A stretch of DNA of 64,000 bases from Actinoplanes ianthinogenes (GTDB lineage Bacteria; Actinomycetota; Actinomycetes; Mycobacteriales; Micromonosporaceae). The stretch covers positions 5,066,001 to 5,130,000 of the forward strand of contig NZ_AP023356.1 in the NCBI RefSeq assembly GCF_018324205.1, in the 5' to 3' direction. The position numbers were made by a program, and so were the translations under genes. The number at the start of each line of letters is the position of its first letter. Positions within the stretch are counted from its first letter, which is position 1. Of this stretch, positions 1-64,000 are shown in pieces. The notes beneath the pieces are model-generated. The model was given only the letters and a program-made list of their open reading frames with translations, was not told where the DNA came from and ran no database searches.

Positions 1-2
1 CG

Positions 3-1097
3 ATCCAGATCCTGCTGCCGGAGCAGGCCGCCCGGCTGGCCGGCGAGGGCGGCAAGGAGTCGCTGCTGGCCGTGGTGACCGCGGTCGGCGCGGCGGCCTC
101 GCTGGTGGCGAACCCGCTCTGGGGTGCCCTCTCCGACCGGATGCGGTCCCGGCGGCCGATCTTCCTGATCGGCACCGCGATCGGCGTCGCCGGGCTGCTG
201 GTGCTGGCGCTCGCCGACTCCCGCGGTCCGATGATCGCCGGCTGGGTGCTGGTCCAGGTCGGGCTGAACGGGCCGCTCGCCGCGCTGGCCGCGATGATCG
301 GCGACCGGGTGCCGGAGCGGCAGCGCGGGACGGTCGGCGCGCTGTTCGGGGTCGCGCAGATCGTCGGGGTGGTGCTCGGGACCGCGCTCGCCGTGGCGGT
401 CGGCCAGGGCGCGCCCGGTTACCTCGCGGTGGCCGTGGCGGTGCCCACCCTCGGCGTGGCCCTGCTGCTGATCAGCCGGGAGCCCGCGCGGCTCGCCGAC
501 CGGGTCCCGATCCCGTGGGCGGTGATCGTGCGGCCCGGCGCGCAGTTCGCCTGGGCCTGGCTGATCCGCTTCCTGCTGAACCTGGTGAACGCGCTGGTCC
601 TGGTCTACCTCTTCTACTACCTGTCGGACCAGGTCGGCGTCGGCGACGCGGCCACCTGGGTGCTGGTCCTCACCGTGGTCAACGTGCTGTTCGCGGGCGT
701 CGCCGGGTTCGCCGGCGGGGTGCTGTCCGACCGCTGGGCGCGCCGGAAGGTCTTCGTCCTGGTCGCCGCGGTGGTCCTCGCCGCGGGGACCACGCTGCTC
801 GCCCTGTTCCCCGTGGTGATCGTCGCCATCGTGGCGTCGGTGCTGGTCGGCGTGGGCTGGGGAGCCTACGTCGCGGTCGACATGGCGGTCATCACGCACG
901 TGCTGCCGGACGCCGAGACCCGGGCCACCATGCTCGGCGTCGCCAACATCGCCGGCACGCTGCCCCAGCTGCTCGCCCCGGTGATCGCCGCCCCGATCGT
1001 CACCCGGCTCGGCGGCTACCCGGTGCTCTACCTGCTCACCGCCGTGATCGCGCTGCTCGCCCTGGCCTGCCTGCCGCGGCTCCGGGCACTGTCCTGA
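3..1097 (+). CDS. MFS transporter, 3' part (start lies before the window)
   Basis: The reading frame is open from the first bases of the window, so the N-terminus is missing. About 364 residues are visible, with roughly ten hydrophobic helices. The loop between the first visible helices carries the major-facilitator signature (GALSDRMRSRRP), and a second GVLSDRWARRK loop at about residue 235 marks the start of the second six-helix half. This is a secondary transporter of the cytoplasmic membrane. The GH1 beta-glucosidase starts 11 bases downstream on the same strand, so import of a glucoside or disaccharide is a reasonable inference; the sequence alone does not show the substrate. Confidence 0.9.
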   Translation: MQILLPEQAARLAGEGGKESLLAVVTAVGAAASLVANPLWGALSDRMRSRRPIFLIGTAIGVAGLLVLALADSRGPMIAGWVLVQVGLNGPLAALAAMIGDRVPERQRGTVGALFGVAQIVGVVLGTALAVAVGQGAPGYLAVAVAVPTLGVALLLISREPARLADRVPIPWAVIVRPGAQFAWAWLIRFLLNLVNALVLVYLFYYLSDQVGVGDAATWVLVLTVVNVLFAGVAGFAGGVLSDRWARRKVFVLVAAVVLAAGTTLLALFPVVIVAIVASVLVGVGWGAYVAVDMAVITHVLPDAETRATMLGVANIAGTLPQLLAPVIAAPIVTRLGGYPVLYLLTAVIALLALACLPRLRALS

Positions 1098-1108
1098 AAG
1101 GAACATCG

Positions 1109-2467
<1,359 letters not shown>

Positions 2468-2489
2468 TCCTTACTTCCCGAGCTGGTTC

Positions 2490-3086
2490 TTACTTCGCGA
2501 GCTGATTGACGAAGTTGTCGGCGAGGCGGGTCAGGCGCTCCGCCCGGCCCTCCTCGGCCCAGCCGTCCACCAGGCTGAGCAGGGTGCTGCCCTCCACCAG
2601 GATGATGAAATCGTCGATGACCGCCTCGTCGGCGACGCCGGGGCGGACCTCGTCCCGCTCCCGGGCCTCGCGCAGGCAGGTGCGCAGATGCTCGCGGATC
2701 AGCCGGTGCGACTCCCGCCGCGACTCGGCCAGCAGCGGATGCGACAGCGCCGCCCCGGCGAACGCCACGTTCACATGCGCGTCCGCGGCCCGCTCCGGGT
2801 CGAGCGGCAACACCGCGTCCAGCGCCGCCCGCAGCGCCGCCAGCCCGAACAGGTCCCCGCCGATCCGGAACGCCCGCTCCACGATCCGCTCATAGACGGC
2901 CCGCTGCGCGGCGACCAGAATGTCGTCTTTCCCGCCGAGAAAGTGCGCAAGCACGCTGAGCGAGCACCCGGCCTCGTCAGCGATCGCCCGCGTCGTGGTG
3001 CCCTCGACACCTCGCGCCCGAACCACCCGCCAGGTGGCCGCGAGAAGCTCCGCCCTGCGCACCTCGTGGTCGACCAGCCTCGGCAC
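2490..3086 (-). CDS. TetR family transcriptional regulator
   Basis: Predicted 198-residue repressor. Residues 8-55 form a TetR-type helix-turn-helix (start of helix 1 RRAELLAATWRVVRARG, recognition region TTRAIADEAGCSLSVLAHFLGGKDD), followed by an all-helical ligand-binding domain. The ATG at 3086 is taken because the family's usual N-terminal arm starts right there. It is convergent with the glucosidase, with 22 bases between stops, so it may control the transporter/glucosidase pair from behind or something outside the window. No clear operator is visible at its own promoter. The ligand is unknown. Confidence 0.85.
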   Translation of the reverse strand: MPRLVDHEVRRAELLAATWRVVRARGVEGTTTRAIADEAGCSLSVLAHFLGGKDDILVAAQRAVYERIVERAFRIGGDLFGLAALRAALDAVLPLDPERAADAHVNVAFAGAALSHPLLAESRRESHRLIREHLRTCLREARERDEVRPGVADEAVIDDFIILVEGSTLLSLVDGWAEEGRAERLTRLADNFVNQLAK

Positions 3087-3315
3087 CCGACCAGCCTATG
3101 CCTTGTGTCCGGGCCGCCTCCGACAGGCAGCATCCCTTCCGGATTCTTTTCTGTACGACTGGGAGCCCCGTGGCAGTCGGCTCGCGAGGCCCGGCCCACG
3201 CCCGGACCGCAGCGCGTGTCGTGCGGGCCCGCGAACCCGCACGGTCCACCGCGACGCCCCGCCCGCCCGCGCCGCCCGCGCGGTCGTCCCGTGCCCGGAT
3301 GCCTCCGCCCCGATC

Positions 3316-3819
3316 GTCGGGCTGGCGTCCATGGCCCTATTCCGTGCCCTGATACGGCCCCCAGCACCAGCCGGGATTGTCGGGCTGGCGTCCATGGCCC
3401 TGTCCCGTGCCTGGATGGGGCTTCCAGGGCCAGCCGGGGTTGTCGGGCTGGCGTCTGTGGCCCTGTCCCGTGTCTGGATGGGGCCGCGGGGGCCAGCCGG
3501 GGTTGTCGGGCTGGCGTCTGTGGCCCTGTCCCGTGCCTGGATGGGGCCGCGGGGGCCAGCCGGGGTTGTCGGGCTGGCGTCTGTGGCCCTATTCCGTGCC
3601 TGGATGGGGCTTCCAGGGCCAGCCGGGGTTGTCGGGCTGGCGTTCGTGGCCCTGTCCCGTGCCTGGATGGGGCTACCGGGGCCAGCCGGGGTTGTCGGGC
3701 TGGCGTTCGTGGCCCTATTCCGTGCCTGGATGGGGCTTCCAGGGCCAGCCGGGGTGGTTGGGCTGGCGTCTGTGGCCCTGTTTCGTGCCTGGATAGGGCC
3801 ACGAGGACCAGCCGTGGCG
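3316..3819. repeat. 63-bp tandem repeat, eight units
   Basis: Eight direct units of exactly 63 bp begin with GTCGGGCTGGCGTC or close variants at 3316, 3379, 3442, 3505, 3568, 3631, 3694 and 3757. Internal units differ by only a few bases, while the outer ones are more diverged. A 63-bp unit equals 21 codons, so several frames on both strands stay open, but none has a convincing start, ribosome site or known domain. The tract lies upstream of the minus-strand TetR gene with no other gene on either side. It is best treated as an intergenic minisatellite. Confidence 0.9.
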
Positions 3820-3974
3820 GCGCGGGGCTGGGCAGGTGGTGTTGCCCGGGCTCGCAGCTGGTGGCGTACCGGAAATCGGCTCGTGATCGGAAAGCGGGCG
3901 GCGGATCGGAACCGGCCGCACACCCGGGTCTGACCGGGTCATCGGCTAGCCGCGTCCGGCGGCCGCAGAGGCGA

Positions 3975-4335
3975 CCGGCAGTTCCGTGGCCGGCGTGCGA
4001 CCCGGGGACCGACCGCTGTCCGAAGCCGGCGGCCGGGCCTGGACCAGGTGATTCCGTGGCCTGGCGTGCGGTCCGGGACCAGGGGGCGGTCCGTGGCCGG
4101 CGGCCGCAGTCTTGGCCAGGCAGTGCCGTGGCCTAGCGTGCGGACCGGGAACAGGGCGGTCCGTAGTCGGCGGCCGCAGTCTTGGCCAGGCAGTGCCGTG
4201 GCCTGGCGTGCGGGCCGAGATCGGCCGTTGTCCGGGTCTGGCGGCCGGGCCTCACCGGGTGGTTCCGTGGGCTGGCATGCGGACCGAACCGGCGGCCTCG
4301 GTCGTGGCCGGGCAGTGCCGTGGCCTGGGGTGCGG
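3975..4335. repeat. Degenerate ~70-bp direct repeats
   Basis: A second repeat family follows directly. The block CCGTGGCCTGGCGTGCGG and variants recur about six times from near 3981 to 4330. The two best units, each containing CTTGGCCAGGCAGTGCCGTG, start at 4111 and 4181 and are 70 bp apart. Spacing in the flanking units is irregular. Open frames across it are composition artefacts. With the 63-bp array it makes roughly 1.3 kb of non-genic sequence between 3087 and 4438, which otherwise holds nothing recognisable. Confidence 0.75.
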
Positions 4336-4438
4336 GCCGCGACCGGACATCGACCGCGACCGGCCATCGACCAGTGAGTGGGCAGTAACCGGGGAGGCGG
4401 AGCGATCTGTTTCGGGGAGAAACGCGGGCGCGGTGGGG

Positions 4439-5617
4439 TCAGGCGGTGGGGCGGGGGGCCGGTTCGGCGGTGGTGAGGTGGGTGATGCGGCGGGCGATGG
4501 GGAGGGTGAGGACCACGCCGACGACCGGGATGAGGAAGGCGATGCGCAGGCCGATCGGGTCGGACAGGGCGCCGAGCAGGACCGCTCCCACCAGGGCGCC
4601 GCCGTAGTTGAAGAGGTTGACCCGGGCGATGACCTCGTCGCTGCTCTCGGCGGCGGCTTCGCCGGCGGCGGAGAAGGCCAGGGGGACCAGGACGCCGACG
4701 CCGATACCGGCGATGGCGAAGCCGGTGACCGCGGCGCCGACCGACGGGAACAGGACCACCAGGGCACAGCCCAGGCCGGAGACGGCCAGCGAGCCGATCG
4801 CCATCACCAGGCGCCCGGCCCGGGGGACCAGGTGGTCCGCGATCAGACGGCTGACCAGCACCGTCGCCTGATAGGCGGCGTAGCCGAGCGGAGCCACCGA
4901 AGCGGCGGCGAGCAGCGTGTCCTCCAGGTACACCGAGCTCCACGTGCTCACCGCGGAGTCGACCAGGAACGCCGTGAAGATCAGCATGCCGCAGACCCAG
5001 ACGACCCGGCGGACCGCGCGACCGCCGGTCTCGTGGACGACGCTGGACCGCTCGGTGCGGCCGGGTTCGAAGGCGCGCCAGCCGACCAGGCCGACCAGCA
5101 CGGCGAAGGCGGCCGCGGTGCCGACCGCGACCGAGGCGCCGCCGCCGGTGGCCAGCGAACCGGACATGAGCAGCGCGGCGGTGATCGCCGCGGCGGTGTA
5201 GGCCGCGAACAGCCGGCTCATCACGCTGCGCCCGAGCCGGGCCTGGACCAGGACGCCCTGCATGCTGAGCGAGGCGTCGACGGTGCCGAGGCCGATCCCG
5301 TAGAGGAGCAGGATCGTCACGAAGACCACGTTCGGGGTGCCGAAGGTGGTCCCGGCCAGGCCGGCGCCGACCAGGAACAGGCCGCCGGCCAGGGCATAAC
5401 GGCTGCCCCAGCGGTTGGCGACCTGGTCGGCGACCACCGAGCCGCCGGCCGCGGCCACGCAGACGAGCAGCAGGATCGCGGAGACGAAGGCGTCGCTCAG
5501 GTGCTGGCGTTCCTTGAACGCGGGCAGGGCGGTGACGACCGCCGCGTACCCCAGCCCCTGAGCGGCGTAGCCGGCGCCGATCAAGCGGGCGCGGGCCCCG
5601 GCGCTCATGTCGTTCAT
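4439..5617 (-). CDS. MFS transporter
   Basis: Predicted 392-residue integral membrane protein with about twelve hydrophobic segments. The ATG at 5617 is chosen because GAGG lies about 7 bases upstream and the protein then starts just before the first helix (GAGYAAQGLGYAAVVTALPAF); a start 63 bases further out would add a charged tail with no ribosome site. The MFS fold is supported by two six-helix halves and a charged central loop near residues 195-215 (EPGRTERSSVVHETGGR). The substrate is unknown. It stands alone: the upstream mqnB gene ends 316 bases away on the same strand, which leaves room for its own promoter. Confidence 0.85.
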   Translation of the reverse strand: MNDMSAGARARLIGAGYAAQGLGYAAVVTALPAFKERQHLSDAFVSAILLLVCVAAAGGSVVADQVANRWGSRYALAGGLFLVGAGLAGTTFGTPNVVFVTILLLYGIGLGTVDASLSMQGVLVQARLGRSVMSRLFAAYTAAAITAALLMSGSLATGGGASVAVGTAAAFAVLVGLVGWRAFEPGRTERSSVVHETGGRAVRRVVWVCGMLIFTAFLVDSAVSTWSSVYLEDTLLAAASVAPLGYAAYQATVLVSRLIADHLVPRAGRLVMAIGSLAVSGLGCALVVLFPSVGAAVTGFAIAGIGVGVLVPLAFSAAGEAAAESSDEVIARVNLFNYGGALVGAVLLGALSDPIGLRIAFLIPVVGVVLTLPIARRITHLTTAEPAPRPTA

Positions 5618-5933
5618 CGTGCCTCGCTCAGCTTCCGGCGGTTTCCGGCGATCCGGGACGTCCGCGCTTCGGGCTCGCAACGCCCTTCAGCGATGGAAGT
5701 CACATGCTCATTCAGCGCAGCATGCCGGGCGCGATCATCAACAGCAACAGATTCCTGTAAAAGAATTCACCTTCCGGTACCCGCGTTGCGCCAGGAATCC
5801 CGGTCGAGTGGGCACGAAGAACAGTGGGGGGCCGGGCTGCGCATGGGGACGGCACGGCGATAGCCGGCGGCCGAGCTGGGTGTTGTGGCGCGTGCCGTGA
5901 GGCCGGGAACGTTGCTGGGCCGGGGTGAACGGC
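5618..5933. other. Intergenic region between MFS gene and mqnB
   Basis: This 316-base gap is upstream of the minus-strand MFS gene and downstream of mqnB. It includes a relatively A+T-rich patch at about 5700-5775, the likeliest place for the MFS promoter. I see no clean hairpin terminator for mqnB, no operator palindrome and no supportable small gene. Confidence 0.4.
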
Positions 5934-6656
5934 TCAGGGGAGGATGTGGAGGGCCGGGGCGGCGGCGCGGAGGGCGGCGAAGGCGTCGGCCAGGCGCCAG
6001 GCGGCTCGGTCTCGGGGGCCGATCGGGTTGGAGATCGTGCGGAGCTCGGCGAAAGGCAGGCCGGCCCCGGCGGCGGCGATCGCGACACCGTAGCCCTCCA
6101 TCGCCTCGGCCACCGCGTCCGGGAAGCGGGCCGCGAGGCGGGCGGTCGTCTCGGCCGTGCCGGTGACCGTGCTCAGGGTGAGGATGTCGCCGGTCATGGC
6201 GTGCGGGAGGGCATCGGTCAGGGCCTTGAGCAGGATCGGGTCGACCGTGAGGACGCTGCTGCCGAAGCCCAGGTCCTCGATCGGGAGGAAGCCGGCCGGT
6301 GACTCGGCGCCCAGGTCGGCGGCGATCGTGCGGGTGCCCAGGACGGTGCCGCCGACGTCGGCGCGCCCGGCGAAGCCGCCGGCGATGCCGACGCTGAGCA
6401 CGGCCCGGTAGGCGCGCTGGGCGAGGAGTCGCGCGGTGCCCGCGGCGGCTGCGGCCGGCCCGACACCCACCGCCTCCACGACGATGTCACCGAACTCGGC
6501 CGCGTCGCCGGACTTGACAGCGCCGTCGGTGTCGGCGCGGGTGGCACCGGACTCGGCCCCACGGACGGTGTGCCCGGGCGTGGCCGCCAGGACGGCGCGC
6601 AAGGCTTCGGCCTCGGCGGGCACCGCGGTGACCACCAGGATCGGATGCTGGGTCAC
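5934..6656 (-). CDS. mqnB: Futalosine hydrolase
   Basis: Predicted 240-residue nucleosidase of the futalosine menaquinone pathway. It removes hypoxanthine from futalosine (or adenine from 6-amino-6-deoxyfutalosine) to leave dehypoxanthine futalosine. The fold is the purine nucleoside phosphorylase/MTA nucleosidase type: LVVTAVPAEAEAL at the N-terminus, VLSVGIAGGF near the middle, and the family-typical AEAMEGYGVA followed by ELRTISNPIGPRDRAAW near the C-terminus. Its ATG overlaps the stop of the preceding MFS gene by four bases (ATGA), so the two are co-translated. An insertion of about 15 residues rich in D/G/A follows strand 2 and may be disordered. Confidence 0.9.
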   Translation of the reverse strand: MTQHPILVVTAVPAEAEALRAVLAATPGHTVRGAESGATRADTDGAVKSGDAAEFGDIVVEAVGVGPAAAAAGTARLLAQRAYRAVLSVGIAGGFAGRADVGGTVLGTRTIAADLGAESPAGFLPIEDLGFGSSVLTVDPILLKALTDALPHAMTGDILTLSTVTGTAETTARLAARFPDAVAEAMEGYGVAIAAAGAGLPFAELRTISNPIGPRDRAAWRLADAFAALRAAAPALHILP

Positions 6657-8809
6657 GCGTCCTCGCTGGGGTTTCGCTCGGCCGGGTCGGCGGAGGACGG
6701 GCGGTAGACGTGGTAGCCCGGAGGTGCCACGGGCGGGGTGGAGCGCGGAGCGTCGGTGCCCGGGAGGTCAGCAGGGCCGGTGGTCTGCCTGCGGGCGTCC
6801 GCGGCAGGGAGATCGGCGGGGCTGCTGCGCTGCCCCCGGGCGTCCGTGGCCGGGAGATCGGTGCGGGTGCTGCGGGAACCGGGAGTGGCGGGCCGTTCTC
6901 CGGTGGGGAAGCGCCGGGTGGCGTCCGGGGCGGGTTTCTCGGCGGCGGACTTCTTCTTGCGCCGGCCCGGCCACCAGCTGCGACGGCGAGGTTCGTCGAC
7001 CAGTGTCGGATCGGGCACGCGGCCGCCGGGAGCGACTGAGCCCCCGCCCGTGCGGTCGCGGCCGCCGGGAGTGGCTGAGCTCGCGCCGGACCGGTCGCCG
7101 GGAGCGGCTAAGGCGGGACCGCGGCGGCCGGCGGGGGCCGGGGCATCAGCATCGGTCCGGGTCGGGGCATCGGCACCGGTCGGGGCCGGGGGGCGACCGA
7201 CGGGGCGGGGTGGGGTGTCGAAGTCTCGGGTGCCGGGGCGTGGGGTTTCCGAGGGGAGCCGCACCGACGACGCGGGAGCTGCGGCGGGTGGGCGGCCCGA
7301 GGACCCCGGACGGCGGGGGGACGGTGGGTGCGGGGCGGTGCGGTCGGGGACCGTCGGGGCGTCCGGCCACGGGTCGCTGGCCTCGTAGAACAGGGCTTCC
7401 TCGTTGTCCTGGGGCGCTGTGGGCGTACCCGAAGAGGGGTCTTCCGGGCGGCCGGCGAGGCGCTCGTTGTGCAGGCGGGCGGCGGACCAGGCGGCTCGGG
7501 CGGCGGCCAGCACGGACAGCACGGCGGCCAGGGCGATGCCGAGGCGGCCGGTGAACGGGATCAGGCCGAGGCCGCCACCGGCCACCCAGGCCAGCATGAG
7601 GACGGTCTCCGAGTGGGCGAACGCGGTGGCGCGCAGGCGCTCCGGGACGCGCTCCTGGATGCTGGCGTCGACGGCCAGCTTGGCGATGCCGCTGAAGATG
7701 GCGGTGAGCAGGGCCAGCAGGGTGATCGTGGCCAGGTTGTAGAAGACCGTGGCGAGGATCGCGACGCCGGCGGTGACCACCAGGCCGCTGGACTGCAACG
7801 CGAGTGGGCGGCGGATGCGCAGGCCGGTGCCGGCCGCGGTGGACAGGAAGGTGCCGAGCGCCAGGGCGCCGCCGACCAGGCCGACCGCGGAACCCTTGCT
7901 CAGCGTGAAGCCGAGGACCCGGGTGTCCAGGTCACCGGCCATGATCGCGAAGGTCAGATAGAGCAGCAGGAAACCGTAGAGCAGGCGCAGGGCGGAGCTG
8001 CCGATCAGGGCGGCCACCACCAAGCGGCCGGAAAGTGGGCGGTCCGAGCCGCGGTTGAGGCCGAGAACGGTGCGCCAGGCGCGTGGCATCGCCTCCGGTG
8101 GGTCGGAGTCGGCGCGGGGCGGCAGGCGCAGCGCCACCACCATGCCGACCAGGAAGATGATGGTGGCCACGCGCAGTGGCCACTGTGGGCCGAACTTGAA
8201 GGCGAGCAGGCCGATCGGGGCGACCACCGCGCCGGCGAACGTGCCGTAGACACTGGCCCGGGCGCCCACCTGGGACAGTCCGACCCCGTCGGGCAGCAGG
8301 CGGGGCACCGCGGCGGAGCGGGCCACCCCGTAGGCCCGGGACAGGGCTAGCACGCCGAAGGCGGCCGGATAGAGGGCCCAGCCGACCAGGTGGTCGGACA
8401 TCACGAAGGCCAGGAACGCCCGGCCCAGCATGGTGACCGCCAGCGCCCACCGCCGGCCGTGCCGGAAGTGGTCGAGCAGCGGACCGACGACCGGCGCCAG
8501 CAGCGCGAACGGCACCATCGTGATGAGCAGGTAGAGCGCCACCTTGCTGCGGGCCTCGCCGAGCGGGACGCTGAAGATGGTCCCGGCCAGTCCGATCGCG
8601 ATGAGCGCGTCGCCGGCACAGGAGACCGCGTGCAGGTCGAAGAGCCGGATCATGCCGATCTCGTTGGCCGCGCCGCGGGCCCGCGCGGAGCCGACCCGGC
8701 GGGTCGCCCAGGCGCCGGCGCCCAGCGAGCCACGCACCACCAGGCGCACGGCCTTGATGCCGGTCCCGACGGTGCGTCCGAGAGTGGGAAGCAGCGCCAT
8801 GGGAACCAT
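6653..8809 (-). CDS. MFS transporter with long disordered C-terminal tail
   Basis: 718 residues. Residues about 45-450 form a twelve-helix major-facilitator domain (for instance the LLDHFRHGRRWAL loop). The last ~265 residues are Pro/Ala/Arg/Asp-rich low complexity with scattered basic clusters (WWPGRRKKKS), closing in a more defined PPGYHVYRPSS segment. The tail should be cytoplasmic and unstructured. The start could be ATG 8809 or the internal ATG at 8800. It overlaps mqnB by four bases. In other actinomycetes an MFS gene, futalosine hydrolase and a DUF3027 gene are often neighbours, so this looks like a conserved block. The substrate is unknown. Confidence 0.85.
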   Translation of the reverse strand: MVPMALLPTLGRTVGTGIKAVRLVVRGSLGAGAWATRRVGSARARGAANEIGMIRLFDLHAVSCAGDALIAIGLAGTIFSVPLGEARSKVALYLLITMVPFALLAPVVGPLLDHFRHGRRWALAVTMLGRAFLAFVMSDHLVGWALYPAAFGVLALSRAYGVARSAAVPRLLPDGVGLSQVGARASVYGTFAGAVVAPIGLLAFKFGPQWPLRVATIIFLVGMVVALRLPPRADSDPPEAMPRAWRTVLGLNRGSDRPLSGRLVVAALIGSSALRLLYGFLLLYLTFAIMAGDLDTRVLGFTLSKGSAVGLVGGALALGTFLSTAAGTGLRIRRPLALQSSGLVVTAGVAILATVFYNLATITLLALLTAIFSGIAKLAVDASIQERVPERLRATAFAHSETVLMLAWVAGGGLGLIPFTGRLGIALAAVLSVLAAARAAWSAARLHNERLAGRPEDPSSGTPTAPQDNEEALFYEASDPWPDAPTVPDRTAPHPPSPRRPGSSGRPPAAAPASSVRLPSETPRPGTRDFDTPPRPVGRPPAPTGADAPTRTDADAPAPAGRRGPALAAPGDRSGASSATPGGRDRTGGGSVAPGGRVPDPTLVDEPRRRSWWPGRRKKKSAAEKPAPDATRRFPTGERPATPGSRSTRTDLPATDARGQRSSPADLPAADARRQTTGPADLPGTDAPRSTPPVAPPGYHVYRPSSADPAERNPSEDA

Positions 8810-8902
8810 CCTGACCTATCCGGGCGACCTTCGTCCCGCTCCGTCCACAGCTATCTGGGGAGTCATTGCGGCGCCCGGGGCCCGGTAGGCAACAATGGGC
8901 GG

Positions 8903-9724
8903 GTGACCTCTAGGACCACCACTCGCGCCGCCCGACTCGACCAGGTCTGTGCCGATGCCGTCGGGGTGGCCCGTGGCGCGATCACCGATGTGGACCCTGC
9001 TGACGTCGGTGAGCACCTCGAGGTGATCGCCGAGGGCGACCGGGTGGTGACGCACTTCTTCGAGTCGCACCTTGACGGTTACCGCGGCTGGCGCTGGGCC
9101 GTCACGGTGACCCGGGTGCCGCGCAGCCGGCACGTCACGATCTGCGAGATCGTGCTGCTGCCCGGTCCGGACGCGCTGCTCGCCCCCGGCTGGGTGCCGT
9201 GGAACGAGCGGGTCCAGCCCGGTGACCTGGGCGTCGGTGACCTGATGCCGACCGCGCCGGACGACGACCGGCTGACCCCGGGTTACGTGCTGAGTGACGA
9301 CGCCGCGGTCGAGGAGGTCTCCTGGGAGCTCGGCCTGGGCCGGTCCCGGGTGATGTCGCAGGACGGCCGGATGGAGACCGCCCAGCGGTGGTATGACGGC
9401 GACGCCGGCCCGGAGGCGCCGATCTCGGCCGCCGCCCCGCGCAACGCGCGCTGCGGCACCTGCGGGTTCTACCTGCCGCTGGCCGGTTCGCTGCGGCAGA
9501 TGTTCGGCGTCTGCGGCAACCTGTACGCGCCGGACGACGGTCGCGCGGTCAGCGCCGACCACGGGTGCGGCGCGCACTCCGAGGCGCTGCTGGCCGGCGC
9601 CGAGCAGCCGGTCGACGAGCTGCCCACGGTCTATGACGACAGTGAGGTGGAGGCGGTGGCGGTCAGCCGCGGCCACGGCTCGGTGGAGTCCGGCGAGCCG
9701 GGCGAGGATTACGGCCACAGCTAG
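8903..9724 (+). CDS. DUF3027 domain protein
   Basis: Predicted 273-residue soluble protein of the actinobacterial DUF3027 family, function unknown. It starts at a GTG (VTSRTTTRAARLDQVCADAV), which matches where family members begin. The middle carries conserved tryptophans (YRGWRWAVTV, PGWVPWNER), and the C-terminal third has a probable zinc site of four cysteines: CGTCGFY, then VCGNLYAP, then HGCGAHSE. The gene diverges from the MFS gene across 93 bases, which must hold both promoters. Its stop codon overlaps the stop of the convergent DUF2530 gene within a shared CTAG palindrome. Confidence 0.85.
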   Translation: MTSRTTTRAARLDQVCADAVGVARGAITDVDPADVGEHLEVIAEGDRVVTHFFESHLDGYRGWRWAVTVTRVPRSRHVTICEIVLLPGPDALLAPGWVPWNERVQPGDLGVGDLMPTAPDDDRLTPGYVLSDDAAVEEVSWELGLGRSRVMSQDGRMETAQRWYDGDAGPEAPISAAAPRNARCGTCGFYLPLAGSLRQMFGVCGNLYAPDDGRAVSADHGCGAHSEALLAGAEQPVDELPTVYDDSEVEAVAVSRGHGSVESGEPGEDYGHS

Positions 9725-10035
9725 GCCGGCGGCTCCGTCACGCGGAACTCCGGGTGCGTCAGCGCCCGGCGGCGCTTCCTGTTCCGATCGTGGACGATCA
9801 TCGTGATCAGGCCGGGGATGCCGACCAGGAAGCCGGCCACCGCGATCTCGAACCACTCGTCCGGCGCGTCGGTGAGCCGGAAGACGATCGCGGCGATCAC
9901 GAAGGCGGCGAGCCCGGCGAGCGCGAACGGGACCATCGGCGGGTCCAGCGGCTCCGGGCGTGGTTTGGTGCCGGTCACCACGGTGAGACCGGCCGGCGAT
10001 GCGTCAGCCCGGGTCGCGGGAGACAGGTCACTCAC
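9721..10035 (-). CDS. DUF2530 membrane protein
   Basis: Predicted 104-residue small membrane protein. The family-typical motif PEPLDPPMVPFALAG introduces the first of two transmembrane helices (about residues 33-52 and 62-82), followed by a basic cytoplasmic HDRNRKRRRA stretch. This matches DUF2530, a family of unknown function common in actinomycetes and usually found beside the NCS2 permease, as here. The gene converges on DUF3027 with the two stop codons overlapping, and its start faces the permease across 133 bases. Confidence 0.8.
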   Translation of the reverse strand: MSDLSPATRADASPAGLTVVTGTKPRPEPLDPPMVPFALAGLAAFVIAAIVFRLTDAPDEWFEIAVAGFLVGIPGLITMIVHDRNRKRRRALTHPEFRVTEPPA

Positions 10036-10168
10036 TCCGACAGGGTAAGGCCATTACGGAACGTCTCGGCGCAGGACGTGAGAGTTGTAACATCACAGCG
10101 CTTTTGCCGAGGTCATCCGGTCTGAAAGCATGCGCGCGTCGATCACTGTGCCACCCGGAAGGGCCAGC

Positions 10169-11614
10169 ATGTCATCAGTTGTAGAGACCGCCGCACCGCG
10201 GAACGGTTTCGACCGCTTTTTTGAGATAACCAAGCGTGGCTCAACGCTGAGCCGTGAGATCCGTGGCGGTTTCGTCACTTTCTTCACGATGGCCTACATC
10301 GTCGTCCTCAACCCGCTGATCCTGGCCGGTGGCGCCGACCAGAAGGGCGCGCACCTGCCGCTGGCCGCGCTCGCGGCGGGCACCGCGCTGGTCGCCGGTG
10401 TGATGACCATCCTGATGGGCGTGGTGGCCCGGTTCCCGCTGGCGCTGGCCGCCGGGCTGGGTGTGAACGCGCTGGTCGCGTTCGAGATCGCCCCGCAGAT
10501 GACCTGGGCCGACGCGATGGGCCTGGTCGTCATCGAGGGTGTCCTGATCGGCATCCTGGTGCTCACCGGTCTGCGTACCGCGGTGTTCAAGGCGGTACCG
10601 ACCCAGCTCAAGACCGCGATCGGGGTGGGCATCGGCCTGTTCCTGATGATCATCGGGCTGGTCGACTCGGGCTTCGTGCACCGGGTGCCGGACGCCTCCA
10701 ACACCACCGTCCCGGTCGAGCTGGGCCTGGGCGGCAAGCTGCTCACCTGGCCGACCCTGGTCTTCTCGATCGGCCTGCTGTTCACCCTGGTGCTCTTCGT
10801 CCGCAAGGTGAAGGGCGCGATCCTGATCGGCATCCTGGGCACCACGGTGCTGGCCATCGCGGTCGAGGCGATCGCCGGCGTCGGCTCGGTCGTGCAGAAC
10901 CCGCACGGCTGGTCGCTGAACGTGCCGAAGATGCCGGAGAAGGTCGTCAGCAGCCCGGACCTGTCGCTGCTCGGCCACTTCAACGTGCTCGGCTCGTGGC
11001 AGCACGCCGGCTGGCTGGTCGCGCTGATGTTCGTCTTCACGCTGCTGGTGGCGGACTTCTTCGACACCATGGGCACGATGGTCGCGGTCGGCCAGGAGGG
11101 CGAGATGCTCGACGCCGAGAGCATGCCGCCGCGGACCAAGGAGATCCTGCTGGTCGACTCGATCGCGGCGGCGGCCGGCGGCGCGGCGAGCGTCTCCTCC
11201 AACACCTCGTTCGTGGAGAGTGCCTCCGGTGTCGGCGAGGGCGCGCGTACCGGCGTGGCGAACCTGGTCACCGGCGCGCTGTTCCTGGTGGCCATGTTCT
11301 TCTCGCCGCTGGTGCAGGTGGTGCCGTTCGAGGCGGCGTCGACCGCGCTCGTGGTGGTCGGCTTCCTGATGATGACCGCGGTGCGGCAGATCGACTGGAC
11401 CGACTGGTCGATCGCGGTGCCGGCGTTCCTGACCATCACGATCATGCCGTTCACCTACTCGATCTCGAACGGGATCGGGGCCGGGGTGATCTCCTACGTC
11501 GTCCTGAAGGCCGCGACCGGCAAGGCGAAGGAGGTCCACCCGATTCTGTACGGCGTGGCCGCGCTCTTCGTCCTGTACTTCTGCCGCGGTCCGCTGGAGG
11601 CCTGGATCCTCTGA
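10169..11614 (+). CDS. NCS2 family purine permease (AzgA/PbuG-like)
   Basis: Predicted 481-residue polytopic permease importing a purine base such as adenine, guanine or hypoxanthine. The N-terminus FDRFFEITKRGSTLSREIRGG, helix FTMAYIVVLNP and later segments DFFDTMGTMVAVG and SSNTSFVESASGVGEGARTG are hallmarks of the AzgA-like NCS2 branch. ATG 10169 is preferred because GGAAGG sits about 9 bases upstream; an in-frame ATG at 10130 would add 13 residues. The gene is followed by a perfect 13-bp hairpin terminator. Confidence 0.9.
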   Translation: MSSVVETAAPRNGFDRFFEITKRGSTLSREIRGGFVTFFTMAYIVVLNPLILAGGADQKGAHLPLAALAAGTALVAGVMTILMGVVARFPLALAAGLGVNALVAFEIAPQMTWADAMGLVVIEGVLIGILVLTGLRTAVFKAVPTQLKTAIGVGIGLFLMIIGLVDSGFVHRVPDASNTTVPVELGLGGKLLTWPTLVFSIGLLFTLVLFVRKVKGAILIGILGTTVLAIAVEAIAGVGSVVQNPHGWSLNVPKMPEKVVSSPDLSLLGHFNVLGSWQHAGWLVALMFVFTLLVADFFDTMGTMVAVGQEGEMLDAESMPPRTKEILLVDSIAAAAGGAASVSSNTSFVESASGVGEGARTGVANLVTGALFLVAMFFSPLVQVVPFEAASTALVVVGFLMMTAVRQIDWTDWSIAVPAFLTITIMPFTYSISNGIGAGVISYVVLKAATGKAKEVHPILYGVAALFVLYFCRGPLEAWIL

Positions 11615-11623
11615 GGTTGCGGT

Positions 11624-11661
11624 AGCCGTCACCGGGTGCGTTAGCGTGCCCGGTGACGGCT
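11624..11661 (+). terminator. Hairpin terminator after the purine permease
   Basis: A perfect 13-bp inverted repeat (AGCCGTCACCGGG and its complement) with a 12-base loop begins 10 bases after the permease stop. No run of T follows, which is usual for actinomycete terminators. Confidence 0.8.
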
Positions 11662-11697
11662 GTCATACGGTCGATCACATGTCGTTAGCCATGCTCA

Positions 11698-11710
11698 TTA
11701 GCTAGGCTAA
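11698..11710. promoter_or_regulatory. Putative MarR operator / promoter palindrome
   Basis: TTAGC-TAG-GCTAA is a perfect inverted repeat with a 3-base centre lying 6 bases before the GTG of the MarR gene. A further TTAGC lies about 15 bases upstream in an A+T-richer patch. Position and symmetry suit autoregulation by the MarR protein. The resemblance to the core of iron-box sequences (TTAGGTTAGG-type) is noted but weak. Confidence 0.55.
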
Positions 11711-11715
11711 GTATC

Positions 11716-12162
11716 GTGACGGAGCGGGTGATGACGACGGAGCGCACAGCGGAGTCGCTGGCCAAGACGCTGCGGGAAGCGATCATCCGATTCAGCCGGC
11801 GAGTCCGCCAGGCCCGTCCGGTCGGTGACCTGACGTTCAGTCAGCTCTCCGCGCTGACCAGCCTCCAGCTGGCCGGCGCGCTGACGCCACGCGAGCTCGC
11901 CGATGTGGAACGGGTGCAGCCCCCGACGATGACCAAGATCATCGGGAAGCTGGAGGATCGCGGGCTGGTGGCGCGGACGCCGCACCCCACGGACGGGCGC
12001 CAGGTGATCCTGGCCGCCACCGACGAGGGCCGGGCGGTCTACGCGCTGCACGAGCGGGCTCGTAACGAGTGGCTGGCCGTGGAGTTGGCGCGGCTCAGCC
12101 CGGAGGAACGGGAGACCCTGGCGCGCGCAGCGGAGATCATGCAGCGGGTTGCCCGCGGCTGA
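11716..12162 (+). CDS. MarR family transcriptional regulator
   Basis: Predicted 148-residue winged-helix dimer. The recognition region ALTPRELADVERVQPPTMTK and the wing LEDRGLVARTPHPTDGRQV are typical of MarR, flanked by helices for dimerisation. It may start at GTG 11716 or ATG 11731 (five residues shorter). The next gene, an MFS exporter on the same strand, starts 67 bases later, the classic MarR-exporter pairing. The palindrome just upstream is a likely operator for autoregulation. The inducing compound is unknown. Confidence 0.9.
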   Translation: MTERVMTTERTAESLAKTLREAIIRFSRRVRQARPVGDLTFSQLSALTSLQLAGALTPRELADVERVQPPTMTKIIGKLEDRGLVARTPHPTDGRQVILAATDEGRAVYALHERARNEWLAVELARLSPEERETLARAAEIMQRVARG

Positions 12163-12229
12163 GAGCCCGCTGGTCGTTCCGCTTCGTCACGTGACGATGA
12201 CGCGTACGACAGCGAGGGGGCACCACCGC

Positions 12230-13624
12230 ATGCGGGCAGTGCTGAACACGACCTTCCGATCCCTGCGAGTCCGGAACTATCGCCTCTTCGCCGCCGGCCA
12301 GCTGATCAAGCTGATCGGCGTCTGGATGATGTTCACCGCCCAGGACTGGCTGGTCCTGGAGCTGTCGGACAACTCGCCCGCGGCGCTCGGCGTGGTCACC
12401 GCCCTCCAATTCGTCCCGGTGATGCTGCTGACGCTGTACAGCGGGCGGCTCGCCGATCGATACGACAAGCGAAAACTCCTGATCGTGGCGAACGCGGTGT
12501 TCGCCGTCACCGCGGTCACCTTCGCGGTCATCGTGGCCGCCGGCATCGTCCAGCTCTGGCACGTCTTCCTGTTCGCCCTGCTCTTCGGCATCGCCAACTC
12601 GGTGGAGACGCCGGTCCGGCAGGCCTTCGTCTCCGAGCTGGTCGAGCTGCCGCTGCTGCCGAACGCGCTGGCCCTCTCCGCGGCCACCTTCAACTCCGCC
12701 CGGATCGGTGGCCCGGCGCTGGCCGGTGTGCTGCTCTCGCTGCTCTCCACCCGCGGCGTGTTCCTGATCGCCACCGTGCTGGCCATCGCCCCGGTCTTCA
12801 CCTACCTCCGGATGAACACGGCTGAGCTGCACGGACTGGAGCGTGCGGCACGCGGCGACGCCCGGGTGCTGGACGGCTTGAAGTATGTCGGCAAGCGCTC
12901 CGACCTGCTGCTGCCGATCGGCCTGATGGCGGTGATCGGGATGATCGGCTTCAACTTCCCGGTCACCCTGGCCGCCCTCGCGAAAATCAACTTCCACGCG
13001 GGCGCCTCCTCGTTCGGGTTGCTCACCACGGCGATGGCGGTGGGCGCGCTGGGCGGGGCGCTGGCCGGCAGCGCGCGGCGGACCCGGCCCGGGGCGTACC
13101 GGGTGATCGGCGCTGCCCTGGTCTTCGGGGCGCTGGAGTTCGCGGTCGGGTTCGCGCCCGGCTTCGTGAGCGCCATGCTGCTGCTGGTGCCGACCGGGTT
13201 CTTCTCGATGTACCTCGCGCAGGCCGCCAATCATCGGGTGCAGATGGGCGTGGACGCGGCGTACCGCGGGCGGGTGATGGCGCTCTACGTGCTGGTCTTC
13301 CTGGGGACGACGCCGATCGGGGCGTCGCTGGCCGGGTGGTGGGGCGAGCGGTTCGGGGTGCCGTCGAGCATCTGGATGGGCGGGCTGGTGTCGTTCGTGG
13401 CGTCGGTGGCGGCGCTGGTCTGGCAGTTGCGGACCAGCGGGGACCGGGTGCGGGTCCGCTTCCGGCCACGCTTCGAGATCCGGTTGGCCGGGCCGTCCGC
13501 GTCTTCCCTGCCCTCCGCCTCGGCCGGTTTCCCCGCGGCCGACGCCACCTTCCTGGGTCCGGAGCCGGCGGGCGCGGATGGGGAGTCGGCGGGCCGCGGC
13601 CGGGAGCCCGTGGGCCTTGCCTGA
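12230..13624 (+). CDS. MFS exporter under MarR control
   Basis: Predicted 464-residue membrane protein of the MFS_3 (enterobactin exporter-like) type. It opens with TFRSLRVRNYRLFAAGQLI and carries LYSGRLADRYDKRKLL after helix 2 and VRQAFVSELVE after helix 4. ATG 12230 is chosen because GAGGGGG precedes it by 9-10 bases; a longer frame would overlap the MarR gene and lacks a ribosome site. The last ~50 residues are Pro/Ala/Gly-rich and probably disordered. It follows the MarR gene directly and is likely derepressed with it as a drug or metabolite exporter. Confidence 0.85.
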   Translation: MRAVLNTTFRSLRVRNYRLFAAGQLIKLIGVWMMFTAQDWLVLELSDNSPAALGVVTALQFVPVMLLTLYSGRLADRYDKRKLLIVANAVFAVTAVTFAVIVAAGIVQLWHVFLFALLFGIANSVETPVRQAFVSELVELPLLPNALALSAATFNSARIGGPALAGVLLSLLSTRGVFLIATVLAIAPVFTYLRMNTAELHGLERAARGDARVLDGLKYVGKRSDLLLPIGLMAVIGMIGFNFPVTLAALAKINFHAGASSFGLLTTAMAVGALGGALAGSARRTRPGAYRVIGAALVFGALEFAVGFAPGFVSAMLLLVPTGFFSMYLAQAANHRVQMGVDAAYRGRVMALYVLVFLGTTPIGASLAGWWGERFGVPSSIWMGGLVSFVASVAALVWQLRTSGDRVRVRFRPRFEIRLAGPSASSLPSASAGFPAADATFLGPEPAGADGESAGRGREPVGLA

Positions 13625-13757
13625 CGGACCGCCTGTCCGTTGAGCGAAACGGAAACGGTGCCCGATGTCGGTAAGGAACCTGGCATTTAGGTAGTTGGCA
13701 GAATAGGTCCGCCGAACGGGTGTTCCGGACGAGCGGTTCGGGGCATAGCTTCGAAGC

Positions 13758-14294
13758 GTGGCAATGGTGCAACTGGTCGTGATCTCGGCGGCGTGGGTGA
13801 CGCTGCTGGTCCTGCCGTGCGCCCGGGTCATGCTCCGGCGCCCCGCTCCGCGCCGGTCGGATTCGGGCCATCTGCCCCGGCGAGGCTCCACCTTCCGCCG
13901 GGTGCCCGCCCCGGGTCGCCTGCCCCGCAAGGGCTCGGCCCCGGCTCCCTGGGCCCGCCGTCCCGGCGCGCCCCATCGTGAGATGCGCCGCCTCGAGCGC
14001 GACATGCAGACCGTCGACGTGGCGGCCCGCCTGGCCGCGTTGCCTCCGGTCCCGATCGAGCAGCTCGCCTACGATCTGCGCCGACTCGGCCGGGAGCGGC
14101 GCAGCAGCCCGCTGCGGTGGTCCGAGGCCGGCATGGCCGCGCTGCTCCAGGCATATGACGCACGGCTGCGGCTGGCCTGCGCCTGCCTCGGCGTCACCGA
14201 GCACCTGCAGCCGTTGCAGGGGGTCGACCGGGAGATCGAGCGGGTCCGCGTCGAGAGCCAGTTGGAGGCCGCCGGCCTGGCCCTGCGCGACTGA
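13758..14294 (+). CDS. Conserved actinobacterial membrane-anchored protein, unknown function
   Basis: 178 residues. One hydrophobic helix (about residues 2-22) is followed by an Arg/Pro-rich linker (residues 25-75), then a charged helical domain containing HREMRRLERDMQTVDVAARL and ALLQAYDARLRLACACLGV. The domain reads like a conserved protein rather than random sequence, and I recall similar proteins of unknown function in other actinomycetes. It may start at GTG 13758 or ATG 13764. It converges on the RNA ligase-like gene six bases away. No function can be assigned. Confidence 0.75.
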   Translation: MAMVQLVVISAAWVTLLVLPCARVMLRRPAPRRSDSGHLPRRGSTFRRVPAPGRLPRKGSAPAPWARRPGAPHREMRRLERDMQTVDVAARLAALPPVPIEQLAYDLRRLGRERRSSPLRWSEAGMAALLQAYDARLRLACACLGVTEHLQPLQGVDREIERVRVESQLEAAGLALRD

Positions 14295-14300
14295 CCGGGC

Positions 14301-14807
14301 TCAGCGGGAGCCGGCCGTCAGGGGCCACTCGTGGCGGACGTGGTAATTGCCCAGGACACTCTCGACCAGGGCGAAGTCGCGCACCGGCCAGCTCGGCCCG
14401 GCGTATCCCTCAAGGGCCGCGAGCAGCCGGCGGTCCTGATGGTAGGAAACGGTCAGGTGGGGCCGGAACGGCCGCGGGTCGATCGCGAACCCGGCCCCGT
14501 CCAGCGCCACTCGGACCGACTCCCGCAGCGCGCCCAGCGCCGTCAGATCACCGGCGAGGCCCGCCCAGGCCACCGGCCCGAACCGCCCGCCCCCGGCCAG
14601 CCGCAACGCAAAGGCGGCCGTCGCGGGGCCGGCGGGGGCGAGCGCCTCGGCCACCAGCGGCATGGCGCCGTCGTCGACCTCGCCCAGGAACGCCAGCGTC
14701 ACGTGCCATTTCGACGGACGGGTGAAACGCCCCTCCGCGGGCAGCGTGCGGCGCAGATCCTCGCGGGCCGCCGACGGTGGGAAGACGGCCACGAAGAGTT
14801 TGCTCAG
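14301..14807 (-). CDS. thpR: RNA 2',3'-cyclic phosphodiesterase (ThpR/LigT family)
   Basis: Predicted 168-residue 2H phosphoesterase opening RNA 2',3'-cyclic phosphates. Both catalytic H-x-T/S-x motifs are present: HVTLAFLG near residue 43 and HLTVSYH near residue 128. Homologues start M-x-LFVA-x-x-PP, and here the equivalent residues are LSKLFVAVFPP. The best-placed start is therefore the CTG at 14807, which overlaps the sepH stop as CTGA; the first GTG lies inside LFVAVF at 14792 and would remove the first beta strand. The gene is translationally coupled to sepH. Confidence 0.8.
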   Translation of the reverse strand: MSKLFVAVFPPSAAREDLRRTLPAEGRFTRPSKWHVTLAFLGEVDDGAMPLVAEALAPAGPATAAFALRLAGGGRFGPVAWAGLAGDLTALGALRESVRVALDGAGFAIDPRPFRPHLTVSYHQDRRLLAALEGYAGPSWPVRDFALVESVLGNYHVRHEWPLTAGSR

Positions 14808-15859
14808 GAGGACTCCCGGGCGGCGGGACCGCCGCCGAACAGCACGTCGTCCCAGCTCGGGAGCCGCTTGCGAGGCTTGTTCTCCTCGCCCTCGGCGGGG
14901 CTCTGCGGGGTCTGGCCGACCGTGCGGCGCGGGCGCAGGACCGCCAGCGACGGCACCGCGGGAACCTCTTTGGGCAGGTCGGAGTCGTCGTCGAAGGCGG
15001 AGCCGGAACCGCCGCCGAGCAGCGCCGCGGCACCACCGGCGACCGGGCGGCGGGCGGCCGGCGAGACCGGCTCCAGGCCGCGGCCGGAGGAACCCTCCAG
15101 CGGCCGGTCCAGCGAGGCCAGCAGCGCGTCCCGGCCGGCCCGGATCGGGTCGCGGGTCGGGCGGGCCGGCGCGTCGGCCGCGGGCAGGCCGTGCCCACCG
15201 CGGGTCGGCTCGGAGCTGCGGGCCGGGCCGGGCAGGCCGTGGCCGCCCCGCTCGGGGGCCGGCTCCTGGCCGAGGATCTGGGTGGGCCGCTCGGCGCACA
15301 GATATTGCGCCATGTCGTCGTGCGGGGAGACCACCTGACGACCCTTGTCCAGGTCCCAGATGGCCTGCGCGGTGGCCTTGCCGGACGGCCAGGTGGCGAC
15401 GATCCGCCAGGCCCCGTCGTCCTTGCGGAACGCGTCCCAGGAGATCTTCTCGGTGTCGATGCCGTGCTGGGCCAGGCGGCTGTCGACCACCTCGGCCAGC
15501 GGCTGACCGGAATCGGACGTCTTCAGCCGGGTGCGACGCGCGTGCTGGGCCAGCATGGCCCGCTCCTGGAGCACCGGACCGGCGTAACGCAGCACCCGGT
15601 CGACCGGGACGCCGGCGATCCGGGCGACCTCCTCCGCGGACTCGCCGGAGCGGATCCGGGCCTGGATGTCACGCGGGGACAGCGCGGCTGCGTTGTCCGT
15701 CGTGATCACCGCGACCGCGGTGCCCGGCGCTGCCGGACCGTCCGTGATCACCCCGGTCACCCGGTCGTCGAGAGGCAGGGCCAATAGGCGGCCCACCTCA
15801 TCGGCGAGCACGAGGGCCTGTCCGTCCTCGGAAAGGGCGACGAAGCGTACCGGCCGCAT
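14804..15859 (-). CDS. sepH: Septation protein SepH
   Basis: Predicted 351-residue cytoplasmic cell-division protein. In Streptomyces SepH binds FtsZ and promotes ring assembly at sporulation septa. The N-terminal half is the DUF3071 domain: MRPVRFVALSEDGQALVLADE, the helix-turn-helix-like DIQARIRSGESAEEVARIAGV, and the Trp-rich DGAWRIVATWPSGKATAQA. After residue 200 the chain turns into a Pro/Ala/Gly-rich tail, as in relatives. The start ATG 15859 opens exactly at the domain. The following phosphodiesterase gene overlaps its stop by four bases. Confidence 0.93.
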   Translation of the reverse strand: MRPVRFVALSEDGQALVLADEVGRLLALPLDDRVTGVITDGPAAPGTAVAVITTDNAAALSPRDIQARIRSGESAEEVARIAGVPVDRVLRYAGPVLQERAMLAQHARRTRLKTSDSGQPLAEVVDSRLAQHGIDTEKISWDAFRKDDGAWRIVATWPSGKATAQAIWDLDKGRQVVSPHDDMAQYLCAERPTQILGQEPAPERGGHGLPGPARSSEPTRGGHGLPAADAPARPTRDPIRAGRDALLASLDRPLEGSSGRGLEPVSPAARRPVAGGAAALLGGGSGSAFDDDSDLPKEVPAVPSLAVLRPRRTVGQTPQSPAEGEENKPRKRLPSWDDVLFGGGPAARESS

Positions 15860-16204
15860 GCGTTGCCTCCGTCCCGTCGCGTTGGCCTGTGCTCCCGAGA
15901 GTCAGTCACCCGGGCGCGTTTCGGAACACGGTACGCGCCTTGGTCACCCAATGGGGGTAAGCCACGCCGTCAAAGTAGCTGACCAGGGTAGATGATCTTC
16001 ATCGTTTTCTCGGGCAGATCCAAACCATTCAAACCCGTTTTTTGTACGACCTACAACTCCCCAGGCGCATGAGTCAGGTCACCGGGGTACAGCGCGACGG
16101 ATTCCCGACAACGGGCCGCGGCGCGACTCACGGGTGTGGCTGTGCTTCAGGCGTACCGAAGCAAAGCGCGGCGCGGACAGACTGCCCCGCGCCGCGCATG
16201 GTGG
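15860..16204. other. Intergenic region upstream of sepH
   Basis: A 345-base gap between sepH (reading left) and the end of serC. It contains an A+T-richer stretch at about 15960-16055 with T runs, the probable sepH promoter area, and the serC terminator hairpin at its right end. I see no open frame with a credible start. Confidence 0.5.
16166..16197 (-). terminator. Hairpin terminator after serC
   Basis: A perfect 11-bp GC inverted repeat (GCGCGGCGCGG and its complement) with a 10-base loop, 8 bases beyond the serC stop on the minus strand. Confidence 0.8.
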
Positions 16205-17329
16205 TCAGAGACGCTCGACGATGTAGTCGATGCAGCTGGTCAGGGCGGTCACGTCGCTCGGGTCGACGGTCGGGTACAGCGCGATCCGGAGCTGGTTGCG
16301 GCCCAGTTTCCGGTACGGCTCGGTGTCCACGATGTCGTTGGCGCGCAGCACCTTGGCGATCGTCGCGGCGTCCACGCCCTCGGCGAAGTCGATCGTCGCG
16401 ACCGCGGCCGAGCGCAGCGCCGGGTCGGTGATGAACGGCGCGGCGAACGACGAGCGGTCGGCCCAGCCGTAGATCGCGGCAGCGCTCTCCGCGCTGCGCT
16501 TGACCGCCCAGGACAGGCCGCCCTGCGCGTTCATCCAGTCCAGCTGCTCGGCGGCCAGGAAGACGGTGGCCAGCGCCGGCGTGTTGTAGGTCTGCTCCAG
16601 CCGGGACTGCTCGATCGCGGTCACCAGGTCGAGGAACTGCGGGATGTACCGCTTGCTCGCCTTGATCTCGAACGCCCGCTCGATCGCGGCCGGGGACATC
16701 AGGGCCAGCCAGATCCCGCCGTCGGAGCCCAGCGCTTTCTGCGGGGCAAGGTAGTAGACGTCGGTCTCGCGCAGGTCGACGTCGAGGCTGCCGCCGCCCG
16801 AGGTGGCGTCGGTGAGCAGCAGGGCGCCCGGGTCGGCGCCCTCGACCCGGCGGACCGGGACCGCGACACCGGTGGACGTCTCGTTCTGCACGCTGGCGTA
16901 GACGTCGACGCCGGCCTCGGCGGAGAGGTAGGCCGCCTGGCCGCCGGGAGCCTGGTGCACGGTCGGCTCGGCCAGGAACGGTGCGTCCGCGACCGCCTTG
17001 ACGAACTTGGCGCCGAACTCGCCGAACTCGGCGAACTGCGCCTTGTCCCGGATCAGGCCGAACGTGGCGGTCTCCCAGAACGCGCTGGTGCCACCGTTGG
17101 AGAGGACCACCTCGTAGCCGTCCGGCATGGAGAAGAACTCGGCCAGCCCGCGGCGCAGCCGGGCGACCTGGTCCTTCACCGTTTTCTGCCGGTGCGAGGT
17201 GCCCATGAAGGTGCGGGAGACCGCGGAGAGGGCCTCGACACCTTCCGGCCGGACCTTGCTGGGTCCGGAGCCGAATCGGCCGTCTACGGGTTTGATCGAG
17301 TCAGGGATCCGGATGTCAGCCACGGTCAC
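16205..17329 (-). CDS. serC: Phosphoserine aminotransferase
   Basis: Predicted 374-residue PLP enzyme converting 3-phosphohydroxypyruvate and glutamate to phosphoserine and 2-oxoglutarate, in serine synthesis. It is of the actinobacterial type: RFGSGPSKVRPE at the N-terminus, the cofactor region LSNGGTSAFWE, and the PLP lysine in YYLAPQKALGSDGG. Its length matches the family. The ATG at 17329 overlaps the stop of the upstream citrate synthase by four bases, so the two are co-translated. A strong hairpin follows the stop. Confidence 0.94.
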   Translation of the reverse strand: MTVADIRIPDSIKPVDGRFGSGPSKVRPEGVEALSAVSRTFMGTSHRQKTVKDQVARLRRGLAEFFSMPDGYEVVLSNGGTSAFWETATFGLIRDKAQFAEFGEFGAKFVKAVADAPFLAEPTVHQAPGGQAAYLSAEAGVDVYASVQNETSTGVAVPVRRVEGADPGALLLTDATSGGGSLDVDLRETDVYYLAPQKALGSDGGIWLALMSPAAIERAFEIKASKRYIPQFLDLVTAIEQSRLEQTYNTPALATVFLAAEQLDWMNAQGGLSWAVKRSAESAAAIYGWADRSSFAAPFITDPALRSAAVATIDFAEGVDAATIAKVLRANDIVDTEPYRKLGRNQLRIALYPTVDPSDVTALTSCIDYIVERL

Positions 17330-18432
17330 ACATTATGCGTGAGCTGGGACCAGCCCTCGACCTCCGAGGGTTTGCGTGGCTCCGGGCCGACATAGCGCAG
17401 GCCGGGGCGCAGGATCCGGCCGAGCTTCTTCTGCTCCAGGATGTGCGCGCTCCAGCCGGCCACCCGGGCGCAGGTGAACATCGAGGTGAACATGTGCACC
17501 GGGACCTCGGCGAAGTCGAGCACCACGGCGGACCAGAAGTCCACGTTCGTCCACAGGTCGTGGCCGGGCTTGCGCTCCCGCAGCTCGGCCAGCGCGGCCG
17601 TCTCCAGCGCCACGGCGACCTCGTAACGCGGGGCGCCGAGATCCTTGGCGATGCGGCGCAGGACGCGGGCCCGTGGGTCCTCGGCACGGTAGACCCGGTG
17701 ACCGAAACCCATCAGCCGCTCGCCGCGATCCAGGACCTCCCGCACGTAGCCGGCGGCGTCACCGCTGCGCTCGACCGCCTCCAGCATGTGCAGCACCCGG
17801 GTGGGCGCGCCGCCGTGCAGCGGGCCGGAGAGCGCGCCGATCCCCGAGGAGATGCAGGCGGCCACGTCGGCGCCGGTGGAGGCGACGATCCGGGTGGTGA
17901 AGGTGGAGGCGTTCAGCCCGTGCTCGGCGGCCGAGATGAAATAGGCGTCGACGGCCTTCACGTGCCGCGGATCCGGCTCGCCGCGCCACCGGCGCATGAA
18001 CCGCTCCACGATGGTCTCGGCCTTGTCGATGTCCCTCTGCGGGACGGCCGGCAGGCCCAGCCCGCGGGCCGCCTGGGCGACGAAGGACAGCGCGGTCACC
18101 GAGACCCGGGCCAGATCCTTGCGAGCCTGCTCGTCGCTGATGTCGAGGAGCTGGTCGAGACCCCAGTAGGGCGCCAGCATGGCGACCGCGGACTGCACGT
18201 CGACCCGGATGTCACCGGAGTGCACCGGCACCGGGAACGGCTCGGCCGGCGGCAGCCCGGGACCGAACCGGCCGTCCACCAGCAGTCCCCAGACGTTGCC
18301 GAAGGAGACCTGGCCGATCAGATCCTCGATGTCGACGCCGCGGTATCGCAGCGCGCCACCGTCCCGATCGGGCTCGGCGATCTCGGTCTCGAACGCGATG
18401 ACGCCCTCGAGCCCCGGCTTGAAGTCGGACAC
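17326..18432 (-). CDS. Citrate synthase 2
   Basis: Predicted 368-residue cytoplasmic enzyme condensing acetyl-CoA and oxaloacetate. It is the shorter bacterial type: LRYRGVDIEDLIGQVSFGNVW at the N-terminus, SGPLHGGAPTRVL with the oxaloacetate histidine, and MGFGHRVYRAEDPRA with the second active-site histidine. The stop overlaps the serC start. It is divergent from pdxH across 166 bases. In other actinomycetes this citrate synthase, pdxH and serC are also neighbours, which supports orthology. Many related genes are called citA, but the exact name is not fixed by the sequence. Confidence 0.92.
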   Translation of the reverse strand: MSDFKPGLEGVIAFETEIAEPDRDGGALRYRGVDIEDLIGQVSFGNVWGLLVDGRFGPGLPPAEPFPVPVHSGDIRVDVQSAVAMLAPYWGLDQLLDISDEQARKDLARVSVTALSFVAQAARGLGLPAVPQRDIDKAETIVERFMRRWRGEPDPRHVKAVDAYFISAAEHGLNASTFTTRIVASTGADVAACISSGIGALSGPLHGGAPTRVLHMLEAVERSGDAAGYVREVLDRGERLMGFGHRVYRAEDPRARVLRRIAKDLGAPRYEVAVALETAALAELRERKPGHDLWTNVDFWSAVVLDFAEVPVHMFTSMFTCARVAGWSAHILEQKKLGRILRPGLRYVGPEPRKPSEVEGWSQLTHNV

Positions 18433-18598
18433 GGCACTCCCTGGGAGACGTGAGCTGCGGTGAGTGATTCATCTTGCCCGCCGGGTAACCGCACGGTCGA
18501 CCCGTGGCGATTGTGCTCTCGATGACACCCATCCTGGTTCAACTGACACCCGGCGGACGGGGACTTACGGTCGTTCCAGCCGAAAGGAAGTACCCCGG

Positions 18599-19252
18599 AT
18601 GTCAACCGCTCAGCCGTCCCCCGCCGGGATGCGCCGTGACTACACCGAGCACGAGCCGCTGCTGGAGAGCTCGCTGGCCGGCGACTGGGCCAGCCAGTTC
18701 GCCGCCTGGTTCGCCGAGGCGACCGCGTACGGGCTGCCCGAGCCGAACGCGATGATCGTGGCCACCGCCGATCAGCGGGGCCGTCCGTCGGCACGGACCG
18801 TGCTGCTCAAGGGGTACGACTCGACCGGTTTCGTATTTTTCACCAACTATGAGTCGCGCAAGGGGACGGAGGCGGCGCTCAACCCGTACGCAAGCCTGGT
18901 TTTCCCGTGGTTCTCGATGCAGCGGCAGGTGATCGTGGCGGGGCCGGTCGAGCGGGTGTCCCGCGCGGAGACCGAGGAGTATTTCGCCTCCCGGCCGCGT
19001 GGCTCGCAGCTCGGGGCCTGGGCGAGCCCGCAGTCGAGGGTGCTGGACGGGCGGGACGCGGTGGACGCCGGGCTGGCCGCGGCGGTCGAGCGGTTCGGTG
19101 ACGGACCGGTGCCGGCCCCGCCGCACTGGGGTGGGCTGCGGGTGCGGCCGGAGACCGTGGAGTTCTGGCAGGGACGCAGCAACCGGCTGCACGACCGGCT
19201 GCGCTTCCGGGCCGACGGATCGTCCTGGGTGGTCGAGAGGCTTGCCCCGTGA
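18599..19252 (+). CDS. pdxH: Pyridoxine/pyridoxamine 5'-phosphate oxidase
   Basis: Predicted 217-residue FMN enzyme making pyridoxal 5'-phosphate from PNP or PMP. It begins MRRDY-type (AGMRRDYTEHEPLLES), has the FMN-binding RTVLLKGYDSTGFVFFTNYESRKG split over residues 62-87, the PWFSMQRQVIVAGPVERV core, and ends with the substrate-binding WQGRSNRLHDRLRF. ATG 18599 is chosen because GAAAGGAAG precedes it and family members start close by. PLP from this enzyme is the cofactor of the nearby SerC. An MFS gene follows 43 bases downstream. Confidence 0.93.
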   Translation: MSTAQPSPAGMRRDYTEHEPLLESSLAGDWASQFAAWFAEATAYGLPEPNAMIVATADQRGRPSARTVLLKGYDSTGFVFFTNYESRKGTEAALNPYASLVFPWFSMQRQVIVAGPVERVSRAETEEYFASRPRGSQLGAWASPQSRVLDGRDAVDAGLAAAVERFGDGPVPAPPHWGGLRVRPETVEFWQGRSNRLHDRLRFRADGSSWVVERLAP

Positions 19253-19295
19253 GCGAGCTCGCGAGCGCATCGGCCGGCTCGGTGGAGGCGGCGGC

Positions 19296-20585
19296 ATGAG
19301 CGTGGTCGACAAGCCACGCCGGTCCTGGATGATCGACACCAGTCCGCTGCGGGTGACGGCGTTCCGCCGGATCTGGATCGGCACCGGGGCGTCGTTCTTC
19401 GGCTTCCAGTTCACCGCGGTGGCCGTGCCGGTGCAGATGTTCGCGATCACGCACTCGCCGTTCTGGGTCGGTCTGCTCGGCGTGGCCGGCCTGATCCCGC
19501 TGCTGATCTTCGGGCTCTGGGGCGGCGCGGTGGCCGACGTGGTCGATCGGCGGCGGCTGCTGCTGGCCAGCTCCGCGCTCACCTGGCTGGTGACGCTGGG
19601 CCTGCTGGCGCAGGCCGCGCTGGGGGCGCGCAGCCCGCACCTGCTGCTGGCGCTGACCGCGATCCAGTCGGTCGGTTTCGCGATCAGCACCCCGACTCGC
19701 CAGTCGATCGTCCCGCGGATCGTGCCGACCGCGATGGTCCCGTCGGCGAACACACTGAATTACACGACCACCACGGCCGGCGGGGTGCTCGGCCCGCTGG
19801 CGGCCGGCCTGATCATGGGGATCTGGTCGACCGGCACGGGCGTCGAGGTGGCGTACGCGGTCGACGCGCTGCTGTTCACCGTCACCTTCTGGGCCACCTG
19901 GCGGCTGCCGCCGATCCCGCCGATCGAGCCGGATGACTCCGGCGAGAAGCCGACGGCCGGCCTGCGCGGCATCGTGGTCGGCCTGCGCTACCTGATCACC
20001 CAGCCGGTGCTGCTGCTCTCCTTCGGCATCGACCTGATCGCCATGGTGTTCGCCATGCCGCGGGCGCTGTTCCCGGCGGTGGCCGAGGACCGGTTCGGCG
20101 GCGGCTCCGCGGTCGGCTGGCTGTTCAGCGCGATCGCGATCGGCTCGGTGCTGGCCGGCTTCACCTCCGGCTGGATCAGCCGGGTCCGCCGGCAGGGGAT
20201 CGCGCTGGTGGCCGCGGTGGTCACCTGGGGCGTGGCGATCGGCCTGTCCGGTTTCGCCCACCAGCTCTGGCTGATGGTCCTGCTGCTCGCGGTGGCCGGC
20301 GCGGCCGACCTGGTCAGCGCGGTCTACCGGCAGACGATCATGCAGACGTTCGCCCCGGACCGGCTGCGCGGCCGGCTCCAGGGCGTGTTCACCGTGGTGG
20401 TGGCCGGCGGTCCCCGGCTGGGCGACCTGCGGGCCGGTGGCACCGCCGACCTGACCGGCGTCGGCGCCTCCTGGGTGGGTGGCGGCTTCGTGGCGGCCGG
20501 GCTGGCCGTGGTCCTGGCGTTCGCCTTCCCGGCACTGATCCGTTACCGGCCCGTCCCGGAGCCCGGCGACAATGCCGGACGATAG
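19296..20585 (+). CDS. MFS transporter downstream of pdxH
   Basis: Predicted 429-residue membrane protein of the MFS_3 type (TPLR/LRVTAFRRIWIGTGASFFG start, GGAVADVVDRRRLLL after helix 2, TRQSIVPRIVP after helix 4). The ATG at 19296 has GGAGG about 6 bases upstream. Near residue 370 the usual conserved stretch reads TVVVAGGPRLGDLRAGGTADL, the typical substrate-export pattern of this subfamily. It is co-directional with pdxH and the aldose epimerase, but whether they share a transcript or function is not shown. Confidence 0.83.
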   Translation: MSVVDKPRRSWMIDTSPLRVTAFRRIWIGTGASFFGFQFTAVAVPVQMFAITHSPFWVGLLGVAGLIPLLIFGLWGGAVADVVDRRRLLLASSALTWLVTLGLLAQAALGARSPHLLLALTAIQSVGFAISTPTRQSIVPRIVPTAMVPSANTLNYTTTTAGGVLGPLAAGLIMGIWSTGTGVEVAYAVDALLFTVTFWATWRLPPIPPIEPDDSGEKPTAGLRGIVVGLRYLITQPVLLLSFGIDLIAMVFAMPRALFPAVAEDRFGGGSAVGWLFSAIAIGSVLAGFTSGWISRVRRQGIALVAAVVTWGVAIGLSGFAHQLWLMVLLLAVAGAADLVSAVYRQTIMQTFAPDRLRGRLQGVFTVVVAGGPRLGDLRAGGTADLTGVGASWVGGGFVAAGLAVVLAFAFPALIRYRPVPEPGDNAGR

Positions 20586-20595
20586 TGTCGCGGGT

Positions 20596-21513
20596 ATGAC
20601 AGAGACAGCCGCGAAATCCGGGGTTCAGTGGTCGATCGAGGCAGACGGCCGCCGCGCGGTGCTCGCCGAGGTCGGTGGCACGCTGCGTCACTTCTCGTCC
20701 GGCGGGGTGGAGCTGCTCGACGGCTTCGGCCCGGACGAGATCTCCCCGGGTTCCGCCGGCCAGATCCTCGCGCCGTGGCCGAACCGGATCCGCGACGGGC
20801 AGTACACGTTCGAGGGGACGTCCTATCAGCTCCCGCTCACCGAGCCGGGCCGGCACAACGCCATCCACGGTCTGGTGAACTGGTCCCGCTGGCGGGCCAC
20901 CGAGCACACCGCCTCCGCCGTGACGCTGGAGTACGACCTGCCCGCCCAGGTCGGCTACCCGTGGGCGCTCACCCTGCGGACCCGCTGGTCGGTCTCCGCC
21001 GAGGGGCTGCGCTGCGTGCAGGAGGTGGTGAACACCAGCGACGCGAACGCGCCGTGGGGTTACTCGGTGCACCCGTACCTGCGGCTGCCCGGTGTCACGG
21101 TGGACAACACGGTGCTCCAGGTGCCGGCGAAAACCCGGATCCTGGCCGACGCCCGGCTGCTCCCGATCGGCGCGGTCAAGGTGGCCGGCACCGAGTTCGA
21201 TTACGCCGAGCCGCGGCGGATCGGCACCGCGATCCTGGACACCACGTTCGGCGACATCGACTTCGGCCCGGACGGGCTCACCGAGGTGGTGCTCGCCGAC
21301 CCGGCCTCGGACGCGAAGATCATCTTCTGGGCCGACGACAAATTCAAGTACTGGCAGATCTTCTCCGGCGACACACTGCACGGCGAGCGGCACCGCCGGT
21401 CGATCGCGATCGAGCCGATGACCTGCCCGCCGGACGCGTTCCGCTCCAGCCGTGACCTGATCACGCTGACCCCGGGCGAGACCTGGACCACCGCGTGGGG
21501 GATCCGCGCCTGA
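20596..21513 (+). CDS. Aldose 1-epimerase family protein
   Basis: Predicted 305-residue sugar mutarotase of the GalM superfamily, interconverting alpha and beta anomers of aldoses. Visible marks are the PWPNRIRDGQYTFEG strand pair, NAIHGLVNW with the first catalytic-type histidine, WGYSVHPYLRL with the second, and a C-terminal IAIEPMTCPPDAF with the catalytic glutamate. ATG 20596 follows the MFS stop by 10 bases. The stop overlaps the next gene's ATG by one base (TGATG), so it is coupled to the nitroreductase. Confidence 0.87.
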   Translation: MTETAAKSGVQWSIEADGRRAVLAEVGGTLRHFSSGGVELLDGFGPDEISPGSAGQILAPWPNRIRDGQYTFEGTSYQLPLTEPGRHNAIHGLVNWSRWRATEHTASAVTLEYDLPAQVGYPWALTLRTRWSVSAEGLRCVQEVVNTSDANAPWGYSVHPYLRLPGVTVDNTVLQVPAKTRILADARLLPIGAVKVAGTEFDYAEPRRIGTAILDTTFGDIDFGPDGLTEVVLADPASDAKIIFWADDKFKYWQIFSGDTLHGERHRRSIAIEPMTCPPDAFRSSRDLITLTPGETWTTAWGIRA

Positions 21514-22130
21514 TGGAGTTCGACGAGGTGGTCCGCCGGCGGCAGATGGTCCGTGGGTACGACCCCGCGCGGCCGGTGCCGCCGGAGCTGGTCGACAAGA
21601 TCGTCCGGCACGGGCTGCGGGCGCCGTCGGCGGGTTTCTCCCAGGGGTGGAGCTTCCTGGTCCTCACCGATCCGGCCGACCGGGAGCGGTTCTGGTCGGT
21701 CACGGCTTCCTCGGAGGGCGAGGCCGGCGGCTGGCTCCAGCGGATGAGCACCGCGCCGCTGATCATCGTCGCCCTGTCGAACAAATCGGTTTATCTCGAC
21801 CGATATGCAGAATCCGACAAGGGCTGGACGGACCGGGACGAGGCGCGCTGGCCGGTGCCGTACTGGGACGTCGACACCGGGTTCGCCGCGCTGCTGATGC
21901 ACCTGACCGCGGTGAACGAGGGGCTCGGCTCGTGCTTCATCGGGCTGCCCCCGGATCGGATCGACGCGTTCCGTGCGGCGTTCGGGGTACCGGACCTGTT
22001 CAACCCGGTCGGCGCGCTGACCGTCGGATACCGGGGAGCGGACAAGAGGTCACCGTCACTCAAGCGCGGCCACCGTCCGGTGGACGACGTGGTGCATCAT
22101 GGCCGGTGGGCTTCGGCCGCAGGGGCTTGA
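21513..22130 (+). CDS. Nitroreductase family oxidoreductase
   Basis: Predicted 205-residue flavoprotein. The start MEFDEVVRRRQMVRGYDPARP with the R-R-Q-M-V-R FMN-binding pattern, LRAPSAGFSQGWSFLVL, and GLGSCFIGLPPDRIDAFRAAFG are typical of the nitroreductase/FMN reductase family, which reduces nitro groups, quinones or related substrates with NAD(P)H. It starts on the A of the preceding TGA. The physiological substrate is unknown. Confidence 0.86.
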   Translation: MEFDEVVRRRQMVRGYDPARPVPPELVDKIVRHGLRAPSAGFSQGWSFLVLTDPADRERFWSVTASSEGEAGGWLQRMSTAPLIIVALSNKSVYLDRYAESDKGWTDRDEARWPVPYWDVDTGFAALLMHLTAVNEGLGSCFIGLPPDRIDAFRAAFGVPDLFNPVGALTVGYRGADKRSPSLKRGHRPVDDVVHHGRWASAAGA

Positions 22131-22188
22131 CCGCACTGCGGCTACGCTGGCATACCGACGACGTTTCGCAGGGAGAGGGGCAGCCGCC

Positions 22189-22485
22189 GTGATCTTCAAA
22201 GCGGTCCGGGACGGAGCCCCGTACCCCGATCACCACACCACGCTGAAGGCGTGGGCGGAGATCCCGCCGCGGCCGATCCGGCTCGCCGACCTGATCACCA
22301 CCAAGCGGGAGCTGGCGCTGGACAAGCTGCTGGCCGAGGACTCGACGTTCTACGGGGATCTGTTCCCGCACGTCGTGGAGTATCAGGGCGCCCTCTATCT
22401 GGAGGACGGGCTGCACCGGGCGCTGCGGGCGGCGTTGCAGCAGCGGAACCAGATTCACGCGCGGGTGCTGGTCGTCGAGGGCTAA
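22189..22485 (+). CDS. VapB-family-like small protein without a toxin partner
   Basis: 98 residues starting at GTG 22189, with GGGAGAGGGG upstream. The sequence (MIFKAVRDGAPYPDHHT, RLADLITTKRELALDKLLAEDS, LYLEDGLHRALRAALQQR) resembles a widespread actinomycete family that automated annotation calls type II VapB-family antitoxin. No PIN-domain toxin is adjacent: the nitroreductase lies upstream and a DUF4230 membrane protein downstream. I therefore treat the antitoxin label as doubtful. The gene probably has a housekeeping role that remains undescribed. Confidence 0.7.
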   Translation: MIFKAVRDGAPYPDHHTTLKAWAEIPPRPIRLADLITTKRELALDKLLAEDSTFYGDLFPHVVEYQGALYLEDGLHRALRAALQQRNQIHARVLVVEG

Positions 22486-22570
22486 ACCCTTTGTCGGGTT
22501 TTCCCGCTGGATGCGAGTGTTACCGCTCCTCCGGTCGCGAATTGTCAGACCCCCTCCGTACCGTTGGGGC

Positions 22571-23314
22571 ATGGCCAACTCACCGGATGTCGAAGAGCCG
22601 ACGACGGAGTATCCGGCCGTGCCCGATGGAGCCGAGCCGGTCGCCCCGGCCGTCCCGCTGGAGCACAGGCCGAGCTTCTTCGCCCGGCTGCTGATCTTCA
22701 TCGGCGTCGTCTTCGCCCTGATCGTCGCGTCCTGCTTCGGGCTGCGCGCGATGCACGTGCTCCCCACCTTCGACAACCCGTTCTCGGACCAGACCGTCGA
22801 CCGCAGCCAGCCGGTGCTGCTCCAGTCCATGCGCGACCTGCATCGTTATGTGGCGGCCGACGGCACCTTCCAGGTCATCGTCGACCTCCAGCAGAACCGG
22901 GAGAACATCCCCGACTTCCTGGTCAACCGGCGGATCCTGTTCGTCGGCTCGGGCACGGTGGAGGCCTATGTCGACTTCAGCGCCCTCTCCGGGGACGCAC
23001 TGAAGGTCGACAACGAGAAGAAGACCATCGAGCTCACCCTTCCGCCGCCGCAGCAGTCGACGGCCGCCCTCGACATGGCGAAAAGTTACGTGGTCGAAGA
23101 GGATCGCGGTCTGTTGACGAGCATCGGCGACGCGTTCCGCAGTGACACGGACAAGCAGCAGCGGGTCTATCAGATGGCCCAGGAGAAAATCACTGAGGCG
23201 GCCAAGTCGAGTGGGCTCGATCAGCGGGCTCAGCAGAACACTCAGTTGATGCTGGAGAGCTTGTTCGTGCGGTTGGGTTACACGTCGGTCAAGGTCACCT
23301 TCACGACTCCCTGA
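22571..23314 (+). CDS. DUF4230 membrane-anchored protein
   Basis: Predicted 247 residues: an acidic Pro-rich N-terminus (1-35), one transmembrane helix (about 40-60, LLIFIGVVFALIVASCF), then an extracytoplasmic domain that fits DUF4230 (SMRDLHRYVAADGTFQVIVD, VGSGTVEAYVDF, and a charged C-terminal helix ending in a strand). The function is unknown. ATG 22571 follows a T-rich intergenic stretch. A perfect 14-bp hairpin terminator follows the stop. Confidence 0.8.
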   Translation: MANSPDVEEPTTEYPAVPDGAEPVAPAVPLEHRPSFFARLLIFIGVVFALIVASCFGLRAMHVLPTFDNPFSDQTVDRSQPVLLQSMRDLHRYVAADGTFQVIVDLQQNRENIPDFLVNRRILFVGSGTVEAYVDFSALSGDALKVDNEKKTIELTLPPPQQSTAALDMAKSYVVEEDRGLLTSIGDAFRSDTDKQQRVYQMAQEKITEAAKSSGLDQRAQQNTQLMLESLFVRLGYTSVKVTFTTP

Positions 23315-23326
23315 CGGGGATTAGGT

Positions 23327-23364
23327 GACGCCGCCGCCCCCGGGGGTGGTGGGGCGGCGGCGTC
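23327..23364 (+). terminator. Hairpin terminator after DUF4230 gene
   Basis: A perfect 14-bp inverted repeat, GACGCCGCCGCCCC with its complement and a 10-base loop, starts 13 bases after the stop codon. Confidence 0.85.
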
Positions 23365-23559
23365 GGGAATCGCGGCCCGGTGGTTGGCGGGGCTGCGATT
23401 CGGCTTGGGGCCCGGTGGGCGGCGGTGCCGCTTGCCGGGTCTTTGTGTTCTTCGGGTGCCGGCCGGAGAGTGCTGCCTATCGGTATGACGGTGGGTGCGG
23501 CTCATCGTTCGAATTCGCTCGCGGCTGGTGCCTTGTCTCGCTGATGGCGGCGGGGGACC

Positions 23560-23700
23560 GCGTTCGCTCGGGGTGGTTGGCCGTGGACCGCTTCGGTTCG
23601 GGGTTGTTGCCCATGGATCGCTTCGGTCGAGGTGGTGGCCGGAGGAGCGCTTCGATTCGGGGTGGTGGCTGGTGGATTGTGGGGTTCGGGCTGGCGGATC
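23560..23700. repeat. Degenerate ~30-bp direct repeats
   Basis: CGCTTCGGTTCGGGGTTG and variants recur at about 23590, 23620 and 23650 with roughly 30-base spacing, in G/T-rich sequence. Frames are open by composition only. Confidence 0.55.
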
Positions 23701-23775
23701 GCTCTGGTTTGGAGTAGCGGCCTTGGGCCGTTTGGCCGGCGGGATTGCTTGCTCGCGGCGGTGAGGGGGATTTGG

Positions 23776-23806
23776 CCGCCCCGCCCCCGGGGGTGGGGCG
23801 GGGCGG
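23776..23806. terminator. GC hairpin inside the repeat region
   Basis: A perfect 12-bp inverted repeat (CCGCCCCGCCCC with its complement, 7-base loop). No gene ends here, so it may be a relic of the terminator at 23327 or a bidirectional stop. Confidence 0.45.
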
Positions 23807-24073
23807 GGTCCCGGCCGGGTGTGCCAGCCCGGCTTCCGCCCGGCCGGGAGCTTGGTGACCGGCGGGTTGGGCGCCGGTCCGTAGTTGCGTATCGGATATG
23901 TGCCCCGAAAGCCGACGGATTACTCGCCAGACATCGATGTCCTTCGTGAACTCCGGTGGTGGCGGGCTGCGTCAGCCGAGGTGAGGTGATCGACGATCTT
24001 TGGTGCCGCCAGGTGGAAGCGCTCGCTTGGGGGCCTGAGGTGCGCCTGCGGTGCTGTTTGGTCTTGGAAGACC

Positions 24074-24290
24074 GGTGGCCTGGAGGGGCGGTTGACCCTT
24101 CGGGAGGCAGGTGGCCCGGAGGGACGGTCCGGCCTTTGCACGGCGGGTGGCCCGGAGGGACGGTTCGGCGCTTGTGCGGCGGGTGGTCTGGAGGGTGGGT
24201 CGGCGCTTGCATGGCGGGTGGTCTGGAGGACGGTTCGGCGCTTCGTGGCGGGTGGCCTGAAGGGCGGGTCGGCCTTTGCGCGGCGGGAGA
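24074..24290. repeat. ~36-bp direct repeats, about six units
   Basis: Units starting GGTGGCC/GGTGGTC-GGAGG occur at 24074, 24110, 24146, 24182, 24217 and 24251, spaced 36, 36, 36, 35 and 34 bases. A decayed seventh unit follows near 24286. The whole interval 23315-24347 contains no supportable gene, only these repeats and two hairpins. The direct spacing has no constant spacer/variable spacer pattern, so it is not a CRISPR array. Confidence 0.8.
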
Positions 24291-24347
24291 ACCGGGGGCG
24301 GATCGCCCTTCCGCGGGAGGGTGGGCCGCGGAAGGGCTGGGTGTGGG

Positions 24348-24551
24348 TTACTCGCTGGGCATGAGGGCCCAGAGGATCAGGTAGGCGAGGAACTGCGGGC
24401 CCGGAAGCAGGCAGGACAGGACGAACAGCAGCCGGACCGTTCCGGAGGACAGCCCGGTGCGGCGGGCCAGACCGGCGCAGACGCCGGCGATCCAGCGGTC
24501 GTGGCGCGGGCGGGTCAGGCGGCTCGACTTCAGAGGGCTGGTCACGATCAT
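24348..24551 (-). CDS. PspC domain protein
   Basis: Predicted 67-residue small membrane protein. RPRHDRWIAGVCAGLARRTGLSSGTVRLLFVL is the PspC domain (split here as DRWIAGVCAGLARR and TVRLLFVL), followed by a hydrophobic helix ending LILWALMPSE. PspC proteins take part in envelope-stress signalling in many bacteria. ATG 24551 is chosen because AAGGAG lies about 6 bases upstream; a longer frame has no ribosome site. It stands alone, divergent from the phosphatidyltransferase gene. Confidence 0.85.
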   Translation of the reverse strand: MIVTSPLKSSRLTRPRHDRWIAGVCAGLARRTGLSSGTVRLLFVLSCLLPGPQFLAYLILWALMPSE

Positions 24552-24758
24552 CCACTCCTTCAGTGGTGGCCGGGGCGTTCTGCCTCGGACCACTTCGACG
24601 TTAGGTACGGCGGCTCGGCCCTCCCTCATCCCGCAGGCGGAGAGTCGCGACCAAGCTCCCGTAAGGGGGACCCGTACCCGGCCGACTCCCGCTGTTAACC
24701 TTTAGCCGTCTTGCGGGCCCCCTGGCTGCGGGCTCGTGTTCATCTGTGGAGGCGAACG

Positions 24759-26702
24759 GTGCCGCTGGCCCTCCTTTACCCGGGTGCCGGCGCCGCACTC
24801 GCCGGCGACGAGCTGAGCCGTGACCTCATCGACGCCCTGCACGCCGCCGGGGCGACCGAGATCGATCGGGTGGAGTCCGGGGCTGATCTGCCGGGGCGGA
24901 TTCGTGAGGCGGGCCGCCGGGCGCACGACGCCGGCGAGGCACTGCTGATCTGCGCGGACGATCTGGTCACCCACCACAGCCTGCTGTGGATGCTGGCCAC
25001 CGATCCGGCCGGGCGCAGTACCGTGCTGCTGACTCCGGATCCGGCGGGTGACCTGCGGGAGGATCGGGGCCGGGCGGTGCCGGCCGCGGGTGCGGGCACG
25101 GTGCGCTTTCTCGGGGCGATGTGCCTGGCGCCGACGGATCTGTTGCTTCTGGAGAAGGTCGTCGACCGGCTCCCGGCGTACGGAAAAGGCATCCCGACCG
25201 AAACCGGCCGTGACGCCGCAGCGGATTCCGCGGGTGGAGCGGACCTGGCGGCTGAAGTGGATCTTGCAGGCGCGGGGCTTCTGGGCCTGCTGCTCGAGGC
25301 GGGGCTGGTGCCGGCGGCGGTCCGGGTGCGGCTGCTGCATGCCGAGCGGGTGCGGACGGATGCGGAGTTCGCCGCCGCGCGGCGGCGGGTCGACGGGATC
25401 GACGAGGAGCGGGCGCGCCTGCGACTCGCGGTCAAGGAACAGGACGACTTCTTCACGACGTACGCCGTGAGCAGCTGGTCTCCGCTGGTCACCCGCACCG
25501 CCGCGCGTCTCGGGCTGAGCCCGACCGCGGTCACCGGGCTCTCCGTGCTGTTCGCCGGGGCGGCCGCGCTCTCCTTCTGGCAGGCCTCCCGGATCGCGAT
25601 GATCCTCGGCGGGATACTGCTTTACCTGGGCTTCGTGCTGGACTGTGTGGACGGTCAGCTGGCCCGGTACACCCGGCGGTTCGACGCGTTCGGTGGCTGG
25701 CTGGACACGATGGCCGACCGGGCGAAGGAGTATGCGGTCTACGCCGGGCTGGCGGCCGGGGCGGACCGGATCGGGTTGCCCTACGCGTGGCCGCTGGCGA
25801 TCACCGCGATCGCCCTGCAGACGGTGCGGCACATGACCGACACGTGGTACGGCGCGCTGCACGACGAGGCGGCCGCCCGGCCGCGCCCGCAGGCGGCCGG
25901 TGGGGTCGGCGCCCGGCTCTCCGCGGCATCGCAGGCGGCGCAGAGCAGCCGGGGCTCGCTGATCTACTGGGCGAAGCGGATCGTGGTCTTCCCGATCGGC
26001 GAGCGCTGGGCGTTGATCGCGGTGGCCGCCGCGCTGACGAATGGGCGTGTCGCGCTGACCGCGATCGTCGGGTTCGGTGCGCTGGCGTTCGTCTACACGC
26101 TGTCGCTGCGGTCGCTGCGCGCGCTGTCGATGCGGGTGGCCGTGCTGAACACGGTCGACACCGCGCGGCATCGCGACGACGGGTGGCTCGCGCGGTACCT
26201 GCTGGGCCGGGCCCGGATGGACTTTCCGCTGGTGGTGACGGCGGTGCTGGCGGCGTACGCGATGGTCGGCCCGGCCGTCGGCGAACCGTTGCGGACCGGC
26301 ATCCTGGCGGGCGGGATCCCGGCGGCCCTGGCGGCCGGGATGACCGCGCGAGCCCGCCACGACCGGGCGCTGGACTGGCTGGTGCCGGCCGCGCTGCGGG
26401 CCGCGGAGTACCTGTTCGTGATCCTCGCCGGGGTGGTCGGCGGGGTGCCGTGGCCGCTGGTGTTCCTGGTGCTGTTCGTGCTGGCGCTGCGGCACTACGA
26501 CCTGACGGCGCGGATGGAGAAGGGCGCGCCGGGCACCCGGGCCGGTGCGGCGGTGCTGGGCTGGGAGGGCCGGACGGTGCTGCTGATCGGGGTGACGCTG
26601 GCGGGCTTCGCGATCGGCGGGTTCGGGGTGCTGGCGGCGCTGGCCGGGGGAGTGTTCCTGATCACGGCGGCTCGCGATTGGCGGGCCTCCCGCGAGCGCT
26701 GA
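24759..26702 (+). CDS. CDP-alcohol phosphatidyltransferase fused to N-terminal and DUF5941-type domains
   Basis: 647 residues with GTG start after GTGGAGG. The catalytic motif D-x2-D-G-x2-A-R-x8-G-x3-D-x3-D is complete from about residue 295 (DCVDGQLAR, then GGWLDTMAD), so the enzyme should transfer a phospho-alcohol from a CDP-alcohol to an acceptor in the membrane. About 290 residues precede it: a soluble alpha/beta part that resembles a decayed nucleotidyltransferase (LLYPGAGAAL, AGEALLICADD) plus a charged helical segment (RRVDGIDEERARLRL). The C-terminal third has several more helices and fits DUF5941. The substrates are unknown. It is a stand-alone gene. Confidence 0.82.
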   Translation: MPLALLYPGAGAALAGDELSRDLIDALHAAGATEIDRVESGADLPGRIREAGRRAHDAGEALLICADDLVTHHSLLWMLATDPAGRSTVLLTPDPAGDLREDRGRAVPAAGAGTVRFLGAMCLAPTDLLLLEKVVDRLPAYGKGIPTETGRDAAADSAGGADLAAEVDLAGAGLLGLLLEAGLVPAAVRVRLLHAERVRTDAEFAAARRRVDGIDEERARLRLAVKEQDDFFTTYAVSSWSPLVTRTAARLGLSPTAVTGLSVLFAGAAALSFWQASRIAMILGGILLYLGFVLDCVDGQLARYTRRFDAFGGWLDTMADRAKEYAVYAGLAAGADRIGLPYAWPLAITAIALQTVRHMTDTWYGALHDEAAARPRPQAAGGVGARLSAASQAAQSSRGSLIYWAKRIVVFPIGERWALIAVAAALTNGRVALTAIVGFGALAFVYTLSLRSLRALSMRVAVLNTVDTARHRDDGWLARYLLGRARMDFPLVVTAVLAAYAMVGPAVGEPLRTGILAGGIPAALAAGMTARARHDRALDWLVPAALRAAEYLFVILAGVVGGVPWPLVFLVLFVLALRHYDLTARMEKGAPGTRAGAAVLGWEGRTVLLIGVTLAGFAIGGFGVLAALAGGVFLITAARDWRASRER

Positions 26703-26776
26703 GGGCGGCCGACTGAGTAAGGCACGCTGAGGGTGGCCGACTGAGTAAGGCACGCGGAGGGCGGCCGGCTGGGTTG
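26697..26776. repeat. 28-bp tandem repeat, two and a half copies
   Basis: Units of 28 bp begin CGCTGAGGGCGGCC at 26697 and 26725, each containing CCGACTGAGTAAGGCA, with a diverged third copy from 26753. The first unit includes the stop codon of the phosphatidyltransferase gene. The rest of the gap to 27213 is an A+T-richer area at about 27050-27130 that should hold the promoter of the ABC ATPase gene, and I see no gene in it. Confidence 0.8.
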
Positions 26777-27213
26777 CGCGGCGGCCGACTGTGGCCGCGA
26801 ACCGAACGGGACCGGAAGGCTCGGCGGAACGGGGCTCGGTGGTGGGCCGTGGGCGGGGCTTCCGGTCGTACCGAAAGCGGTTGAACAGGGATCAAGGGCG
26901 GCCGTGAGTGGGCGGCGGGTCCGGCGTGGGCTGGATCTGGGCTTAAGCGGACATGAGGGCATTCTTAACCGCGGGTGAACCAGCGGCCCGGTGGGCAGGT
27001 CCGCAGTGGCGCAAGGCACCCTGGCGATTTGTCGGTTCTTGCTGGGAACGTGCACACAAAGGGCCCGAGAGTTCAGATCTCAGTAATCGATTGATCACTA
27101 TCCGCGAATGGCACGTTCGTCCGATGGCAAAGCATCGAAGCCCCTCGCAAAGTCAGTACCCGATCGCCGACCGTCGTGGGATCGGGATCACAAAACCGTG
27201 GGGGAGGTTGGCG

Positions 27214-28506
27214 GTGTCCACCGTCGCGCTCAAGGACGTCACCAAGATTTGGCCAGATGGCACGGTTGCCGTGGACCGGGTGTCGCTCGACGTCAAGGAC
27301 GGCGAGTTCATGGTCCTGCTGGGCCCCTCGGGCTGTGGGAAGTCGACCGTGCTCCGGATGATCGCCGGGCTGGAGGACCCCACCGACGGGGAGCTCCTGC
27401 TGAACGGTGAGCCGGTGCTCGACGTGCCCCCGCGCGACCGCAGCATCGCCATGGTGTTTCAGGATTTCGCGCTCTATCCGCACATGAGCGTGGCGGACAA
27501 CATCGGCTTCCCGCTCAAGCTCTCCGGCGTCGAGCCCGGCTCCCGGCAGGACCGGGTCGGCACGGTGGCCGGCGCGCTCGGCATCGGCGAGGTGCTCGGC
27601 CGCCGGCCCAGTCAGCTCTCCGGCGGGCAGCGGCAGCGGGTCGCGATGGGCCGAGCGATGGTCCGCCGCCCCGGCGTCTTCCTGATGGACGAGCCCCTCT
27701 CCAACCTGGACAGCGGCCTGCGCGCCGAGCTGCGCGCCGAGATCACCAGCATGACCAAGGAGCTCGGCGTCACCACCGTTTACGTGACGCACGACCAGGC
27801 CGAGGCGCTGACCATGGCGGACCGCGTGGCGATCATGCGGCGCGGCGTGCTCCAGGACCTGGGCACGCCGACCGAGGTGTACCGCCGCCCGGCCACCCTG
27901 TACGTCGCCGCGTTCCTCGGCTCCCCGCGGATGAACCTGCTGGAAGCGTCGGTCTACGTGCACCTGGACCGCTACGTCGCGCTCAACTTCGGCGAGCAGA
28001 GCCTCTACCTGGCCTGGTCCGACCCGCGATCGCGGGCGGTGGCGCGGTACCACGGCGAGCGGATCGTGGTCGGTCTGCGGGCCGAGGCGCTCACCCCGGT
28101 CACCCCCGACACGCCCGGGACGGTCCTGCACGGGCGGATCCGGTACCTGGAGCACCACGGCCACGAGTCGCTGGCCTACCTGGACATCGGCGCCACCGCG
28201 ATCGTGGTCGACGAGGTCGGCGGCACGGCGCGCGAGCAGTCCTCGGGCGGCACCCTGCGGCGGCTCGGCGGCGCGCTCCAGCGGCTCACCAAGTCGAACT
28301 CGGTCACCGCGCAGGAGGAGCAGCAGCGCGGCCCGGTCAGCGTGCTCGACCCGGGACGGCACCACCGCAAGGCGGCCGAGCTGTCGGTACGCCTGGCGCC
28401 CTACCCCGCGGTCACCCCAGGGCATCCGCTCACCGTGGCGGTGCAGATGGACGCGGTGCACTTCTTCGACGAGCGGGGGGACCGGATCGATGTGGGGTGG
28501 CGCTGA
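27214..28506 (+). CDS. Sugar ABC transporter ATP-binding protein (UgpC/MsiK type)
   Basis: Predicted 430-residue ATPase energising carbohydrate ABC importers. It has Walker A GPSGCGKST, signature LSGGQRQRV, Walker B VFLMDEPLSNLD and switch VTHDQAEALTMADRV, then a TOBE-like regulatory domain with an extra ~45-residue linker (GGTLRRLGGALQRLTKSNSV region). GTG 27214 follows GGGGGAGG. No permease or binding protein is adjacent, which fits the actinomycete MsiK arrangement, where one ATPase serves several unlinked sugar importers. It lies beside phosphorylase-pathway genes for disaccharide use. Confidence 0.88.
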   Translation: MSTVALKDVTKIWPDGTVAVDRVSLDVKDGEFMVLLGPSGCGKSTVLRMIAGLEDPTDGELLLNGEPVLDVPPRDRSIAMVFQDFALYPHMSVADNIGFPLKLSGVEPGSRQDRVGTVAGALGIGEVLGRRPSQLSGGQRQRVAMGRAMVRRPGVFLMDEPLSNLDSGLRAELRAEITSMTKELGVTTVYVTHDQAEALTMADRVAIMRRGVLQDLGTPTEVYRRPATLYVAAFLGSPRMNLLEASVYVHLDRYVALNFGEQSLYLAWSDPRSRAVARYHGERIVVGLRAEALTPVTPDTPGTVLHGRIRYLEHHGHESLAYLDIGATAIVVDEVGGTAREQSSGGTLRRLGGALQRLTKSNSVTAQEEQQRGPVSVLDPGRHHRKAAELSVRLAPYPAVTPGHPLTVAVQMDAVHFFDERGDRIDVGWR

Positions 28507-28578
28507 GCACGCCACTTCCGGGCGGGATCGTGGATGCCTCCTGCCACCGGACGGACACAGCGCGTAGGCTGCACGACG

Positions 28579-29055
28579 GTGGAGGACAGGATCGGGCAGA
28601 CCGTGCGCTCGGCTCCCGGCGGGGAGCCGAGGATCGACGCCGTCCCCGCACCGGCGTCCTCCCCGGTCCTGCTGGACCGCGCTTTCGGGCACGCTGACAT
28701 CACCCTGCTGCGCCACGAGATCTCCCGGCTGCTGCCCGCGGCCGGGATCACCGGTGACCGCCTCTCCGGCTACGTGCTCGCCATCAACGAGGTGATCACG
28801 AACGTGGTGCTGCACGCCGGCGGCAGCGGCCGGATCGTGCTGCGGCTGGAGTCCGGGTCGGTGTGGTGCGTGGTCACCGACTCCGGTCCGGGCATCCCGG
28901 ACGGCTATCGGGACGGCCATCTCCTCCCCGGTACGGAGGAGATCGGTGGCCGTGGTCTGTGGCTGGCACACCAGCTGTGCGACGAGGTGACCACCGCGAC
29001 CGGACCGATCGGTACCTCTATCGGATTGCGTATGGATCTTGCGACGTTGAGCTGA
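28579..29055 (+). CDS. HATPase-fold regulator (anti-sigma/serine kinase-like)
   Basis: About 158 residues. It has the GHKL boxes: N box INEVITNVVLHAGG, G1 VVTDSGPGIPDG and G2 GGRGLWLAHQLCDEV. It lacks a phospho-acceptor domain, as expected for RsbW/SpoIIAB-like serine kinases or stand-alone regulators in actinomycetes. The start may be GTG 28579 or ATG 28534, and neither has a strong ribosome site. No sigma factor or anti-sigma antagonist is adjacent, so its partner is unknown. Confidence 0.78.
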   Translation: MEDRIGQTVRSAPGGEPRIDAVPAPASSPVLLDRAFGHADITLLRHEISRLLPAAGITGDRLSGYVLAINEVITNVVLHAGGSGRIVLRLESGSVWCVVTDSGPGIPDGYRDGHLLPGTEEIGGRGLWLAHQLCDEVTTATGPIGTSIGLRMDLATLS

Positions 29056-29153
29056 AAGCTGAAACAGCAGCTTGAACGGCTTATGAAACACACAGGAAAT
29101 GTGAAGGCGCCCTTCGCCTCTCGTCCTGAGGCGGGTGCGACTACATTGGGCGC

Positions 29154-29888
29154 GTGCTCGGACTTCCTTCCCAGGTAACCGCTTGCCTTTTCGATCTTGA
29201 CGGGGTGCTCACGCAGACCGCCCTTGTGCACAGTGCCGCGTGGAAACAAACGTTCGACACGTTCCTGGAATCGTGGGCTCAGCGGCATGATCAACAGTTT
29301 GTGCCGTTCGATTCCGGCGCCGACTATCACCGATATGTCGACGGTCGGCAGCGTGCCGACGGCGTCCGCACCTTCCTCGCCTCGCGGGGCATCACCCTGC
29401 CCGAGGGCTCGCCGGACGACGGTCCCGACCAGGAGACCGTCAACGGCATCGGCAACCGTAAGAACGTGCTCGTGCTCCAGAAGATCAAGGAGGGCGCGGT
29501 CCAGGTCTACCCCGGCTCGGTGGAGTACCTGAAGGCCGCCAAGGCCGCCGGCCTGCGCCGCGCGGTCGTGTCCGCGAGTGCCAACTGCAAGGACGTGCTC
29601 GAGGCGGCCGGCATCGCCGACCTCCTGGAGGCCCGCGTGGACGGGGTCGTCGCCCGGGAGCTGAGCCTGCCCGGCAAACCGGCGCCGGACACGTTCCTGT
29701 ACGGCGCCAAACTCCTCGGCCTCTCCCCGGAGAACTGCGCGGTCTTCGAGGACGCCCAGGCCGGCGTGGCCGCGGGCCGGGCCGGCGGCTTCGGCCTGGT
29801 GATCGGCGTGGATCGGGTCGGCCAGGCCGACGCGCTGCGCGAGAACGGTGCCGACGTCGTGGTCACCGACCTTTCCGAACTTCTCTAA
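29154..29888 (+). CDS. Beta-phosphoglucomutase family HAD phosphatase/mutase
   Basis: Predicted 244-residue cytoplasmic HAD enzyme: FDLDGVLT with the phosphorylated aspartate, SASANCKDVLEAAG, GKPAPDTFLYGAKLLG with the lysine, and FEDAQAGVAAG with the metal-binding acids. It converts beta-glucose 1-phosphate to glucose 6-phosphate. The next gene is a GH65 phosphorylase that releases beta-glucose 1-phosphate, so the pair is a complete catabolic step. It starts at GTG 29154. Compared with many family members there is an insertion between FDLDG and YVDGRQRADG that is typical of GH65-linked versions. Confidence 0.88.
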   Translation: MLGLPSQVTACLFDLDGVLTQTALVHSAAWKQTFDTFLESWAQRHDQQFVPFDSGADYHRYVDGRQRADGVRTFLASRGITLPEGSPDDGPDQETVNGIGNRKNVLVLQKIKEGAVQVYPGSVEYLKAAKAAGLRRAVVSASANCKDVLEAAGIADLLEARVDGVVARELSLPGKPAPDTFLYGAKLLGLSPENCAVFEDAQAGVAAGRAGGFGLVIGVDRVGQADALRENGADVVVTDLSELL

Positions 29889-29912
29889 TTCACTCCAAGA
29901 AGAGGCACGACC

Positions 29913-32279
29913 GTGATCCGTGAACGGGCCTACCCCGTCGACCCCTGGCACATCCGGGAGACCCGGCTCGACCTGGACCTGCTGGCCCAGTCCGAGTCCG
30001 TTTTCGCACTCTCGAACGGCCACATCGGGATACGCGGAAACCTGGACGAGGGCGAGCCGCACGGCCTGCCCGGCACGTACCTGAACTCGTTCTACGAGCT
30101 GCGGCCGCTGCCGCACGCCGAGGGCGGTTACGGTTTCCCGGAGTCCGGCCAGACCATGGTCAACGTGACCAACGCCAAGCTGATGCGGCTGCTGGTCGAC
30201 GACGAGCCGTTCGACGTGCGGTACGGCGAGCTCCGCTCCCACGAGCGCTGCCTCGACCTGCGCGCCGGCACCCTGGAGCGGACCGTGGAGTGGGTCTCCC
30301 CGTCCGGCAAGGGTGTCCGGGTCCGGACCGTACGCCTGGTCTCCTTCACCCAGCGCGCGGTGGTCGCCTTCCTCTACGAGGTGGAGCCGCTCGACGAGTC
30401 GACCCGGCTGATCCTCCAGTCCGAGCTGGTGGCGAACGAGCAGTTGCCGCCGATGAGCAAGGACCCCCGGGTGGCCGCCGTGCTGGACCACCCGCTGCAG
30501 GCCGAGGAGATGCTGGAGCAGCGCTCCGGCGGCCTGCTGGTGCACCGGACCAAGGCCAGTGACCTGCGGATGGCCGCGGCCATGGAGCACCTGGTGGAGA
30601 CGCCGGGCCGGCACGCGATCACCACCGAGGGGCACGCCGACTGGCTGCGCACCACGGTGGCCTGCCGGCTGGAGCCGGGGCAGAAGCTGCGGGTGGTCAA
30701 GCTGGCCGCGTACGGCTGGTCCTCGATGCGCTCGCTGCCCGCCCTGCGCGACCAGGTCGGCGCCGCGCTGGCCAGCGCCCGGCTGGACGGCTGGGAGGGT
30801 CTGGTCCAGCAGCAGCAGGACTACCTGGACGCCTTCTGGGACCACTCCGACGTCCGCGTCGAGGGCGACCCGGAGGTGCAGCAGGCGGTCCGCTTCGGCC
30901 TCTTCCACACTCTCCAGGCCGGTGCCCGGGCGGAGCAGCGCCCGATCGGCTCCAAGGGCCTGACCGGCCCCGGCTACGACGGGCACACCTTCTGGGACTC
31001 CGAGACGTTCGTGCTGCCGGCGCTCACCTACACCCAGCCCTCGGCCGCGGCCGACGTGCTGCGCTGGCGGCACTCGACGCTGGACCTGGCCCGGGAGCGG
31101 GCGCAGACGCTGGGCCTGCAGGGCGCCGCCTTCCCGTGGCGGACCATCCGCGGGCAGGAGTGCTCCGGGTACTGGCCGGCCGGCACCGCGGGCTTCCACA
31201 TCGCCGCGGACATCGCCGACGCGGTCCGCCGTTACGTGCAGGCCACCGGGGACTACGACTTCGAGCGTGAGGTCGGCCTGGAGCTGCTGGTGGAGACCGC
31301 CCGGCTGTGGCGCTCGCTGGGCCACCACGACCGGCACGGCCGGTTCCACATCGACGGCGTCACCGGGCCGGACGAGTACACCGCGGTGGTGAACGACAAC
31401 ATCTACACCAACCTGATGGCGCAGCAGAACCTGATGACCGCGGTGGAGGCGTGCAAGCGGCACCCGGACCTGGCGCGGCGCTTCGGGGTGGACGACGAGG
31501 AGGCGGCCTCCTGGCGGGACGCGGCGGCGGCCGTGCACATCCCGTACGACAAGGAGCTCGGGGTGCACCAGCAGTGCGAGGGCTTCACCCGGTTGCAGGA
31601 GTGGGACTTCGAGAACACTCCGCCGGAGGGCTACCCGCTGCTGCTCAACTACCCGTACTTCGACCTGTATCGCAAGCAGGTGGTCAAGCAGGCCGACCTG
31701 GTGATGGCGATGTACATCCGCGGTGACGCGTTCACCCCGGAGGAGAAGACCCGCAACTTCGCGTACTACGACGCGCGTACGGTCCGGGACTCCTCGCTGT
31801 CGGCCTGCATCCAGGCGGTGATGGCGGCCGAGACCGGTCACCTGGAGCTGGCCCACGACTACCTGGGCGAGGCCGCCCTGATGGACCTGCACGACCTGCA
31901 CCAGAACGCGCGCGACGGCGTGCACGTGGCGTCGCTGGCCGGCTCGTGGATCGCGCTGGTCGCCGGCCTCGGCGGGATGCGTGACTTCAACGGCCAGCTG
32001 TCGTTCGCGCCGCGGCTGCCCAGCCGGATCAACAACCTGGACTTCTCGCTGCTCTGGCGGGGTCTGCGGCTGCGGGTCAACGTCACCGCCGACGAGGTGA
32101 CCTACTCGCTGCGCAACGGCGGCGGGTCGGCCCGGCTCACGCTGCTGCACCACGGCAAGGAGATCGAGGTCACCCAGGTGCGCCCGGTGACCATGGCGAT
32201 CCCGTCGGCCGGGCCGGTCGGCCCGTCGCCGTCGCAGCCGGCCGGGCGGGCTCCGGTGCGGCGCGCGACCCCGCACTGA
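29913..32279 (+). CDS. GH65 disaccharide phosphorylase (trehalose/maltose/kojibiose type)
   Basis: Predicted 788-residue inverting phosphorylase splitting an alpha-linked glucosyl disaccharide into beta-glucose 1-phosphate and a second sugar. The (alpha/alpha)6 barrel carries the acid glutamate in DGVTGPDEYTAVVNDNIYT, the substrate region GHTFWDSETFVLP, and phosphate-site residues near ARTVRDSSLSACIQ. The beta-phosphoglucomutase gene lies 24 bases upstream, clearly in the same operon. The sequence does not decide between trehalose, maltose, kojibiose and nigerose. A strong bidirectional hairpin follows. Confidence 0.9.
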   Translation: MIRERAYPVDPWHIRETRLDLDLLAQSESVFALSNGHIGIRGNLDEGEPHGLPGTYLNSFYELRPLPHAEGGYGFPESGQTMVNVTNAKLMRLLVDDEPFDVRYGELRSHERCLDLRAGTLERTVEWVSPSGKGVRVRTVRLVSFTQRAVVAFLYEVEPLDESTRLILQSELVANEQLPPMSKDPRVAAVLDHPLQAEEMLEQRSGGLLVHRTKASDLRMAAAMEHLVETPGRHAITTEGHADWLRTTVACRLEPGQKLRVVKLAAYGWSSMRSLPALRDQVGAALASARLDGWEGLVQQQQDYLDAFWDHSDVRVEGDPEVQQAVRFGLFHTLQAGARAEQRPIGSKGLTGPGYDGHTFWDSETFVLPALTYTQPSAAADVLRWRHSTLDLARERAQTLGLQGAAFPWRTIRGQECSGYWPAGTAGFHIAADIADAVRRYVQATGDYDFEREVGLELLVETARLWRSLGHHDRHGRFHIDGVTGPDEYTAVVNDNIYTNLMAQQNLMTAVEACKRHPDLARRFGVDDEEAASWRDAAAAVHIPYDKELGVHQQCEGFTRLQEWDFENTPPEGYPLLLNYPYFDLYRKQVVKQADLVMAMYIRGDAFTPEEKTRNFAYYDARTVRDSSLSACIQAVMAAETGHLELAHDYLGEAALMDLHDLHQNARDGVHVASLAGSWIALVAGLGGMRDFNGQLSFAPRLPSRINNLDFSLLWRGLRLRVNVTADEVTYSLRNGGGSARLTLLHHGKEIEVTQVRPVTMAIPSAGPVGPSPSQPAGRAPVRRATPH

Positions 32280-32291
32280 CGTCCTGACGCG

Positions 32292-32328
32292 AAAGCCCCC
32301 GTTTCCCGAGGAGGGAAGCGGGGGCTTT
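32292..32328. terminator. Bidirectional hairpin terminator
   Basis: A 16-bp inverted repeat with one mismatch (first arm AAAGCCCCCGTTTCCC) and a 5-base loop, flanked by A and T runs on both sides. It separates the convergent GH65 gene and the secreted coiled-coil gene and can serve both. Confidence 0.92.
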
Positions 32329-32345
32329 TCGGTACGAGAGCCCGA

Positions 32346-33383
32346 TTACAGCAGCGACACGTGCACGTGGTCGGTGTGGTCACTCGGACCGTGATACGCG
32401 TGCCAGTTGTTGGTCGCGGGGAACCAGATCTGCTTGTACCAGATCACGTAATAGATCCCGAGCCGGTCGGCGTTGCGCACCAGGAACGCGGTGAGGTCGT
32501 TGCCGTACCGCATCATCTTGGCGTTGCCGGTCGCCGAGGAGAACCCGCTCTTCTGCAGGGACCAGTCGCAGGCCCGGCCTTTCGGGTGCTCGAACGGGCC
32601 ACCGTTGCGGTGGCAGCCGACGAACATGTTGAAGCCGGCCTTCTTCACCTCGTTGTAGAGGTGCAGCGTGCGCTTGGTGATGCAGCCGTCGGTCGTCGGG
32701 TCCTTCTGGTTGCAGGACTCCGGCGAGAAGCCGCCGTCGGAGTTGCGCGGCGCCGGAGCGGCCGTCTTCGAGGTCGCGTCGACGAAGCCGGCGGTGATGG
32801 TCTTGTTGATGCCGGTGCCGCCGCCGAGCAGCTCGAGCTGGTCCTCGGCCGAGTCGTGCAGTTTCTGCTGGACGCCGAGCTGCTGCTCCTCGTTCTTGAC
32901 CTCGGCGTCGAGCCGGGTCTTGTCCGCGGTGATGTCCTGGAGCAGGGTGTTCAGCTCGTGCAGTTTCTCGTCGTGCAGCTTGTTGATCTCCTCCAGCGAG
33001 ACCGCCTTGTCCAGGAAGTCCGTGGAGTCGTTCGCCCGGAGCAGGAAGCTCAGCGAGCTGAGGTTGCCGACCTGGTACTGCTGCTTGGCGATCGCGTTGA
33101 CCTCGGGAACCAGCTGATCACGCCGGGCCTCCGCGGTCTTGATCTGAGCGGCCAGCTCCTTCTGGGTCTTCTTCGACTTCGCCACCGCGGCTTTCGCGTT
33201 GACGTACCGGCGGTTCGTCGCCTCGATCTGGTCGGAGAGGTCGCCGTCGCCGTCGCCTTCATCGGCGGTCGTCGGGTTGCCGCCTGGTGCGGCATGAGCC
33301 GGGGTGACCGGTGCCACGAATATGGCGGCAGCCACCAACGGCGCCAGGGCAAGCGTCAGCCACCGGCGGGGACGTGCGGTCAT
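32346..33383 (-). CDS. Secreted coiled-coil protein with ARB_07466-like C-terminal domain
   Basis: Predicted 345 residues. It has a signal peptide (1-31, LTLALAPLVAAAIFVAPVTPAHAA), then about 150 residues of heptad-rich coiled coil (from SDQIEATNRRYVNAKAA), a linker, and a C-terminal globular domain with paired cysteines: CNQKDPTTDGC, then GCHRNGGPFEHPKGRACDWS, ending SDHTDHVHVSLL. HPKGRACD and the terminal H-x-H resemble metal-dependent peptidoglycan hydrolase-like folds, but activity is unproven. ATG 33383 follows GGAAGG. A c-di-AMP riboswitch lies upstream. It is a paralogue of the divergent gene at 33871. Confidence 0.85.
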   Translation of the reverse strand: MTARPRRWLTLALAPLVAAAIFVAPVTPAHAAPGGNPTTADEGDGDGDLSDQIEATNRRYVNAKAAVAKSKKTQKELAAQIKTAEARRDQLVPEVNAIAKQQYQVGNLSSLSFLLRANDSTDFLDKAVSLEEINKLHDEKLHELNTLLQDITADKTRLDAEVKNEEQQLGVQQKLHDSAEDQLELLGGGTGINKTITAGFVDATSKTAAPAPRNSDGGFSPESCNQKDPTTDGCITKRTLHLYNEVKKAGFNMFVGCHRNGGPFEHPKGRACDWSLQKSGFSSATGNAKMMRYGNDLTAFLVRNADRLGIYYVIWYKQIWFPATNNWHAYHGPSDHTDHVHVSLL

Positions 33384-33401
33384 CAACAATCCTTCCTTGT
33401 C

Positions 33402-33520
33402 ACCGCCGACCGGGTTAGCTGACGGGTTCGGGACGGAAGCTATCCCTACCGCATATAGCGGATTCACCCCAACTACCTGGTTCCCCGGCTCACCTTTCGG
33501 TGATTGGGCGGCGGCCTGCC
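33402..33520 (-). promoter_or_regulatory. c-di-AMP riboswitch (ydaO-yuaA class), minus-strand copy
   Basis: Read on the minus strand, the leader of the 32346 gene carries the conserved blocks of the ydaO class in order: GAGCCGGGGAACC, GGGGTGAATCCGC, GCGGTAGGGA and CCGTCAGCTAACCCGG (33410-33425), ending about 20 bases before the start codon. In actinomycetes this riboswitch controls cell-wall hydrolase and related genes and generally turns them off when c-di-AMP is high. The outer boundary is approximate. Confidence 0.9.
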
Positions 33521-33734
33521 GGCAACTCGGGGGCGGTGCCGTCCTGGCAGGACCGGCGGCCAGTTTACCTGAGATATCTCGGTACATCAGCGTCCGGAAA
33601 ACGGCCAAAATTGTTACCGCACAACGACTTTCCGTAATCGCATCACGACTCGTGACCGGGCCGTCGCAATGGGTACGAGAACTGTCGATTCGTCGATCCG
33701 CTGGGGTATGGTCGTCGCGGTTCCCGCGCGGGGA

Positions 33735-33858
33735 CCGCCGCCTAATCGCATAACGAGCGAGCCGGGGATCCACCTTTCTTCCGGGGCGAATCCGCATCAC
33801 GCGGTAGGGACTTCCTTCATCCCGAGCCCGTCAGCTAACCCGGCCGGCGGCCGACGGA
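33735..33858 (+). promoter_or_regulatory. c-di-AMP riboswitch (ydaO-yuaA class), plus-strand copy
   Basis: Upstream of the 33871 gene the same ordered blocks appear on the plus strand: GAGCCGGGGATCC, GGGGCGAATCCGC, GCGGTAGGGA and CCGTCAGCTAACCCGG (33828-33843). CCGCC near 33738 and GGCGG near 33846 can close the outer stem. The two copies diverge from a shared ~200-base spacer that must contain both promoters. Confidence 0.92.
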
Positions 33859-33870
33859 AGGAAACAGCCA

Positions 33871-34902
33871 GTGCAGCATGTGACTGCGCGGCGACGATGG
33901 GCGGCCTTTCTAGCGCTCCTGGTCGCCGCATGCGGGATCGCCGGTGTCGCCGGCCCGGCGGCTGCCGCGCCGCGTCCGCTGACCGCGCCGGGCGAGTCCG
34001 GCGACGACGGCGAGGGCGGCGCGAAAGCCCTGCTCGACAAGCTCAACGAGGCCTCGAAAGGCTACGTCGACGCCAAGGCCAAGCTCGCGAAATCCAAGCA
34101 GCAGCAGACCAGCCTCGCCGCCGAGCTGAAGAAGCTGGACGCGGCCCTCGGCCCCCAGCAGGCCGCGCTCAACAAGTACGCCCAGCAGGCTTACACGATG
34201 GGCCGGCTCGGCCCGCTCAGCGCGATGCTCGGCGCCGACTCGTCGGCCGGCTTCCTGGACCGGGCCCAGCTGCTGACCACCGTGGCGGCCCGGCAGAACC
34301 AGGCGATCGCCGACCTGAAGAACACCCGCACCGACCGCCAGACGGCCAAGACCGGCATCGACGCGGCCATCGTCGACCAGCAGAAGCAGGTCAACGTGAT
34401 GGCCAAGCGCAAGGCGCAGGCCGAGCAGGCGCTCAAGGACGCGAACCAGGGCGGGGACTCCGGTGACGCGGGTTCCAGCGGCGGCAGCGCGGACGCCGAC
34501 AAGCCCTCCGGCGACCTGGACGGCAAGTGCGTGCCGGACCCGACGACGGACGGCTGCATCAGCCCACGCCTGCTGTTCGCGATGAAGCAGGCGCAGAAGG
34601 CCGGTTTCACCCGGTACGTCGCCTGCTACCGGCCGCAGAACAGCGGGGAGCATCCGAAGGGACGGGCCTGCGACTTCGCCGCCGACAAGAACGGGTTCGG
34701 CGGGGTGGCGACCGGGGCCAGCAAGACCTACGGGACCAACCTGGCGAACTACTTCATCCACAACTCGGACACGCTGGGCGTGCTCTACGTGATCTGGTTC
34801 AAGCGGATCTGGCTGCCGAGCAGTGGATGGAAGTCGTACAGCGGGGCGGGCGGCACGCCGTCGACCGACCACACGAACCACGTGCACCTGTCGGTGACGT
34901 AA
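33871..34902 (+). CDS. Secreted coiled-coil protein with ARB_07466-like C-terminal domain (second paralogue)
   Basis: Predicted 343 residues, same plan as the divergent gene: signal peptide (about 1-34, FLALLVAACGIAGVAGPAAAAP), acidic stretch, coiled coil (LLDKLNEASKGYVDAKAKLA onward), Gly/Ser linker near 205-220, then the C-terminal domain with CVPDPTTDGC, ACYRPQNSGEHPKGRACDF and a terminal STDHTNHVHLSVT. It starts at GTG 33871 with GGAAGGA about 9 bases before. The riboswitch directly upstream implies control by c-di-AMP and a role in wall remodelling during growth or spore germination; that role is inferred. Confidence 0.85.
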   Translation: MQHVTARRRWAAFLALLVAACGIAGVAGPAAAAPRPLTAPGESGDDGEGGAKALLDKLNEASKGYVDAKAKLAKSKQQQTSLAAELKKLDAALGPQQAALNKYAQQAYTMGRLGPLSAMLGADSSAGFLDRAQLLTTVAARQNQAIADLKNTRTDRQTAKTGIDAAIVDQQKQVNVMAKRKAQAEQALKDANQGGDSGDAGSSGGSADADKPSGDLDGKCVPDPTTDGCISPRLLFAMKQAQKAGFTRYVACYRPQNSGEHPKGRACDFAADKNGFGGVATGASKTYGTNLANYFIHNSDTLGVLYVIWFKRIWLPSSGWKSYSGAGGTPSTDHTNHVHLSVT

Positions 34903-34915
34903 ATCTCAAACCCGC

Positions 34916-34953
34916 TTTTCGGTACGGCCGGCGCGCGCAGGCCGTACCGAAAA
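34916..34953. terminator. Bidirectional hairpin terminator
   Basis: A perfect 14-bp inverted repeat (TTTTCGGTACGGCC with its complement, 10-base loop). It lies between the convergent 33871 and 34962 genes and has A/T at both stem bases. Confidence 0.92.
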
Positions 34954-34961
34954 AGGGAATT

Positions 34962-35327
34962 TCAGGCGGGGAGCAGGCGGTGCCCGGCCATCTCGAGCTC
35001 GCCCTCGTGCAGGACGGTGACCGGGGTCTTGAGCCCGGACACGGCGTCGTGCAGCACCACCGACGCGCCGTCGATCCGATAGGTGCCGGCCGGCCGCTTC
35101 CGGCGGCCGGCCACCTGCCCCGCGTACGTTCCATCGATGCGCAGCTGGAGCCGGACCATGCCGTCCTGGCTGCGCCAGGCGCCGACCACCGCGGCGCCGG
35201 TCACCACGGCCGGCCGCTGCGGGGCCAAGCCGAGGCCGGCGTCGGGCGTGCGGCCCATGGCGATGGCCAGCATGGCGGCCGCGTCCAGGACGGTGGTGTC
35301 GACGCGAGGGGCGTGCGAGGAATGCAT
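34962..35327 (-). CDS. Atu4866 domain protein
   Basis: Predicted 121 residues. The second half reads as the small beta-barrel Atu4866 family: GAWRSQDGMVRLQLRIDGTY, then VAGRRKRPAGTYRIDG, then LEMAGHRLLPA. The function is unknown. The ATG at 35327 lies inside the 3' arm of a long inverted repeat. It follows the TetR gene on the same strand, with 90 bases between, and could be its regulated partner. Confidence 0.75.
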   Translation of the reverse strand: MHSSHAPRVDTTVLDAAAMLAIAMGRTPDAGLGLAPQRPAVVTGAAVVGAWRSQDGMVRLQLRIDGTYAGQVAGRRKRPAGTYRIDGASVVLHDAVSGLKTPVTVLHEGELEMAGHRLLPA

Positions 35328-35394
35328 CGGGCCGGCTCCGGAGGGTGGGTGTCGGGAACGACTTCTCCCTTCGGCCTGACACCGGCCCGATGCA
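35323..35394 (-). promoter_or_regulatory. 13-bp inverted repeat enclosing the Atu4866 gene start
   Basis: Perfect arms TGCATCGGGCCGG and complement at 35323-35335 and 35382-35394. A second nested pair, GGTGTC/GACACC, sits inside. On the minus-strand transcript the ATG falls within the second arm and a GGAG lies in the loop, so folding would hide the start. It may equally be the terminator of the upstream TetR gene, which ends 24 bases before it. Confidence 0.7.
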
Positions 35395-35417
35395 GAACTC
35401 CGCGGGTTGCGACCCGG

Positions 35418-36026
35418 TTATTTGGCGGCGCCGCCGGCTTTCAGCGAGCCGAGCACCGACGCGGCCAGTTTCTCCAGGTAGTCGTCGCTCATCGGCTGCC
35501 GGGAGACGGCCAGCCGCCAATACAGCGGGCCGAGGATCAGGTCGACGGCCACCTCCGGATCGGTGTCCTCGGGCAGCTCGCCCCGGGCGATGGCCTGGCC
35601 GACCAGTTTCTCCCCGACCGACTGCTGGTGGGTGCGCAGCACCCGTTGCAGGGTCTCGGCGATCTGCGGGTTCCGCGCCGCCTCGGCCATCAGGTCGGGG
35701 ATGATCTGCGAGGCCACCCGGTGCTGCAGCGCCTTGCTGACGATCATCATGAGCAGGTCGAGGTCGCCGGAGAACGAGCCGGTGTCCGGAAGTGGCACCT
35801 TGCGACCGGCGACTTCCGTGATGATCTCCAGTACCATCTCCAGCTTGTTGCTCCATCGCCGGTAGATGGCGGTCTTGCCGACGCCGGCACGCCGGGCCAC
35901 GGCCTCGATCGACAGGCGGCCGTAACCGACCTCTGCCAGCTCACTCATGACCGCGTTACGAATCGCCACGGTGATGTCGTTCCGGAGCACCGCCGCTCCG
36001 GCAGGTGCGCGTTTGACTGTCGCCAC
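35418..36026 (-). CDS. TetR family transcriptional regulator
   Basis: Predicted 202 residues. The N-terminal helix-turn-helix is clear (VMSELAEVGYGRLSIEAVAR then RAGVGKTAIYRRWSNK), and the C-terminal domain with RVASQIIPDLMAEAARNPQ suggests the TetR_C_16-like subgroup. It diverges from the ABC exporter permease gene across about 190 bases. TAGCGCTA at 36037-36044, 11 bases before its start, is a short palindrome that could be part of its operator. The effector is unknown. Confidence 0.87.
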   Translation of the reverse strand: MATVKRAPAGAAVLRNDITVAIRNAVMSELAEVGYGRLSIEAVARRAGVGKTAIYRRWSNKLEMVLEIITEVAGRKVPLPDTGSFSGDLDLLMMIVSKALQHRVASQIIPDLMAEAARNPQIAETLQRVLRTHQQSVGEKLVGQAIARGELPEDTDPEVAVDLILGPLYWRLAVSRQPMSDDYLEKLAASVLGSLKAGGAAK

Positions 36027-36213
36027 CCGGTAACTATAGCGCTACGACGTAACGGTTGCGTTCCGCCGTTTGGTCGGCTACCGTTCCTTCAACGTCGATA
36101 CGAACCCGTTCCATCGGCGTCGGCGGACGCCTGTCATGCTGCTAGCTGTGTTCGAAGGCAAGTCACCGGAGTCCGCTGCTTCGCCCGGGCTGACGAGATC
36201 GGAGCACCAGTCC

Positions 36214-37107
36214 ATGCCAGAGACGGCGGTTGCCGATGCCGCTACCGGCGTTTCCCCCAGGGATCTCGCCCGACGGCACGGCCTCACCTCTTCCGGGCGT
36301 CGGCTCGGACTCGTGGAGTACTCCCGCAAGCTGTGGGGGTATCGCCACTTCATCGCCGCGCACGCCAAGGCGAAGACGACGTCCTCGCTGGGCAACACGA
36401 ACCTCGGCGCGCTGTGGCAGGTGCTGACGCCGGCGCTCAACGCCTTCGTCTACTACATCATCTTCGGTGTGGTGATCGGCACACGTGGCGGTGTCGACAA
36501 CTTCGTGGCGTATCTCTGCATCGGCGTCTTCGTCTTCCAGTTCACCCAGTCGGTGGTGCAGAACGGCATCAATGCCATCACCGGCAACCTGGGCCTGATC
36601 CGGGCGCTGCACTTCCCGCGGGCCAGCCTGCCGCTGTCGGTGGCCCTGGTGGAGATCCGCAACTTCGTCACCGCGCTGGTCGTGCTGCTGGTGATCGTGG
36701 TCGTCAAGGAGCCGGTCAACCTGGAGTGGCTGCTGGTCATCCCGGCGATGATCCTCCAGTCGATCTTCAACACCGGGCTGGCGCTGGCCTGCGCCCGGTT
36801 CGGCTCCAAGATGCGCGACGTCAAGCAGCTGATCCCGTTCATCATGCGGTTCTGGCTGTACGGCTCGGCCGTGCTCTACCCGGTCACCCGGTTCACCGAG
36901 CACCTGCACGGCTGGAAGCTGTTCGCCGTCGAGCTGAACCCGCTGCTGGTCTTCATCGAGCTCTACCGGCACGCGCTGATGGAGAACGTGAAGCTGGCCG
37001 GCAGCCCGGCCCAGCTCTGGACCGAGGCGGTCATCTGGTCGCTGGTCGTGGGCCTGGGCGGCTTCGTCTACTTCTGGCGCGGAGAGAAGGGCTACGGCCG
37101 TGGCTGA
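36214..37107 (+). CDS. ABC-2 type polysaccharide/teichoic acid export permease (Wzm/TagG-like)
   Basis: Predicted 297 residues with an amphipathic N-terminal stretch and six hydrophobic segments typical of ABC2_membrane permeases (NTNLGALWQVLTPALNAFVY is the usual cytoplasmic motif before helix 1). ATG 36214 follows GGAG; an upstream frame to 36070 lacks a ribosome site. The gene overlaps the ATPase gene by 8 bases, giving a complete two-component exporter. It should move an undecaprenyl-linked glycan or teichoic acid across the membrane, possibly the glycan made by the operon at 48.8-55.4 kb, although the two loci are not adjacent. Confidence 0.88.
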   Translation: MPETAVADAATGVSPRDLARRHGLTSSGRRLGLVEYSRKLWGYRHFIAAHAKAKTTSSLGNTNLGALWQVLTPALNAFVYYIIFGVVIGTRGGVDNFVAYLCIGVFVFQFTQSVVQNGINAITGNLGLIRALHFPRASLPLSVALVEIRNFVTALVVLLVIVVVKEPVNLEWLLVIPAMILQSIFNTGLALACARFGSKMRDVKQLIPFIMRFWLYGSAVLYPVTRFTEHLHGWKLFAVELNPLLVFIELYRHALMENVKLAGSPAQLWTEAVIWSLVVGLGGFVYFWRGEKGYGRG

Positions 37108-37882
37108 CATCGCCGACGACGAGCGCATCCCCACTGTCATCGCCGACAACGCCCACGTGATCTACAAGATCCACGGGTCGGCCGGTGGTCAGCAGCAGAG
37201 CCCGCTCGCGAGCTTCAAGCGGATCGTCACCCGCACCAAGGCGGCGAACGTCCGGGAGGTGCACGCGGTCAAGGGCGTCTCCTTCGTGGCGTACAAGGGC
37301 GAGGCGATCGGCCTGATCGGCAGCAACGGCTCGGGCAAGTCGACCCTGCTGCGCGCGGTCGCCGGCCTGCTGCCGGTGGCCCGTGGCGCGATCTACGCGG
37401 CCGGCCAGCCGTCGCTGCTGGGCGTGAACGCGGCCCTGATGAACGACCTGCCCGGCGACCGCAACGTCGAGCTCGGCTGCCTGGCCATGGGCATGTCGCC
37501 GGCCGAGGTCAAGGAGAAGAAGCAGAGCATCATCGACTTCTCCGGGATCAACGACCGGGGCGACTTCGCCTCGCTGCCGATGCGGACGTACTCCTCCGGC
37601 ATGGGTGCCCGGCTGCGCTTCTCGATCGCCGCGGCCAAGCAGCACGACGTGCTGCTCATCGACGAGGCGCTGGCCACCGGTGACGCCAAGTTCCGCAAGC
37701 GCAGCGAGGCCCGGGTCCGCGAGCTGCGGGCCGAGGCCGGCACGGTGTTCCTGGTCAGCCACAGCGAGCAGTCGATCCGGGACACCTGCGAGCGGGTGAT
37801 CTGGCTGGAGTCCGGGCTGATCCGGGCGGACGGCCCGACCGAGGACGTGCTCAAGGAGTACGAGGCCTTCAGCCGCAAGTAA
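37100..37882 (+). CDS. ABC polysaccharide/teichoic acid exporter ATPase (Wzt/TagH-like)
   Basis: Predicted 260-residue ATPase with Walker A GSNGSGKST, the exporter-type signature YSSGMGARLRFSIA and Walker B VLLIDEALATGD. An additional N-terminal ~60-residue segment (VIYKIHGSAGG to EVHAVKGVSF) is typical of teichoic-acid ATPases. It has no C-terminal carbohydrate-binding domain, so it should act without the O-antigen cap recognition seen in longer Wzt proteins. GTG 37100 lies within the end of the permease gene. Confidence 0.9.
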   Translation: MADIADDERIPTVIADNAHVIYKIHGSAGGQQQSPLASFKRIVTRTKAANVREVHAVKGVSFVAYKGEAIGLIGSNGSGKSTLLRAVAGLLPVARGAIYAAGQPSLLGVNAALMNDLPGDRNVELGCLAMGMSPAEVKEKKQSIIDFSGINDRGDFASLPMRTYSSGMGARLRFSIAAAKQHDVLLIDEALATGDAKFRKRSEARVRELRAEAGTVFLVSHSEQSIRDTCERVIWLESGLIRADGPTEDVLKEYEAFSRK

Positions 37883-37945
37883 CGGCTAAGCCCGCCGGGT
37901 CCCCCCGCCGAACGGGTAGAGGGGGACCGAGCGGGAGGGGCCGGG

Positions 37946-38503
37946 ATGCGGCGCGTCAAGACCGGGCTGGTGCTGGCGGCCGCGCTGGTGACCGCCGGAT
38001 GCGGCTCCGGTTCCGGCTCCGGGACGACCCCGGCGACGGCCTCCGCGCCCAGTCCCGGCGGCACCTGGTCGGTGCTGGTCTCCGGCAGCGCCACCCCGAG
38101 CCCGACGCCGTCGCTGGGCAGTGCCCGCCCGACCGCCGGGGTGACCGCGTCGCTGCCGTCGGCGAACCCGAGTTGCACCAAGGCCTGGCCGGCCACCGAT
38201 CCGGTGCTGATCCCGGTGGCGGTGACCCCGATCGCGGGCGGCTTCAAGGTGGAGTGGCCCCGGCAGTACGACTCGAACTACCGGGTCACCGCCGTCCCGC
38301 AGAAACTGGTCTCCGGCGCCCAGCCGGCGCCGGTGTGGAAGAACGTCCCGGCCGGCACCGGCTGCACCATCAGCGCCACGATCACCGGGCTGATCCCGGG
38401 CGCGCCCTACGTCGTCTGGCTGGACGCGCCGAACACGGGCTACGAGGCCGACGGCACCCGGCACCTGTACAGCGGCCGTAGCGGGGTGGTTTACCCCAAG
38501 TGA
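37946..38503 (+). CDS. Secreted lipoprotein with fibronectin-III-like domain
   Basis: Predicted 185 residues. The signal ends in a lipobox LVTAGC (cysteine at about residue 19), followed by a Gly/Ser/Thr/Pro-rich linker and, from about residue 95, a beta-rich segment (GGFKVEWPRQYDSNYRVTAVP to GAPYVVWLDAP) that resembles a fibronectin type III domain. It is probably anchored to the outer face of the membrane. Its last 13 bases overlap the end of the convergent DHA2 exporter gene. The function is unknown. Confidence 0.8.
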   Translation: MRRVKTGLVLAAALVTAGCGSGSGSGTTPATASAPSPGGTWSVLVSGSATPSPTPSLGSARPTAGVTASLPSANPSCTKAWPATDPVLIPVAVTPIAGGFKVEWPRQYDSNYRVTAVPQKLVSGAQPAPVWKNVPAGTGCTISATITGLIPGAPYVVWLDAPNTGYEADGTRHLYSGRSGVVYPK

Positions 38504-40134
38504 TCGCCCTCCGGCTTTCCCTGCCGGGGCATCAGGAAGCTCAGCCCGAAGGCGGCGAGCAGGAGCAGCAGGGACACCCCGGAGGTCCGGACGGTGGTGT
38601 CCTCGAAGCCGGCCCGCACCTGCTCGGCGGCGTAAGCCGTCAGCTCGGGCGAGGCGGGCCCACCGGCGGACCGGCAGGACGGCGGCGTGACGTCCGGATT
38701 CTCCTCGGCCACCCGATCGGTCAGGCAGTCCCGCAGTCCACTGATCGCGGCCGCCGGCACCCCACGCAGCGAGTCCGCCGAGCTGTCCACGTGCCGCCCG
38801 ACCGCTCCGGGCAGCAGCGCGAAGAAGATCGTGCCGAGCACCGCGATGCCGAACGCCCCGCCGAGCTGCTGCACCGAGGTGATCGCCCCGGACGCCGAGC
38901 CGCTCTCCTCGTCGTCGACGCCGGCCAGCACGATGCCGAAGAACGGCGCCATCGCCAGGCCCATGCCGATGCCGAGCAGCAGCAGCGCCGGGATCATGTG
39001 CCACGGCGTGATGTCCGCGCCGGCCCAGTGCACGGTGCCGGCGAAGGCCACGGTGCCGAGGACCATCACGAGGGTGCCGAGCTGGAGCAGTTTGCGGCCC
39101 ATCTTCTCGGCCAGTCCGGCGCCGGCCACGATGAAGCCGGCCACCATGCCGAGCGCCTGCGGCAGCGTGGTGAGGCCGGCCTTGAGCGGGGTGTAACCCA
39201 GGCCGATCTGGAGGTAGAACGTGAAGACCAGGCCGGTGCCGATCAGCGAGGCGAAGAACATCAGGCCCAGGGCCAGGCCGCCGGTGAACGCCCGCTTGCG
39301 GAACAGGCTCGGGGTGACCAGCGGGTCGAGCCCGCGCTTGTCCCGGCGACCCTCGTAGACCGCGAACAGCCCGAACGCCACCACGCCGAGCGCCAGCATC
39401 CCGAACGTCCACACCGGCCAGTCCAGCTCCCGGCCCTGCACCAGTGGGAAGAGCAGCAGGAACGCGCCGACCGCGGCGAACACCACGCCGAGTCCGTCGA
39501 GCTTCGGAGCGCGTTCCAGGCGGGACTCGGGCAGGAACCGGATGGCGCCGATCACCGCGAAGACGCCGAGCGGCAGGTTGATGAAGAAGATCATCCGCCA
39601 GCCGGTGCCGAAGTAGTCCGCGTCGACCAGCCAGCCGGCCAGGATCGGGCCGCCGACCGAGGCGAGGCCCATCACCGGGCCGAACGCGCCGAACGCCTTG
39701 GCCCGCTCGGCCGGGCCGAACATCTCCCGCAGCATGCCCAGGCCCTGCGGCAGCATCAGCGCGCCGAACAGGCCCTGCACGGTCCGCGCGCCGACCAGCA
39801 CGCCCGGCGACGGGGCCAGTGCGCAGGCCAGCGAGGCCAGGGTGAAGCCGGCCGCGCCGATCAGGAACATCCGGCGGCGGCCGTAGATGTCGCCCAGCCG
39901 GCCACCGGTGAGCAGGCCGATGGCCATGGCCAGGGTGTATGCCGCGCCGAGCCACTGGATCAGGCTGTACGACCCGCCGAGCTCGGTCCGGATCACCGGA
40001 CCGGCGATCGTGGTGACCAGCGCGTCGAGCAGGTCCATCACCTCGACCGCGAGAATCACGAAGAGCGCGATCCACCGATAGCGGTAGGCCGCCTCGGGTG
40101 CCGTCGTCTCTGTTTGAACACTGTTCGTCGTCAC
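38491..40134 (-). CDS. DHA2-family MFS drug exporter
   Basis: Predicted 547 residues and fourteen transmembrane segments, typical of EmrB/QacA-type proton antiporters. Marks are VMDLLDALVTTIAGPVI in helix 1, GGRLGDIYGRRRMFL after helix 2, and WRMIFFINLPLG after helix 6. The GTG at 40134 (VTTNSVQTETT) is preferred; an in-frame TTG at 40170 would run through the operator cluster. It diverges from a TetR gene, with three palindromes between or at the start, so it is almost certainly repressed by that TetR. Confidence 0.88.
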   Translation of the reverse strand: MTTNSVQTETTAPEAAYRYRWIALFVILAVEVMDLLDALVTTIAGPVIRTELGGSYSLIQWLGAAYTLAMAIGLLTGGRLGDIYGRRRMFLIGAAGFTLASLACALAPSPGVLVGARTVQGLFGALMLPQGLGMLREMFGPAERAKAFGAFGPVMGLASVGGPILAGWLVDADYFGTGWRMIFFINLPLGVFAVIGAIRFLPESRLERAPKLDGLGVVFAAVGAFLLLFPLVQGRELDWPVWTFGMLALGVVAFGLFAVYEGRRDKRGLDPLVTPSLFRKRAFTGGLALGLMFFASLIGTGLVFTFYLQIGLGYTPLKAGLTTLPQALGMVAGFIVAGAGLAEKMGRKLLQLGTLVMVLGTVAFAGTVHWAGADITPWHMIPALLLLGIGMGLAMAPFFGIVLAGVDDEESGSASGAITSVQQLGGAFGIAVLGTIFFALLPGAVGRHVDSSADSLRGVPAAAISGLRDCLTDRVAEENPDVTPPSCRSAGGPASPELTAYAAEQVRAGFEDTTVRTSGVSLLLLLAAFGLSFLMPRQGKPEGDHLG

Positions 40135-40163
40135 GAACACTGTTCTAGTGGCGAACACTGTTC
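40116..40163. promoter_or_regulatory. Triple palindromic operator GAACACTGTTC
   Basis: Three identical 11-bp palindromes GAACACTGTTC lie at 40116-40126, 40135-40145 and 40153-40163, spaced 19 and 18 bases, i.e. on nearly the same face of the helix. They sit across the DHA2 start and just upstream of the tetR gene, and are the obvious binding sites of that regulator. Confidence 0.9.
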
Positions 40164-40185
40164 GTGTCAACTAAATTAGGAAGCG

Positions 40186-40905
40186 ATGAAGACCTCCCCC
40201 TGGAGCCCGCTCCCCGACCGGCAGCCGGCCCGCGTGCAGCTCGACCGCGAGCAGATCATCGACGCCGCGCTGCGGATCAGTGACGCCGAGGGCATCGACG
40301 CGGTCAGCACCCGGCGGGTCGCCGCCGAGTTCGGCACCGGCCCGTCCAGCCTCTACGCGCACGTGGCCAACAAGGACGAGCTGCTCCGGCTGATGTTCGA
40401 CCGGGTCTGCGGCGAGATCGAGCTGCCGGCCCGGGAGCCCGGCCGCTGGCAGGCGCAGATCAGGCAGCTGATGCTGGAGACGCACGAGATCCTCCAGGCG
40501 CACAACGACCTGGCTCGCGTCGCGCTCGCCTCGATCCCCACCGGGCCGAACGCGTTACGCGCCTCGGAGTGGATGCTCGGCCTGCTGATCCAGGGCGGGA
40601 TGCCGCCGCACTACGGTGCCTGGTCGATCGAGCGGATCTTTCTGTACGTCACCGCGGACGCGTATGAGAACTCGATCTGGCGCGCCCGCAAACGCCACCT
40701 CAACCAGTCCAAGGATGAGGCGGAGCAGCAGGTCAAGGCCGAGCTGAAGGAGTATTTCGCGGACCTGCCCGACGAGCGGTTCCCCTATCTGCGGGCCAAC
40801 CCGGACGCGATGACCTCGGGCACCGTGCAGGAGCGCTTCGAGTGGGGTCTGGACCTGCTGATCGACGGCCTCGCCCGGCACGTCGTCAGGGAACCCACCG
40901 GATGA
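40186..40905 (+). CDS. TetR regulator of the divergent drug exporter
   Basis: Predicted 239 residues. Helix-turn-helix IIDAALRISDAEGIDAVSTR then RVAAEFGTGPSSLYAHVANK, followed by a longer C-terminal domain of the TetR_C_1 (tetracycline-repressor) kind with WMLGLLIQGGMPPHYGAW. The ATG follows AGGAAG. The exporter gene is divergent, and the three GAACACTGTTC palindromes lie between them, giving a classic inducible efflux switch. The inducer is not known. Confidence 0.9.
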   Translation: MKTSPWSPLPDRQPARVQLDREQIIDAALRISDAEGIDAVSTRRVAAEFGTGPSSLYAHVANKDELLRLMFDRVCGEIELPAREPGRWQAQIRQLMLETHEILQAHNDLARVALASIPTGPNALRASEWMLGLLIQGGMPPHYGAWSIERIFLYVTADAYENSIWRARKRHLNQSKDEAEQQVKAELKEYFADLPDERFPYLRANPDAMTSGTVQERFEWGLDLLIDGLARHVVREPTG

Positions 40906-40932
40906 GACGTTGCTCACCGGTGCCCGCTTTTC

Positions 40933-41331
40933 TCAAACTGTCGGGAGACCGGCTTCCCGCCAGGCCTTGAAGCCGCCGGCCAGGTCGGTGGCGCGGTGCA
41001 GGCCGAGGTCCTGGAGAGCGGCGGCGGCCAGGCTGCTGGTGTATCCCTCCTGGCAGGTGATGATCACCTGGAGGTCGTAGCGGTCGGCGAACGGCAGGCG
41101 GGCGTCGCTGCGCGGATCGAGGCGCCACTCCAGCACGTTGCGTTCGATGATCAGGGCGCCCGGGATCTCGCCGTGCTCGGCGCGCTGGGCGGCCGGGCGG
41201 ATGTCGATCAGGACCGCGCCGTCACGGACCGCTGCGTCGGTCTCGGCCGGGCCGAGCCGGACCAGCCGGGCGCGGGCCTCGTCGAGGATCTCGGCGATGC
41301 TCCGGGCGCCGGGCGGGGCGGCGGTCACCAC
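40933..41331 (-). CDS. Rhodanese-domain protein
   Basis: Predicted 132-residue single rhodanese domain. The active-site loop is CQEGYTS with the catalytic cysteine, preceded by LIDIRPAAQRAEHGEIPGAL. It likely transfers sulfane sulfur. Its start overlaps the end of the cysteine dioxygenase gene by 7 bases, so the two work together: the dioxygenase oxidises cysteine or a related thiol and the rhodanese handles sulfur. It is convergent with tetR, 27 bases apart. Confidence 0.88.
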   Translation of the reverse strand: MVTAAPPGARSIAEILDEARARLVRLGPAETDAAVRDGAVLIDIRPAAQRAEHGEIPGALIIERNVLEWRLDPRSDARLPFADRYDLQVIITCQEGYTSSLAAAALQDLGLHRATDLAGGFKAWREAGLPTV

Positions 41332-41798
41332 TGCGCACCGGCCCGCTCGACGCTGAGGGTCTCCAGGCCGGCCGGGCCGAGGCGGTACTTCGTCATGCTG
41401 GTCAGCGCCGGGCCGTAGACGTGGATGCTGATCGCCGGGTCCAGGCCGCGGTTGACGATCCGGTGCACGTGGTGCTCGCCGAACCGGCGGCCGGCCCCCT
41501 CGCCGAGGTCGCGGGTGACCACCCGGGGCGCGTCCGCGGGACCGCCGACGGTGTCCTCGGTGAGGGTGCCGCTGTAGACGTGGAAGGCGCCGGCCGAGCC
41601 GCCGTGGTCGTGCAACTCGGTCTGCTGCCCGGGCAGCCAGGTGAGCAGCCAGACCTCGTAGTCGTCAGCGACCGCCAGCCGGTGGTACCACCGCTCGGCC
41701 GGGTCGAACCGGGGCGGCACCACCCACCCCTCCGGCGCGTTGGCGAATTGCCGCGCGACGGCGAGATGGTCGAGGCGGACAGCGGTGGCGGCGCTCAT
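41325..41798 (-). CDS. Cysteine dioxygenase family protein
   Basis: Predicted 157-residue cupin iron enzyme oxidising cysteine (or another small thiol) to a sulfinate. The iron ligands are visible as HDHGGSAGAFHVYSG (H-x-H) and the later HHVHRIVNRG. ATG 41798 follows GGGGGG; a longer frame starts in the operator region. It is co-translated with the rhodanese gene. Palindromes upstream suggest sulfur- or thiol-responsive control. Confidence 0.85.
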   Translation of the reverse strand: MSAATAVRLDHLAVARQFANAPEGWVVPPRFDPAERWYHRLAVADDYEVWLLTWLPGQQTELHDHGGSAGAFHVYSGTLTEDTVGGPADAPRVVTRDLGEGAGRRFGEHHVHRIVNRGLDPAISIHVYGPALTSMTKYRLGPAGLETLSVERAGAQW

Positions 41799-41825
41799 GG
41801 GTACCCCCCTTGGTCTGACATACAT

Positions 41826-41846
41826 AACCTATCGGCAAGATAGGTT
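41826..41846. promoter_or_regulatory. Putative operator upstream of cysteine dioxygenase
   Basis: AACCTATC-GGCAA-GATAGGTT, a perfect 8-bp inverted repeat with a 5-base spacer, lies 28 bases before the cysteine dioxygenase start and overlaps A+T-rich promoter-like sequence. The regulator is unknown and not encoded next to it. Confidence 0.6.
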
Positions 41847-41898
41847 TTATCACAGATCTTCGGCGGGCGGGTGACTTTCCCGGATCCGGCGCGTCCCC

Positions 41899-41930
41899 CG
41901 AAAGAGGCATAAACGGCTTTGCCTCTTTCG
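41899..41930. promoter_or_regulatory. 10-bp inverted repeat in divergent promoter region
   Basis: CGAAAGAGGC with its exact complement, 12-base loop. It lies between the cysteine dioxygenase and the neprosin gene, where no gene ends. It could be a second operator or a leader hairpin of one of them. Confidence 0.5.
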
Positions 41931-42106
41931 TGACCTGATGCGAAAAACTTCGATACGCATTGGTAGGAACACGCTGCGTGGAACAAAGTGGTCCGGTTGT
42001 CACCGGAATGGCCGACGGCCTCAGCCGTTACGGCAGAGTTCCTGGTCAGGACGTCCCTGGGCAATTGAGAAAGCTATATGGTGAGCCGGTTCCCCCAGCC
42101 CCTGCG

Positions 42107-43198
42107 ATGAACGAGGACGGACACGTGTTGAAGTCACGCCGCGGTCTGCTCGCCGCCGGCCTCGCTGTTGCGGTGATCGGTGCGATCGGAGTCGCCTCCA
42201 CCCTCAACGCGGGCGCTGAGCAGATCCCGGACGCGATCGCGCCCGCGGCGGCGCCGGCCGCCGTGACGCCGCCGGAGATCCTGCCGTGGGGGGAGCGGCC
42301 GCAGCGGGTCAGGCGTGGCCGCGACGGCGCCACCAGCCGGTCGCTGAAGACGGCCGGGCTGAGCGTGGCCGCCCCGGACGCGGGCGCCGACCACCCCGAG
42401 CCGGAGTACGCGCCGAAGGGCCGGACCGCCAGGGGCACGTTCCTCAAGTCGGCGAAGACCAACGTGGTCCCGCCGGAGCCGTCCGCCTCCACCCCGTCCA
42501 CCGCCGACCCGACCCCGTCCGCGTCGCCGACCAGCTCCGCGCCGACGGTGAACTTCCACTACAACGTCGGTTCGCAGGCCGCCGTCACGGACGGCGTCTA
42601 CGCCAACCTGACGATCAACAAGCCGGTGCTCGACAAGAGCGACTATCACACGCTAGCCGAGATCGCGGTGCAGTCCGCGGACGGCAAGCAGATCGTCGAG
42701 GTCGGGTGGAACGTGGACCGGGTGGTGAACGGGGACGACGACCCGCACCTGTTCGTCTACCACTGGGTCAACCGGGAGACGTCCTGCTACAACGGCTGCG
42801 GCTTCGTGCAGTACAGCAAGACCGCCATCGCCGGCGACACCCTGCCGATGGACACCGCCAAGCGGTTCGGCATCCAGTACTTCAACGGCGCCTGGTGGAT
42901 CGCGTACGACACGGAGTGGGTGGGGTACTTCCCGGTCAAGCTCTGGGGTGACGTCGACTTCTCCAAGAGTGGGCTGGTCCAGGTCTTCGGTGAGGTGGCC
43001 GCGGCCTCCGGCAAGCCGTGCACCCAGATGGGCAACGGGAAGCCGTCGACCGACGGGACCGCCGCCCGGATCGGGAGTCTGGCGTACCTGAACGGCCCGG
43101 CCGTGGAGATGTTCGTGCGCAGCACGAGCGAGTACTACAACGTCACCGCGCTCAGCAACCGGACGTTCCGCTACGGCGGCCCCGGTGCCTGTGGGTAA
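42107..43198 (+). CDS. Secreted neprosin-domain protein
   Basis: Predicted 363 residues. An N-terminal hydrophobic segment (RRGLLAAGLAVAVIGAIGVAS) works as signal or anchor, followed by a Pro/Ala/Ser-rich linker to about residue 140. The C-terminal domain fits neprosin (DUF239): EIAVQSADGKQIVEVGWNVD, HLFVYHWVNRETSCYNGCGF, and KRFGIQYFNGAWWIAYD. Neprosin of pitcher plants is a proline-specific peptidase; bacterial members are largely uncharacterised. The start at ATG 42107 is a choice among several; GTG 42125 is also possible. A hairpin terminator follows. Confidence 0.82.
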   Translation: MNEDGHVLKSRRGLLAAGLAVAVIGAIGVASTLNAGAEQIPDAIAPAAAPAAVTPPEILPWGERPQRVRRGRDGATSRSLKTAGLSVAAPDAGADHPEPEYAPKGRTARGTFLKSAKTNVVPPEPSASTPSTADPTPSASPTSSAPTVNFHYNVGSQAAVTDGVYANLTINKPVLDKSDYHTLAEIAVQSADGKQIVEVGWNVDRVVNGDDDPHLFVYHWVNRETSCYNGCGFVQYSKTAIAGDTLPMDTAKRFGIQYFNGAWWIAYDTEWVGYFPVKLWGDVDFSKSGLVQVFGEVAAASGKPCTQMGNGKPSTDGTAARIGSLAYLNGPAVEMFVRSTSEYYNVTALSNRTFRYGGPGACG

Positions 43199-43221
43199 TT
43201 GATCTTCGCAGCTCAACCGGA

Positions 43222-43255
43222 CGATGCCCGGTCCCTCGTAAGGGATCGGGCATCG
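43222..43255 (+). terminator. Hairpin terminator after neprosin-domain gene
   Basis: A 15-bp inverted repeat with one mismatch (CGATGCCCGGTCCCT arm, loop CGTA), followed by ACGTTTT, 23 bases after the stop. Confidence 0.85.
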
Positions 43256-43349
43256 ACGTTTTGCGGTTCTTCGACCCCGCGGTGAACCGGTTGCCGTGCC
43301 AGGATGTACATCCGGGTGGCCGGGCGGAACCCGAGGGGAGCTGGCGCCG

Positions 43350-43886
43350 ATGAAGCGACGGGTGAGCCCCGACGAGCAACTGATGACCGCGCTCTACACG
43401 GAGCACTACTCCGTGCTGATCAATTTCGTCTCGCGATACGTCTCCGATCGGCACAAGGCCGAGGACCTGGTACAGGAGACGCTGTTACGGGCCTGGAAGC
43501 ACATCGACCACCTCGACCCGGAACCCGGGCGAACCAGGTCGTACCTGCTCACCATCGCTCGTAACGTGGTGACCAACGCCTGGCGTGCGGAACAGCGCCG
43601 CCCGCGGCTGGTCTCCGACGAGACCGCGGTCAACTCCGTGCCGTCGGCGGACAATGTGGATCAGATGGTGGAGGGCTGGCTGGTCGCGGAAGCGCTGGAA
43701 CGGCTCTCCCCGGAGCATCGGGCGGTGATACAGGCGATGTACTACGAGGGCCAGAGCGTGGCCGATGCGGCACGACGACTCTCGGTGCCGGAAGGCACGG
43801 TGAAATCGCGCGCCTACTACGCGGTCCGTGCGCTCCGCGCGGTATTCGAGGAGATGGGGATGCTGCGGAGTGGAGGTGCGGCATGA
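43350..43886 (+). CDS. ECF-type RNA polymerase sigma factor
   Basis: Predicted 178 residues. Region 2 reads ALYTEHYSVLINFVSRYV and HKAEDLVQETLLRAWKH; region 4 reads LSPEHRAVIQAMYYEGQSV and AARRLSVPEGTVKSRAYYA. It resembles SigL/ECF19-like factors, which are held inactive by a membrane anti-sigma factor, as encoded next. ATG 43350 follows GAGGGGAG; the gene overlaps the anti-sigma gene as ATGA. The promoter it recognises is not evident in the window. Confidence 0.9.
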   Translation: MKRRVSPDEQLMTALYTEHYSVLINFVSRYVSDRHKAEDLVQETLLRAWKHIDHLDPEPGRTRSYLLTIARNVVTNAWRAEQRRPRLVSDETAVNSVPSADNVDQMVEGWLVAEALERLSPEHRAVIQAMYYEGQSVADAARRLSVPEGTVKSRAYYAVRALRAVFEEMGMLRSGGAA

Positions 43887-44608
43887 GCGACCTCGACGAA
43901 CACGACAACCTCCACCGCTTGCTGGGTGGCTATCTGCTCGGTGGGCTGGACGAGGCGGACACCGATCGGCTGGACGCGCACCTGCACGACTGCGCCGACT
44001 GCCGGGCTGAGCTGGACCGGCTGGCACCCGTACCGGAAATGCTCCAGCATCTGCCGGATGCCCGGCAGATAGGTGGTGATCTTCCGCCGCTCACGGTCGC
44101 CCCGGCCGCGCGGCCGACACCGCAGAACATCGAGAACCTGCTCAGCCGGATGCGGGCGGAGAAGACCCGGGAGACCCGGGTCAGCCGGGTGCGGTGGCTG
44201 GCCGCCGCCTCGGTGGCGCTGATCGCGGCCGGCGCGATCGGGTACGGCGTCCTCAGCAACAACGGGACGCCGGGCGGCCCGGAGCAGAAACCGCCGGTGG
44301 CGGCCGGGGTCACCACCGCGAACTTCGTGCCGACCACCGGTAACGGGCTGGGCGGCCAAGCGACGCTCACGCCCAAGGCCTGGGGGGTGGAGATCGCGCT
44401 GAACATGAGCCGGATGGAGGGCAAGGCGCCCTTCTTCTGCATGGTCAAACGGACCGACGGCACGATGGAGCAGGCCGCCGCCTGGGGCGAGACACCGGAG
44501 CACACGGCGAAGGTGAGCGGCGCCAGCTCGATCAAGGCGACCGACGTGTCCGCCATCGTGATCACCGACAGCAACGGAAAAGAACTGGGCACCGCGAAGG
44601 TGGCCTAG
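43883..44608 (+). CDS. Membrane anti-sigma factor (zinc-finger, RskA-like)
   Basis: Predicted 241 residues. The N-terminus has the zinc anti-sigma motif HLHDCADCRAEL preceded by LLGGYLLGGLDEADTDRLD. One transmembrane helix (about residues 104-123, WLAAASVALIAAGAIGYGVL) leads to an extracytoplasmic domain (EIALNMSRMEGKAPFFCMVK) resembling RskA-type sensors. It should sequester the ECF sigma factor encoded just before and release it on an outside signal by proteolysis. Translation is coupled through an ATGA overlap. Confidence 0.9.
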   Translation: MSDLDEHDNLHRLLGGYLLGGLDEADTDRLDAHLHDCADCRAELDRLAPVPEMLQHLPDARQIGGDLPPLTVAPAARPTPQNIENLLSRMRAEKTRETRVSRVRWLAAASVALIAAGAIGYGVLSNNGTPGGPEQKPPVAAGVTTANFVPTTGNGLGGQATLTPKAWGVEIALNMSRMEGKAPFFCMVKRTDGTMEQAAAWGETPEHTAKVSGASSIKATDVSAIVITDSNGKELGTAKVA

Positions 44609-44623
44609 CGCAGAATCGGGGGC

Positions 44624-45275
44624 ATGCCGATCAATCTCCGGATGCCCCCGAAACTGCGTCCCGGCGACCGGGTGCACCTGGCCTCGCTGCGGGCCGCCCT
44701 CTTCGACGGCGGCGACCTGGTGATCGAGCCGGTCGCCGAGTTCAGCGAGGAGGAGACGGACTGGGCACAGCCGGCCGCGCAGACCGGTTTGCCGGCGCCG
44801 GTGCCGCACCCGGGCCGGGTCTGGCACCGGCCGGACCGGGTGGTGACCGGCCCGGCCTGGGGCGGCAACCTGGAGATCCTGCACTGGAACCTGGCGGCGA
44901 GCCGGTGGCTCCGGCCGGTCGGTGACTACGCCGGCGGCGTGCTGCTGCTGGAGACCTCCGAGGAGATGCCGCCGGCCGAGGAGGTTCCGGATGCTCCGCA
45001 ACTTCGGCGAGCGCGGCCTGCTCCAGCAGTTCCCGGCGGTGCTGGCCGGCACCGCGAAGGCCACCGTGTTCACCAGCCCGCGCCCGGTCGCCGAGCGGTC
45101 GACGTACCGCGACGAGCAGCGTGCGGCGATCCTGCGGGCGTTCGCCGACTATCACCCGGAGGCGATGGTCGTCTTCGGCGTCGACTTCGGACACACCGAC
45201 CCGCAGTGGGTGCTGCCGTACGGCGGGCGGATCACTGTGGACGGGCCGTCTCGGCGGATCGTCGCGCACTTCTGA
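44624..45275 (+). pseudogene. Decayed S66 family LD-carboxypeptidase/microcin-immunity gene
   Basis: The remains of an S66 serine peptidase, normally about 340 residues. The first piece starts MPINLRMPPKLRPGDRVHLAS, the usual N-terminus, but then jumps straight to the C-terminal half (WGGNLEILHWNL, LLLETSEEMPPAEEV), skipping about 130 residues including the catalytic serine. Near 44980-44990 the frame shifts by two bases or so, and the remaining sequence (RMLRNFGERGLLQQF to FGVDFGHTDPQWVLPYGG) continues in another frame. With a large deletion and a frameshift it cannot make an active enzyme. Its tail overlaps the convergent DHA2 exporter gene by 44 bases. Confidence 0.8.
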
Positions 45276-46710
45276 CCGGCGGCGCGGCCGGGTCGCAGAA
45301 TCGGTGGTTCGGCACCGGTGCGGCCGGGCGCCCGGGGATCGTCAGGTACGCGGCCAGCGCCCCGGCGGCCAGCAGCCCGGCGCAGATCAGCATGGCGTTG
45401 CGATACACCGGCTGGAGCTGGGCGGGCTCGGTGAGCGACCCCGAGCCCAGCCCGGCCGCGAGCGGCAGCACCGCGACCGCGAGCAGGCCGGCCGCCCGGG
45501 CGACCGCGTTGTTGACGCCGGAGGCGATCCCGGCGTGCGCGTCGTCCAGGGCGCCCAGCGCGGTGGCGGTGAGCGGGGCGACCAGCAGCGCCAGCCCCGC
45601 CCCGAAGAGCAGCACGCCCGGCAGCACCTCGGTCGGATAGTCGGCGTCCGGCCCGATCCGGGACATCAGCAGCAGGGCCGCCGCGCAGACGAGCGGGCCG
45701 GCGGTCATCGGGATGCGCGGGCCGATCCGCTGGCCGAGCGCGCCGCCCCGGGCCGAGAACAGCAGCATGATCAGGGTGACCGGGAGCATGGCCAGGCCGG
45801 CGGCCAGCGCCGGGTATCCGGCGACGACCTGGAGGTTGACCACCACCAGGAAGAACACGCCGCCGTTGGCCGCGTACACCAGGAAGGTGACCAGGTTGGC
45901 GCCGGTGAAGGCGCGATGCCGGAAGATCTCCGGCGGGACCATCGGATGCGCCGAGCGCATCTCCGCCCGGACGAAGGCGGCCAGTCCCAGCACCCCGGCG
46001 ACCAGCGGGATCAGCACCGTCGGGTGACCCGCGCCGTGTGCCGGCCAGGCGGTGAAGCCGTAGGTCAGGCCGGCCAGCCCGACCACGCCGGTGACCAGGC
46101 CGGCCACGTCGAACCGGCGGGCCGCGGACGGGTCCCGCGACTCCGGCACGTGCCGGCCGCCGACCCAGAGGACCAGCGCGGCGACCGGCACGTTGATCAG
46201 GAAGAGGTACCGCCAGCTGCCGAGCTCCAGCAGCCAGCCGCCGAGGAACGGGCCGAGCGCGCCGCCGACACCGCCCAGGCCGGACCAGGCGCCGATCGCG
46301 CGGGCGCGGTCGCCGGACGCGAACGACGCCTCCAGGATGGCGAGGGCGCCGGGGGTGAGCAGCGCGCCGCCGATGCCTTGCAGGATCCGGGCGGCGACCA
46401 GCAGCTCGATGCTCGGGGCCAGGCCGCAGAGCAGGGAGGCCACCGCGAACCAGGAGACGCCGGCCAGGAACACCCGTTTACGGCCCAGGCGGTCGCCGAG
46501 CGAGCCGCCGACCAGGATCAGGGAGGCGAGCGCGAGACCGTAACCGTTGATCGTCCATTGCAGACCGGCGGCGGTCGCGCCGAGATCGCGGCCGAGCTCC
46601 GGCAGCGCCAGGTTGACCACGGTGGCGTCGACGAACGCCAGGCTGGAGCCGAGCACCGTGGCCAGCAGCACCCAGCGGCCGGCGGCGGTGCCGTATCGGA
46701 CCGGTTCCAT
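45232..46710 (-). CDS. DHA2-family MFS exporter
   Basis: Predicted 492 residues, fourteen helices. SSLAFVDATVVNLALPELG in helix 1, GGSLGDRLGRKRVFL after helix 2 and WRYLFLINVPV after helix 6 place it with EmrB/QacA-type multidrug exporters. ATG 46710 opens right at the first helix. It is a single gene with the lone receiver-domain gene upstream on the same strand. The substrate is unknown. Confidence 0.88.
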   Translation of the reverse strand: MEPVRYGTAAGRWVLLATVLGSSLAFVDATVVNLALPELGRDLGATAAGLQWTINGYGLALASLILVGGSLGDRLGRKRVFLAGVSWFAVASLLCGLAPSIELLVAARILQGIGGALLTPGALAILEASFASGDRARAIGAWSGLGGVGGALGPFLGGWLLELGSWRYLFLINVPVAALVLWVGGRHVPESRDPSAARRFDVAGLVTGVVGLAGLTYGFTAWPAHGAGHPTVLIPLVAGVLGLAAFVRAEMRSAHPMVPPEIFRHRAFTGANLVTFLVYAANGGVFFLVVVNLQVVAGYPALAAGLAMLPVTLIMLLFSARGGALGQRIGPRIPMTAGPLVCAAALLLMSRIGPDADYPTEVLPGVLLFGAGLALLVAPLTATALGALDDAHAGIASGVNNAVARAAGLLAVAVLPLAAGLGSGSLTEPAQLQPVYRNAMLICAGLLAAGALAAYLTIPGRPAAPVPNHRFCDPAAPPVRSARRSAETARPQ

Positions 46711-46745
46711 TCCGCGACCCTACGCCGCAGCCGGTCCGGGGCGGG

Positions 46746-47234
46746 TCAGGCGATGTGCCGGACCGGGATCTCCGCGTGCCGGGTGGCCGGCATCGGGGTC
46801 GGGACCGCGTGCCGGGCGGCGGCCAGCGCGGCCCGCGCCGCGGCCGCCGAGCGGACGGCCCCGCAGCCCGGGCGGCGCAGCAGGTCGCCCAGCCGGGTGA
46901 CCAGCTCGTCCCGGGAGAACGGCTTGGCCAGGTAGTCGTCGGCCCCGGCGTGCAACGCGGCGGTCACCTGACTGCGGTGCACGTCCGCGCTGACCACCAT
47001 GATCGGCAAGGCCTCCAGAGCGGGGTCGCTGCGGATCCGGGCGCACAACTCGATACCCGACAGGCCGGGCATCCGGACGTCGATCAGGGCGGCGTCGATG
47101 CCGCCGCCGGCCAGCGCGGTCAGCGCCGTGGGGGCGTCGGCGGCGGTCACGACCTCGTAACCGATGCGGCGCAGGGCGAGCGTGAGGAGGTCGCGATGGT
47201 CGGCCTCGTCGTCGGCGATAAGAACGGTGAACAC
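46746..47234 (-). CDS. Single-domain response regulator (receiver domain only)
   Basis: Predicted 162 residues. The receiver domain has the acidic pair in LIADDEADHRDL, the phosphorylated aspartate in ALIDVRMPGLSG, the switch MVVSADV and the lysine in YLAKPFSRDEL. The ~40 residues after it are Ala/Arg-rich and contain no DNA-binding domain. GTG 47234 follows an ideal CAGGAGG. No histidine kinase is adjacent, so its partner is unknown; the kinase at 62411 is one candidate only by being in the same window. Confidence 0.85.
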   Translation of the reverse strand: MFTVLIADDEADHRDLLTLALRRIGYEVVTAADAPTALTALAGGGIDAALIDVRMPGLSGIELCARIRSDPALEALPIMVVSADVHRSQVTAALHAGADDYLAKPFSRDELVTRLGDLLRRPGCGAVRSAAAARAALAAARHAVPTPMPATRHAEIPVRHIA

Positions 47235-47321
47235 GCGGACCTCCTGGACGGGCAACGACGTGCCTTCTCCTCTTCGGCCCGGTGCTGGAACCGCTGAGCC
47301 GTTGTGGGTTTGAATCCTGGA

Positions 47322-47825
47322 GTGATCAGAGTGGCTCGCGAGACCGACGTTCCGGAGATGCAGCGGATCGAGGTGGAGGCCGGACGGCTGTTCCTGGAGC
47401 TGCACATGGACCGGGTCGCCGGTGATGATCCGTTTTCCGATGCGGAGCTGCGGGGATACCTGTCGGACGACCGGGCCTGGGTGGCTGTTGACGAAACGGA
47501 TCGGGCCATCGGCTACGCGCTGGCCCTGTGGGTCGACGGCCTCGCGCATCTGGAACAGGTCTCGGTGCATCCCGTGGCGGCCGGTCGCCGGCTCGGCGCG
47601 GCGCTGATCGAGCGGGTCGCCGCCTGGGGGCGGGAGCACGGCTCGACGGCGCTCACCCTGACCACGTTCGCCGACGTCCCGTGGAACGCGCCGTATTACG
47701 AGCGGCTCGGGTTCCACCGCCTGCCGGACGCCGAACTGACCCCGGGGCTGCGCGCGATCCGGGCCGAGGAGGCCGCGCACGGGCTGGACGAGTGGCCGCG
47801 TCTGGCCATGCGCCGGGCGCTCTGA
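47322..47825 (+). CDS. GNAT family N-acetyltransferase
   Basis: Predicted 167 residues. The acetyl-CoA-binding strand/helix is visible as LEQVSVHPVAAGRRLGAALIERV, and YYERLGFHRL is the usual C-terminal GNAT motif. The start is uncertain between GTG 47304 and GTG 47322. The substrate is unknown. It is divergent from the receiver-domain gene and codirectional with the quinone oxidoreductase. It is not obviously PseH, the acetyltransferase missing from the neighbouring pse operon. Confidence 0.8.
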   Translation: MIRVARETDVPEMQRIEVEAGRLFLELHMDRVAGDDPFSDAELRGYLSDDRAWVAVDETDRAIGYALALWVDGLAHLEQVSVHPVAAGRRLGAALIERVAAWGREHGSTALTLTTFADVPWNAPYYERLGFHRLPDAELTPGLRAIRAEEAAHGLDEWPRLAMRRAL

Positions 47826-47844
47826 GGCGGCATAGGGTGGGGGA

Positions 47845-48864
47845 ATGCGCGCTGCCGTCTTCGCCGAGCCCGGTCCCGCCTCCGCCGTCCTGGAGATCGC
47901 CGAACGCGGGCTTCCGCTGGCCGCGGCCGGGGAGGTGCGGGTCCGGATCGTGCTGTCGGCGGTGAACCCGACCGACACCGGCACCCGGGCCGGCCGCGGT
48001 GTGCCGGACGGCGTCGCCCCGCCCCGTGTGCCGAACCAGGACGGTGCCGGCGTGGTCGACGCCCTCGGCGAGGGGGTCGGCGACCTGGAGCCGGGCGACC
48101 GGGTCTGGGTGTGGGACGCCGGTTACGGCCGGGCGAACGGCACCGCTCAGGAGTACGTGGTCCTGCCCCGCCACCAGGTGGTCCGGATGAACGACGACGT
48201 CGCGTTCGAGGTCGGCGCGGCCCTGGGCATCCCGGCGCTGACCGCGCACCGCTGCCTCACGGTGGCCGCCGACGGCCCGGCCCGGCTGGCGCCGGGCGCC
48301 CTGGCCGGGCGGACCGTGCTGGTCGCGGGTGGCGCCGGTGCGGTCGGCAACGCCGCGATCCAGCTCGCCAAGTGGGCCGGCGCGACCGTCCTGACCACGG
48401 TGAGCAGCAAGGAGAAAGCGGTGCTGGCAACCGCGGCCGGCGCCGACGCGGTGATCGACTACCGCGAGGAGGACGTGGCCGCCCGGATCCGCGAGCTGAG
48501 CACGACCGGCCCGCACCTGATCGTCGAGGTGAACACCGAGAACCTCGACCTGGACCTGGACGTGATCGCCCCCAGCGGCAACATCGCGATCTACGTCGGC
48601 GGCAAGATCACCGTGCCCAGCTTCAAGGCCATGCTGAAAAACGCCAGCCTGGACTTCGTGCTGACCTACACGACCAGGCCGGAGGAGAAGGCGCACGCGG
48701 TGGCGGCGGTCGCCGAGGCGGTGAACGCGGGCGCGTTCCGGGTCGGCGAGGAGTACGGCCTGCCGATCATCCGGTTCCCTCTCGACCGGGTGGCCGAGGC
48801 CCACGAGGCGGTGGAGAACCACGTCGTGGGCAAGGTCGTCATCGACGTGACCGCGCCGTACTGA
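47845..48864 (+). CDS. NADPH:quinone reductase-like alcohol dehydrogenase
   Basis: Predicted 339 residues of the zeta-crystallin/quinone oxidoreductase (medium-chain dehydrogenase) family. The N-terminal GroES-like domain (VNPTDTGTRAGRG, PNQDGAGVVDALGEGV, GDRVWVWDA) lacks the structural zinc cysteines, and the Rossmann motif is VAGGAGAVGNAAIQLAKWAGA. It should reduce quinones or alkenals with NADPH. Its last 26 bases overlap the convergent pseG gene. Confidence 0.88.
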   Translation: MRAAVFAEPGPASAVLEIAERGLPLAAAGEVRVRIVLSAVNPTDTGTRAGRGVPDGVAPPRVPNQDGAGVVDALGEGVGDLEPGDRVWVWDAGYGRANGTAQEYVVLPRHQVVRMNDDVAFEVGAALGIPALTAHRCLTVAADGPARLAPGALAGRTVLVAGGAGAVGNAAIQLAKWAGATVLTTVSSKEKAVLATAAGADAVIDYREEDVAARIRELSTTGPHLIVEVNTENLDLDLDVIAPSGNIAIYVGGKITVPSFKAMLKNASLDFVLTYTTRPEEKAHAVAAVAEAVNAGAFRVGEEYGLPIIRFPLDRVAEAHEAVENHVVGKVVIDVTAPY

Positions 48865-49849
48865 GCAGGGCGTCGGCCACCCGCCGCACGCCGTCGCCGT
48901 CGACGGCGGCCCAGCCGGCGGCGGCCAGGGCGGTGCGTGCGGCCGGGTCGGTGAGCAGCGTGCGCAGCACGTCGACGGCGGTGACGTCGAACGCGCCCAG
49001 CCGGCCCAGTCCGGCGGCGTATCCACGGGCGATCGTCTTGTCGTACCCGAGTATCTGGTTGTCGACCACCCAGACCAGCGCGGCCGCCCGCCCGAGGCAG
49101 AGCAGCTCCCAGGTCGACGTGCCGCTGGCACTGACCACCAGGTCGGCGCCGGCCAGCAGTTTCGGCAGGTGGTCGGTGGGCGCGATGATCTCGAACCGCT
49201 GCCCGGGCCCGGGCGGGACGGCGAGCAGGTCGGCGCGCAGGCCGTCGTCGGCGGCCACCACGGTCGCCTCGAAGGGCACGCCGGTGTCCGCGAGCAGCCG
49301 CGCGACCTGCGGCGCGGCACGGTAGGCGTCGGTGCCGCCGAAAAAAGCGACGACCTTCGGGGTACGCACAGCGCCGTGCACCGGCGCCGCGATCGGTCGC
49401 AGCTCGCGCACCGCCGAGCGCAGCAGCGCGTAGTCGAGCCCGATCAGCATCTCCCCGTCGGCCTTCAGCGCGGTGTCCAGGTTCTGGTCGACGTAGATGT
49501 CGGCGCTCTGCCCGCGGGTGTCCCCGTCGACGATGGCCAGCACCGGGATCCCGGCCGCCCGGACCGCCGCGCTGTGCCGCGGCGGCAGTGTGTACGAGTC
49601 CACCACCAGCCCGTCCAGCCCCAGCCGTCGCGCCGCGGCGACCAGCCCCACCTCGTCGTAGGGCGCCGGGTGCCAGGGCAGTCCGCGCTGGTCGAGCTGC
49701 GCCCCGGCCCACGCCACCCCGCCCAGGTCGGCGAGGAAGTGCACGTCGACGCCGCGCGCGGTCAGCTCCTCGGCCAGCGCCACGCACCGCACGAGGTGCC
49801 CGACCCCGATCTTCGGCCCCGCGTCACACCGGATGCCGATGACGATCAT
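48839..49849 (-). CDS. pseG: PseG-like UDP-sugar hydrolase (pseudaminic acid pathway)
   Basis: Predicted 336 residues of the PseG/SpsG family, which removes UDP from UDP-2,4-diacetamido-2,4,6-trideoxy-beta-L-altropyranose. RCDAGPKIGVGHLVRCVALA carries the catalytic-site histidine, VDSYTLPP follows, and the C-terminal GT-B half has VVAFFGGTDAYRAA and VVSASGTSTWELLCLGRAA. ATG 49849 is chosen; a longer frame would run into the repeats. It is the last gene of the minus-strand operon. The 263-base gap before it holds three 89-bp repeats. Confidence 0.85.
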   Translation of the reverse strand: MIVIGIRCDAGPKIGVGHLVRCVALAEELTARGVDVHFLADLGGVAWAGAQLDQRGLPWHPAPYDEVGLVAAARRLGLDGLVVDSYTLPPRHSAAVRAAGIPVLAIVDGDTRGQSADIYVDQNLDTALKADGEMLIGLDYALLRSAVRELRPIAAPVHGAVRTPKVVAFFGGTDAYRAAPQVARLLADTGVPFEATVVAADDGLRADLLAVPPGPGQRFEIIAPTDHLPKLLAGADLVVSASGTSTWELLCLGRAAALVWVVDNQILGYDKTIARGYAAGLGRLGAFDVTAVDVLRTLLTDPAARTALAAAGWAAVDGDGVRRVADALLSTARSRR

Positions 49850-50110
49850 GCTGTGCCTGCTTTGGCGTGCTCTCGTGGCCCTCGCGTGCGGGGTTCGCTG
49901 GTCGGTTGCGGTGGCTGCCGCTCGGTGCAGTCGATCATGCTGTGCCTGCTTTGGCATGCTCTCCTGGCCCTCGCCGGCGGGGTTCGCTGGTCGGTTGCGG
50001 TCGCTGCCGCTCGGTGCAGTCGATCATGCTGTGCCTGCTTTGGCATGCTCTCCTGGCCCTCGCCGGCGGGGTTCGCTGGTCGGTTGCGGTCGCTGCCGCT
50101 CGGTGCAGTC
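49844..50110. repeat. 89-bp tandem repeat, three copies, between spsF and pseG
   Basis: Three near-identical 89-bp units begin GATCATGCTGTGCCTGC at 49844, 49933 and 50022, and a truncated start of a fourth (GATCATGCC) at 50111 overlaps the spsF stop. On the minus strand each unit ends with CAAAGCAGGCACAGCATGATC-like sequence (shown only in part here: GGCACAGCATGATC), which in the last copy is the pseG ribosome site and start. The array therefore repeats the pseG initiation region three times in series. Confidence 0.95.
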
Positions 50111-50112
50111 GA

Positions 50113-50841
50113 TCATGCCTGGGCGAGCTCCTTCTGGTGTACGTGCGCGTTGAGCTCCACCAGTTCAGGACGCTCGGCGAGCCAGTCGGCGACGGTCCCG
50201 AGGCCGACCGGCTGGTCACCGAACCGGTCGACGATCGCCTCGATCAGCTTCCAGTCGTCCTCGGTGTCCAGGGTCAGCCGCAGGTGCGACCGGTCCGGCA
50301 GCACGGTCAGCCCGATCACGTCGAACTCGTCCGGGTGCGAGTAGATGTACGACGTCACGTGCGTCCGGTGATGCGCGGTGGCCCGGTCGTCGATCTCCCG
50401 CAACACTCCGGCCTTGACCACCTCGACGTCCAGCCCGCGCGGCAGCGTCCGAGTGATCGAGGTGGTCAGATAGTCCACTCCGGACGCCTCGAAGACGGAG
50501 AACGCTCGCCTCACCAGCGAGGGGTCGAGCAGCGGGCAGTCGGCGGTGAACCGCAGCACGGTGTCCACCCCGTCCCGCCCGTCGAGCACCCCGAGGAACC
50601 GGGTCAGCACGTCGTCGACCGGCCCGCGGTGACAGGCCACCCCGATCCGGGCGCACTCCGCCTCGACCGCGTCGTCGGCGGCCTCGGTGGTGGTCGCGAC
50701 GACCAGGTCGTCGAGGACCCCGCCGGCCCGGGCGGCGCGGACCACCCGGTGCAGGACGGTCCGGCCGCCGAGCGGGCGCAGAACCTTGCCGGGAAGGCGG
50801 GTGGAGCCCATCCGGGCCTGGATGATGCCGAGCGTCGTCAC
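50113..50841 (-). CDS. spsF: SpsF-type cytidylyltransferase (activates a nonulosonic acid)
   Basis: Predicted 242 residues. IIQARMGSTRLPGKVLRPL is the nucleotide-binding motif of the SpsF/CMP-sialate synthetase-like family, with TADCPLLDP as metal/nucleotide site and HVTSYIYSHPDEF downstream. In Bacillus spore-coat clusters SpsF accompanies SpsG, a PseG relative, as here. It probably attaches CMP to the sugar acid, the role that PseF fills elsewhere. It is not the canonical PseF sequence type (which has a GGSKRIPRKN motif). Confidence 0.83.
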   Translation of the reverse strand: MTTLGIIQARMGSTRLPGKVLRPLGGRTVLHRVVRAARAGGVLDDLVVATTTEAADDAVEAECARIGVACHRGPVDDVLTRFLGVLDGRDGVDTVLRFTADCPLLDPSLVRRAFSVFEASGVDYLTTSITRTLPRGLDVEVVKAGVLREIDDRATAHHRTHVTSYIYSHPDEFDVIGLTVLPDRSHLRLTLDTEDDWKLIEAIVDRFGDQPVGLGTVADWLAERPELVELNAHVHQKELAQA

Positions 50842-50856
50842 GGTGCGTCCTAGCTT

Positions 50857-52479
50857 CTATCGACGGGTGGTCTGTTGACGGAGTCGGTTGCGGGCCTTGC
50901 GGGCCATGGCCAGCCCGGCCTTGGCGGCGCGGTAGCCGAGGCCGCCGCTGAACGCGGCGATCTGCATCCGGGCGCGGCCCAGCTCGGCGTCCCGTTTCTC
51001 CAGCTCGTGCTCGAAGAAGCCGGCCCGGGCCTCGGCGTCGGCCAGCCGCCGGCGCAGGGCCGACAGCTGTTCCTCGTGCTCCCGGCGGCCGTCCGGGAGG
51101 GCCTGCGCCTCGGACTGCTCCGGGAGCTCGTCCAGCCCGGCCGCGCCGGCCAGGATCGCGGTGAGCCGGGGCAGGTCGGCGATCGCCTGCCACGGGTGGG
51201 CGTAGCCACCGGTGGTCAGTGTCCGCGCGAAACGGGTCAGCGCGTCGGGACAGTCCGGCGCGTCCGGGTCGAGCAGGGCGAACCGGTCGCCGTCGACCAG
51301 CACGTTGCCGGCGTCGGCGGTGGGCAGCGCGACCATCCAGCCGGTGAGCAGCCGCCGCAGGGTCGGCAGTTCATGCCGCAGCGCCGCGGTGAGCAGCAGC
51401 TCCTCCAGCAACCGCCCGGCCGGAAGAGGCCGCTCTGCGGTAAGAGGCCGCTCGGCCGGAAGAGACCGCTCTGCGATATGAGGCCGCTCGGCGGTAAGAG
51501 GCCGCTCGGCCGGACGAGGCTGCGCGGTGGGAAGAGGCCGCTCCGACGGCAGCGGCCGGTCGCCGGGATGGCCGACGGTGCGCTGCGCCCAGCCGGCCTC
51601 CGGCGAGCCGGTCAGCTCGGTGATCGTTCCCGGTCCGGCGCGCAGCACCGGGGGCAGCGTCACGGCCGGGGCCGCGATCGGGGCGCGGTGGGCGACGGCC
51701 AGCCAGGCCGGTGCGAGTTCCGCGCCCAGACCGCGCCGGACCGCCGCGCCGGCCAGCCGGCGAGGATCACAGAGCACAGGACGATTCGCGTACGCCGTCC
51801 CGACCGCCGCCGTGACCAGCGCGGCGAGCGCGTGCACCGGCCCATGCCCCAGCGTCTCCGGCGTGACCAGCAACGTCGGGTGATGTGCCGCCGGCCAGGC
51901 GGCCGCCAGACCGGAGACGACCAGGCCCTCCGCGTCCAGTGCCGCCGCCACCCGGTCGGCCCGGCCCGGCGCGGTGCCGAACTCGCCGAGCGGCCGCCAG
52001 GCGTCTTCGGTCCGTGCCGCGGTCGCCGCGCCCGGGTCGACCAGCCGGTGCACACCCAGCTCGTTCTCCACGGTGAGCAGCAGCGCGCCGCCCGGGCGCA
52101 GCACCCGCTTGAGCGCGCGGACCGCGTCCAGCCAGTCGAGTTGCGGGCCCTCCGGGGAGCAGAGCCGGGCCACGCCGTCCAGCGCGAGCACCGCGTCGTA
52201 CCGATCGGTCTCGGTCAGCTTGGGCAGGGTGCCGCAGAGGATCCGGACCCCGGGCACGTCCCGCGCATCCTGGGCGAGCGCGTCCGGGTGCGAGCGGACC
52301 AGGCAGGTCAGCTCACGGCCCGGGGCCAGCGCGGCGACCAGGCCGGGATCGTGCGGGCCGGCGAGCAGCACCCGGGCGCCGGTGGGAAGGTGTTCGACCA
52401 GGTGCCGCAGGAGCGGGCCGCCGGCCGGGGGGAGCTGTTCGGCGTAATCCGGCATCTCGCCGCCGATGAGCTGGATCAC
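50857..52479 (-). CDS. SAM methyltransferase-like protein with hexapeptide repeats and coiled coil
   Basis: Predicted 540 residues. The first ~170 fit a class I methyltransferase, although the glycine motif is degenerate (VLLAGPHDPGLVAALAPG); RYDAVLALDGVARL and LKRVLRPGGALLLTVENEL are normal for the fold. Residues about 305-360 are a Glu-Arg-Pro-Leu-x-Ala hexapeptide repeat. A domain with LLTGWMVALPTADAGNVLVDGD follows, then a coiled coil and a basic tail (GYRAAKAGLAMARKARNRLR). GTG 52479 overlaps the upstream stop (GTGA). It may methylate or organise glycan assembly. Confidence 0.72.
   Translation of the reverse strand: MIQLIGGEMPDYAEQLPPAGGPLLRHLVEHLPTGARVLLAGPHDPGLVAALAPGRELTCLVRSHPDALAQDARDVPGVRILCGTLPKLTETDRYDAVLALDGVARLCSPEGPQLDWLDAVRALKRVLRPGGALLLTVENELGVHRLVDPGAATAARTEDAWRPLGEFGTAPGRADRVAAALDAEGLVVSGLAAAWPAAHHPTLLVTPETLGHGPVHALAALVTAAVGTAYANRPVLCDPRRLAGAAVRRGLGAELAPAWLAVAHRAPIAAPAVTLPPVLRAGPGTITELTGSPEAGWAQRTVGHPGDRPLPSERPLPTAQPRPAERPLTAERPHIAERSLPAERPLTAERPLPAGRLLEELLLTAALRHELPTLRRLLTGWMVALPTADAGNVLVDGDRFALLDPDAPDCPDALTRFARTLTTGGYAHPWQAIADLPRLTAILAGAAGLDELPEQSEAQALPDGRREHEEQLSALRRRLADAEARAGFFEHELEKRDAELGRARMQIAAFSGGLGYRAAKAGLAMARKARNRLRQQTTRR
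51410..51565. repeat. 18-bp repeats encoding ERPL-x-A hexapeptides
   Basis: Within the methyltransferase-like gene about nine 18-bp units encode E-R-P-L-[PT]-A and variants (for example PAERPLTAERPHIAERSL). The repeats stay in frame, which implies selection on the protein product. Confidence 0.85.
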
Positions 52480-53336
52480 GCGGTCGCCTCCCGAGCCGCG
52501 GTGTGCTGCTCCGCGGCGCGGCCGCGGGGCGCGGTCCAGCCCAGGATCGCGCGCAGCTCGGCCGGGCCGGCCAGGTGGCCGTCGCCGAGCTCGGCGAGCG
52601 CGGTGACCCGCGCCGCGACCGGATCCGGCGCGACCCCGTGCAGCTCCGGCCACTCCCGGCGGATCCGGGTGGCGGTGGCGGTGTCCTCCGAGGCCAGCCG
52701 CATCGGGTCGCCGTAGACGGCGGGCTCGCAGCCGGCCACCGCCCCGTAGAGCACCGCGCTGCTCAGCCGGTTGGACGCCACCCGCCGGTGCCGGCGCAGC
52801 TCGGCGAGCTGGTGGTGCAGGAACCGGGTGTCCGTCCGCATCCGCATGTAGCCCCGGTAGCCGTGGCAGATCACCCGGCCCGCCTGCTCGTAGAACGCCC
52901 GCACCCGGTCGTCTCGGAACTCCTGCCAGTACAGGCAGAAGGTGATCGGGCCGGGCTCGGTGTCCACGATCTCGTCGATCAGTCGCCGGTGATCGCCGCT
53001 GACGTGCTGGCCCTCCCAGCCGTGGAACGGGTACCAGATGGTGCCGTCGCGCCGCGCCGGCTCGCCGGCGTCCGGTGTGGACCGCAGCAGGTAGAGGAAG
53101 GGTGCGCCGATCACCGTGGCCAGCGGGCGGCCCATCGACCACGCGCGCCGCCGGGTCCGCTCGGACCAGACGAAGATCGGCAGGCCGGGCGCGTACGGCG
53201 TGCCGGCCCCCAGCCCGTCGACCACGTTCCAGCCGTGTTGCAGGTAGCCGTCGATCCGGGGCGGGTCCGCCGGGTCGAGCCCGCAGTACTCGGCCAGAAC
53301 GTGGGCGTGGCCGTAGAAATGGTTGCCGTGGTGCAC
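52476..53336 (-). CDS. Uncharacterised glycan-cluster protein (possible glycosyltransferase)
   Basis: Predicted 286 residues with no signal or membrane helix. Distinct conserved-looking blocks are DGYLQHGWNVVDGLG, IGAPFLYLLRST, GTIWYPFHGWEGQHVSGDHR, ITFCLYWQEF, GRVICHGYRGYMR and RRHRRVASNRLSSAVLYGAV, ending with YGDPMRLASEDT. The alternating strand/helix plan and the C-terminal position of a G-D-P/E-D patch would suit a GT-B glycosyltransferase, but I do not recognise a named family. It sits between pseC and the methyltransferase-like gene in the same operon, so a role in making or transferring the nonulosonic sugar is likely. Confidence 0.6.
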   Translation of the reverse strand: MHHGNHFYGHAHVLAEYCGLDPADPPRIDGYLQHGWNVVDGLGAGTPYAPGLPIFVWSERTRRRAWSMGRPLATVIGAPFLYLLRSTPDAGEPARRDGTIWYPFHGWEGQHVSGDHRRLIDEIVDTEPGPITFCLYWQEFRDDRVRAFYEQAGRVICHGYRGYMRMRTDTRFLHHQLAELRRHRRVASNRLSSAVLYGAVAGCEPAVYGDPMRLASEDTATATRIRREWPELHGVAPDPVAARVTALAELGDGHLAGPAELRAILGWTAPRGRAAEQHTAAREATA

Positions 53337-53339
53337 GGC

Positions 53340-54464
53340 TCAACTCCCGAGAATGCCGCGCAGGGTGTCGATGACGCGATCCTGCTCGGCGTCGCTGAGG
53401 TCGACGAAGAGCGGAAGGGAGATCTCCTCGGCGTAGAAGGCCTCGGCGACCGGGCACATGCCCCGGCGGTACCCGAGATCCTCGAACGCCGGGTGCCAGT
53501 ACACCGGGATGTAGTTGACCTGCACCCCGATCCCGGCCGCGTGCAGCCGGTCGAACACCTCGCGGCGGCGGCCGTCCAGCACGCGTACCGGATAGAGGTG
53601 CCGCATCGGGTCGACGTCGTCCGGGGTGACCGGCAGGCGCAGGCCCGGCACGCCGGCGAGCAGCTCGTCGTACCGGGCGGCGAGATACCGGCGGCGAGCC
53701 TTGAAGGCGTCCAGCCGGCGCAGCTGGGAGGTGCCCAGCGCGCAGAGCACGTCCGGCAGCCGGTAGTTCAGGCCGAACTCGTGCACCTCGTAGAACCAGC
53801 GGCCCTCGTCGGCGTGCCGCAGCTTCTCCGGCTGCTTCACCATGCCGACCGTGCGGAACGTGCGGACCCGTTCCACCAGGTCGGGGTGGATCGAGGCGAC
53901 CGCGCCGCCCTCCCCGGTGGTCAGGTTCTTGGTCGGGAAGAACGAGAACGTGGTCAGGTCGGCGACCGAGCCGACCGGACGGCCGTGGTAGGTCGAGCCG
54001 ATCGCGTGCGCCGCGTCCGCGATCAGCACCGCGCCGGCGCTGTCGCTGAGCTTGCGCAGCCGGTCGTAGTCGGCCGGGACGCCGGCGTAGTCGACCGCGG
54101 TGATCGCCCGGGTACGCGAGGTCACCGCGGCCTCGGCGGCGGCCGGGTCCAGGTTCGCGGTGTCCTCGTCGATGTCCGCGAAGACCACGGTCGCGCCGAG
54201 CATGGCCGCGCCGGAGGCGGTGGCCACGAACGTCATCGGCGTGGTGACCACCTCGTCGCCCCGGCCGATGCCGGCCGCGGCGTAGGCGGCGTGCAGCGCG
54301 GTGGTCCCGTTGGTGACCGTCACGCACGGCGCGCCGGCGACCCGCTCCAGGTCCGCCTCGAACTCGCGGACCCGGGGGCCGGTGGTCAGCCAGTCGCTGC
54401 CCAGCGCGGCGACCACCGCGTCCACGTCGGACGGCGCGATGGACTGGCGTCCGTACGGCAGCAT
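53340..54464 (-). CDS. pseC: UDP-4-amino-4,6-dideoxy-N-acetyl-beta-L-altrosamine transaminase (PseC, DegT family)
   Basis: Predicted 374-residue PLP aminotransferase. It starts MLPYGRQSI like PseC proteins, has TNGTTALHAA, the phosphate-binding region and the PLP lysine K179 in FSFFPTKNLTTGEGG, and ends with YIPVYWHPAFEDLGY and SLPLFVDLSDAEQ. It aminates the 4-keto sugar made by PseB. The ATG overlaps the pseB stop by one base (TGATG). The transaminase matches PseC more closely than generic DegT proteins because of its partner genes. Confidence 0.87.
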   Translation of the reverse strand: MLPYGRQSIAPSDVDAVVAALGSDWLTTGPRVREFEADLERVAGAPCVTVTNGTTALHAAYAAAGIGRGDEVVTTPMTFVATASGAAMLGATVVFADIDEDTANLDPAAAEAAVTSRTRAITAVDYAGVPADYDRLRKLSDSAGAVLIADAAHAIGSTYHGRPVGSVADLTTFSFFPTKNLTTGEGGAVASIHPDLVERVRTFRTVGMVKQPEKLRHADEGRWFYEVHEFGLNYRLPDVLCALGTSQLRRLDAFKARRRYLAARYDELLAGVPGLRLPVTPDDVDPMRHLYPVRVLDGRRREVFDRLHAAGIGVQVNYIPVYWHPAFEDLGYRRGMCPVAEAFYAEEISLPLFVDLSDAEQDRVIDTLRGILGS

Positions 54465-55444
54465 CACTTCTCCGACAGCAGGTGGCGCATCTCGTCGACC
54501 GAGAGCCACAGGTCGTTGTTGTCGGAGCGGTAGTTGAAGCCGTCGGCGACCTGCTCGCCACCGTCCGGCGTCTGGTAACCCCAGCTCGCGGCGACCGGCT
54601 GGACCACGTAGCGGTCCTTGAAGCGCAGCGTGCGGCGGCTGTCGTCGGCCGCGATCATCTCCTCGTGCAGTTTCTCGCCCGGGCGCATGCCGATCTCGTG
54701 GATCGGCGAGCCCGGGGCCACCGCCTCGACCAGGTCGAGGATCCGCATGCTCGGGATCCGCGGCACGTAGAGCTCGCCGCCGCGCATCACGTCGAACGAG
54801 TTGACGACGAACTCGACCGCCTGGTCCAGGGTGATCCAGAACCGGGTCATCCGCTTGTCGGTGATCGGGAGGCTCTTGTTCTCGGCCGCCAGCTTGCGGA
54901 AGAACGGCACCACCGAGCCGCGGCTGCCCATCACGTTGCCGTAACGGACCACGGCCAGCCGGGTCGGGTGGGTGGCGGCGTAGTGGTTGCCGGCCACCAC
55001 GATCTTGTCGGCGGCCAGTTTGGTCGCGCCGTACAGGTTGATCGGGCTGGACGCCTTGTCGGTGGAGAGCGCGACGACCTTCTTGACCTCGGCGTGGATG
55101 GCCGCGTCGATCACGTTCTGGGTGCCGTTGATGTTCGTCGCGACGAACTCCGACGGGTTGTACTCGGCGGTGTCGACCTGCTTCAGGGCGGCCGCGTGCA
55201 CCACGTGGTCGATCCCGTGCATGGCCCGGTCCAAGCGCGCGCGGTCGCGGATGTCGCCCAGGAAGAACCGCAGCCGGGGGTCGTCGCCGAAGGTCTGCCG
55301 GACCTCGTACTGCTTCAGCTCGTCACGGGAGAACACCACGATGCGGTGCGGGTCGAGGTGCGTGAGCGCGTACTTCAGGAATGCCTTGCCGAACGAACCG
55401 GTGGCGCCGGTGACAAGGATCGAGGATCCGCTGATTTCAGACAC
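54464..55444 (-). CDS. pseB: UDP-N-acetylglucosamine 4,6-dehydratase (inverting)
   Basis: Predicted 326-residue extended short-chain dehydrogenase, first enzyme of the pseudaminic acid route. It dehydrates UDP-GlcNAc with inversion at C5. Motifs: SILVTGATGSFGKAFLKY, LGDIRDRARLDRAM, VHAAALKQVDTAEYNP, YGATKLAADKI. GTG 55444 (VSEISGSS) is chosen because GGAG precedes it by about 8 bases and it opens right at the Rossmann strand. It is the first gene of a six-gene minus-strand operon and divergent from the ACP operon across 189 bases. Confidence 0.9.
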   Translation of the reverse strand: MSEISGSSILVTGATGSFGKAFLKYALTHLDPHRIVVFSRDELKQYEVRQTFGDDPRLRFFLGDIRDRARLDRAMHGIDHVVHAAALKQVDTAEYNPSEFVATNINGTQNVIDAAIHAEVKKVVALSTDKASSPINLYGATKLAADKIVVAGNHYAATHPTRLAVVRYGNVMGSRGSVVPFFRKLAAENKSLPITDKRMTRFWITLDQAVEFVVNSFDVMRGGELYVPRIPSMRILDLVEAVAPGSPIHEIGMRPGEKLHEEMIAADDSRRTLRFKDRYVVQPVAASWGYQTPDGGEQVADGFNYRSDNNDLWLSVDEMRHLLSEK

Positions 55445-55633
55445 GTGTTTTCTCCGGGGGACTGGGCAGCAAAGCGCTACGGGGCGGAAGCATAACCACC
55501 TGTCCCGGCAATTCCGCGGGTCGCGGAGAACAGCCAATGGCAATTCATTTTCAGTTCAACCGGCATTGGTCGCGACGACCGAGCGCCTGCGGGAAGGTGA
55601 AGTCCTCCATTCACCGCCCCTGGGAGTAACACC
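55445..55633. promoter_or_regulatory. Divergent promoter region between pseB and the ACP operon
   Basis: The 189 bases between two opposing operons contain a locally A+T-rich stretch at about 55525-55570 (CAATGGCAATTCATTTTCAG). Both promoters must lie here. I see no strong operator palindrome. Shared position suggests the two operons may be expressed together. Confidence 0.6.
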
Positions 55634-55876
55634 GTGACTGAGCTGGCCAGACTGCGCGACGCGTTCCGCACCGCACTGGATCTTCCGGCGGACGCGCCCG
55701 TGGACGACCTGCGCTACCAGGACAACGAGAAGTGGGACTCCCTGGCGCACATGTCGCTCGTCGCGACAATTGAAGATGAATTCTCGGTAATGATCGACAC
55801 GGACGACGTCATCAATATGTCCAGCTTTGCCGAGGCCGTGCGAATCCTCGGTAAATACGGGGTGGACGTCAAGTGA
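55634..55876 (+). CDS. Acyl carrier protein
   Basis: Predicted 80 residues. The phosphopantetheine serine is S36 in NEKWDSLAHMSLVATIEDEF; the DSL context is normal for stand-alone ACPs. It starts at GTG 55634 with GGGAG about 6 bases before. It is the first gene of a plus-strand operon of SDR, adenylate ligase, LuxE-like and LuxC-like genes, each starting on the GTGA of the previous stop. It is thus the likely carrier of the acyl group handled by this operon rather than the fatty-acid synthase ACP. Confidence 0.9.
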   Translation: MTELARLRDAFRTALDLPADAPVDDLRYQDNEKWDSLAHMSLVATIEDEFSVMIDTDDVINMSSFAEAVRILGKYGVDVK

Positions 55877-56604
55877 GCGTCGCCCTGGTCACCGGGGCGT
55901 CGCGCGGCATCGGCCGGGCGGTCGCGCACCGTCTCGCCGAGCAGGGTTACGACCTGGTCCTGCACGGGCACGGCGCGGCCGGGGTGGCCGAGACGGCCGA
56001 GTCGGTGGCCGGCAAGTTCGGCGTGACCGTGCTGCACGGCGCCGGCGACATCGCCGACCCGCAGACCGGCAAGGCCCTGGCCCGGCTCGCCTTCGAGCAC
56101 TTCAAGCGGCTGGACGCGCTGGTGGTCAACGCCGGCACGCACGCCGCCGGGATGCTCGGGATGACCGCCGACGACACCATCGAGCGGCTGTTCGCGGTGA
56201 ACGCGGCGGGTGCGGCGTACACCCTGCAGAACGCCGTGCGCCTGCTGGCCCGCGGGGAGAACCCGGCCGTGGTGCTGACCGCCTCGATCACCGGCACGCA
56301 CGGCGCGGCCGGCCAGGCCGTCTACGCCGCGTCCAAGGCCGCCGTGGTCGGCCTGACCAGATCGGCCGCCAAGGAGCTCGGCCCGCGCGGGATCCGGGTC
56401 AACGCGGTCGCGCCCGGCTTCATCGCCACCGACATGCTGGACACCCTGGACGAGGCCGGCCGCGCCGAGCGGATCGCGGACACCGCCCTGGGCCGGCTCG
56501 GCACCGCCGAGGAGGTCGCCGACGTGATCGCCTTCCTGCTCTCCACCCAGGCCCGCTTCGTGACCGGCCAGATCGTCGGGGTCGACGGGGGACTGACGCT
56601 GTGA
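55873..56604 (+). CDS. Short-chain dehydrogenase/reductase (FabG-like)
   Basis: Predicted 243-residue NAD(P)H-dependent reductase. The cofactor motif is VTGASRGIGRA, followed by LVVNAGTHAAG, the active site TASITG (serine near 138), Y151 and K155 in VYAASKAAVVG, and GIRVNAVAPGFIATDM. It most resembles 3-oxoacyl-ACP reductases. The GTG start overlaps the ACP stop by four bases. In context it may reduce a keto group on the ACP-bound acyl chain, or a sugar keto group; only the first is suggested by the ACP. Confidence 0.88.
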   Translation: MSVALVTGASRGIGRAVAHRLAEQGYDLVLHGHGAAGVAETAESVAGKFGVTVLHGAGDIADPQTGKALARLAFEHFKRLDALVVNAGTHAAGMLGMTADDTIERLFAVNAAGAAYTLQNAVRLLARGENPAVVLTASITGTHGAAGQAVYAASKAAVVGLTRSAAKELGPRGIRVNAVAPGFIATDMLDTLDEAGRAERIADTALGRLGTAEEVADVIAFLLSTQARFVTGQIVGVDGGLTL

Positions 56605-57824
56605 ACCTGCTGCACCCGGACGCTCGCGTGGTCGACGCCGCGACCGGCGACGAACTCACCCCCGAGCTGATCGACGCGGCTGCCGCCGAGCTGGCCGGCG
56701 AGCGGCTGGTCTTCCTGCCGATGCCGTCGACGGTCCCGGCGGTCGCCCGTTACCTCGCGGCGCTGCGCCTCGGCGTGCCGGTCGTGCCGCTCGACCCGGA
56801 CGCCGACCACACCGGCCTGATCGAGCGGTACGCCACCGACCGGGTCCACCCCGACCTGGCGCTGCTGCTGACCACCAGCGGGTCGACCGGCAACCCCAAG
56901 CTGGTCCGGCTGTCCCGCGCGGCCGTGCTGGCCAACGCCGGGCAGGTGGCCGACAGCCTCGGCGTCGCCGGCGCCGACGTCGCGATCACCACACTGCCGC
57001 TGTTCTATTCGTACGGCATGTCGGTGCTGCACTCGCACCTGCTGCGCGGGGCGACCGTGGTCCTCGAACGCACCGGCATCATGCGGCGCGACTTCTGGGC
57101 GGCGGTGAACGAGCACCGGGTCTCCTCGATGGCGTTCGTGCCGTACCAGTACGAGATGCTGCGACGGCTGCGCTTCGACCCGGCGACGTACCCCTCGCTG
57201 CGGACGATCACGCAGGCGGGCGGCCGATTGCGTACCGAAATGGTGTCTGAATTCGCGGCCCGGATGGCGGCCGTGGGCGGCCGGATGTTCGTGATGTACG
57301 GGCAGACCGAGGCGGCGCCGCGGATGGCCGCGCTGCCCCCGGAGCGGATCGCCGACAAGCTCGGCTCGGTCGGGCTGCCGATGCCCGGCGCGAGCTTCGC
57401 GATCGAGGACGACGAGGTCGTCTACCGCGGGCCGAACGTGATGATGGGTTACGCCGAGTCCGCCGCCGACCTGGTCAAGGGCGACGAGCTGGGCGGCGTG
57501 CTGCGCACCGGTGACCTGGGCCGGCTCGACGAGGACGGCTTCCTGTTCATCACCGGCCGGCTCAAGCGGATGGGCAAGGTGTTCGGCGTCCGGATCAACC
57601 TGGACGACGTCGAGCGGAACTTCCCGGTGACGGCGGTGGCCGGCGACGACAGGCTGCACGTGTTCGCCGAGGGGATCGGCGACGACGAGGCCCGCGCGTT
57701 GCGGACGAAGATCGCCGAGTGGCTGGGCAGTCACTTCACCGGGATCGACGTGCGCGTGATCGAGGCGTTGCCGTTGCTGCCGAACGGCAAGACGGACTAT
57801 CGGGCGCTGGAGGCGTCGCTGTGA
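56601..57824 (+). CDS. Short AMP-dependent acyl ligase
   Basis: Predicted 407-residue adenylate-forming enzyme of the ANL superfamily. It contains the P-loop TSGSTGNPKLVRLS (about residues 92-105), YGQTEAAPRM (A5), GDLGRLDEDGFLFITGRLKR (A7-A8) and the C-terminal lysine in LPNGKTDYRAL (A10). It is about 100 residues shorter than usual, mainly because the N-terminal part before the P-loop is only ~90 residues. It would activate a carboxylic acid as acyl-AMP and load the ACP. It starts at GTG 56601, overlapping the SDR stop. Confidence 0.88.
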   Translation: MNLLHPDARVVDAATGDELTPELIDAAAAELAGERLVFLPMPSTVPAVARYLAALRLGVPVVPLDPDADHTGLIERYATDRVHPDLALLLTTSGSTGNPKLVRLSRAAVLANAGQVADSLGVAGADVAITTLPLFYSYGMSVLHSHLLRGATVVLERTGIMRRDFWAAVNEHRVSSMAFVPYQYEMLRRLRFDPATYPSLRTITQAGGRLRTEMVSEFAARMAAVGGRMFVMYGQTEAAPRMAALPPERIADKLGSVGLPMPGASFAIEDDEVVYRGPNVMMGYAESAADLVKGDELGGVLRTGDLGRLDEDGFLFITGRLKRMGKVFGVRINLDDVERNFPVTAVAGDDRLHVFAEGIGDDEARALRTKIAEWLGSHFTGIDVRVIEALPLLPNGKTDYRALEASL

Positions 57825-58855
57825 GTGTCTTCACCCTGCCGCAGGCCGTCAAAGAGGAACGTCTCCTCAACGAGCTCTCGGCCCTGGTTGATCATCACCG
57901 CGACCGGTGCGAGCCCTATGCCCGCATCCTGGCGGCTTCCGGTTACGCCGGCGCTTCGGAGATCTCCGCATTGCCGTGGCTGCCGGTCCGGCTGTTCAAG
58001 ACGCTGGAACTCAAGAGCATCCCGGACGACGAGGTGTTCAAGGTGCTCACCTCCAGCGGCACCACCGGCGACGTCAGCCGGATCCACCTGGACAAGGCGG
58101 CCGCCGCCGAGCAGCAGAAACGGCTCGCCGCCACGGTGCAGACCGTGCTCGGGCCGAAACGGCTGCCGATGCTGCTGGTCGACACCAAGGCGATGCTCAA
58201 GGACCGCCGCTCGTTCAGCGCTCGCGGCGCCGGCGTGCTCGGCATGTCCACGTTCGGCCGGGACCACGTGTGGGCGCTGGACCCGGACGGACAGGTCGAC
58301 CTGGCGGCGATCCGCGGCTTCCTGGACAAGCACGGCGACGCGCCGTTCCTGATCTTCGGCTTCACCTTCCTGGTCTGGCTGCACCTGTACGAGGTGGCCC
58401 GGGACAACGGCCTGGACCTGTCGAACGGCATCCTGATCCACTCCGGTGGCTGGAAGAAGCTGATCGACCAGGCCGTCTCGCCCGACGAGTTCCGCGCGCG
58501 ACTGGCCGGCGTCGGCCTCACCCGGGTGCACAACTACTACGGCATGGTCGAGCAGATCGGCACGATCTTCCTGGAGGGACCGGACGGTGGCGCGCTGTAC
58601 TGCCCGGACTTCGCGGATGTGGTCATCCGCGACCCGCGGACCTGGGCGGAGCTCCCGCCCGGTGAACCGGGCCTCATCGAGGTGATCAGCACACTGCCCA
58701 CCTCGTACCCCGGGCACGTGCTGCTCACCGAGGACCTCGGGGTGGTGCACGGGATCGACGACGGCGCCTGGCCCGGCAAGCGTTTCTCGGTGCTCGGCCG
58801 GCTGCCGCGCGCCGAGGCCCGGGGCTGCTCCGACACCTATCGGGAGGCCGCGTGA
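57821..58855 (+). CDS. LuxE-like acyl-protein synthetase
   Basis: Predicted 344 residues of the LuxE/PaaK superfamily. The N-terminal RLFKTLELKSIPDDEVFKVL followed by TSSGTTGDVSRIHLD is the LuxE adenylation motif, and the C-terminal half has YYGMVEQIGTIFLEGP and a TEDLGVVHGIDD segment. In luminous bacteria LuxE activates fatty acids as acyl-AMP and passes them to the reductase LuxC. The gene directly following here is a LuxC homologue, so the same pairing is expected. GTGA overlap on both sides. Confidence 0.88.
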   Translation: MSVFTLPQAVKEERLLNELSALVDHHRDRCEPYARILAASGYAGASEISALPWLPVRLFKTLELKSIPDDEVFKVLTSSGTTGDVSRIHLDKAAAAEQQKRLAATVQTVLGPKRLPMLLVDTKAMLKDRRSFSARGAGVLGMSTFGRDHVWALDPDGQVDLAAIRGFLDKHGDAPFLIFGFTFLVWLHLYEVARDNGLDLSNGILIHSGGWKKLIDQAVSPDEFRARLAGVGLTRVHNYYGMVEQIGTIFLEGPDGGALYCPDFADVVIRDPRTWAELPPGEPGLIEVISTLPTSYPGHVLLTEDLGVVHGIDDGAWPGKRFSVLGRLPRAEARGCSDTYREAA

Positions 58856-60039
58856 GCATCCAATTCCGGTTCGGCGCACCGGGAGACCTCACCGCGCCGT
58901 CCGACGACCGGCTCGCCGTCGGCGACCCGCGCGTCGTCGACTTCCTCGGCAAGCTGGCCCGCAAGCTGCTCGCCCCGGCCCTCGCCCGGCGGCACCCGGA
59001 GCTGGGCTCGCTCGGCTACTTCCTGCGGCCGGCCGAGCTCACCCGGGCCGTCGAGAAGATGCGGCGGGACGACGCGCTGGTCTTCCCCCGGGGCAATGTC
59101 TTCCACGTCCCACCGGCCAACGTGGACACCATCTTCGTGTACTCGTGGGCGCTCTCCGCGCTGGCCGGCAACCACAACGTGGTCCGGATCTCCAGCCGGT
59201 CGGCCGGTGCGGCGGACGCCATCTTCCAGGCGCTGCACGAGGTCGACGCCGACCCGGTGATCGCCCGCACCCAGCGGATGGTCACCTACGGCCGGGACGA
59301 CGCGATCACCGGCGCGCTCAGCCGCTGGGCGGACCTGCGGGTGATCTGGGGCGGTGACGCCGCCGTCGAGGCGATCCGCGAGCACCCGCTGCGGCCGTCC
59401 GGGCGGGACCTGACGTTCCCCGACCGGACGTCCTGGGCGGTGCTCTCGATTCCCGGCTGGCGCGCCGCCGACCCGGCTGCCCGCCGGGCCGCGGCGCTCG
59501 GGTTCGCCAACGACGCGTACTGGTTCGACCAGGCCGCCTGCTCGTCCCCGCGGACCGTGTTCCTGGTCGGTGCGGGCGACGCCGAGGCGGTCCGGGCGGA
59601 GTTCCTGGAGCTGCTGCTGGCGGCCGTCGACCAGCGGGGCTGGACGGTGGACGCGGCGATGGCGGTGGAGAAGCGGGTGAACGCGTACGGGCTGGCGGCG
59701 ACCGGCGCGGCCACCTCGGTGGCGTTCCCGGACAACCGGATCACCTCGCTCACCCTGACCGGACCGGATCAGGTGCCCCGGCGCTGGATCGGGGCCGGCG
59801 CCTTTCCCTTCGCCCGGGCCGATGCGCTGATCGACCTGGTGCCGGCGATGACCCGGCAGGACCAGACCGTGAGCCACTTCGGCTTCACCCCCGCCGAGCT
59901 GCACGAGTTCGCCCTCGCGCTGGCCGGCCGCGGGGTGGACCGGATCGTGCCGTTCGGCTCGGCGCTGACCTTCGGCGCGATCTGGGACGGGTACGACCTG
60001 CCCGCCGAGTTCACCCGCCTCACCACTCTGCACAGCTGA
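58852..60039 (+). CDS. LuxC-like acyl-CoA/acyl-protein reductase
   Basis: Predicted 395-residue aldehyde-dehydrogenase-fold reductase (LuxC family), reducing an activated acyl group to an aldehyde with NADPH. The probable acyl-accepting cysteine is C230 in WFDQAACSSPRTVFLVG. FPRGNVFHVPPANVDTIFVY and LAGNHNVVRISSRSA are typical N-terminal LuxC segments. It starts at GTG 58852 on the LuxE stop. No luciferase is in the window, so the aldehyde must be used for something else. The membrane protein gene follows after 11 bases. Confidence 0.9.
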   Translation: MSIQFRFGAPGDLTAPSDDRLAVGDPRVVDFLGKLARKLLAPALARRHPELGSLGYFLRPAELTRAVEKMRRDDALVFPRGNVFHVPPANVDTIFVYSWALSALAGNHNVVRISSRSAGAADAIFQALHEVDADPVIARTQRMVTYGRDDAITGALSRWADLRVIWGGDAAVEAIREHPLRPSGRDLTFPDRTSWAVLSIPGWRAADPAARRAAALGFANDAYWFDQAACSSPRTVFLVGAGDAEAVRAEFLELLLAAVDQRGWTVDAAMAVEKRVNAYGLAATGAATSVAFPDNRITSLTLTGPDQVPRRWIGAGAFPFARADALIDLVPAMTRQDQTVSHFGFTPAELHEFALALAGRGVDRIVPFGSALTFGAIWDGYDLPAEFTRLTTLHS

Positions 60040-60050
60040 TCAAGCGAGCG

Positions 60051-62345
60051 ATGGCAACTACCTTGGTGGCCCCCGCGGCCACGGAGACGGCGTCCCGTGA
60101 CGCCCGCGAGTGGCGCTCGCCGCTGCCCTGGATCCTTCCGGTGGCGGCGGCCCTGTGGGCGCTGCTCGGCACCGGTACGCCGGCCCGGGACATCGCTCTC
60201 TACGGCGTCTACTTCCTGCTGGCGATCGTCGTACCGGGAACTCTGGTCTTCCGTGCCCTGTTCGGCAGCCGTGGCAACTGGCCGGAGGATCTCACCCTCG
60301 GCACCGCCGCCGGCCTGGTCGTCATGCTGGCCGGCTGGGCCCTGGGCGCCGCGTTCGGCCTCCAGTCGCTGCTGATCGGCTGGCCGGTGCTGGTGGTGCT
60401 GCCGTTCCTGCTGGTCCCCGGGCTGCGGCGGTGCTGGCGGCGCGGCGCGGGCGACCCGCTGCCGCTCGGCTGGCACTGGGCGATGGCGGCGGTGCTGCTG
60501 CTGGTGATCCTCTGGCTGGCCACGGTCTTCCAGGACTTCCCGCTGCCGCCGGTCCGCTTCGAGTACTACAAGGATCTGTACTACCACCTGGCGCTGGTGC
60601 ACGAGATGACCCGCTCGATGCCGTTCCAGGTGCCGCAGCTGGCCGGGTACGAGCTGCGCTACCACTACCTCTCCGACGCGGACCTCGCCACCGCGAGCAT
60701 GGTCACCGGGATCGCACCGGCCACGCTGCTGTTCCGGCTGTGGTTCCTGGCCGTCACGGTCGCCGGCGTGTTCGCCTTCGCCACCCTGGCCCGGGTGGTC
60801 AGCGGCCGCTGGTGGGCCGCGCCGGTCGCGGCGGCGGCCGGGTTCGCCGGGCAGGCGGTGTCGTTCGGCTCGGCGGCCGCCACCTTCAACAGCGGCGGCC
60901 CGGTGTCCCTGCTCAGCCCGTCGCAGGACATCGCCATGCCGCTGATCGCGCTGTTCACGGTGATCGCCGTGGACCGGCTGCGGGGCCGGCCGCTCGGCTG
61001 GGGCTGGGCGTTCCTGCCGCCGCTGGCGGTGGCCTGCGCCGGGTCGAAGGCGAGCGTGCTGCCACCGCTGGCGGCCGGGCTGGCGGCGGCCGGGGTGGTG
61101 ACCCTGTGGCGGACCCGGAAGCTGCCGTGGGCGGCCGCCGGGCTGTTCGGGGTGGCGGTGTCCGGCATGCTCTTCGGCGCCCGGTTCTTCGCCGGTGGCG
61201 GTGCCGGCGTGCTCCAGCCGCAGCCGCTGGGCACGCTGCGCTGGCTGGCCCCTTACACGCAGACGCTGGGCGTCGACGACGGCCCGCGGTGGGGCGGCCT
61301 CGTCCCGCCGGGCATCCAGAACGCCGGCACCACCGGCCGGGCGTTCATCGCCTGGGTGCTGATCTGGGCCTTGCTGCTGCAAGCTCCCCGGCTGATCGGG
61401 CTGGCGCTGCCGCCCCGCTCGCGAGGGACCGGTGACCCTGCGCTGCCACTGATCGCCGGTACTCTCCTCGCCGGTCTCGGCGCGACCTGGGTGTTCTGGC
61501 ACCCGACCGCGAGCCAGGTCTACTTCTTCGCCGGCGTGATCCCGTTCGGCGCGGTGCTGGCCGCCTGGTCGCTGGCCGACCGGGCACGCTCCTGGCGGGT
61601 CCCGGTGGCCGGCGCGGTGGCCGGCGCCCTCTGCGCCGTGCTGCTGCCCGGCGTCGACCCGCCGGCCCGGACCGTCAGCGCGTGGGCCTGGACGCTCGCC
61701 GTGCCGCTGCTCCGGCTCGCGGCGATCACCGCGGTGGTCGTCGTGGTGGTGCTGGTGGTCTGGCGGGGCCGTGCCCGGCGGGCGCTGCCGGTGGCGCTGA
61801 TCGCCGCGACGCTGGGCGCCGGGGTGGCCTCGTACACCGTGCAGAACGCCGAGGCGGTCACCGTCCCGGCGGCGCCGCGGGGTGACCCGAGATATCAGGT
61901 CACCCCGCTGGAGATGCGGGCCGCGTTCTGGCTGGACGCGCATGCCGGCGAGAACGACCTGGTGGCCACCAACGTGCACTGCCGCCCGATGAGCGCCACC
62001 ACGCCGTGCGACGCCCGGGCGTTCTGGGTGGCCGGCCTGGGCGGGCGGCGCACCCTGGTGGAGAGCTGGGGATACAGCGACCAGGCGGTGGCCAGGAACG
62101 GGGTGCGCGACCGGGTCTACTTCTACCAACCGGCGCCGGACCGGGCGCTGTTCGCCCTGAACCAGCGGGCGTTCAGCACCGGGGACCCGGCGGTCGTCGC
62201 CCGGCTGCGTGACGATTACGGCGTACGCTGGTTGTTCGCCGACAGCCGGGCGGGCACGGTGGCGCCGGCGCTGGCACAGGTCGCCACCGAGCGGCTGCGT
62301 CTGGGTACGGTGACCATCTATGAGCTGGGCCGGCAGTCGGGTTAA
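60051..62345 (+). CDS. Large polytopic membrane protein (GT-C-like)
   Basis: Predicted 764 residues with about twelve to fourteen transmembrane helices and a C-terminal ~150-residue soluble part (from RYQVTPLEMRAAFWLDAHAGE) with VRWLFADSRAG and TVTIYELG. The first extracytoplasmic loop holds FEYYKDLYYHLALVHEMTRS and LRYHYLSDADL, an acidic/aromatic patch as in GT-C glycosyltransferases that use polyprenyl-phosphate sugars. It is 11 bases after luxC in the same operon. A role in attaching or modifying the surface glycan is inferred; no clear family name. Confidence 0.72.
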   Translation: MATTLVAPAATETASRDAREWRSPLPWILPVAAALWALLGTGTPARDIALYGVYFLLAIVVPGTLVFRALFGSRGNWPEDLTLGTAAGLVVMLAGWALGAAFGLQSLLIGWPVLVVLPFLLVPGLRRCWRRGAGDPLPLGWHWAMAAVLLLVILWLATVFQDFPLPPVRFEYYKDLYYHLALVHEMTRSMPFQVPQLAGYELRYHYLSDADLATASMVTGIAPATLLFRLWFLAVTVAGVFAFATLARVVSGRWWAAPVAAAAGFAGQAVSFGSAAATFNSGGPVSLLSPSQDIAMPLIALFTVIAVDRLRGRPLGWGWAFLPPLAVACAGSKASVLPPLAAGLAAAGVVTLWRTRKLPWAAAGLFGVAVSGMLFGARFFAGGGAGVLQPQPLGTLRWLAPYTQTLGVDDGPRWGGLVPPGIQNAGTTGRAFIAWVLIWALLLQAPRLIGLALPPRSRGTGDPALPLIAGTLLAGLGATWVFWHPTASQVYFFAGVIPFGAVLAAWSLADRARSWRVPVAGAVAGALCAVLLPGVDPPARTVSAWAWTLAVPLLRLAAITAVVVVVVLVVWRGRARRALPVALIAATLGAGVASYTVQNAEAVTVPAAPRGDPRYQVTPLEMRAAFWLDAHAGENDLVATNVHCRPMSATTPCDARAFWVAGLGGRRTLVESWGYSDQAVARNGVRDRVYFYQPAPDRALFALNQRAFSTGDPAVVARLRDDYGVRWLFADSRAGTVAPALAQVATERLRLGTVTIYELGRQSG

Positions 62346-62410
62346 CCCTACCGTCGATCCGGCGGTCCACAGGATCGGATCGGAGGGCTCCGGTGCCTAG
62401 CGTCGAGGGC

Positions 62411-63718
62411 ATGGAAACGACGTATGCCGGAGCCCCGGCCACCTACCCCATCGCCCCGGCCCGGCGTCTGCGTCAACTGGGCATCGACACCCAGTACGTG
62501 CTCGTCGGCTTCCCGCTCGGGCTGATCACCATCGTGCTCTGCGTGACCGGTTTCGCGCTCGGCCTCGGCACCCTGATCATCTGGATCGGCCTGCCGATCC
62601 TGGCCGGCTCGCTCGCCATGTCCCGCGGGTTCGCCCACCTGGAGCGGATGCGGATCGGCCCGGTGGTGCGCCGCAGGATTCCGCACCCGCGATACCGGAG
62701 CAGCCGGGCCACCAGCTGGATCGGCAAGATGGTCGCCCCGATCGCCGACGGACAGTCCTGGCTCGACCTGGTGCACGGGATCTTCCGGTTCATCCCGAGC
62801 ACGATCGCCTTCTGCTTCACCTTCACCTGGTGGGTGGGCGCGCTGGCCGGCCTCACCTACCCGCTCTACGACTGGGCGCTGCCGCACCCGGCGGACAACC
62901 AGGAGCTGCCCGAGCTGCTCGGCTTCCCGGACACCGCCACCGTGCGGATCGTCTTCAACCTGGCGGTCGGCCTGTTCTTCGCGCTCACCCTGATCCCGGT
63001 GGTCCGTGGCTCCGCGCTGCTCGAGGCGCAGTTCGCCCGGGGCCTGCTCAGCGGTGTCGGCGAGCTGCGCCGGCAGGTGGCCGAGGCGAACGAGGCCCGC
63101 GACGTGGCGCAGGAGCAGAAGGCGGCGGCCGTCTCGGCCGAGGCGACCGCGCTGCGCAAGCTGGAGCGCGACATCCACGACGGCCCGCAGCAGCGGCTGG
63201 TCCGGCTGGCCATGGACCTGGGCCGGGCCGAGCAGCAGTTCGCCAGCGACCCGGAGGCGGCCCGGGCCACCGTGGCCGAGGCGCTCACCCAGACCCGCGA
63301 GACGCTCGACGAGCTGCGCGCGCTGTCCCGCGGGATCGCCCCGCCGATCCTGGTGGACCGCGGGCTCCAGGCCGCGCTCACCGCCCTGGCCGGCCGCTGC
63401 ACCGTGCCGGTCGACCTGGACGCCCCGATGGTCGAGCGGCTGGACCCGGCGATCGAGTCGGCGGCGTACTTCGTGGTGGCCGAGGCGCTCACCAACGTGG
63501 CCAAGCACAGCCACGCCACCGAGGTGCAGGTGAGCGTGCAGCGGATCGCCACCGGCCTGCTGATCACCGTCGCCGACGACGGGGTGGGCGGGGCCAGCCT
63601 GGCCAAGGGGCACGGCCTGGCCGGGCTGGACGACCGGGTCAAGGCGGCCGGCGGCGTGCTGGCCGTGGAGAGCCCCGAGGGCGAGGGCACCCGCCTGACC
63701 GCGGCCCTGCCTGTGTAG
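62411..63718 (+). CDS. Sensor histidine kinase (NarL-type, HisKA_3)
   Basis: Predicted 435 residues. Four to five membrane helices form the sensor part (about residues 30-215), with a DUF-type 'sensor domain' seen in many actinomycete kinases. The phospho-acceptor is the histidine in LERDIHDGPQQRLVRLAMDL, and the ATPase has AEALTNVAKHS, ADDGVGG and GHGLAGLDDRV. ATG 62411 follows CGAGGG; a GTG at 62393 is possible. Normally a LuxR-type regulator follows such a kinase, but the next gene is a secreted peptidase, so the partner is elsewhere. Confidence 0.9.
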   Translation: METTYAGAPATYPIAPARRLRQLGIDTQYVLVGFPLGLITIVLCVTGFALGLGTLIIWIGLPILAGSLAMSRGFAHLERMRIGPVVRRRIPHPRYRSSRATSWIGKMVAPIADGQSWLDLVHGIFRFIPSTIAFCFTFTWWVGALAGLTYPLYDWALPHPADNQELPELLGFPDTATVRIVFNLAVGLFFALTLIPVVRGSALLEAQFARGLLSGVGELRRQVAEANEARDVAQEQKAAAVSAEATALRKLERDIHDGPQQRLVRLAMDLGRAEQQFASDPEAARATVAEALTQTRETLDELRALSRGIAPPILVDRGLQAALTALAGRCTVPVDLDAPMVERLDPAIESAAYFVVAEALTNVAKHSHATEVQVSVQRIATGLLITVADDGVGGASLAKGHGLAGLDDRVKAAGGVLAVESPEGEGTRLTAALPV

Positions 63719-63758
63719 CCGATGCCCGGGGTTGCGACGGGGCCGTATCGTCGCCGAC

Positions 63759-64000
63759 ATGCGCAAGATCTTCAATGGCCTGCCCGCGGTCCTCGCCGCG
63801 GGCACCGCCGTGCTCGTCGCGGTCGCCGGGAGCGCGTCTCCCGCCCTCGCCGCCGCGGGCACCCCCGGATCCGCCGGTCTCGGCGACCGTCTGTACCCCC
63901 TGCTCGGCAACGGCGGGTACGACGTCAAGAACTACAACCTCAGCCTCAAGTACCCGGCCAAGAGCCCGACCCAGACCGTCACCGGCAACGTGACGATCAC
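63759..64000 (+). CDS. Secreted M1-type metallopeptidase, 5' part (runs off the window)
   Basis: About 80 residues are visible. A signal peptide (residues 1-32, VLAAGTAVLVAVAGSASPALAA) is followed by GLGDRLYPLLGNGGYDVKNYNL and SLKYPAKSPTQTVTGNVTI, the N-terminal beta domain typical of secreted M1 aminopeptidases of actinomycetes. The catalytic H-E-x2-H lies beyond the window, so activity cannot be judged. It is 40 bases after the histidine kinase on the same strand. Confidence 0.8.
   Translation, partial: MRKIFNGLPAVLAAGTAVLVAVAGSASPALAAAGTPGSAGLGDRLYPLLGNGGYDVKNYNLSLKYPAKSPTQTVTGNVTI

Follow-up and report, generated by a model that had tools for sequence, protein, structure and literature searches.

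A five-gene ACP–SDR–ligase–LuxE–LuxC cassette beside pse genes in Actinoplanes, a possible source of polar acyl groups for surface sugars

The window analysed here, a 64,000-nucleotide stretch of an Actinoplanes genome, carries five consecutive genes on one strand that diverge from a block of pse genes. In order, these encode an acyl carrier protein (ACP; 55634..55876, + strand; PF00550, PP-binding, 24.9 bits against a cut-off of 20.8), a FabG-like short-chain dehydrogenase/reductase (SDR; 55873..56604, +; PF13561, adh_short_C2, 197 bits, and PF00106), a 407-residue AMP-forming ligase that is probably an acyl-ACP ligase (56601..57824, +; PF00501, AMP-binding, 137.8 bits), a LuxE-like acyl-protein synthetase (57821..58855, +; PF04443, LuxE, 146.3 bits) and a LuxC-like acyl reductase (58852..60039, +; PF05893, LuxC, 111.4 bits). 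The frames overlap by GTGA at all four junctions (55873-55876, 56601-56604, 57821-57824 and 58852-58855), and 11 bases past LuxC, at 60051, comes the start of a membrane protein gene; open reading frame coordinates and Pfam thus bear out the layout given by the first-pass annotation. The membrane protein (60051..62345, +) had zero matches in Pfam scans and is called GT-C-like because of the source names of some relatives (‘Glycosyltransferase RgtA/B/C/D-’ or ‘4-amino-4-deoxy-L-arabinose transfer...’, the majority being ‘hypothetical protein’); it probably performs a step of glycan assembly, and Nonomuraea L008 and the Actinoplanes-type loci L112-L114 likewise have a homologue after luxC. The SDR scores under the cut-offs of the 25 NCBIfam families listed, and the better NCBIfam matches of the ligase include two enzymes that it resembles at scores far below their cut-offs, the exosortase A associated acyl ligase TIGR03098 (144.3 bits, cut-off 592.35) and the 2-oxoglutaryl-ACP ligase AmcH (106 bits, cut-off 370). 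A family scan of the operon and ten further neighbour genes on both sides found no luciferase, ketosynthase or luxD, as the first-pass annotation had claimed for the first two. A developmental regulator box was rejected as a feature of the locus, with 12 matches in the window against 10.57 expected and none at 55.4-55.7 kb.

The divergent block lies on the minus strand and begins with pseB, encoding a UDP-GlcNAc 4,6-dehydratase (inverting; 54464..55543, −; TIGR03589, 483.3 bits, cut-off 407.75), whose match begins at residue 38 and whose real start is probably downstream of the TTG. It continues with a pseC-like aminotransferase gene (53340..54509, −; TIGR03588, 404.7 bits, just below the cut-off of 423.5) and two genes for uncharacterised proteins with homologues in pse loci L008, L112-L115, L120 and L126. 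The first (52476..53336, −) is kept beside pseC, has 903 relatives and no family match at E 0.001, and is, as a guess, a candidate sugar transferase; the second is an open frame of uncertain start (50857..52500, −) with no Pfam match, methyltransferase-like by eye only. Beyond these lie genes for a pseF-like CMP-sugar synthetase (50113..50841, −; PF02348, 106.1 bits; TIGR03584 below cut-off at 31.3 vs 205.7) and a pseG-like UDP-sugar hydrolase (48839..49957, −; TIGR03590, 121.6 bits, below the cut-off of 153.55). The pseG-like open frame runs upstream into a tandem repeat. A pseI gene, whose product reaches the NeuB family cut-off, and an adjacent gene for a PseH-like GNAT (G000 5140881-5141270; 62.2 bits, cut-off 93.1) are found ~14-15 kb from the cassette. 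Judged by curated cut-offs, PseB is above, PseC just under, and PseF, PseG and the PseH-like protein under, and the proposed link to pse genes is upheld. Given the PseH-like GNAT beside pseI, we reject the idea that the cassette replaces a missing PseH; from ~15 kb away this GNAT could supply a plain acetyl group.

The first-pass annotation called the gene set undescribed, which does not stand. In the available text of PMC7874193, group II polar flagellin glycosylation islands of Aeromonas comprise orf1-orf3, luxE and luxC, with the five functions in the same order beside pse, and in that of PMC4875605 the flagellin glycosylation islands of Enterobacteriaceae hold the Acp, FabG, CaiC, LuxE and LuxC families; the Actinoplanes cassette belongs to this published set. 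As far as those texts go, the Aeromonas island often lies near flagellar genes (some islands are away from the flagellar region, PMC7874193) and is followed by a GT2 (Fgi-1), whereas in Actinoplanes the flagellins are ~1 Mb off and the GT-C-like protein follows; the Enterobacteriaceae islands have gene families in common with the Actinoplanes cassette but differ in host and acceptor. Shewanella oneidensis sfmABCDE was considered as the same cassette and rejected, since it encodes NeuB, a TPP enzyme, an SDR, a methyltransferase and an ATP-grasp protein (PMC3765264, available text). A paper on Clostridium pseudaminic acid (PMC13317340) makes no mention of luxE, luxC or an acyl carrier.

Our own search recovered the five genes in the same order, beside pse, in Aeromonas loci L036, L039, L043, L044 and L047, and LuxE relatives of the cassette type in at least 567 stretches of GTDB species genomes. 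Among 80 loci from many phyla that were the best listed matches to Ponticoccus LuxE rather than a random sample (flanks of at most 10 kb, 20 loci of at most 18 kb, custom-made HMMs and score limits), all five families occurred in 63; because it is found across phyla, the cassette is more than a chance assembly. The ACP-SDR-ligase-LuxE-LuxC order was present in 37 of these best-matching loci, inserts between genes being allowed, and is therefore not unique to this genome. Proximity to pse, the constancy of which the first-pass annotation proposed to check, was seen in part: 33 of the 80 had at least two pse genes within the fetched stretch and the rest did not. Cassette frames ended in GTGA or ATGA at 57/74 junctions, in 19/20 Micromonosporaceae loci, so the same overlap is possible at those junctions. 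Over 84 loci, the gene trees showed no more than moderate congruence (rho 0.19-0.62).

Expected active-site residues were retained in alignments that took in members above custom score limits. The W-D-S motif, whose Ser36 is the expected phosphopantetheine site, was present in 98/98 ACPs; S138, Y151 and K155 in 87/87 SDRs; and the C-terminal Lys of the ligase (K655 in longer-frame numbering), which we take to be the catalytic residue of its family, in 104/104. The C-terminal Cys336 of the LuxE-like protein (RGCSD; Cys in 106/106) aligns with the C-terminal GCS of 7xc6_E, and Cys230 of the LuxC-like protein (Cys in 103/103) with a Cys of 7xc6_A; 7xc6 is the structure of the fatty acid reductase LuxC-LuxE from luminous bacteria, in which the active Cys carries the acyl group. 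As both cysteines are conserved, reduction has probably been retained. The lux reductase is a distant homologue that has these two cysteines in common with the cassette, whereas LuxA, LuxB and LuxD were not found in the scanned cassette neighbours. Conserved R163, D169 and R176 of the LuxC-like family (101, 98 and 96 of 103 members) are replaced in 7xc6_A by Val, Tyr and a gap, in an alignment read by eye, and the lux equivalog scores are far under their cut-offs (LuxE-like, 58 against 550 bits; LuxC-like, 49.4 against 750 bits).

These differences bear on the published interpretation, in which the Aeromonas and Enterobacteriaceae genes are read as fatty-acid genes and a liposugar is suggested (available text of PMC7874193 and PMC4875605): ligase, ACP and SDR would act on a fatty acid, and LuxE and LuxC would supply a fatty aldehyde for a lipid part of the glycan. 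Family resemblance speaks for it; however, the lux scores are low, the operon has neither ketosynthase nor thioesterase, and the masses reported for the glycan of A. piscicola AH-3, which bears the cassette, include odd ones of 376.14 and 102 Da but none the size of a fatty acid, and we judge a lipid product improbable.

We give about an even chance (roughly 50%) to the reading that the cassette makes a small polar hydroxyacyl-ACP from which a sugar N-acyltransferase puts the acyl group on a pseudaminic-type sugar or, elsewhere, another amino sugar. LuxE would adenylate the carboxyl of a small acid and hold the acid as a Cys thioester, LuxC would reduce the held acyl group to an aldehyde and the SDR would form a hydroxyl from that aldehyde or from a keto group. 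Loading of the remaining carboxyl onto the ACP would fall to the ligase, although this step may come first, with the chemistry then taking place on the ACP; an acyltransferase would pass the hydroxyacyl group on to the amine of the sugar, and the completed sugar would be used or attached at the membrane by the GT-C-like protein. Two activating enzymes make sense because each would act on one end of a single small diacid, and by this logic we infer a diacid substrate. Loading of a small acid on the ACP, as the first-pass annotation proposed, is plausible.

Genes at the cassette edge point to such a donor. At non-pse loci, Pfam assigned 15/125 edge or inserted genes to GNAT PF13302 and 15/125 to hexapeptide PF00132, compared with at most about 2/109 and 2/109, respectively, of random other genes (among the 25 families listed; 30/125 vs 4/109, Fisher p 4e-6; rows used: upstream set 72/76, downstream 61/62, edge set 125/126, random set 109/110). 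At non-pse loci of Micromonosporaceae, acyltransferases made up 6/18 edge genes and 1/91 others (p 6e-5; 9/12 non-pse and 6/8 pse loci scored, no HMM seed coming from these non-pse loci); in the pse loci of this family they were 0/12 edge genes and 1/66 other genes. These Pfam and Micromonosporaceae counts are free of the bias that affects the 80-locus set (27/70 edge genes vs 5/455 others at pse loci, 24/112 vs 12/461 at other loci), where the GNAT/LbH HMM seeds came partly from edge genes. No acyltransferase lies within the window operon. A GNAT or LbH gene occurs at most 6.5 kb from luxE in 32/35 pse loci, where the GNAT may simply be PseH. The three pse loci that lack one at this distance include the window and Nonomuraea L008; over all loci, neither gene was seen near luxE in 26/86, some on short contigs.

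Sugar acyltransferases at the edge point to acyl-ACP as the donor, which bears on a scheme close to that of the first-pass annotation, in which the acid, once altered on the ACP, is set free and reduced by LuxE and LuxC, the aldehyde or alcohol then joining the sugar or feeding another enzyme. A second cassette type, seen in 14/86 loci (16 flagged, less the weak matches L037 and L042), has a split transketolase that might use an aldehyde, and a type II thioesterase, in a place that LuxD would take in lux, lies near luxE in 7/86 (custom HMM). The commonest of the 25 families listed for non-pse edges are nevertheless acyltransferases and glycosyltransferases and not an aldehyde user; KAS III accounts for 3/125 edge or inserted genes. 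An aldehyde as end product therefore seems doubtful, although the transketolase loci leave an aldehyde user possible.

Glycan masses give a further handle on the acyl group. The mass 376.148, computed for mono-acetyl Pse plus C4H6O3 (102.032), agrees with the reported 376.14, and C4H6O3 by itself agrees with the 102 Da unit; two C3H4O2 acyls, however, give 376.148 as well. 3-Hydroxybutanoyl is a known N-acyl group of nonulosonic-type sugars, and ligase, ACP and the FabG-like SDR might provide the 3-hydroxybutanoyl-ACP for N-acylation, with acetoacetate as one conceivable precursor, while LuxE and LuxC serve an unrelated reduction. A single hydroxybutanoyl swap, however, predicts 360.153 rather than 376.14, and the genes stay together (the 63/80 above), so a divided function looks unlikely. 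Within the polar hydroxyacyl reading, a speculative, rather doubtful version has a widespread pathway making polyhydroxyacyl groups for sugars from a C4 diacid such as malate: LuxE and LuxC would reduce one carboxyl to give the semialdehyde and, in cassettes of the present kind, the SDR would form dihydroxybutanoate, to be loaded on the ACP for transfer to a Pse amine (C4H6O3, 376.148 Da); the transketolase type, of which Kosakonia L076 is an example, would first add two carbons and so yield 2,4,5,6-tetrahydroxyhexanoyl. Genes of the lactate/malate-dehydrogenase family make up 4/125 of the edge or inserted genes at non-pse loci. The Treponema denticola flagellin glycan is reportedly 450.2 Da with a 2-O-methylated 2,4,5,6-tetrahydroxyhexanoyl group; for that 2-O-methylated case we compute 274.116 + 176.068 = 450.185. 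LuxE matches were found in 9/145 genomes of the Treponema bryantii family. Among eight loci fetched from it, L146 is of the full transketolase type and L141-L145 lack a ligase within 20 kb (custom HMM); as a lead for a T. denticola cassette, they speak partly against the diacid/transketolase reading. In E. coli relatives with known O-antigens, a DNA search with the Kosakonia or Aeromonas ligase-luxE-luxC stretch returned zero matches.

Flagellin is the acceptor in the published islands, and we compared LuxE with flagellin across genomes. In 189 Micromonosporaceae genomes outside the genus, 17 had both (one, G042, with a flagellin match below the Pfam cut-off), 16 LuxE only, 10 flagellin only and 146 neither, a strong association when kinship is ignored; within the genus, LuxE was present in 52/61 and flagellin in 61/61. 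The 16 LuxE-only genomes rule out a flagella-only role, and two flagellin-negative relatives retain both pse and the cassette. Both flagellin matches in the Actinoplanes genome lie at 4.13 Mb and the cassette at 5.12 Mb, ~1 Mb apart and outside any flagellar neighbourhood. PF01973 (MptE-like) had no match in the genome, and other transferases are possible. The cassette is thus not tied to flagella, and in this genome a glycan of the wall or sheath, instead of flagellin, may well serve as the acceptor.

If the polar-acyl reading is true, LuxE/LuxC-type carboxylate reduction enters surface-glycan chemistry, odd masses of flagellin glycans could be explained, and the cassette would be a genomic marker for predicting the N-acyl groups of sugars. 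For actinomycetes, it also means that pse-linked cassettes need not serve flagella.

In the 9.9-Mb genome of Actinoplanes ianthinogenes (window 5066001–5130000), genes for an ACP, an SDR, a ligase, a LuxE-like and a LuxC-like protein occupy 55634–60039, joined by four GTGA overlaps and followed directly by a gene for a 764-residue membrane protein, an arrangement reported in the first-pass annotation and seen again in our gene calls. Divergent from this cassette lie pseB, a pseC-like gene, two uncharacterised genes and pseF-like and pseG-like genes. On the minus strand ~14–15 kb right of luxC, outside the window, pseI (NeuB family) is accompanied by a gene for a PseH-like GNAT. Because, among the pse proteins scored, only PseB passed its curated NCBIfam cut-off and PseC fell narrowly below, the sugar made is predicted to be pseudaminic acid or a close relative. 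The minus-strand protein at 52476–53336 belongs to a family (903 relatives, no significant Pfam match) that adjoins pseC in actinomycete pse loci, with two copies in locus L115, and is perhaps a candidate pseudaminic acid transferase. At 49843–50118, an 89-bp unit in 3.1 tandem copies (97% matches) overlaps the pseG frame at its upstream end and comes before pseF; no Rfam match was found in 48000–64000.

The cassette had initially been put forward as a candidate undescribed module, but its gene set is already published. The available text of PMC7874193, covering 98 Aeromonas strains, describes an island of pse genes with an ACP, a 3-oxoacyl-ACP reductase, an AMP-dependent synthetase, luxE and luxC, and suggests a fatty acid or liposugar role; that of PMC4875605 describes Enterobacteriaceae islands with the same gene families (LuxE in 73 strains). 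The gene set is thus known; neither text, as available, reports biochemistry of the five proteins. A literature search by title and abstract start, mostly of open-access papers, found no assay of the cassette among the papers listed.

Scanning GTDB contigs yielded at least 567 confirmed LuxE relatives, with Pseudomonadota, Bacillota, Bacteroidota, Spirochaetota, Synergistota and others among the matches listed. In the best 80 of these, our own profile HMMs found all five families in 63 loci, the order ACP–SDR–ligase–LuxE–LuxC (inserts tolerated) in 37 and at least two pse genes in 33; the order recurs, and not all loci sampled have two or more pse genes in the stretch fetched. A plasmid collection contained 22 records with a LuxE match. 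Identity exceeded 40% in 13 of these, ten from Rhizobium and one each from Nonomuraea, Deinococcus and Ponticoccus. The Nonomuraea record spans 11.85 Mb, and N. gerenzanensis has pse genes, cassette and membrane protein homologue all together. The cassette is known and widespread, and in that respect ordinary.

Among members above our score limits, active-site residues were invariably kept: the ACP serine (98/98), SDR S-Y-K (87/87), ligase C-terminal lysine (104/104), LuxC cysteine (103/103) and LuxE C-terminal cysteine (106/106), which we take to carry the acyl group. In alignments, both cysteines also match cysteines of the solved LuxC and LuxE chains (7xc6), so the two proteins do not look like a decayed pair and would be expected to perform acyl transfer and reduction. 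As two activating enzymes accompany one ACP and no condensing enzyme, a small diacid may be activated at both ends: LuxE/LuxC would reduce one, the SDR would then form an alcohol and the ligase would load the other.

Pfam searches of genes at the cassette edge bear on the fate of this product. GNAT PF13302 occurred in 31 and hexapeptide transferases in 10 of the 72 upstream genes listed for all loci. In non-pse loci each accounted for 15/125 edge or inserted genes; a random set of 109 other genes from the same loci gave 2 hexapeptide matches and no more than about 2 to GNAT; DegT aminotransferases occurred in 21/51 such loci. Within the window's family, acyltransferases made up 6/18 edge genes versus 1/91 others in non-pse loci. 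Against an acyl-donor role, they made up 0/12 edge genes versus 1/66 others in family pse loci, the window's own kind, and the GNAT of other pse loci may be PseH itself. On balance, because of the acyltransferases at cassette edges and despite this 0/12, the evidence points to an acyl-ACP as the donor for sugar N-acylation.

Across 86 loci (the 80, L008–L012 and the window), 14 had split transketolase subunits nearby, often within the cassette (L011, L034, L035, L046, L061, L063, L067, L070, L074, L076, L080, L084, L087 and L089), and 7 had a type II thioesterase near luxE; some of the 14 had both, and the window cassette has neither. For the transketolase type, the diacid scheme above would give a tetrahydroxyhexanoyl group, whose 2-O-methyl form presumably matches a Treponema glycan. 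Some Treponema-family genomes carry the cassette (L146 is the full transketolase type), others ACP, LuxE or LuxC only. L143, L144 and L145 have a reduced or scattered form, with ACP and LuxE, LuxC in L143 and L145, and no ligase detected in 20 kb. With loci assigned by eye, a lactate/malate-dehydrogenase-like gene lies directly behind luxC in L070 (12294–12905), L079 (12312–13280) and L080 (12196–13104), and a FabA-like gene behind luxC and ACP in the Rhizobium-type L069 (12591–13070) and L071 (12544–13020). Among genes listed, the former made up 3/61 downstream and 4/125 edge or inserted genes, the latter 2/61.

Of 250 genomes of the window's family, the Micromonosporaceae, 85 had LuxE and 88 flagellin. 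Seventeen of the 20 family loci fetched (19 genomes) held the five genes in order on a single strand, and 8 had at least two pse-type genes by our HMMs; two of these 8, L123 (genome G001) and L126 (G039), came from genomes without a flagellin match. In the window's genome the flagellin genes lie ~1 Mb from the cassette, and a search for PF01973 proteins gave no match. The acceptor there is at least as likely to be non-flagellar as flagellar.

Cassette-bearing Aeromonas piscicola AH-3 has, in the available text of PMC7874193, a linking sugar of 376.14 Da and an unidentified 102-Da unit. Computed masses for mono-acetyl Pse with a dihydroxybutanoyl or O-methylglyceroyl group (376.148; acyl alone, 102.032) match these, a lead and not proof, because two lactyl or hydroxypropanoyl groups likewise give 376.148. 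The published fatty acid or liposugar reading looks doubtful.
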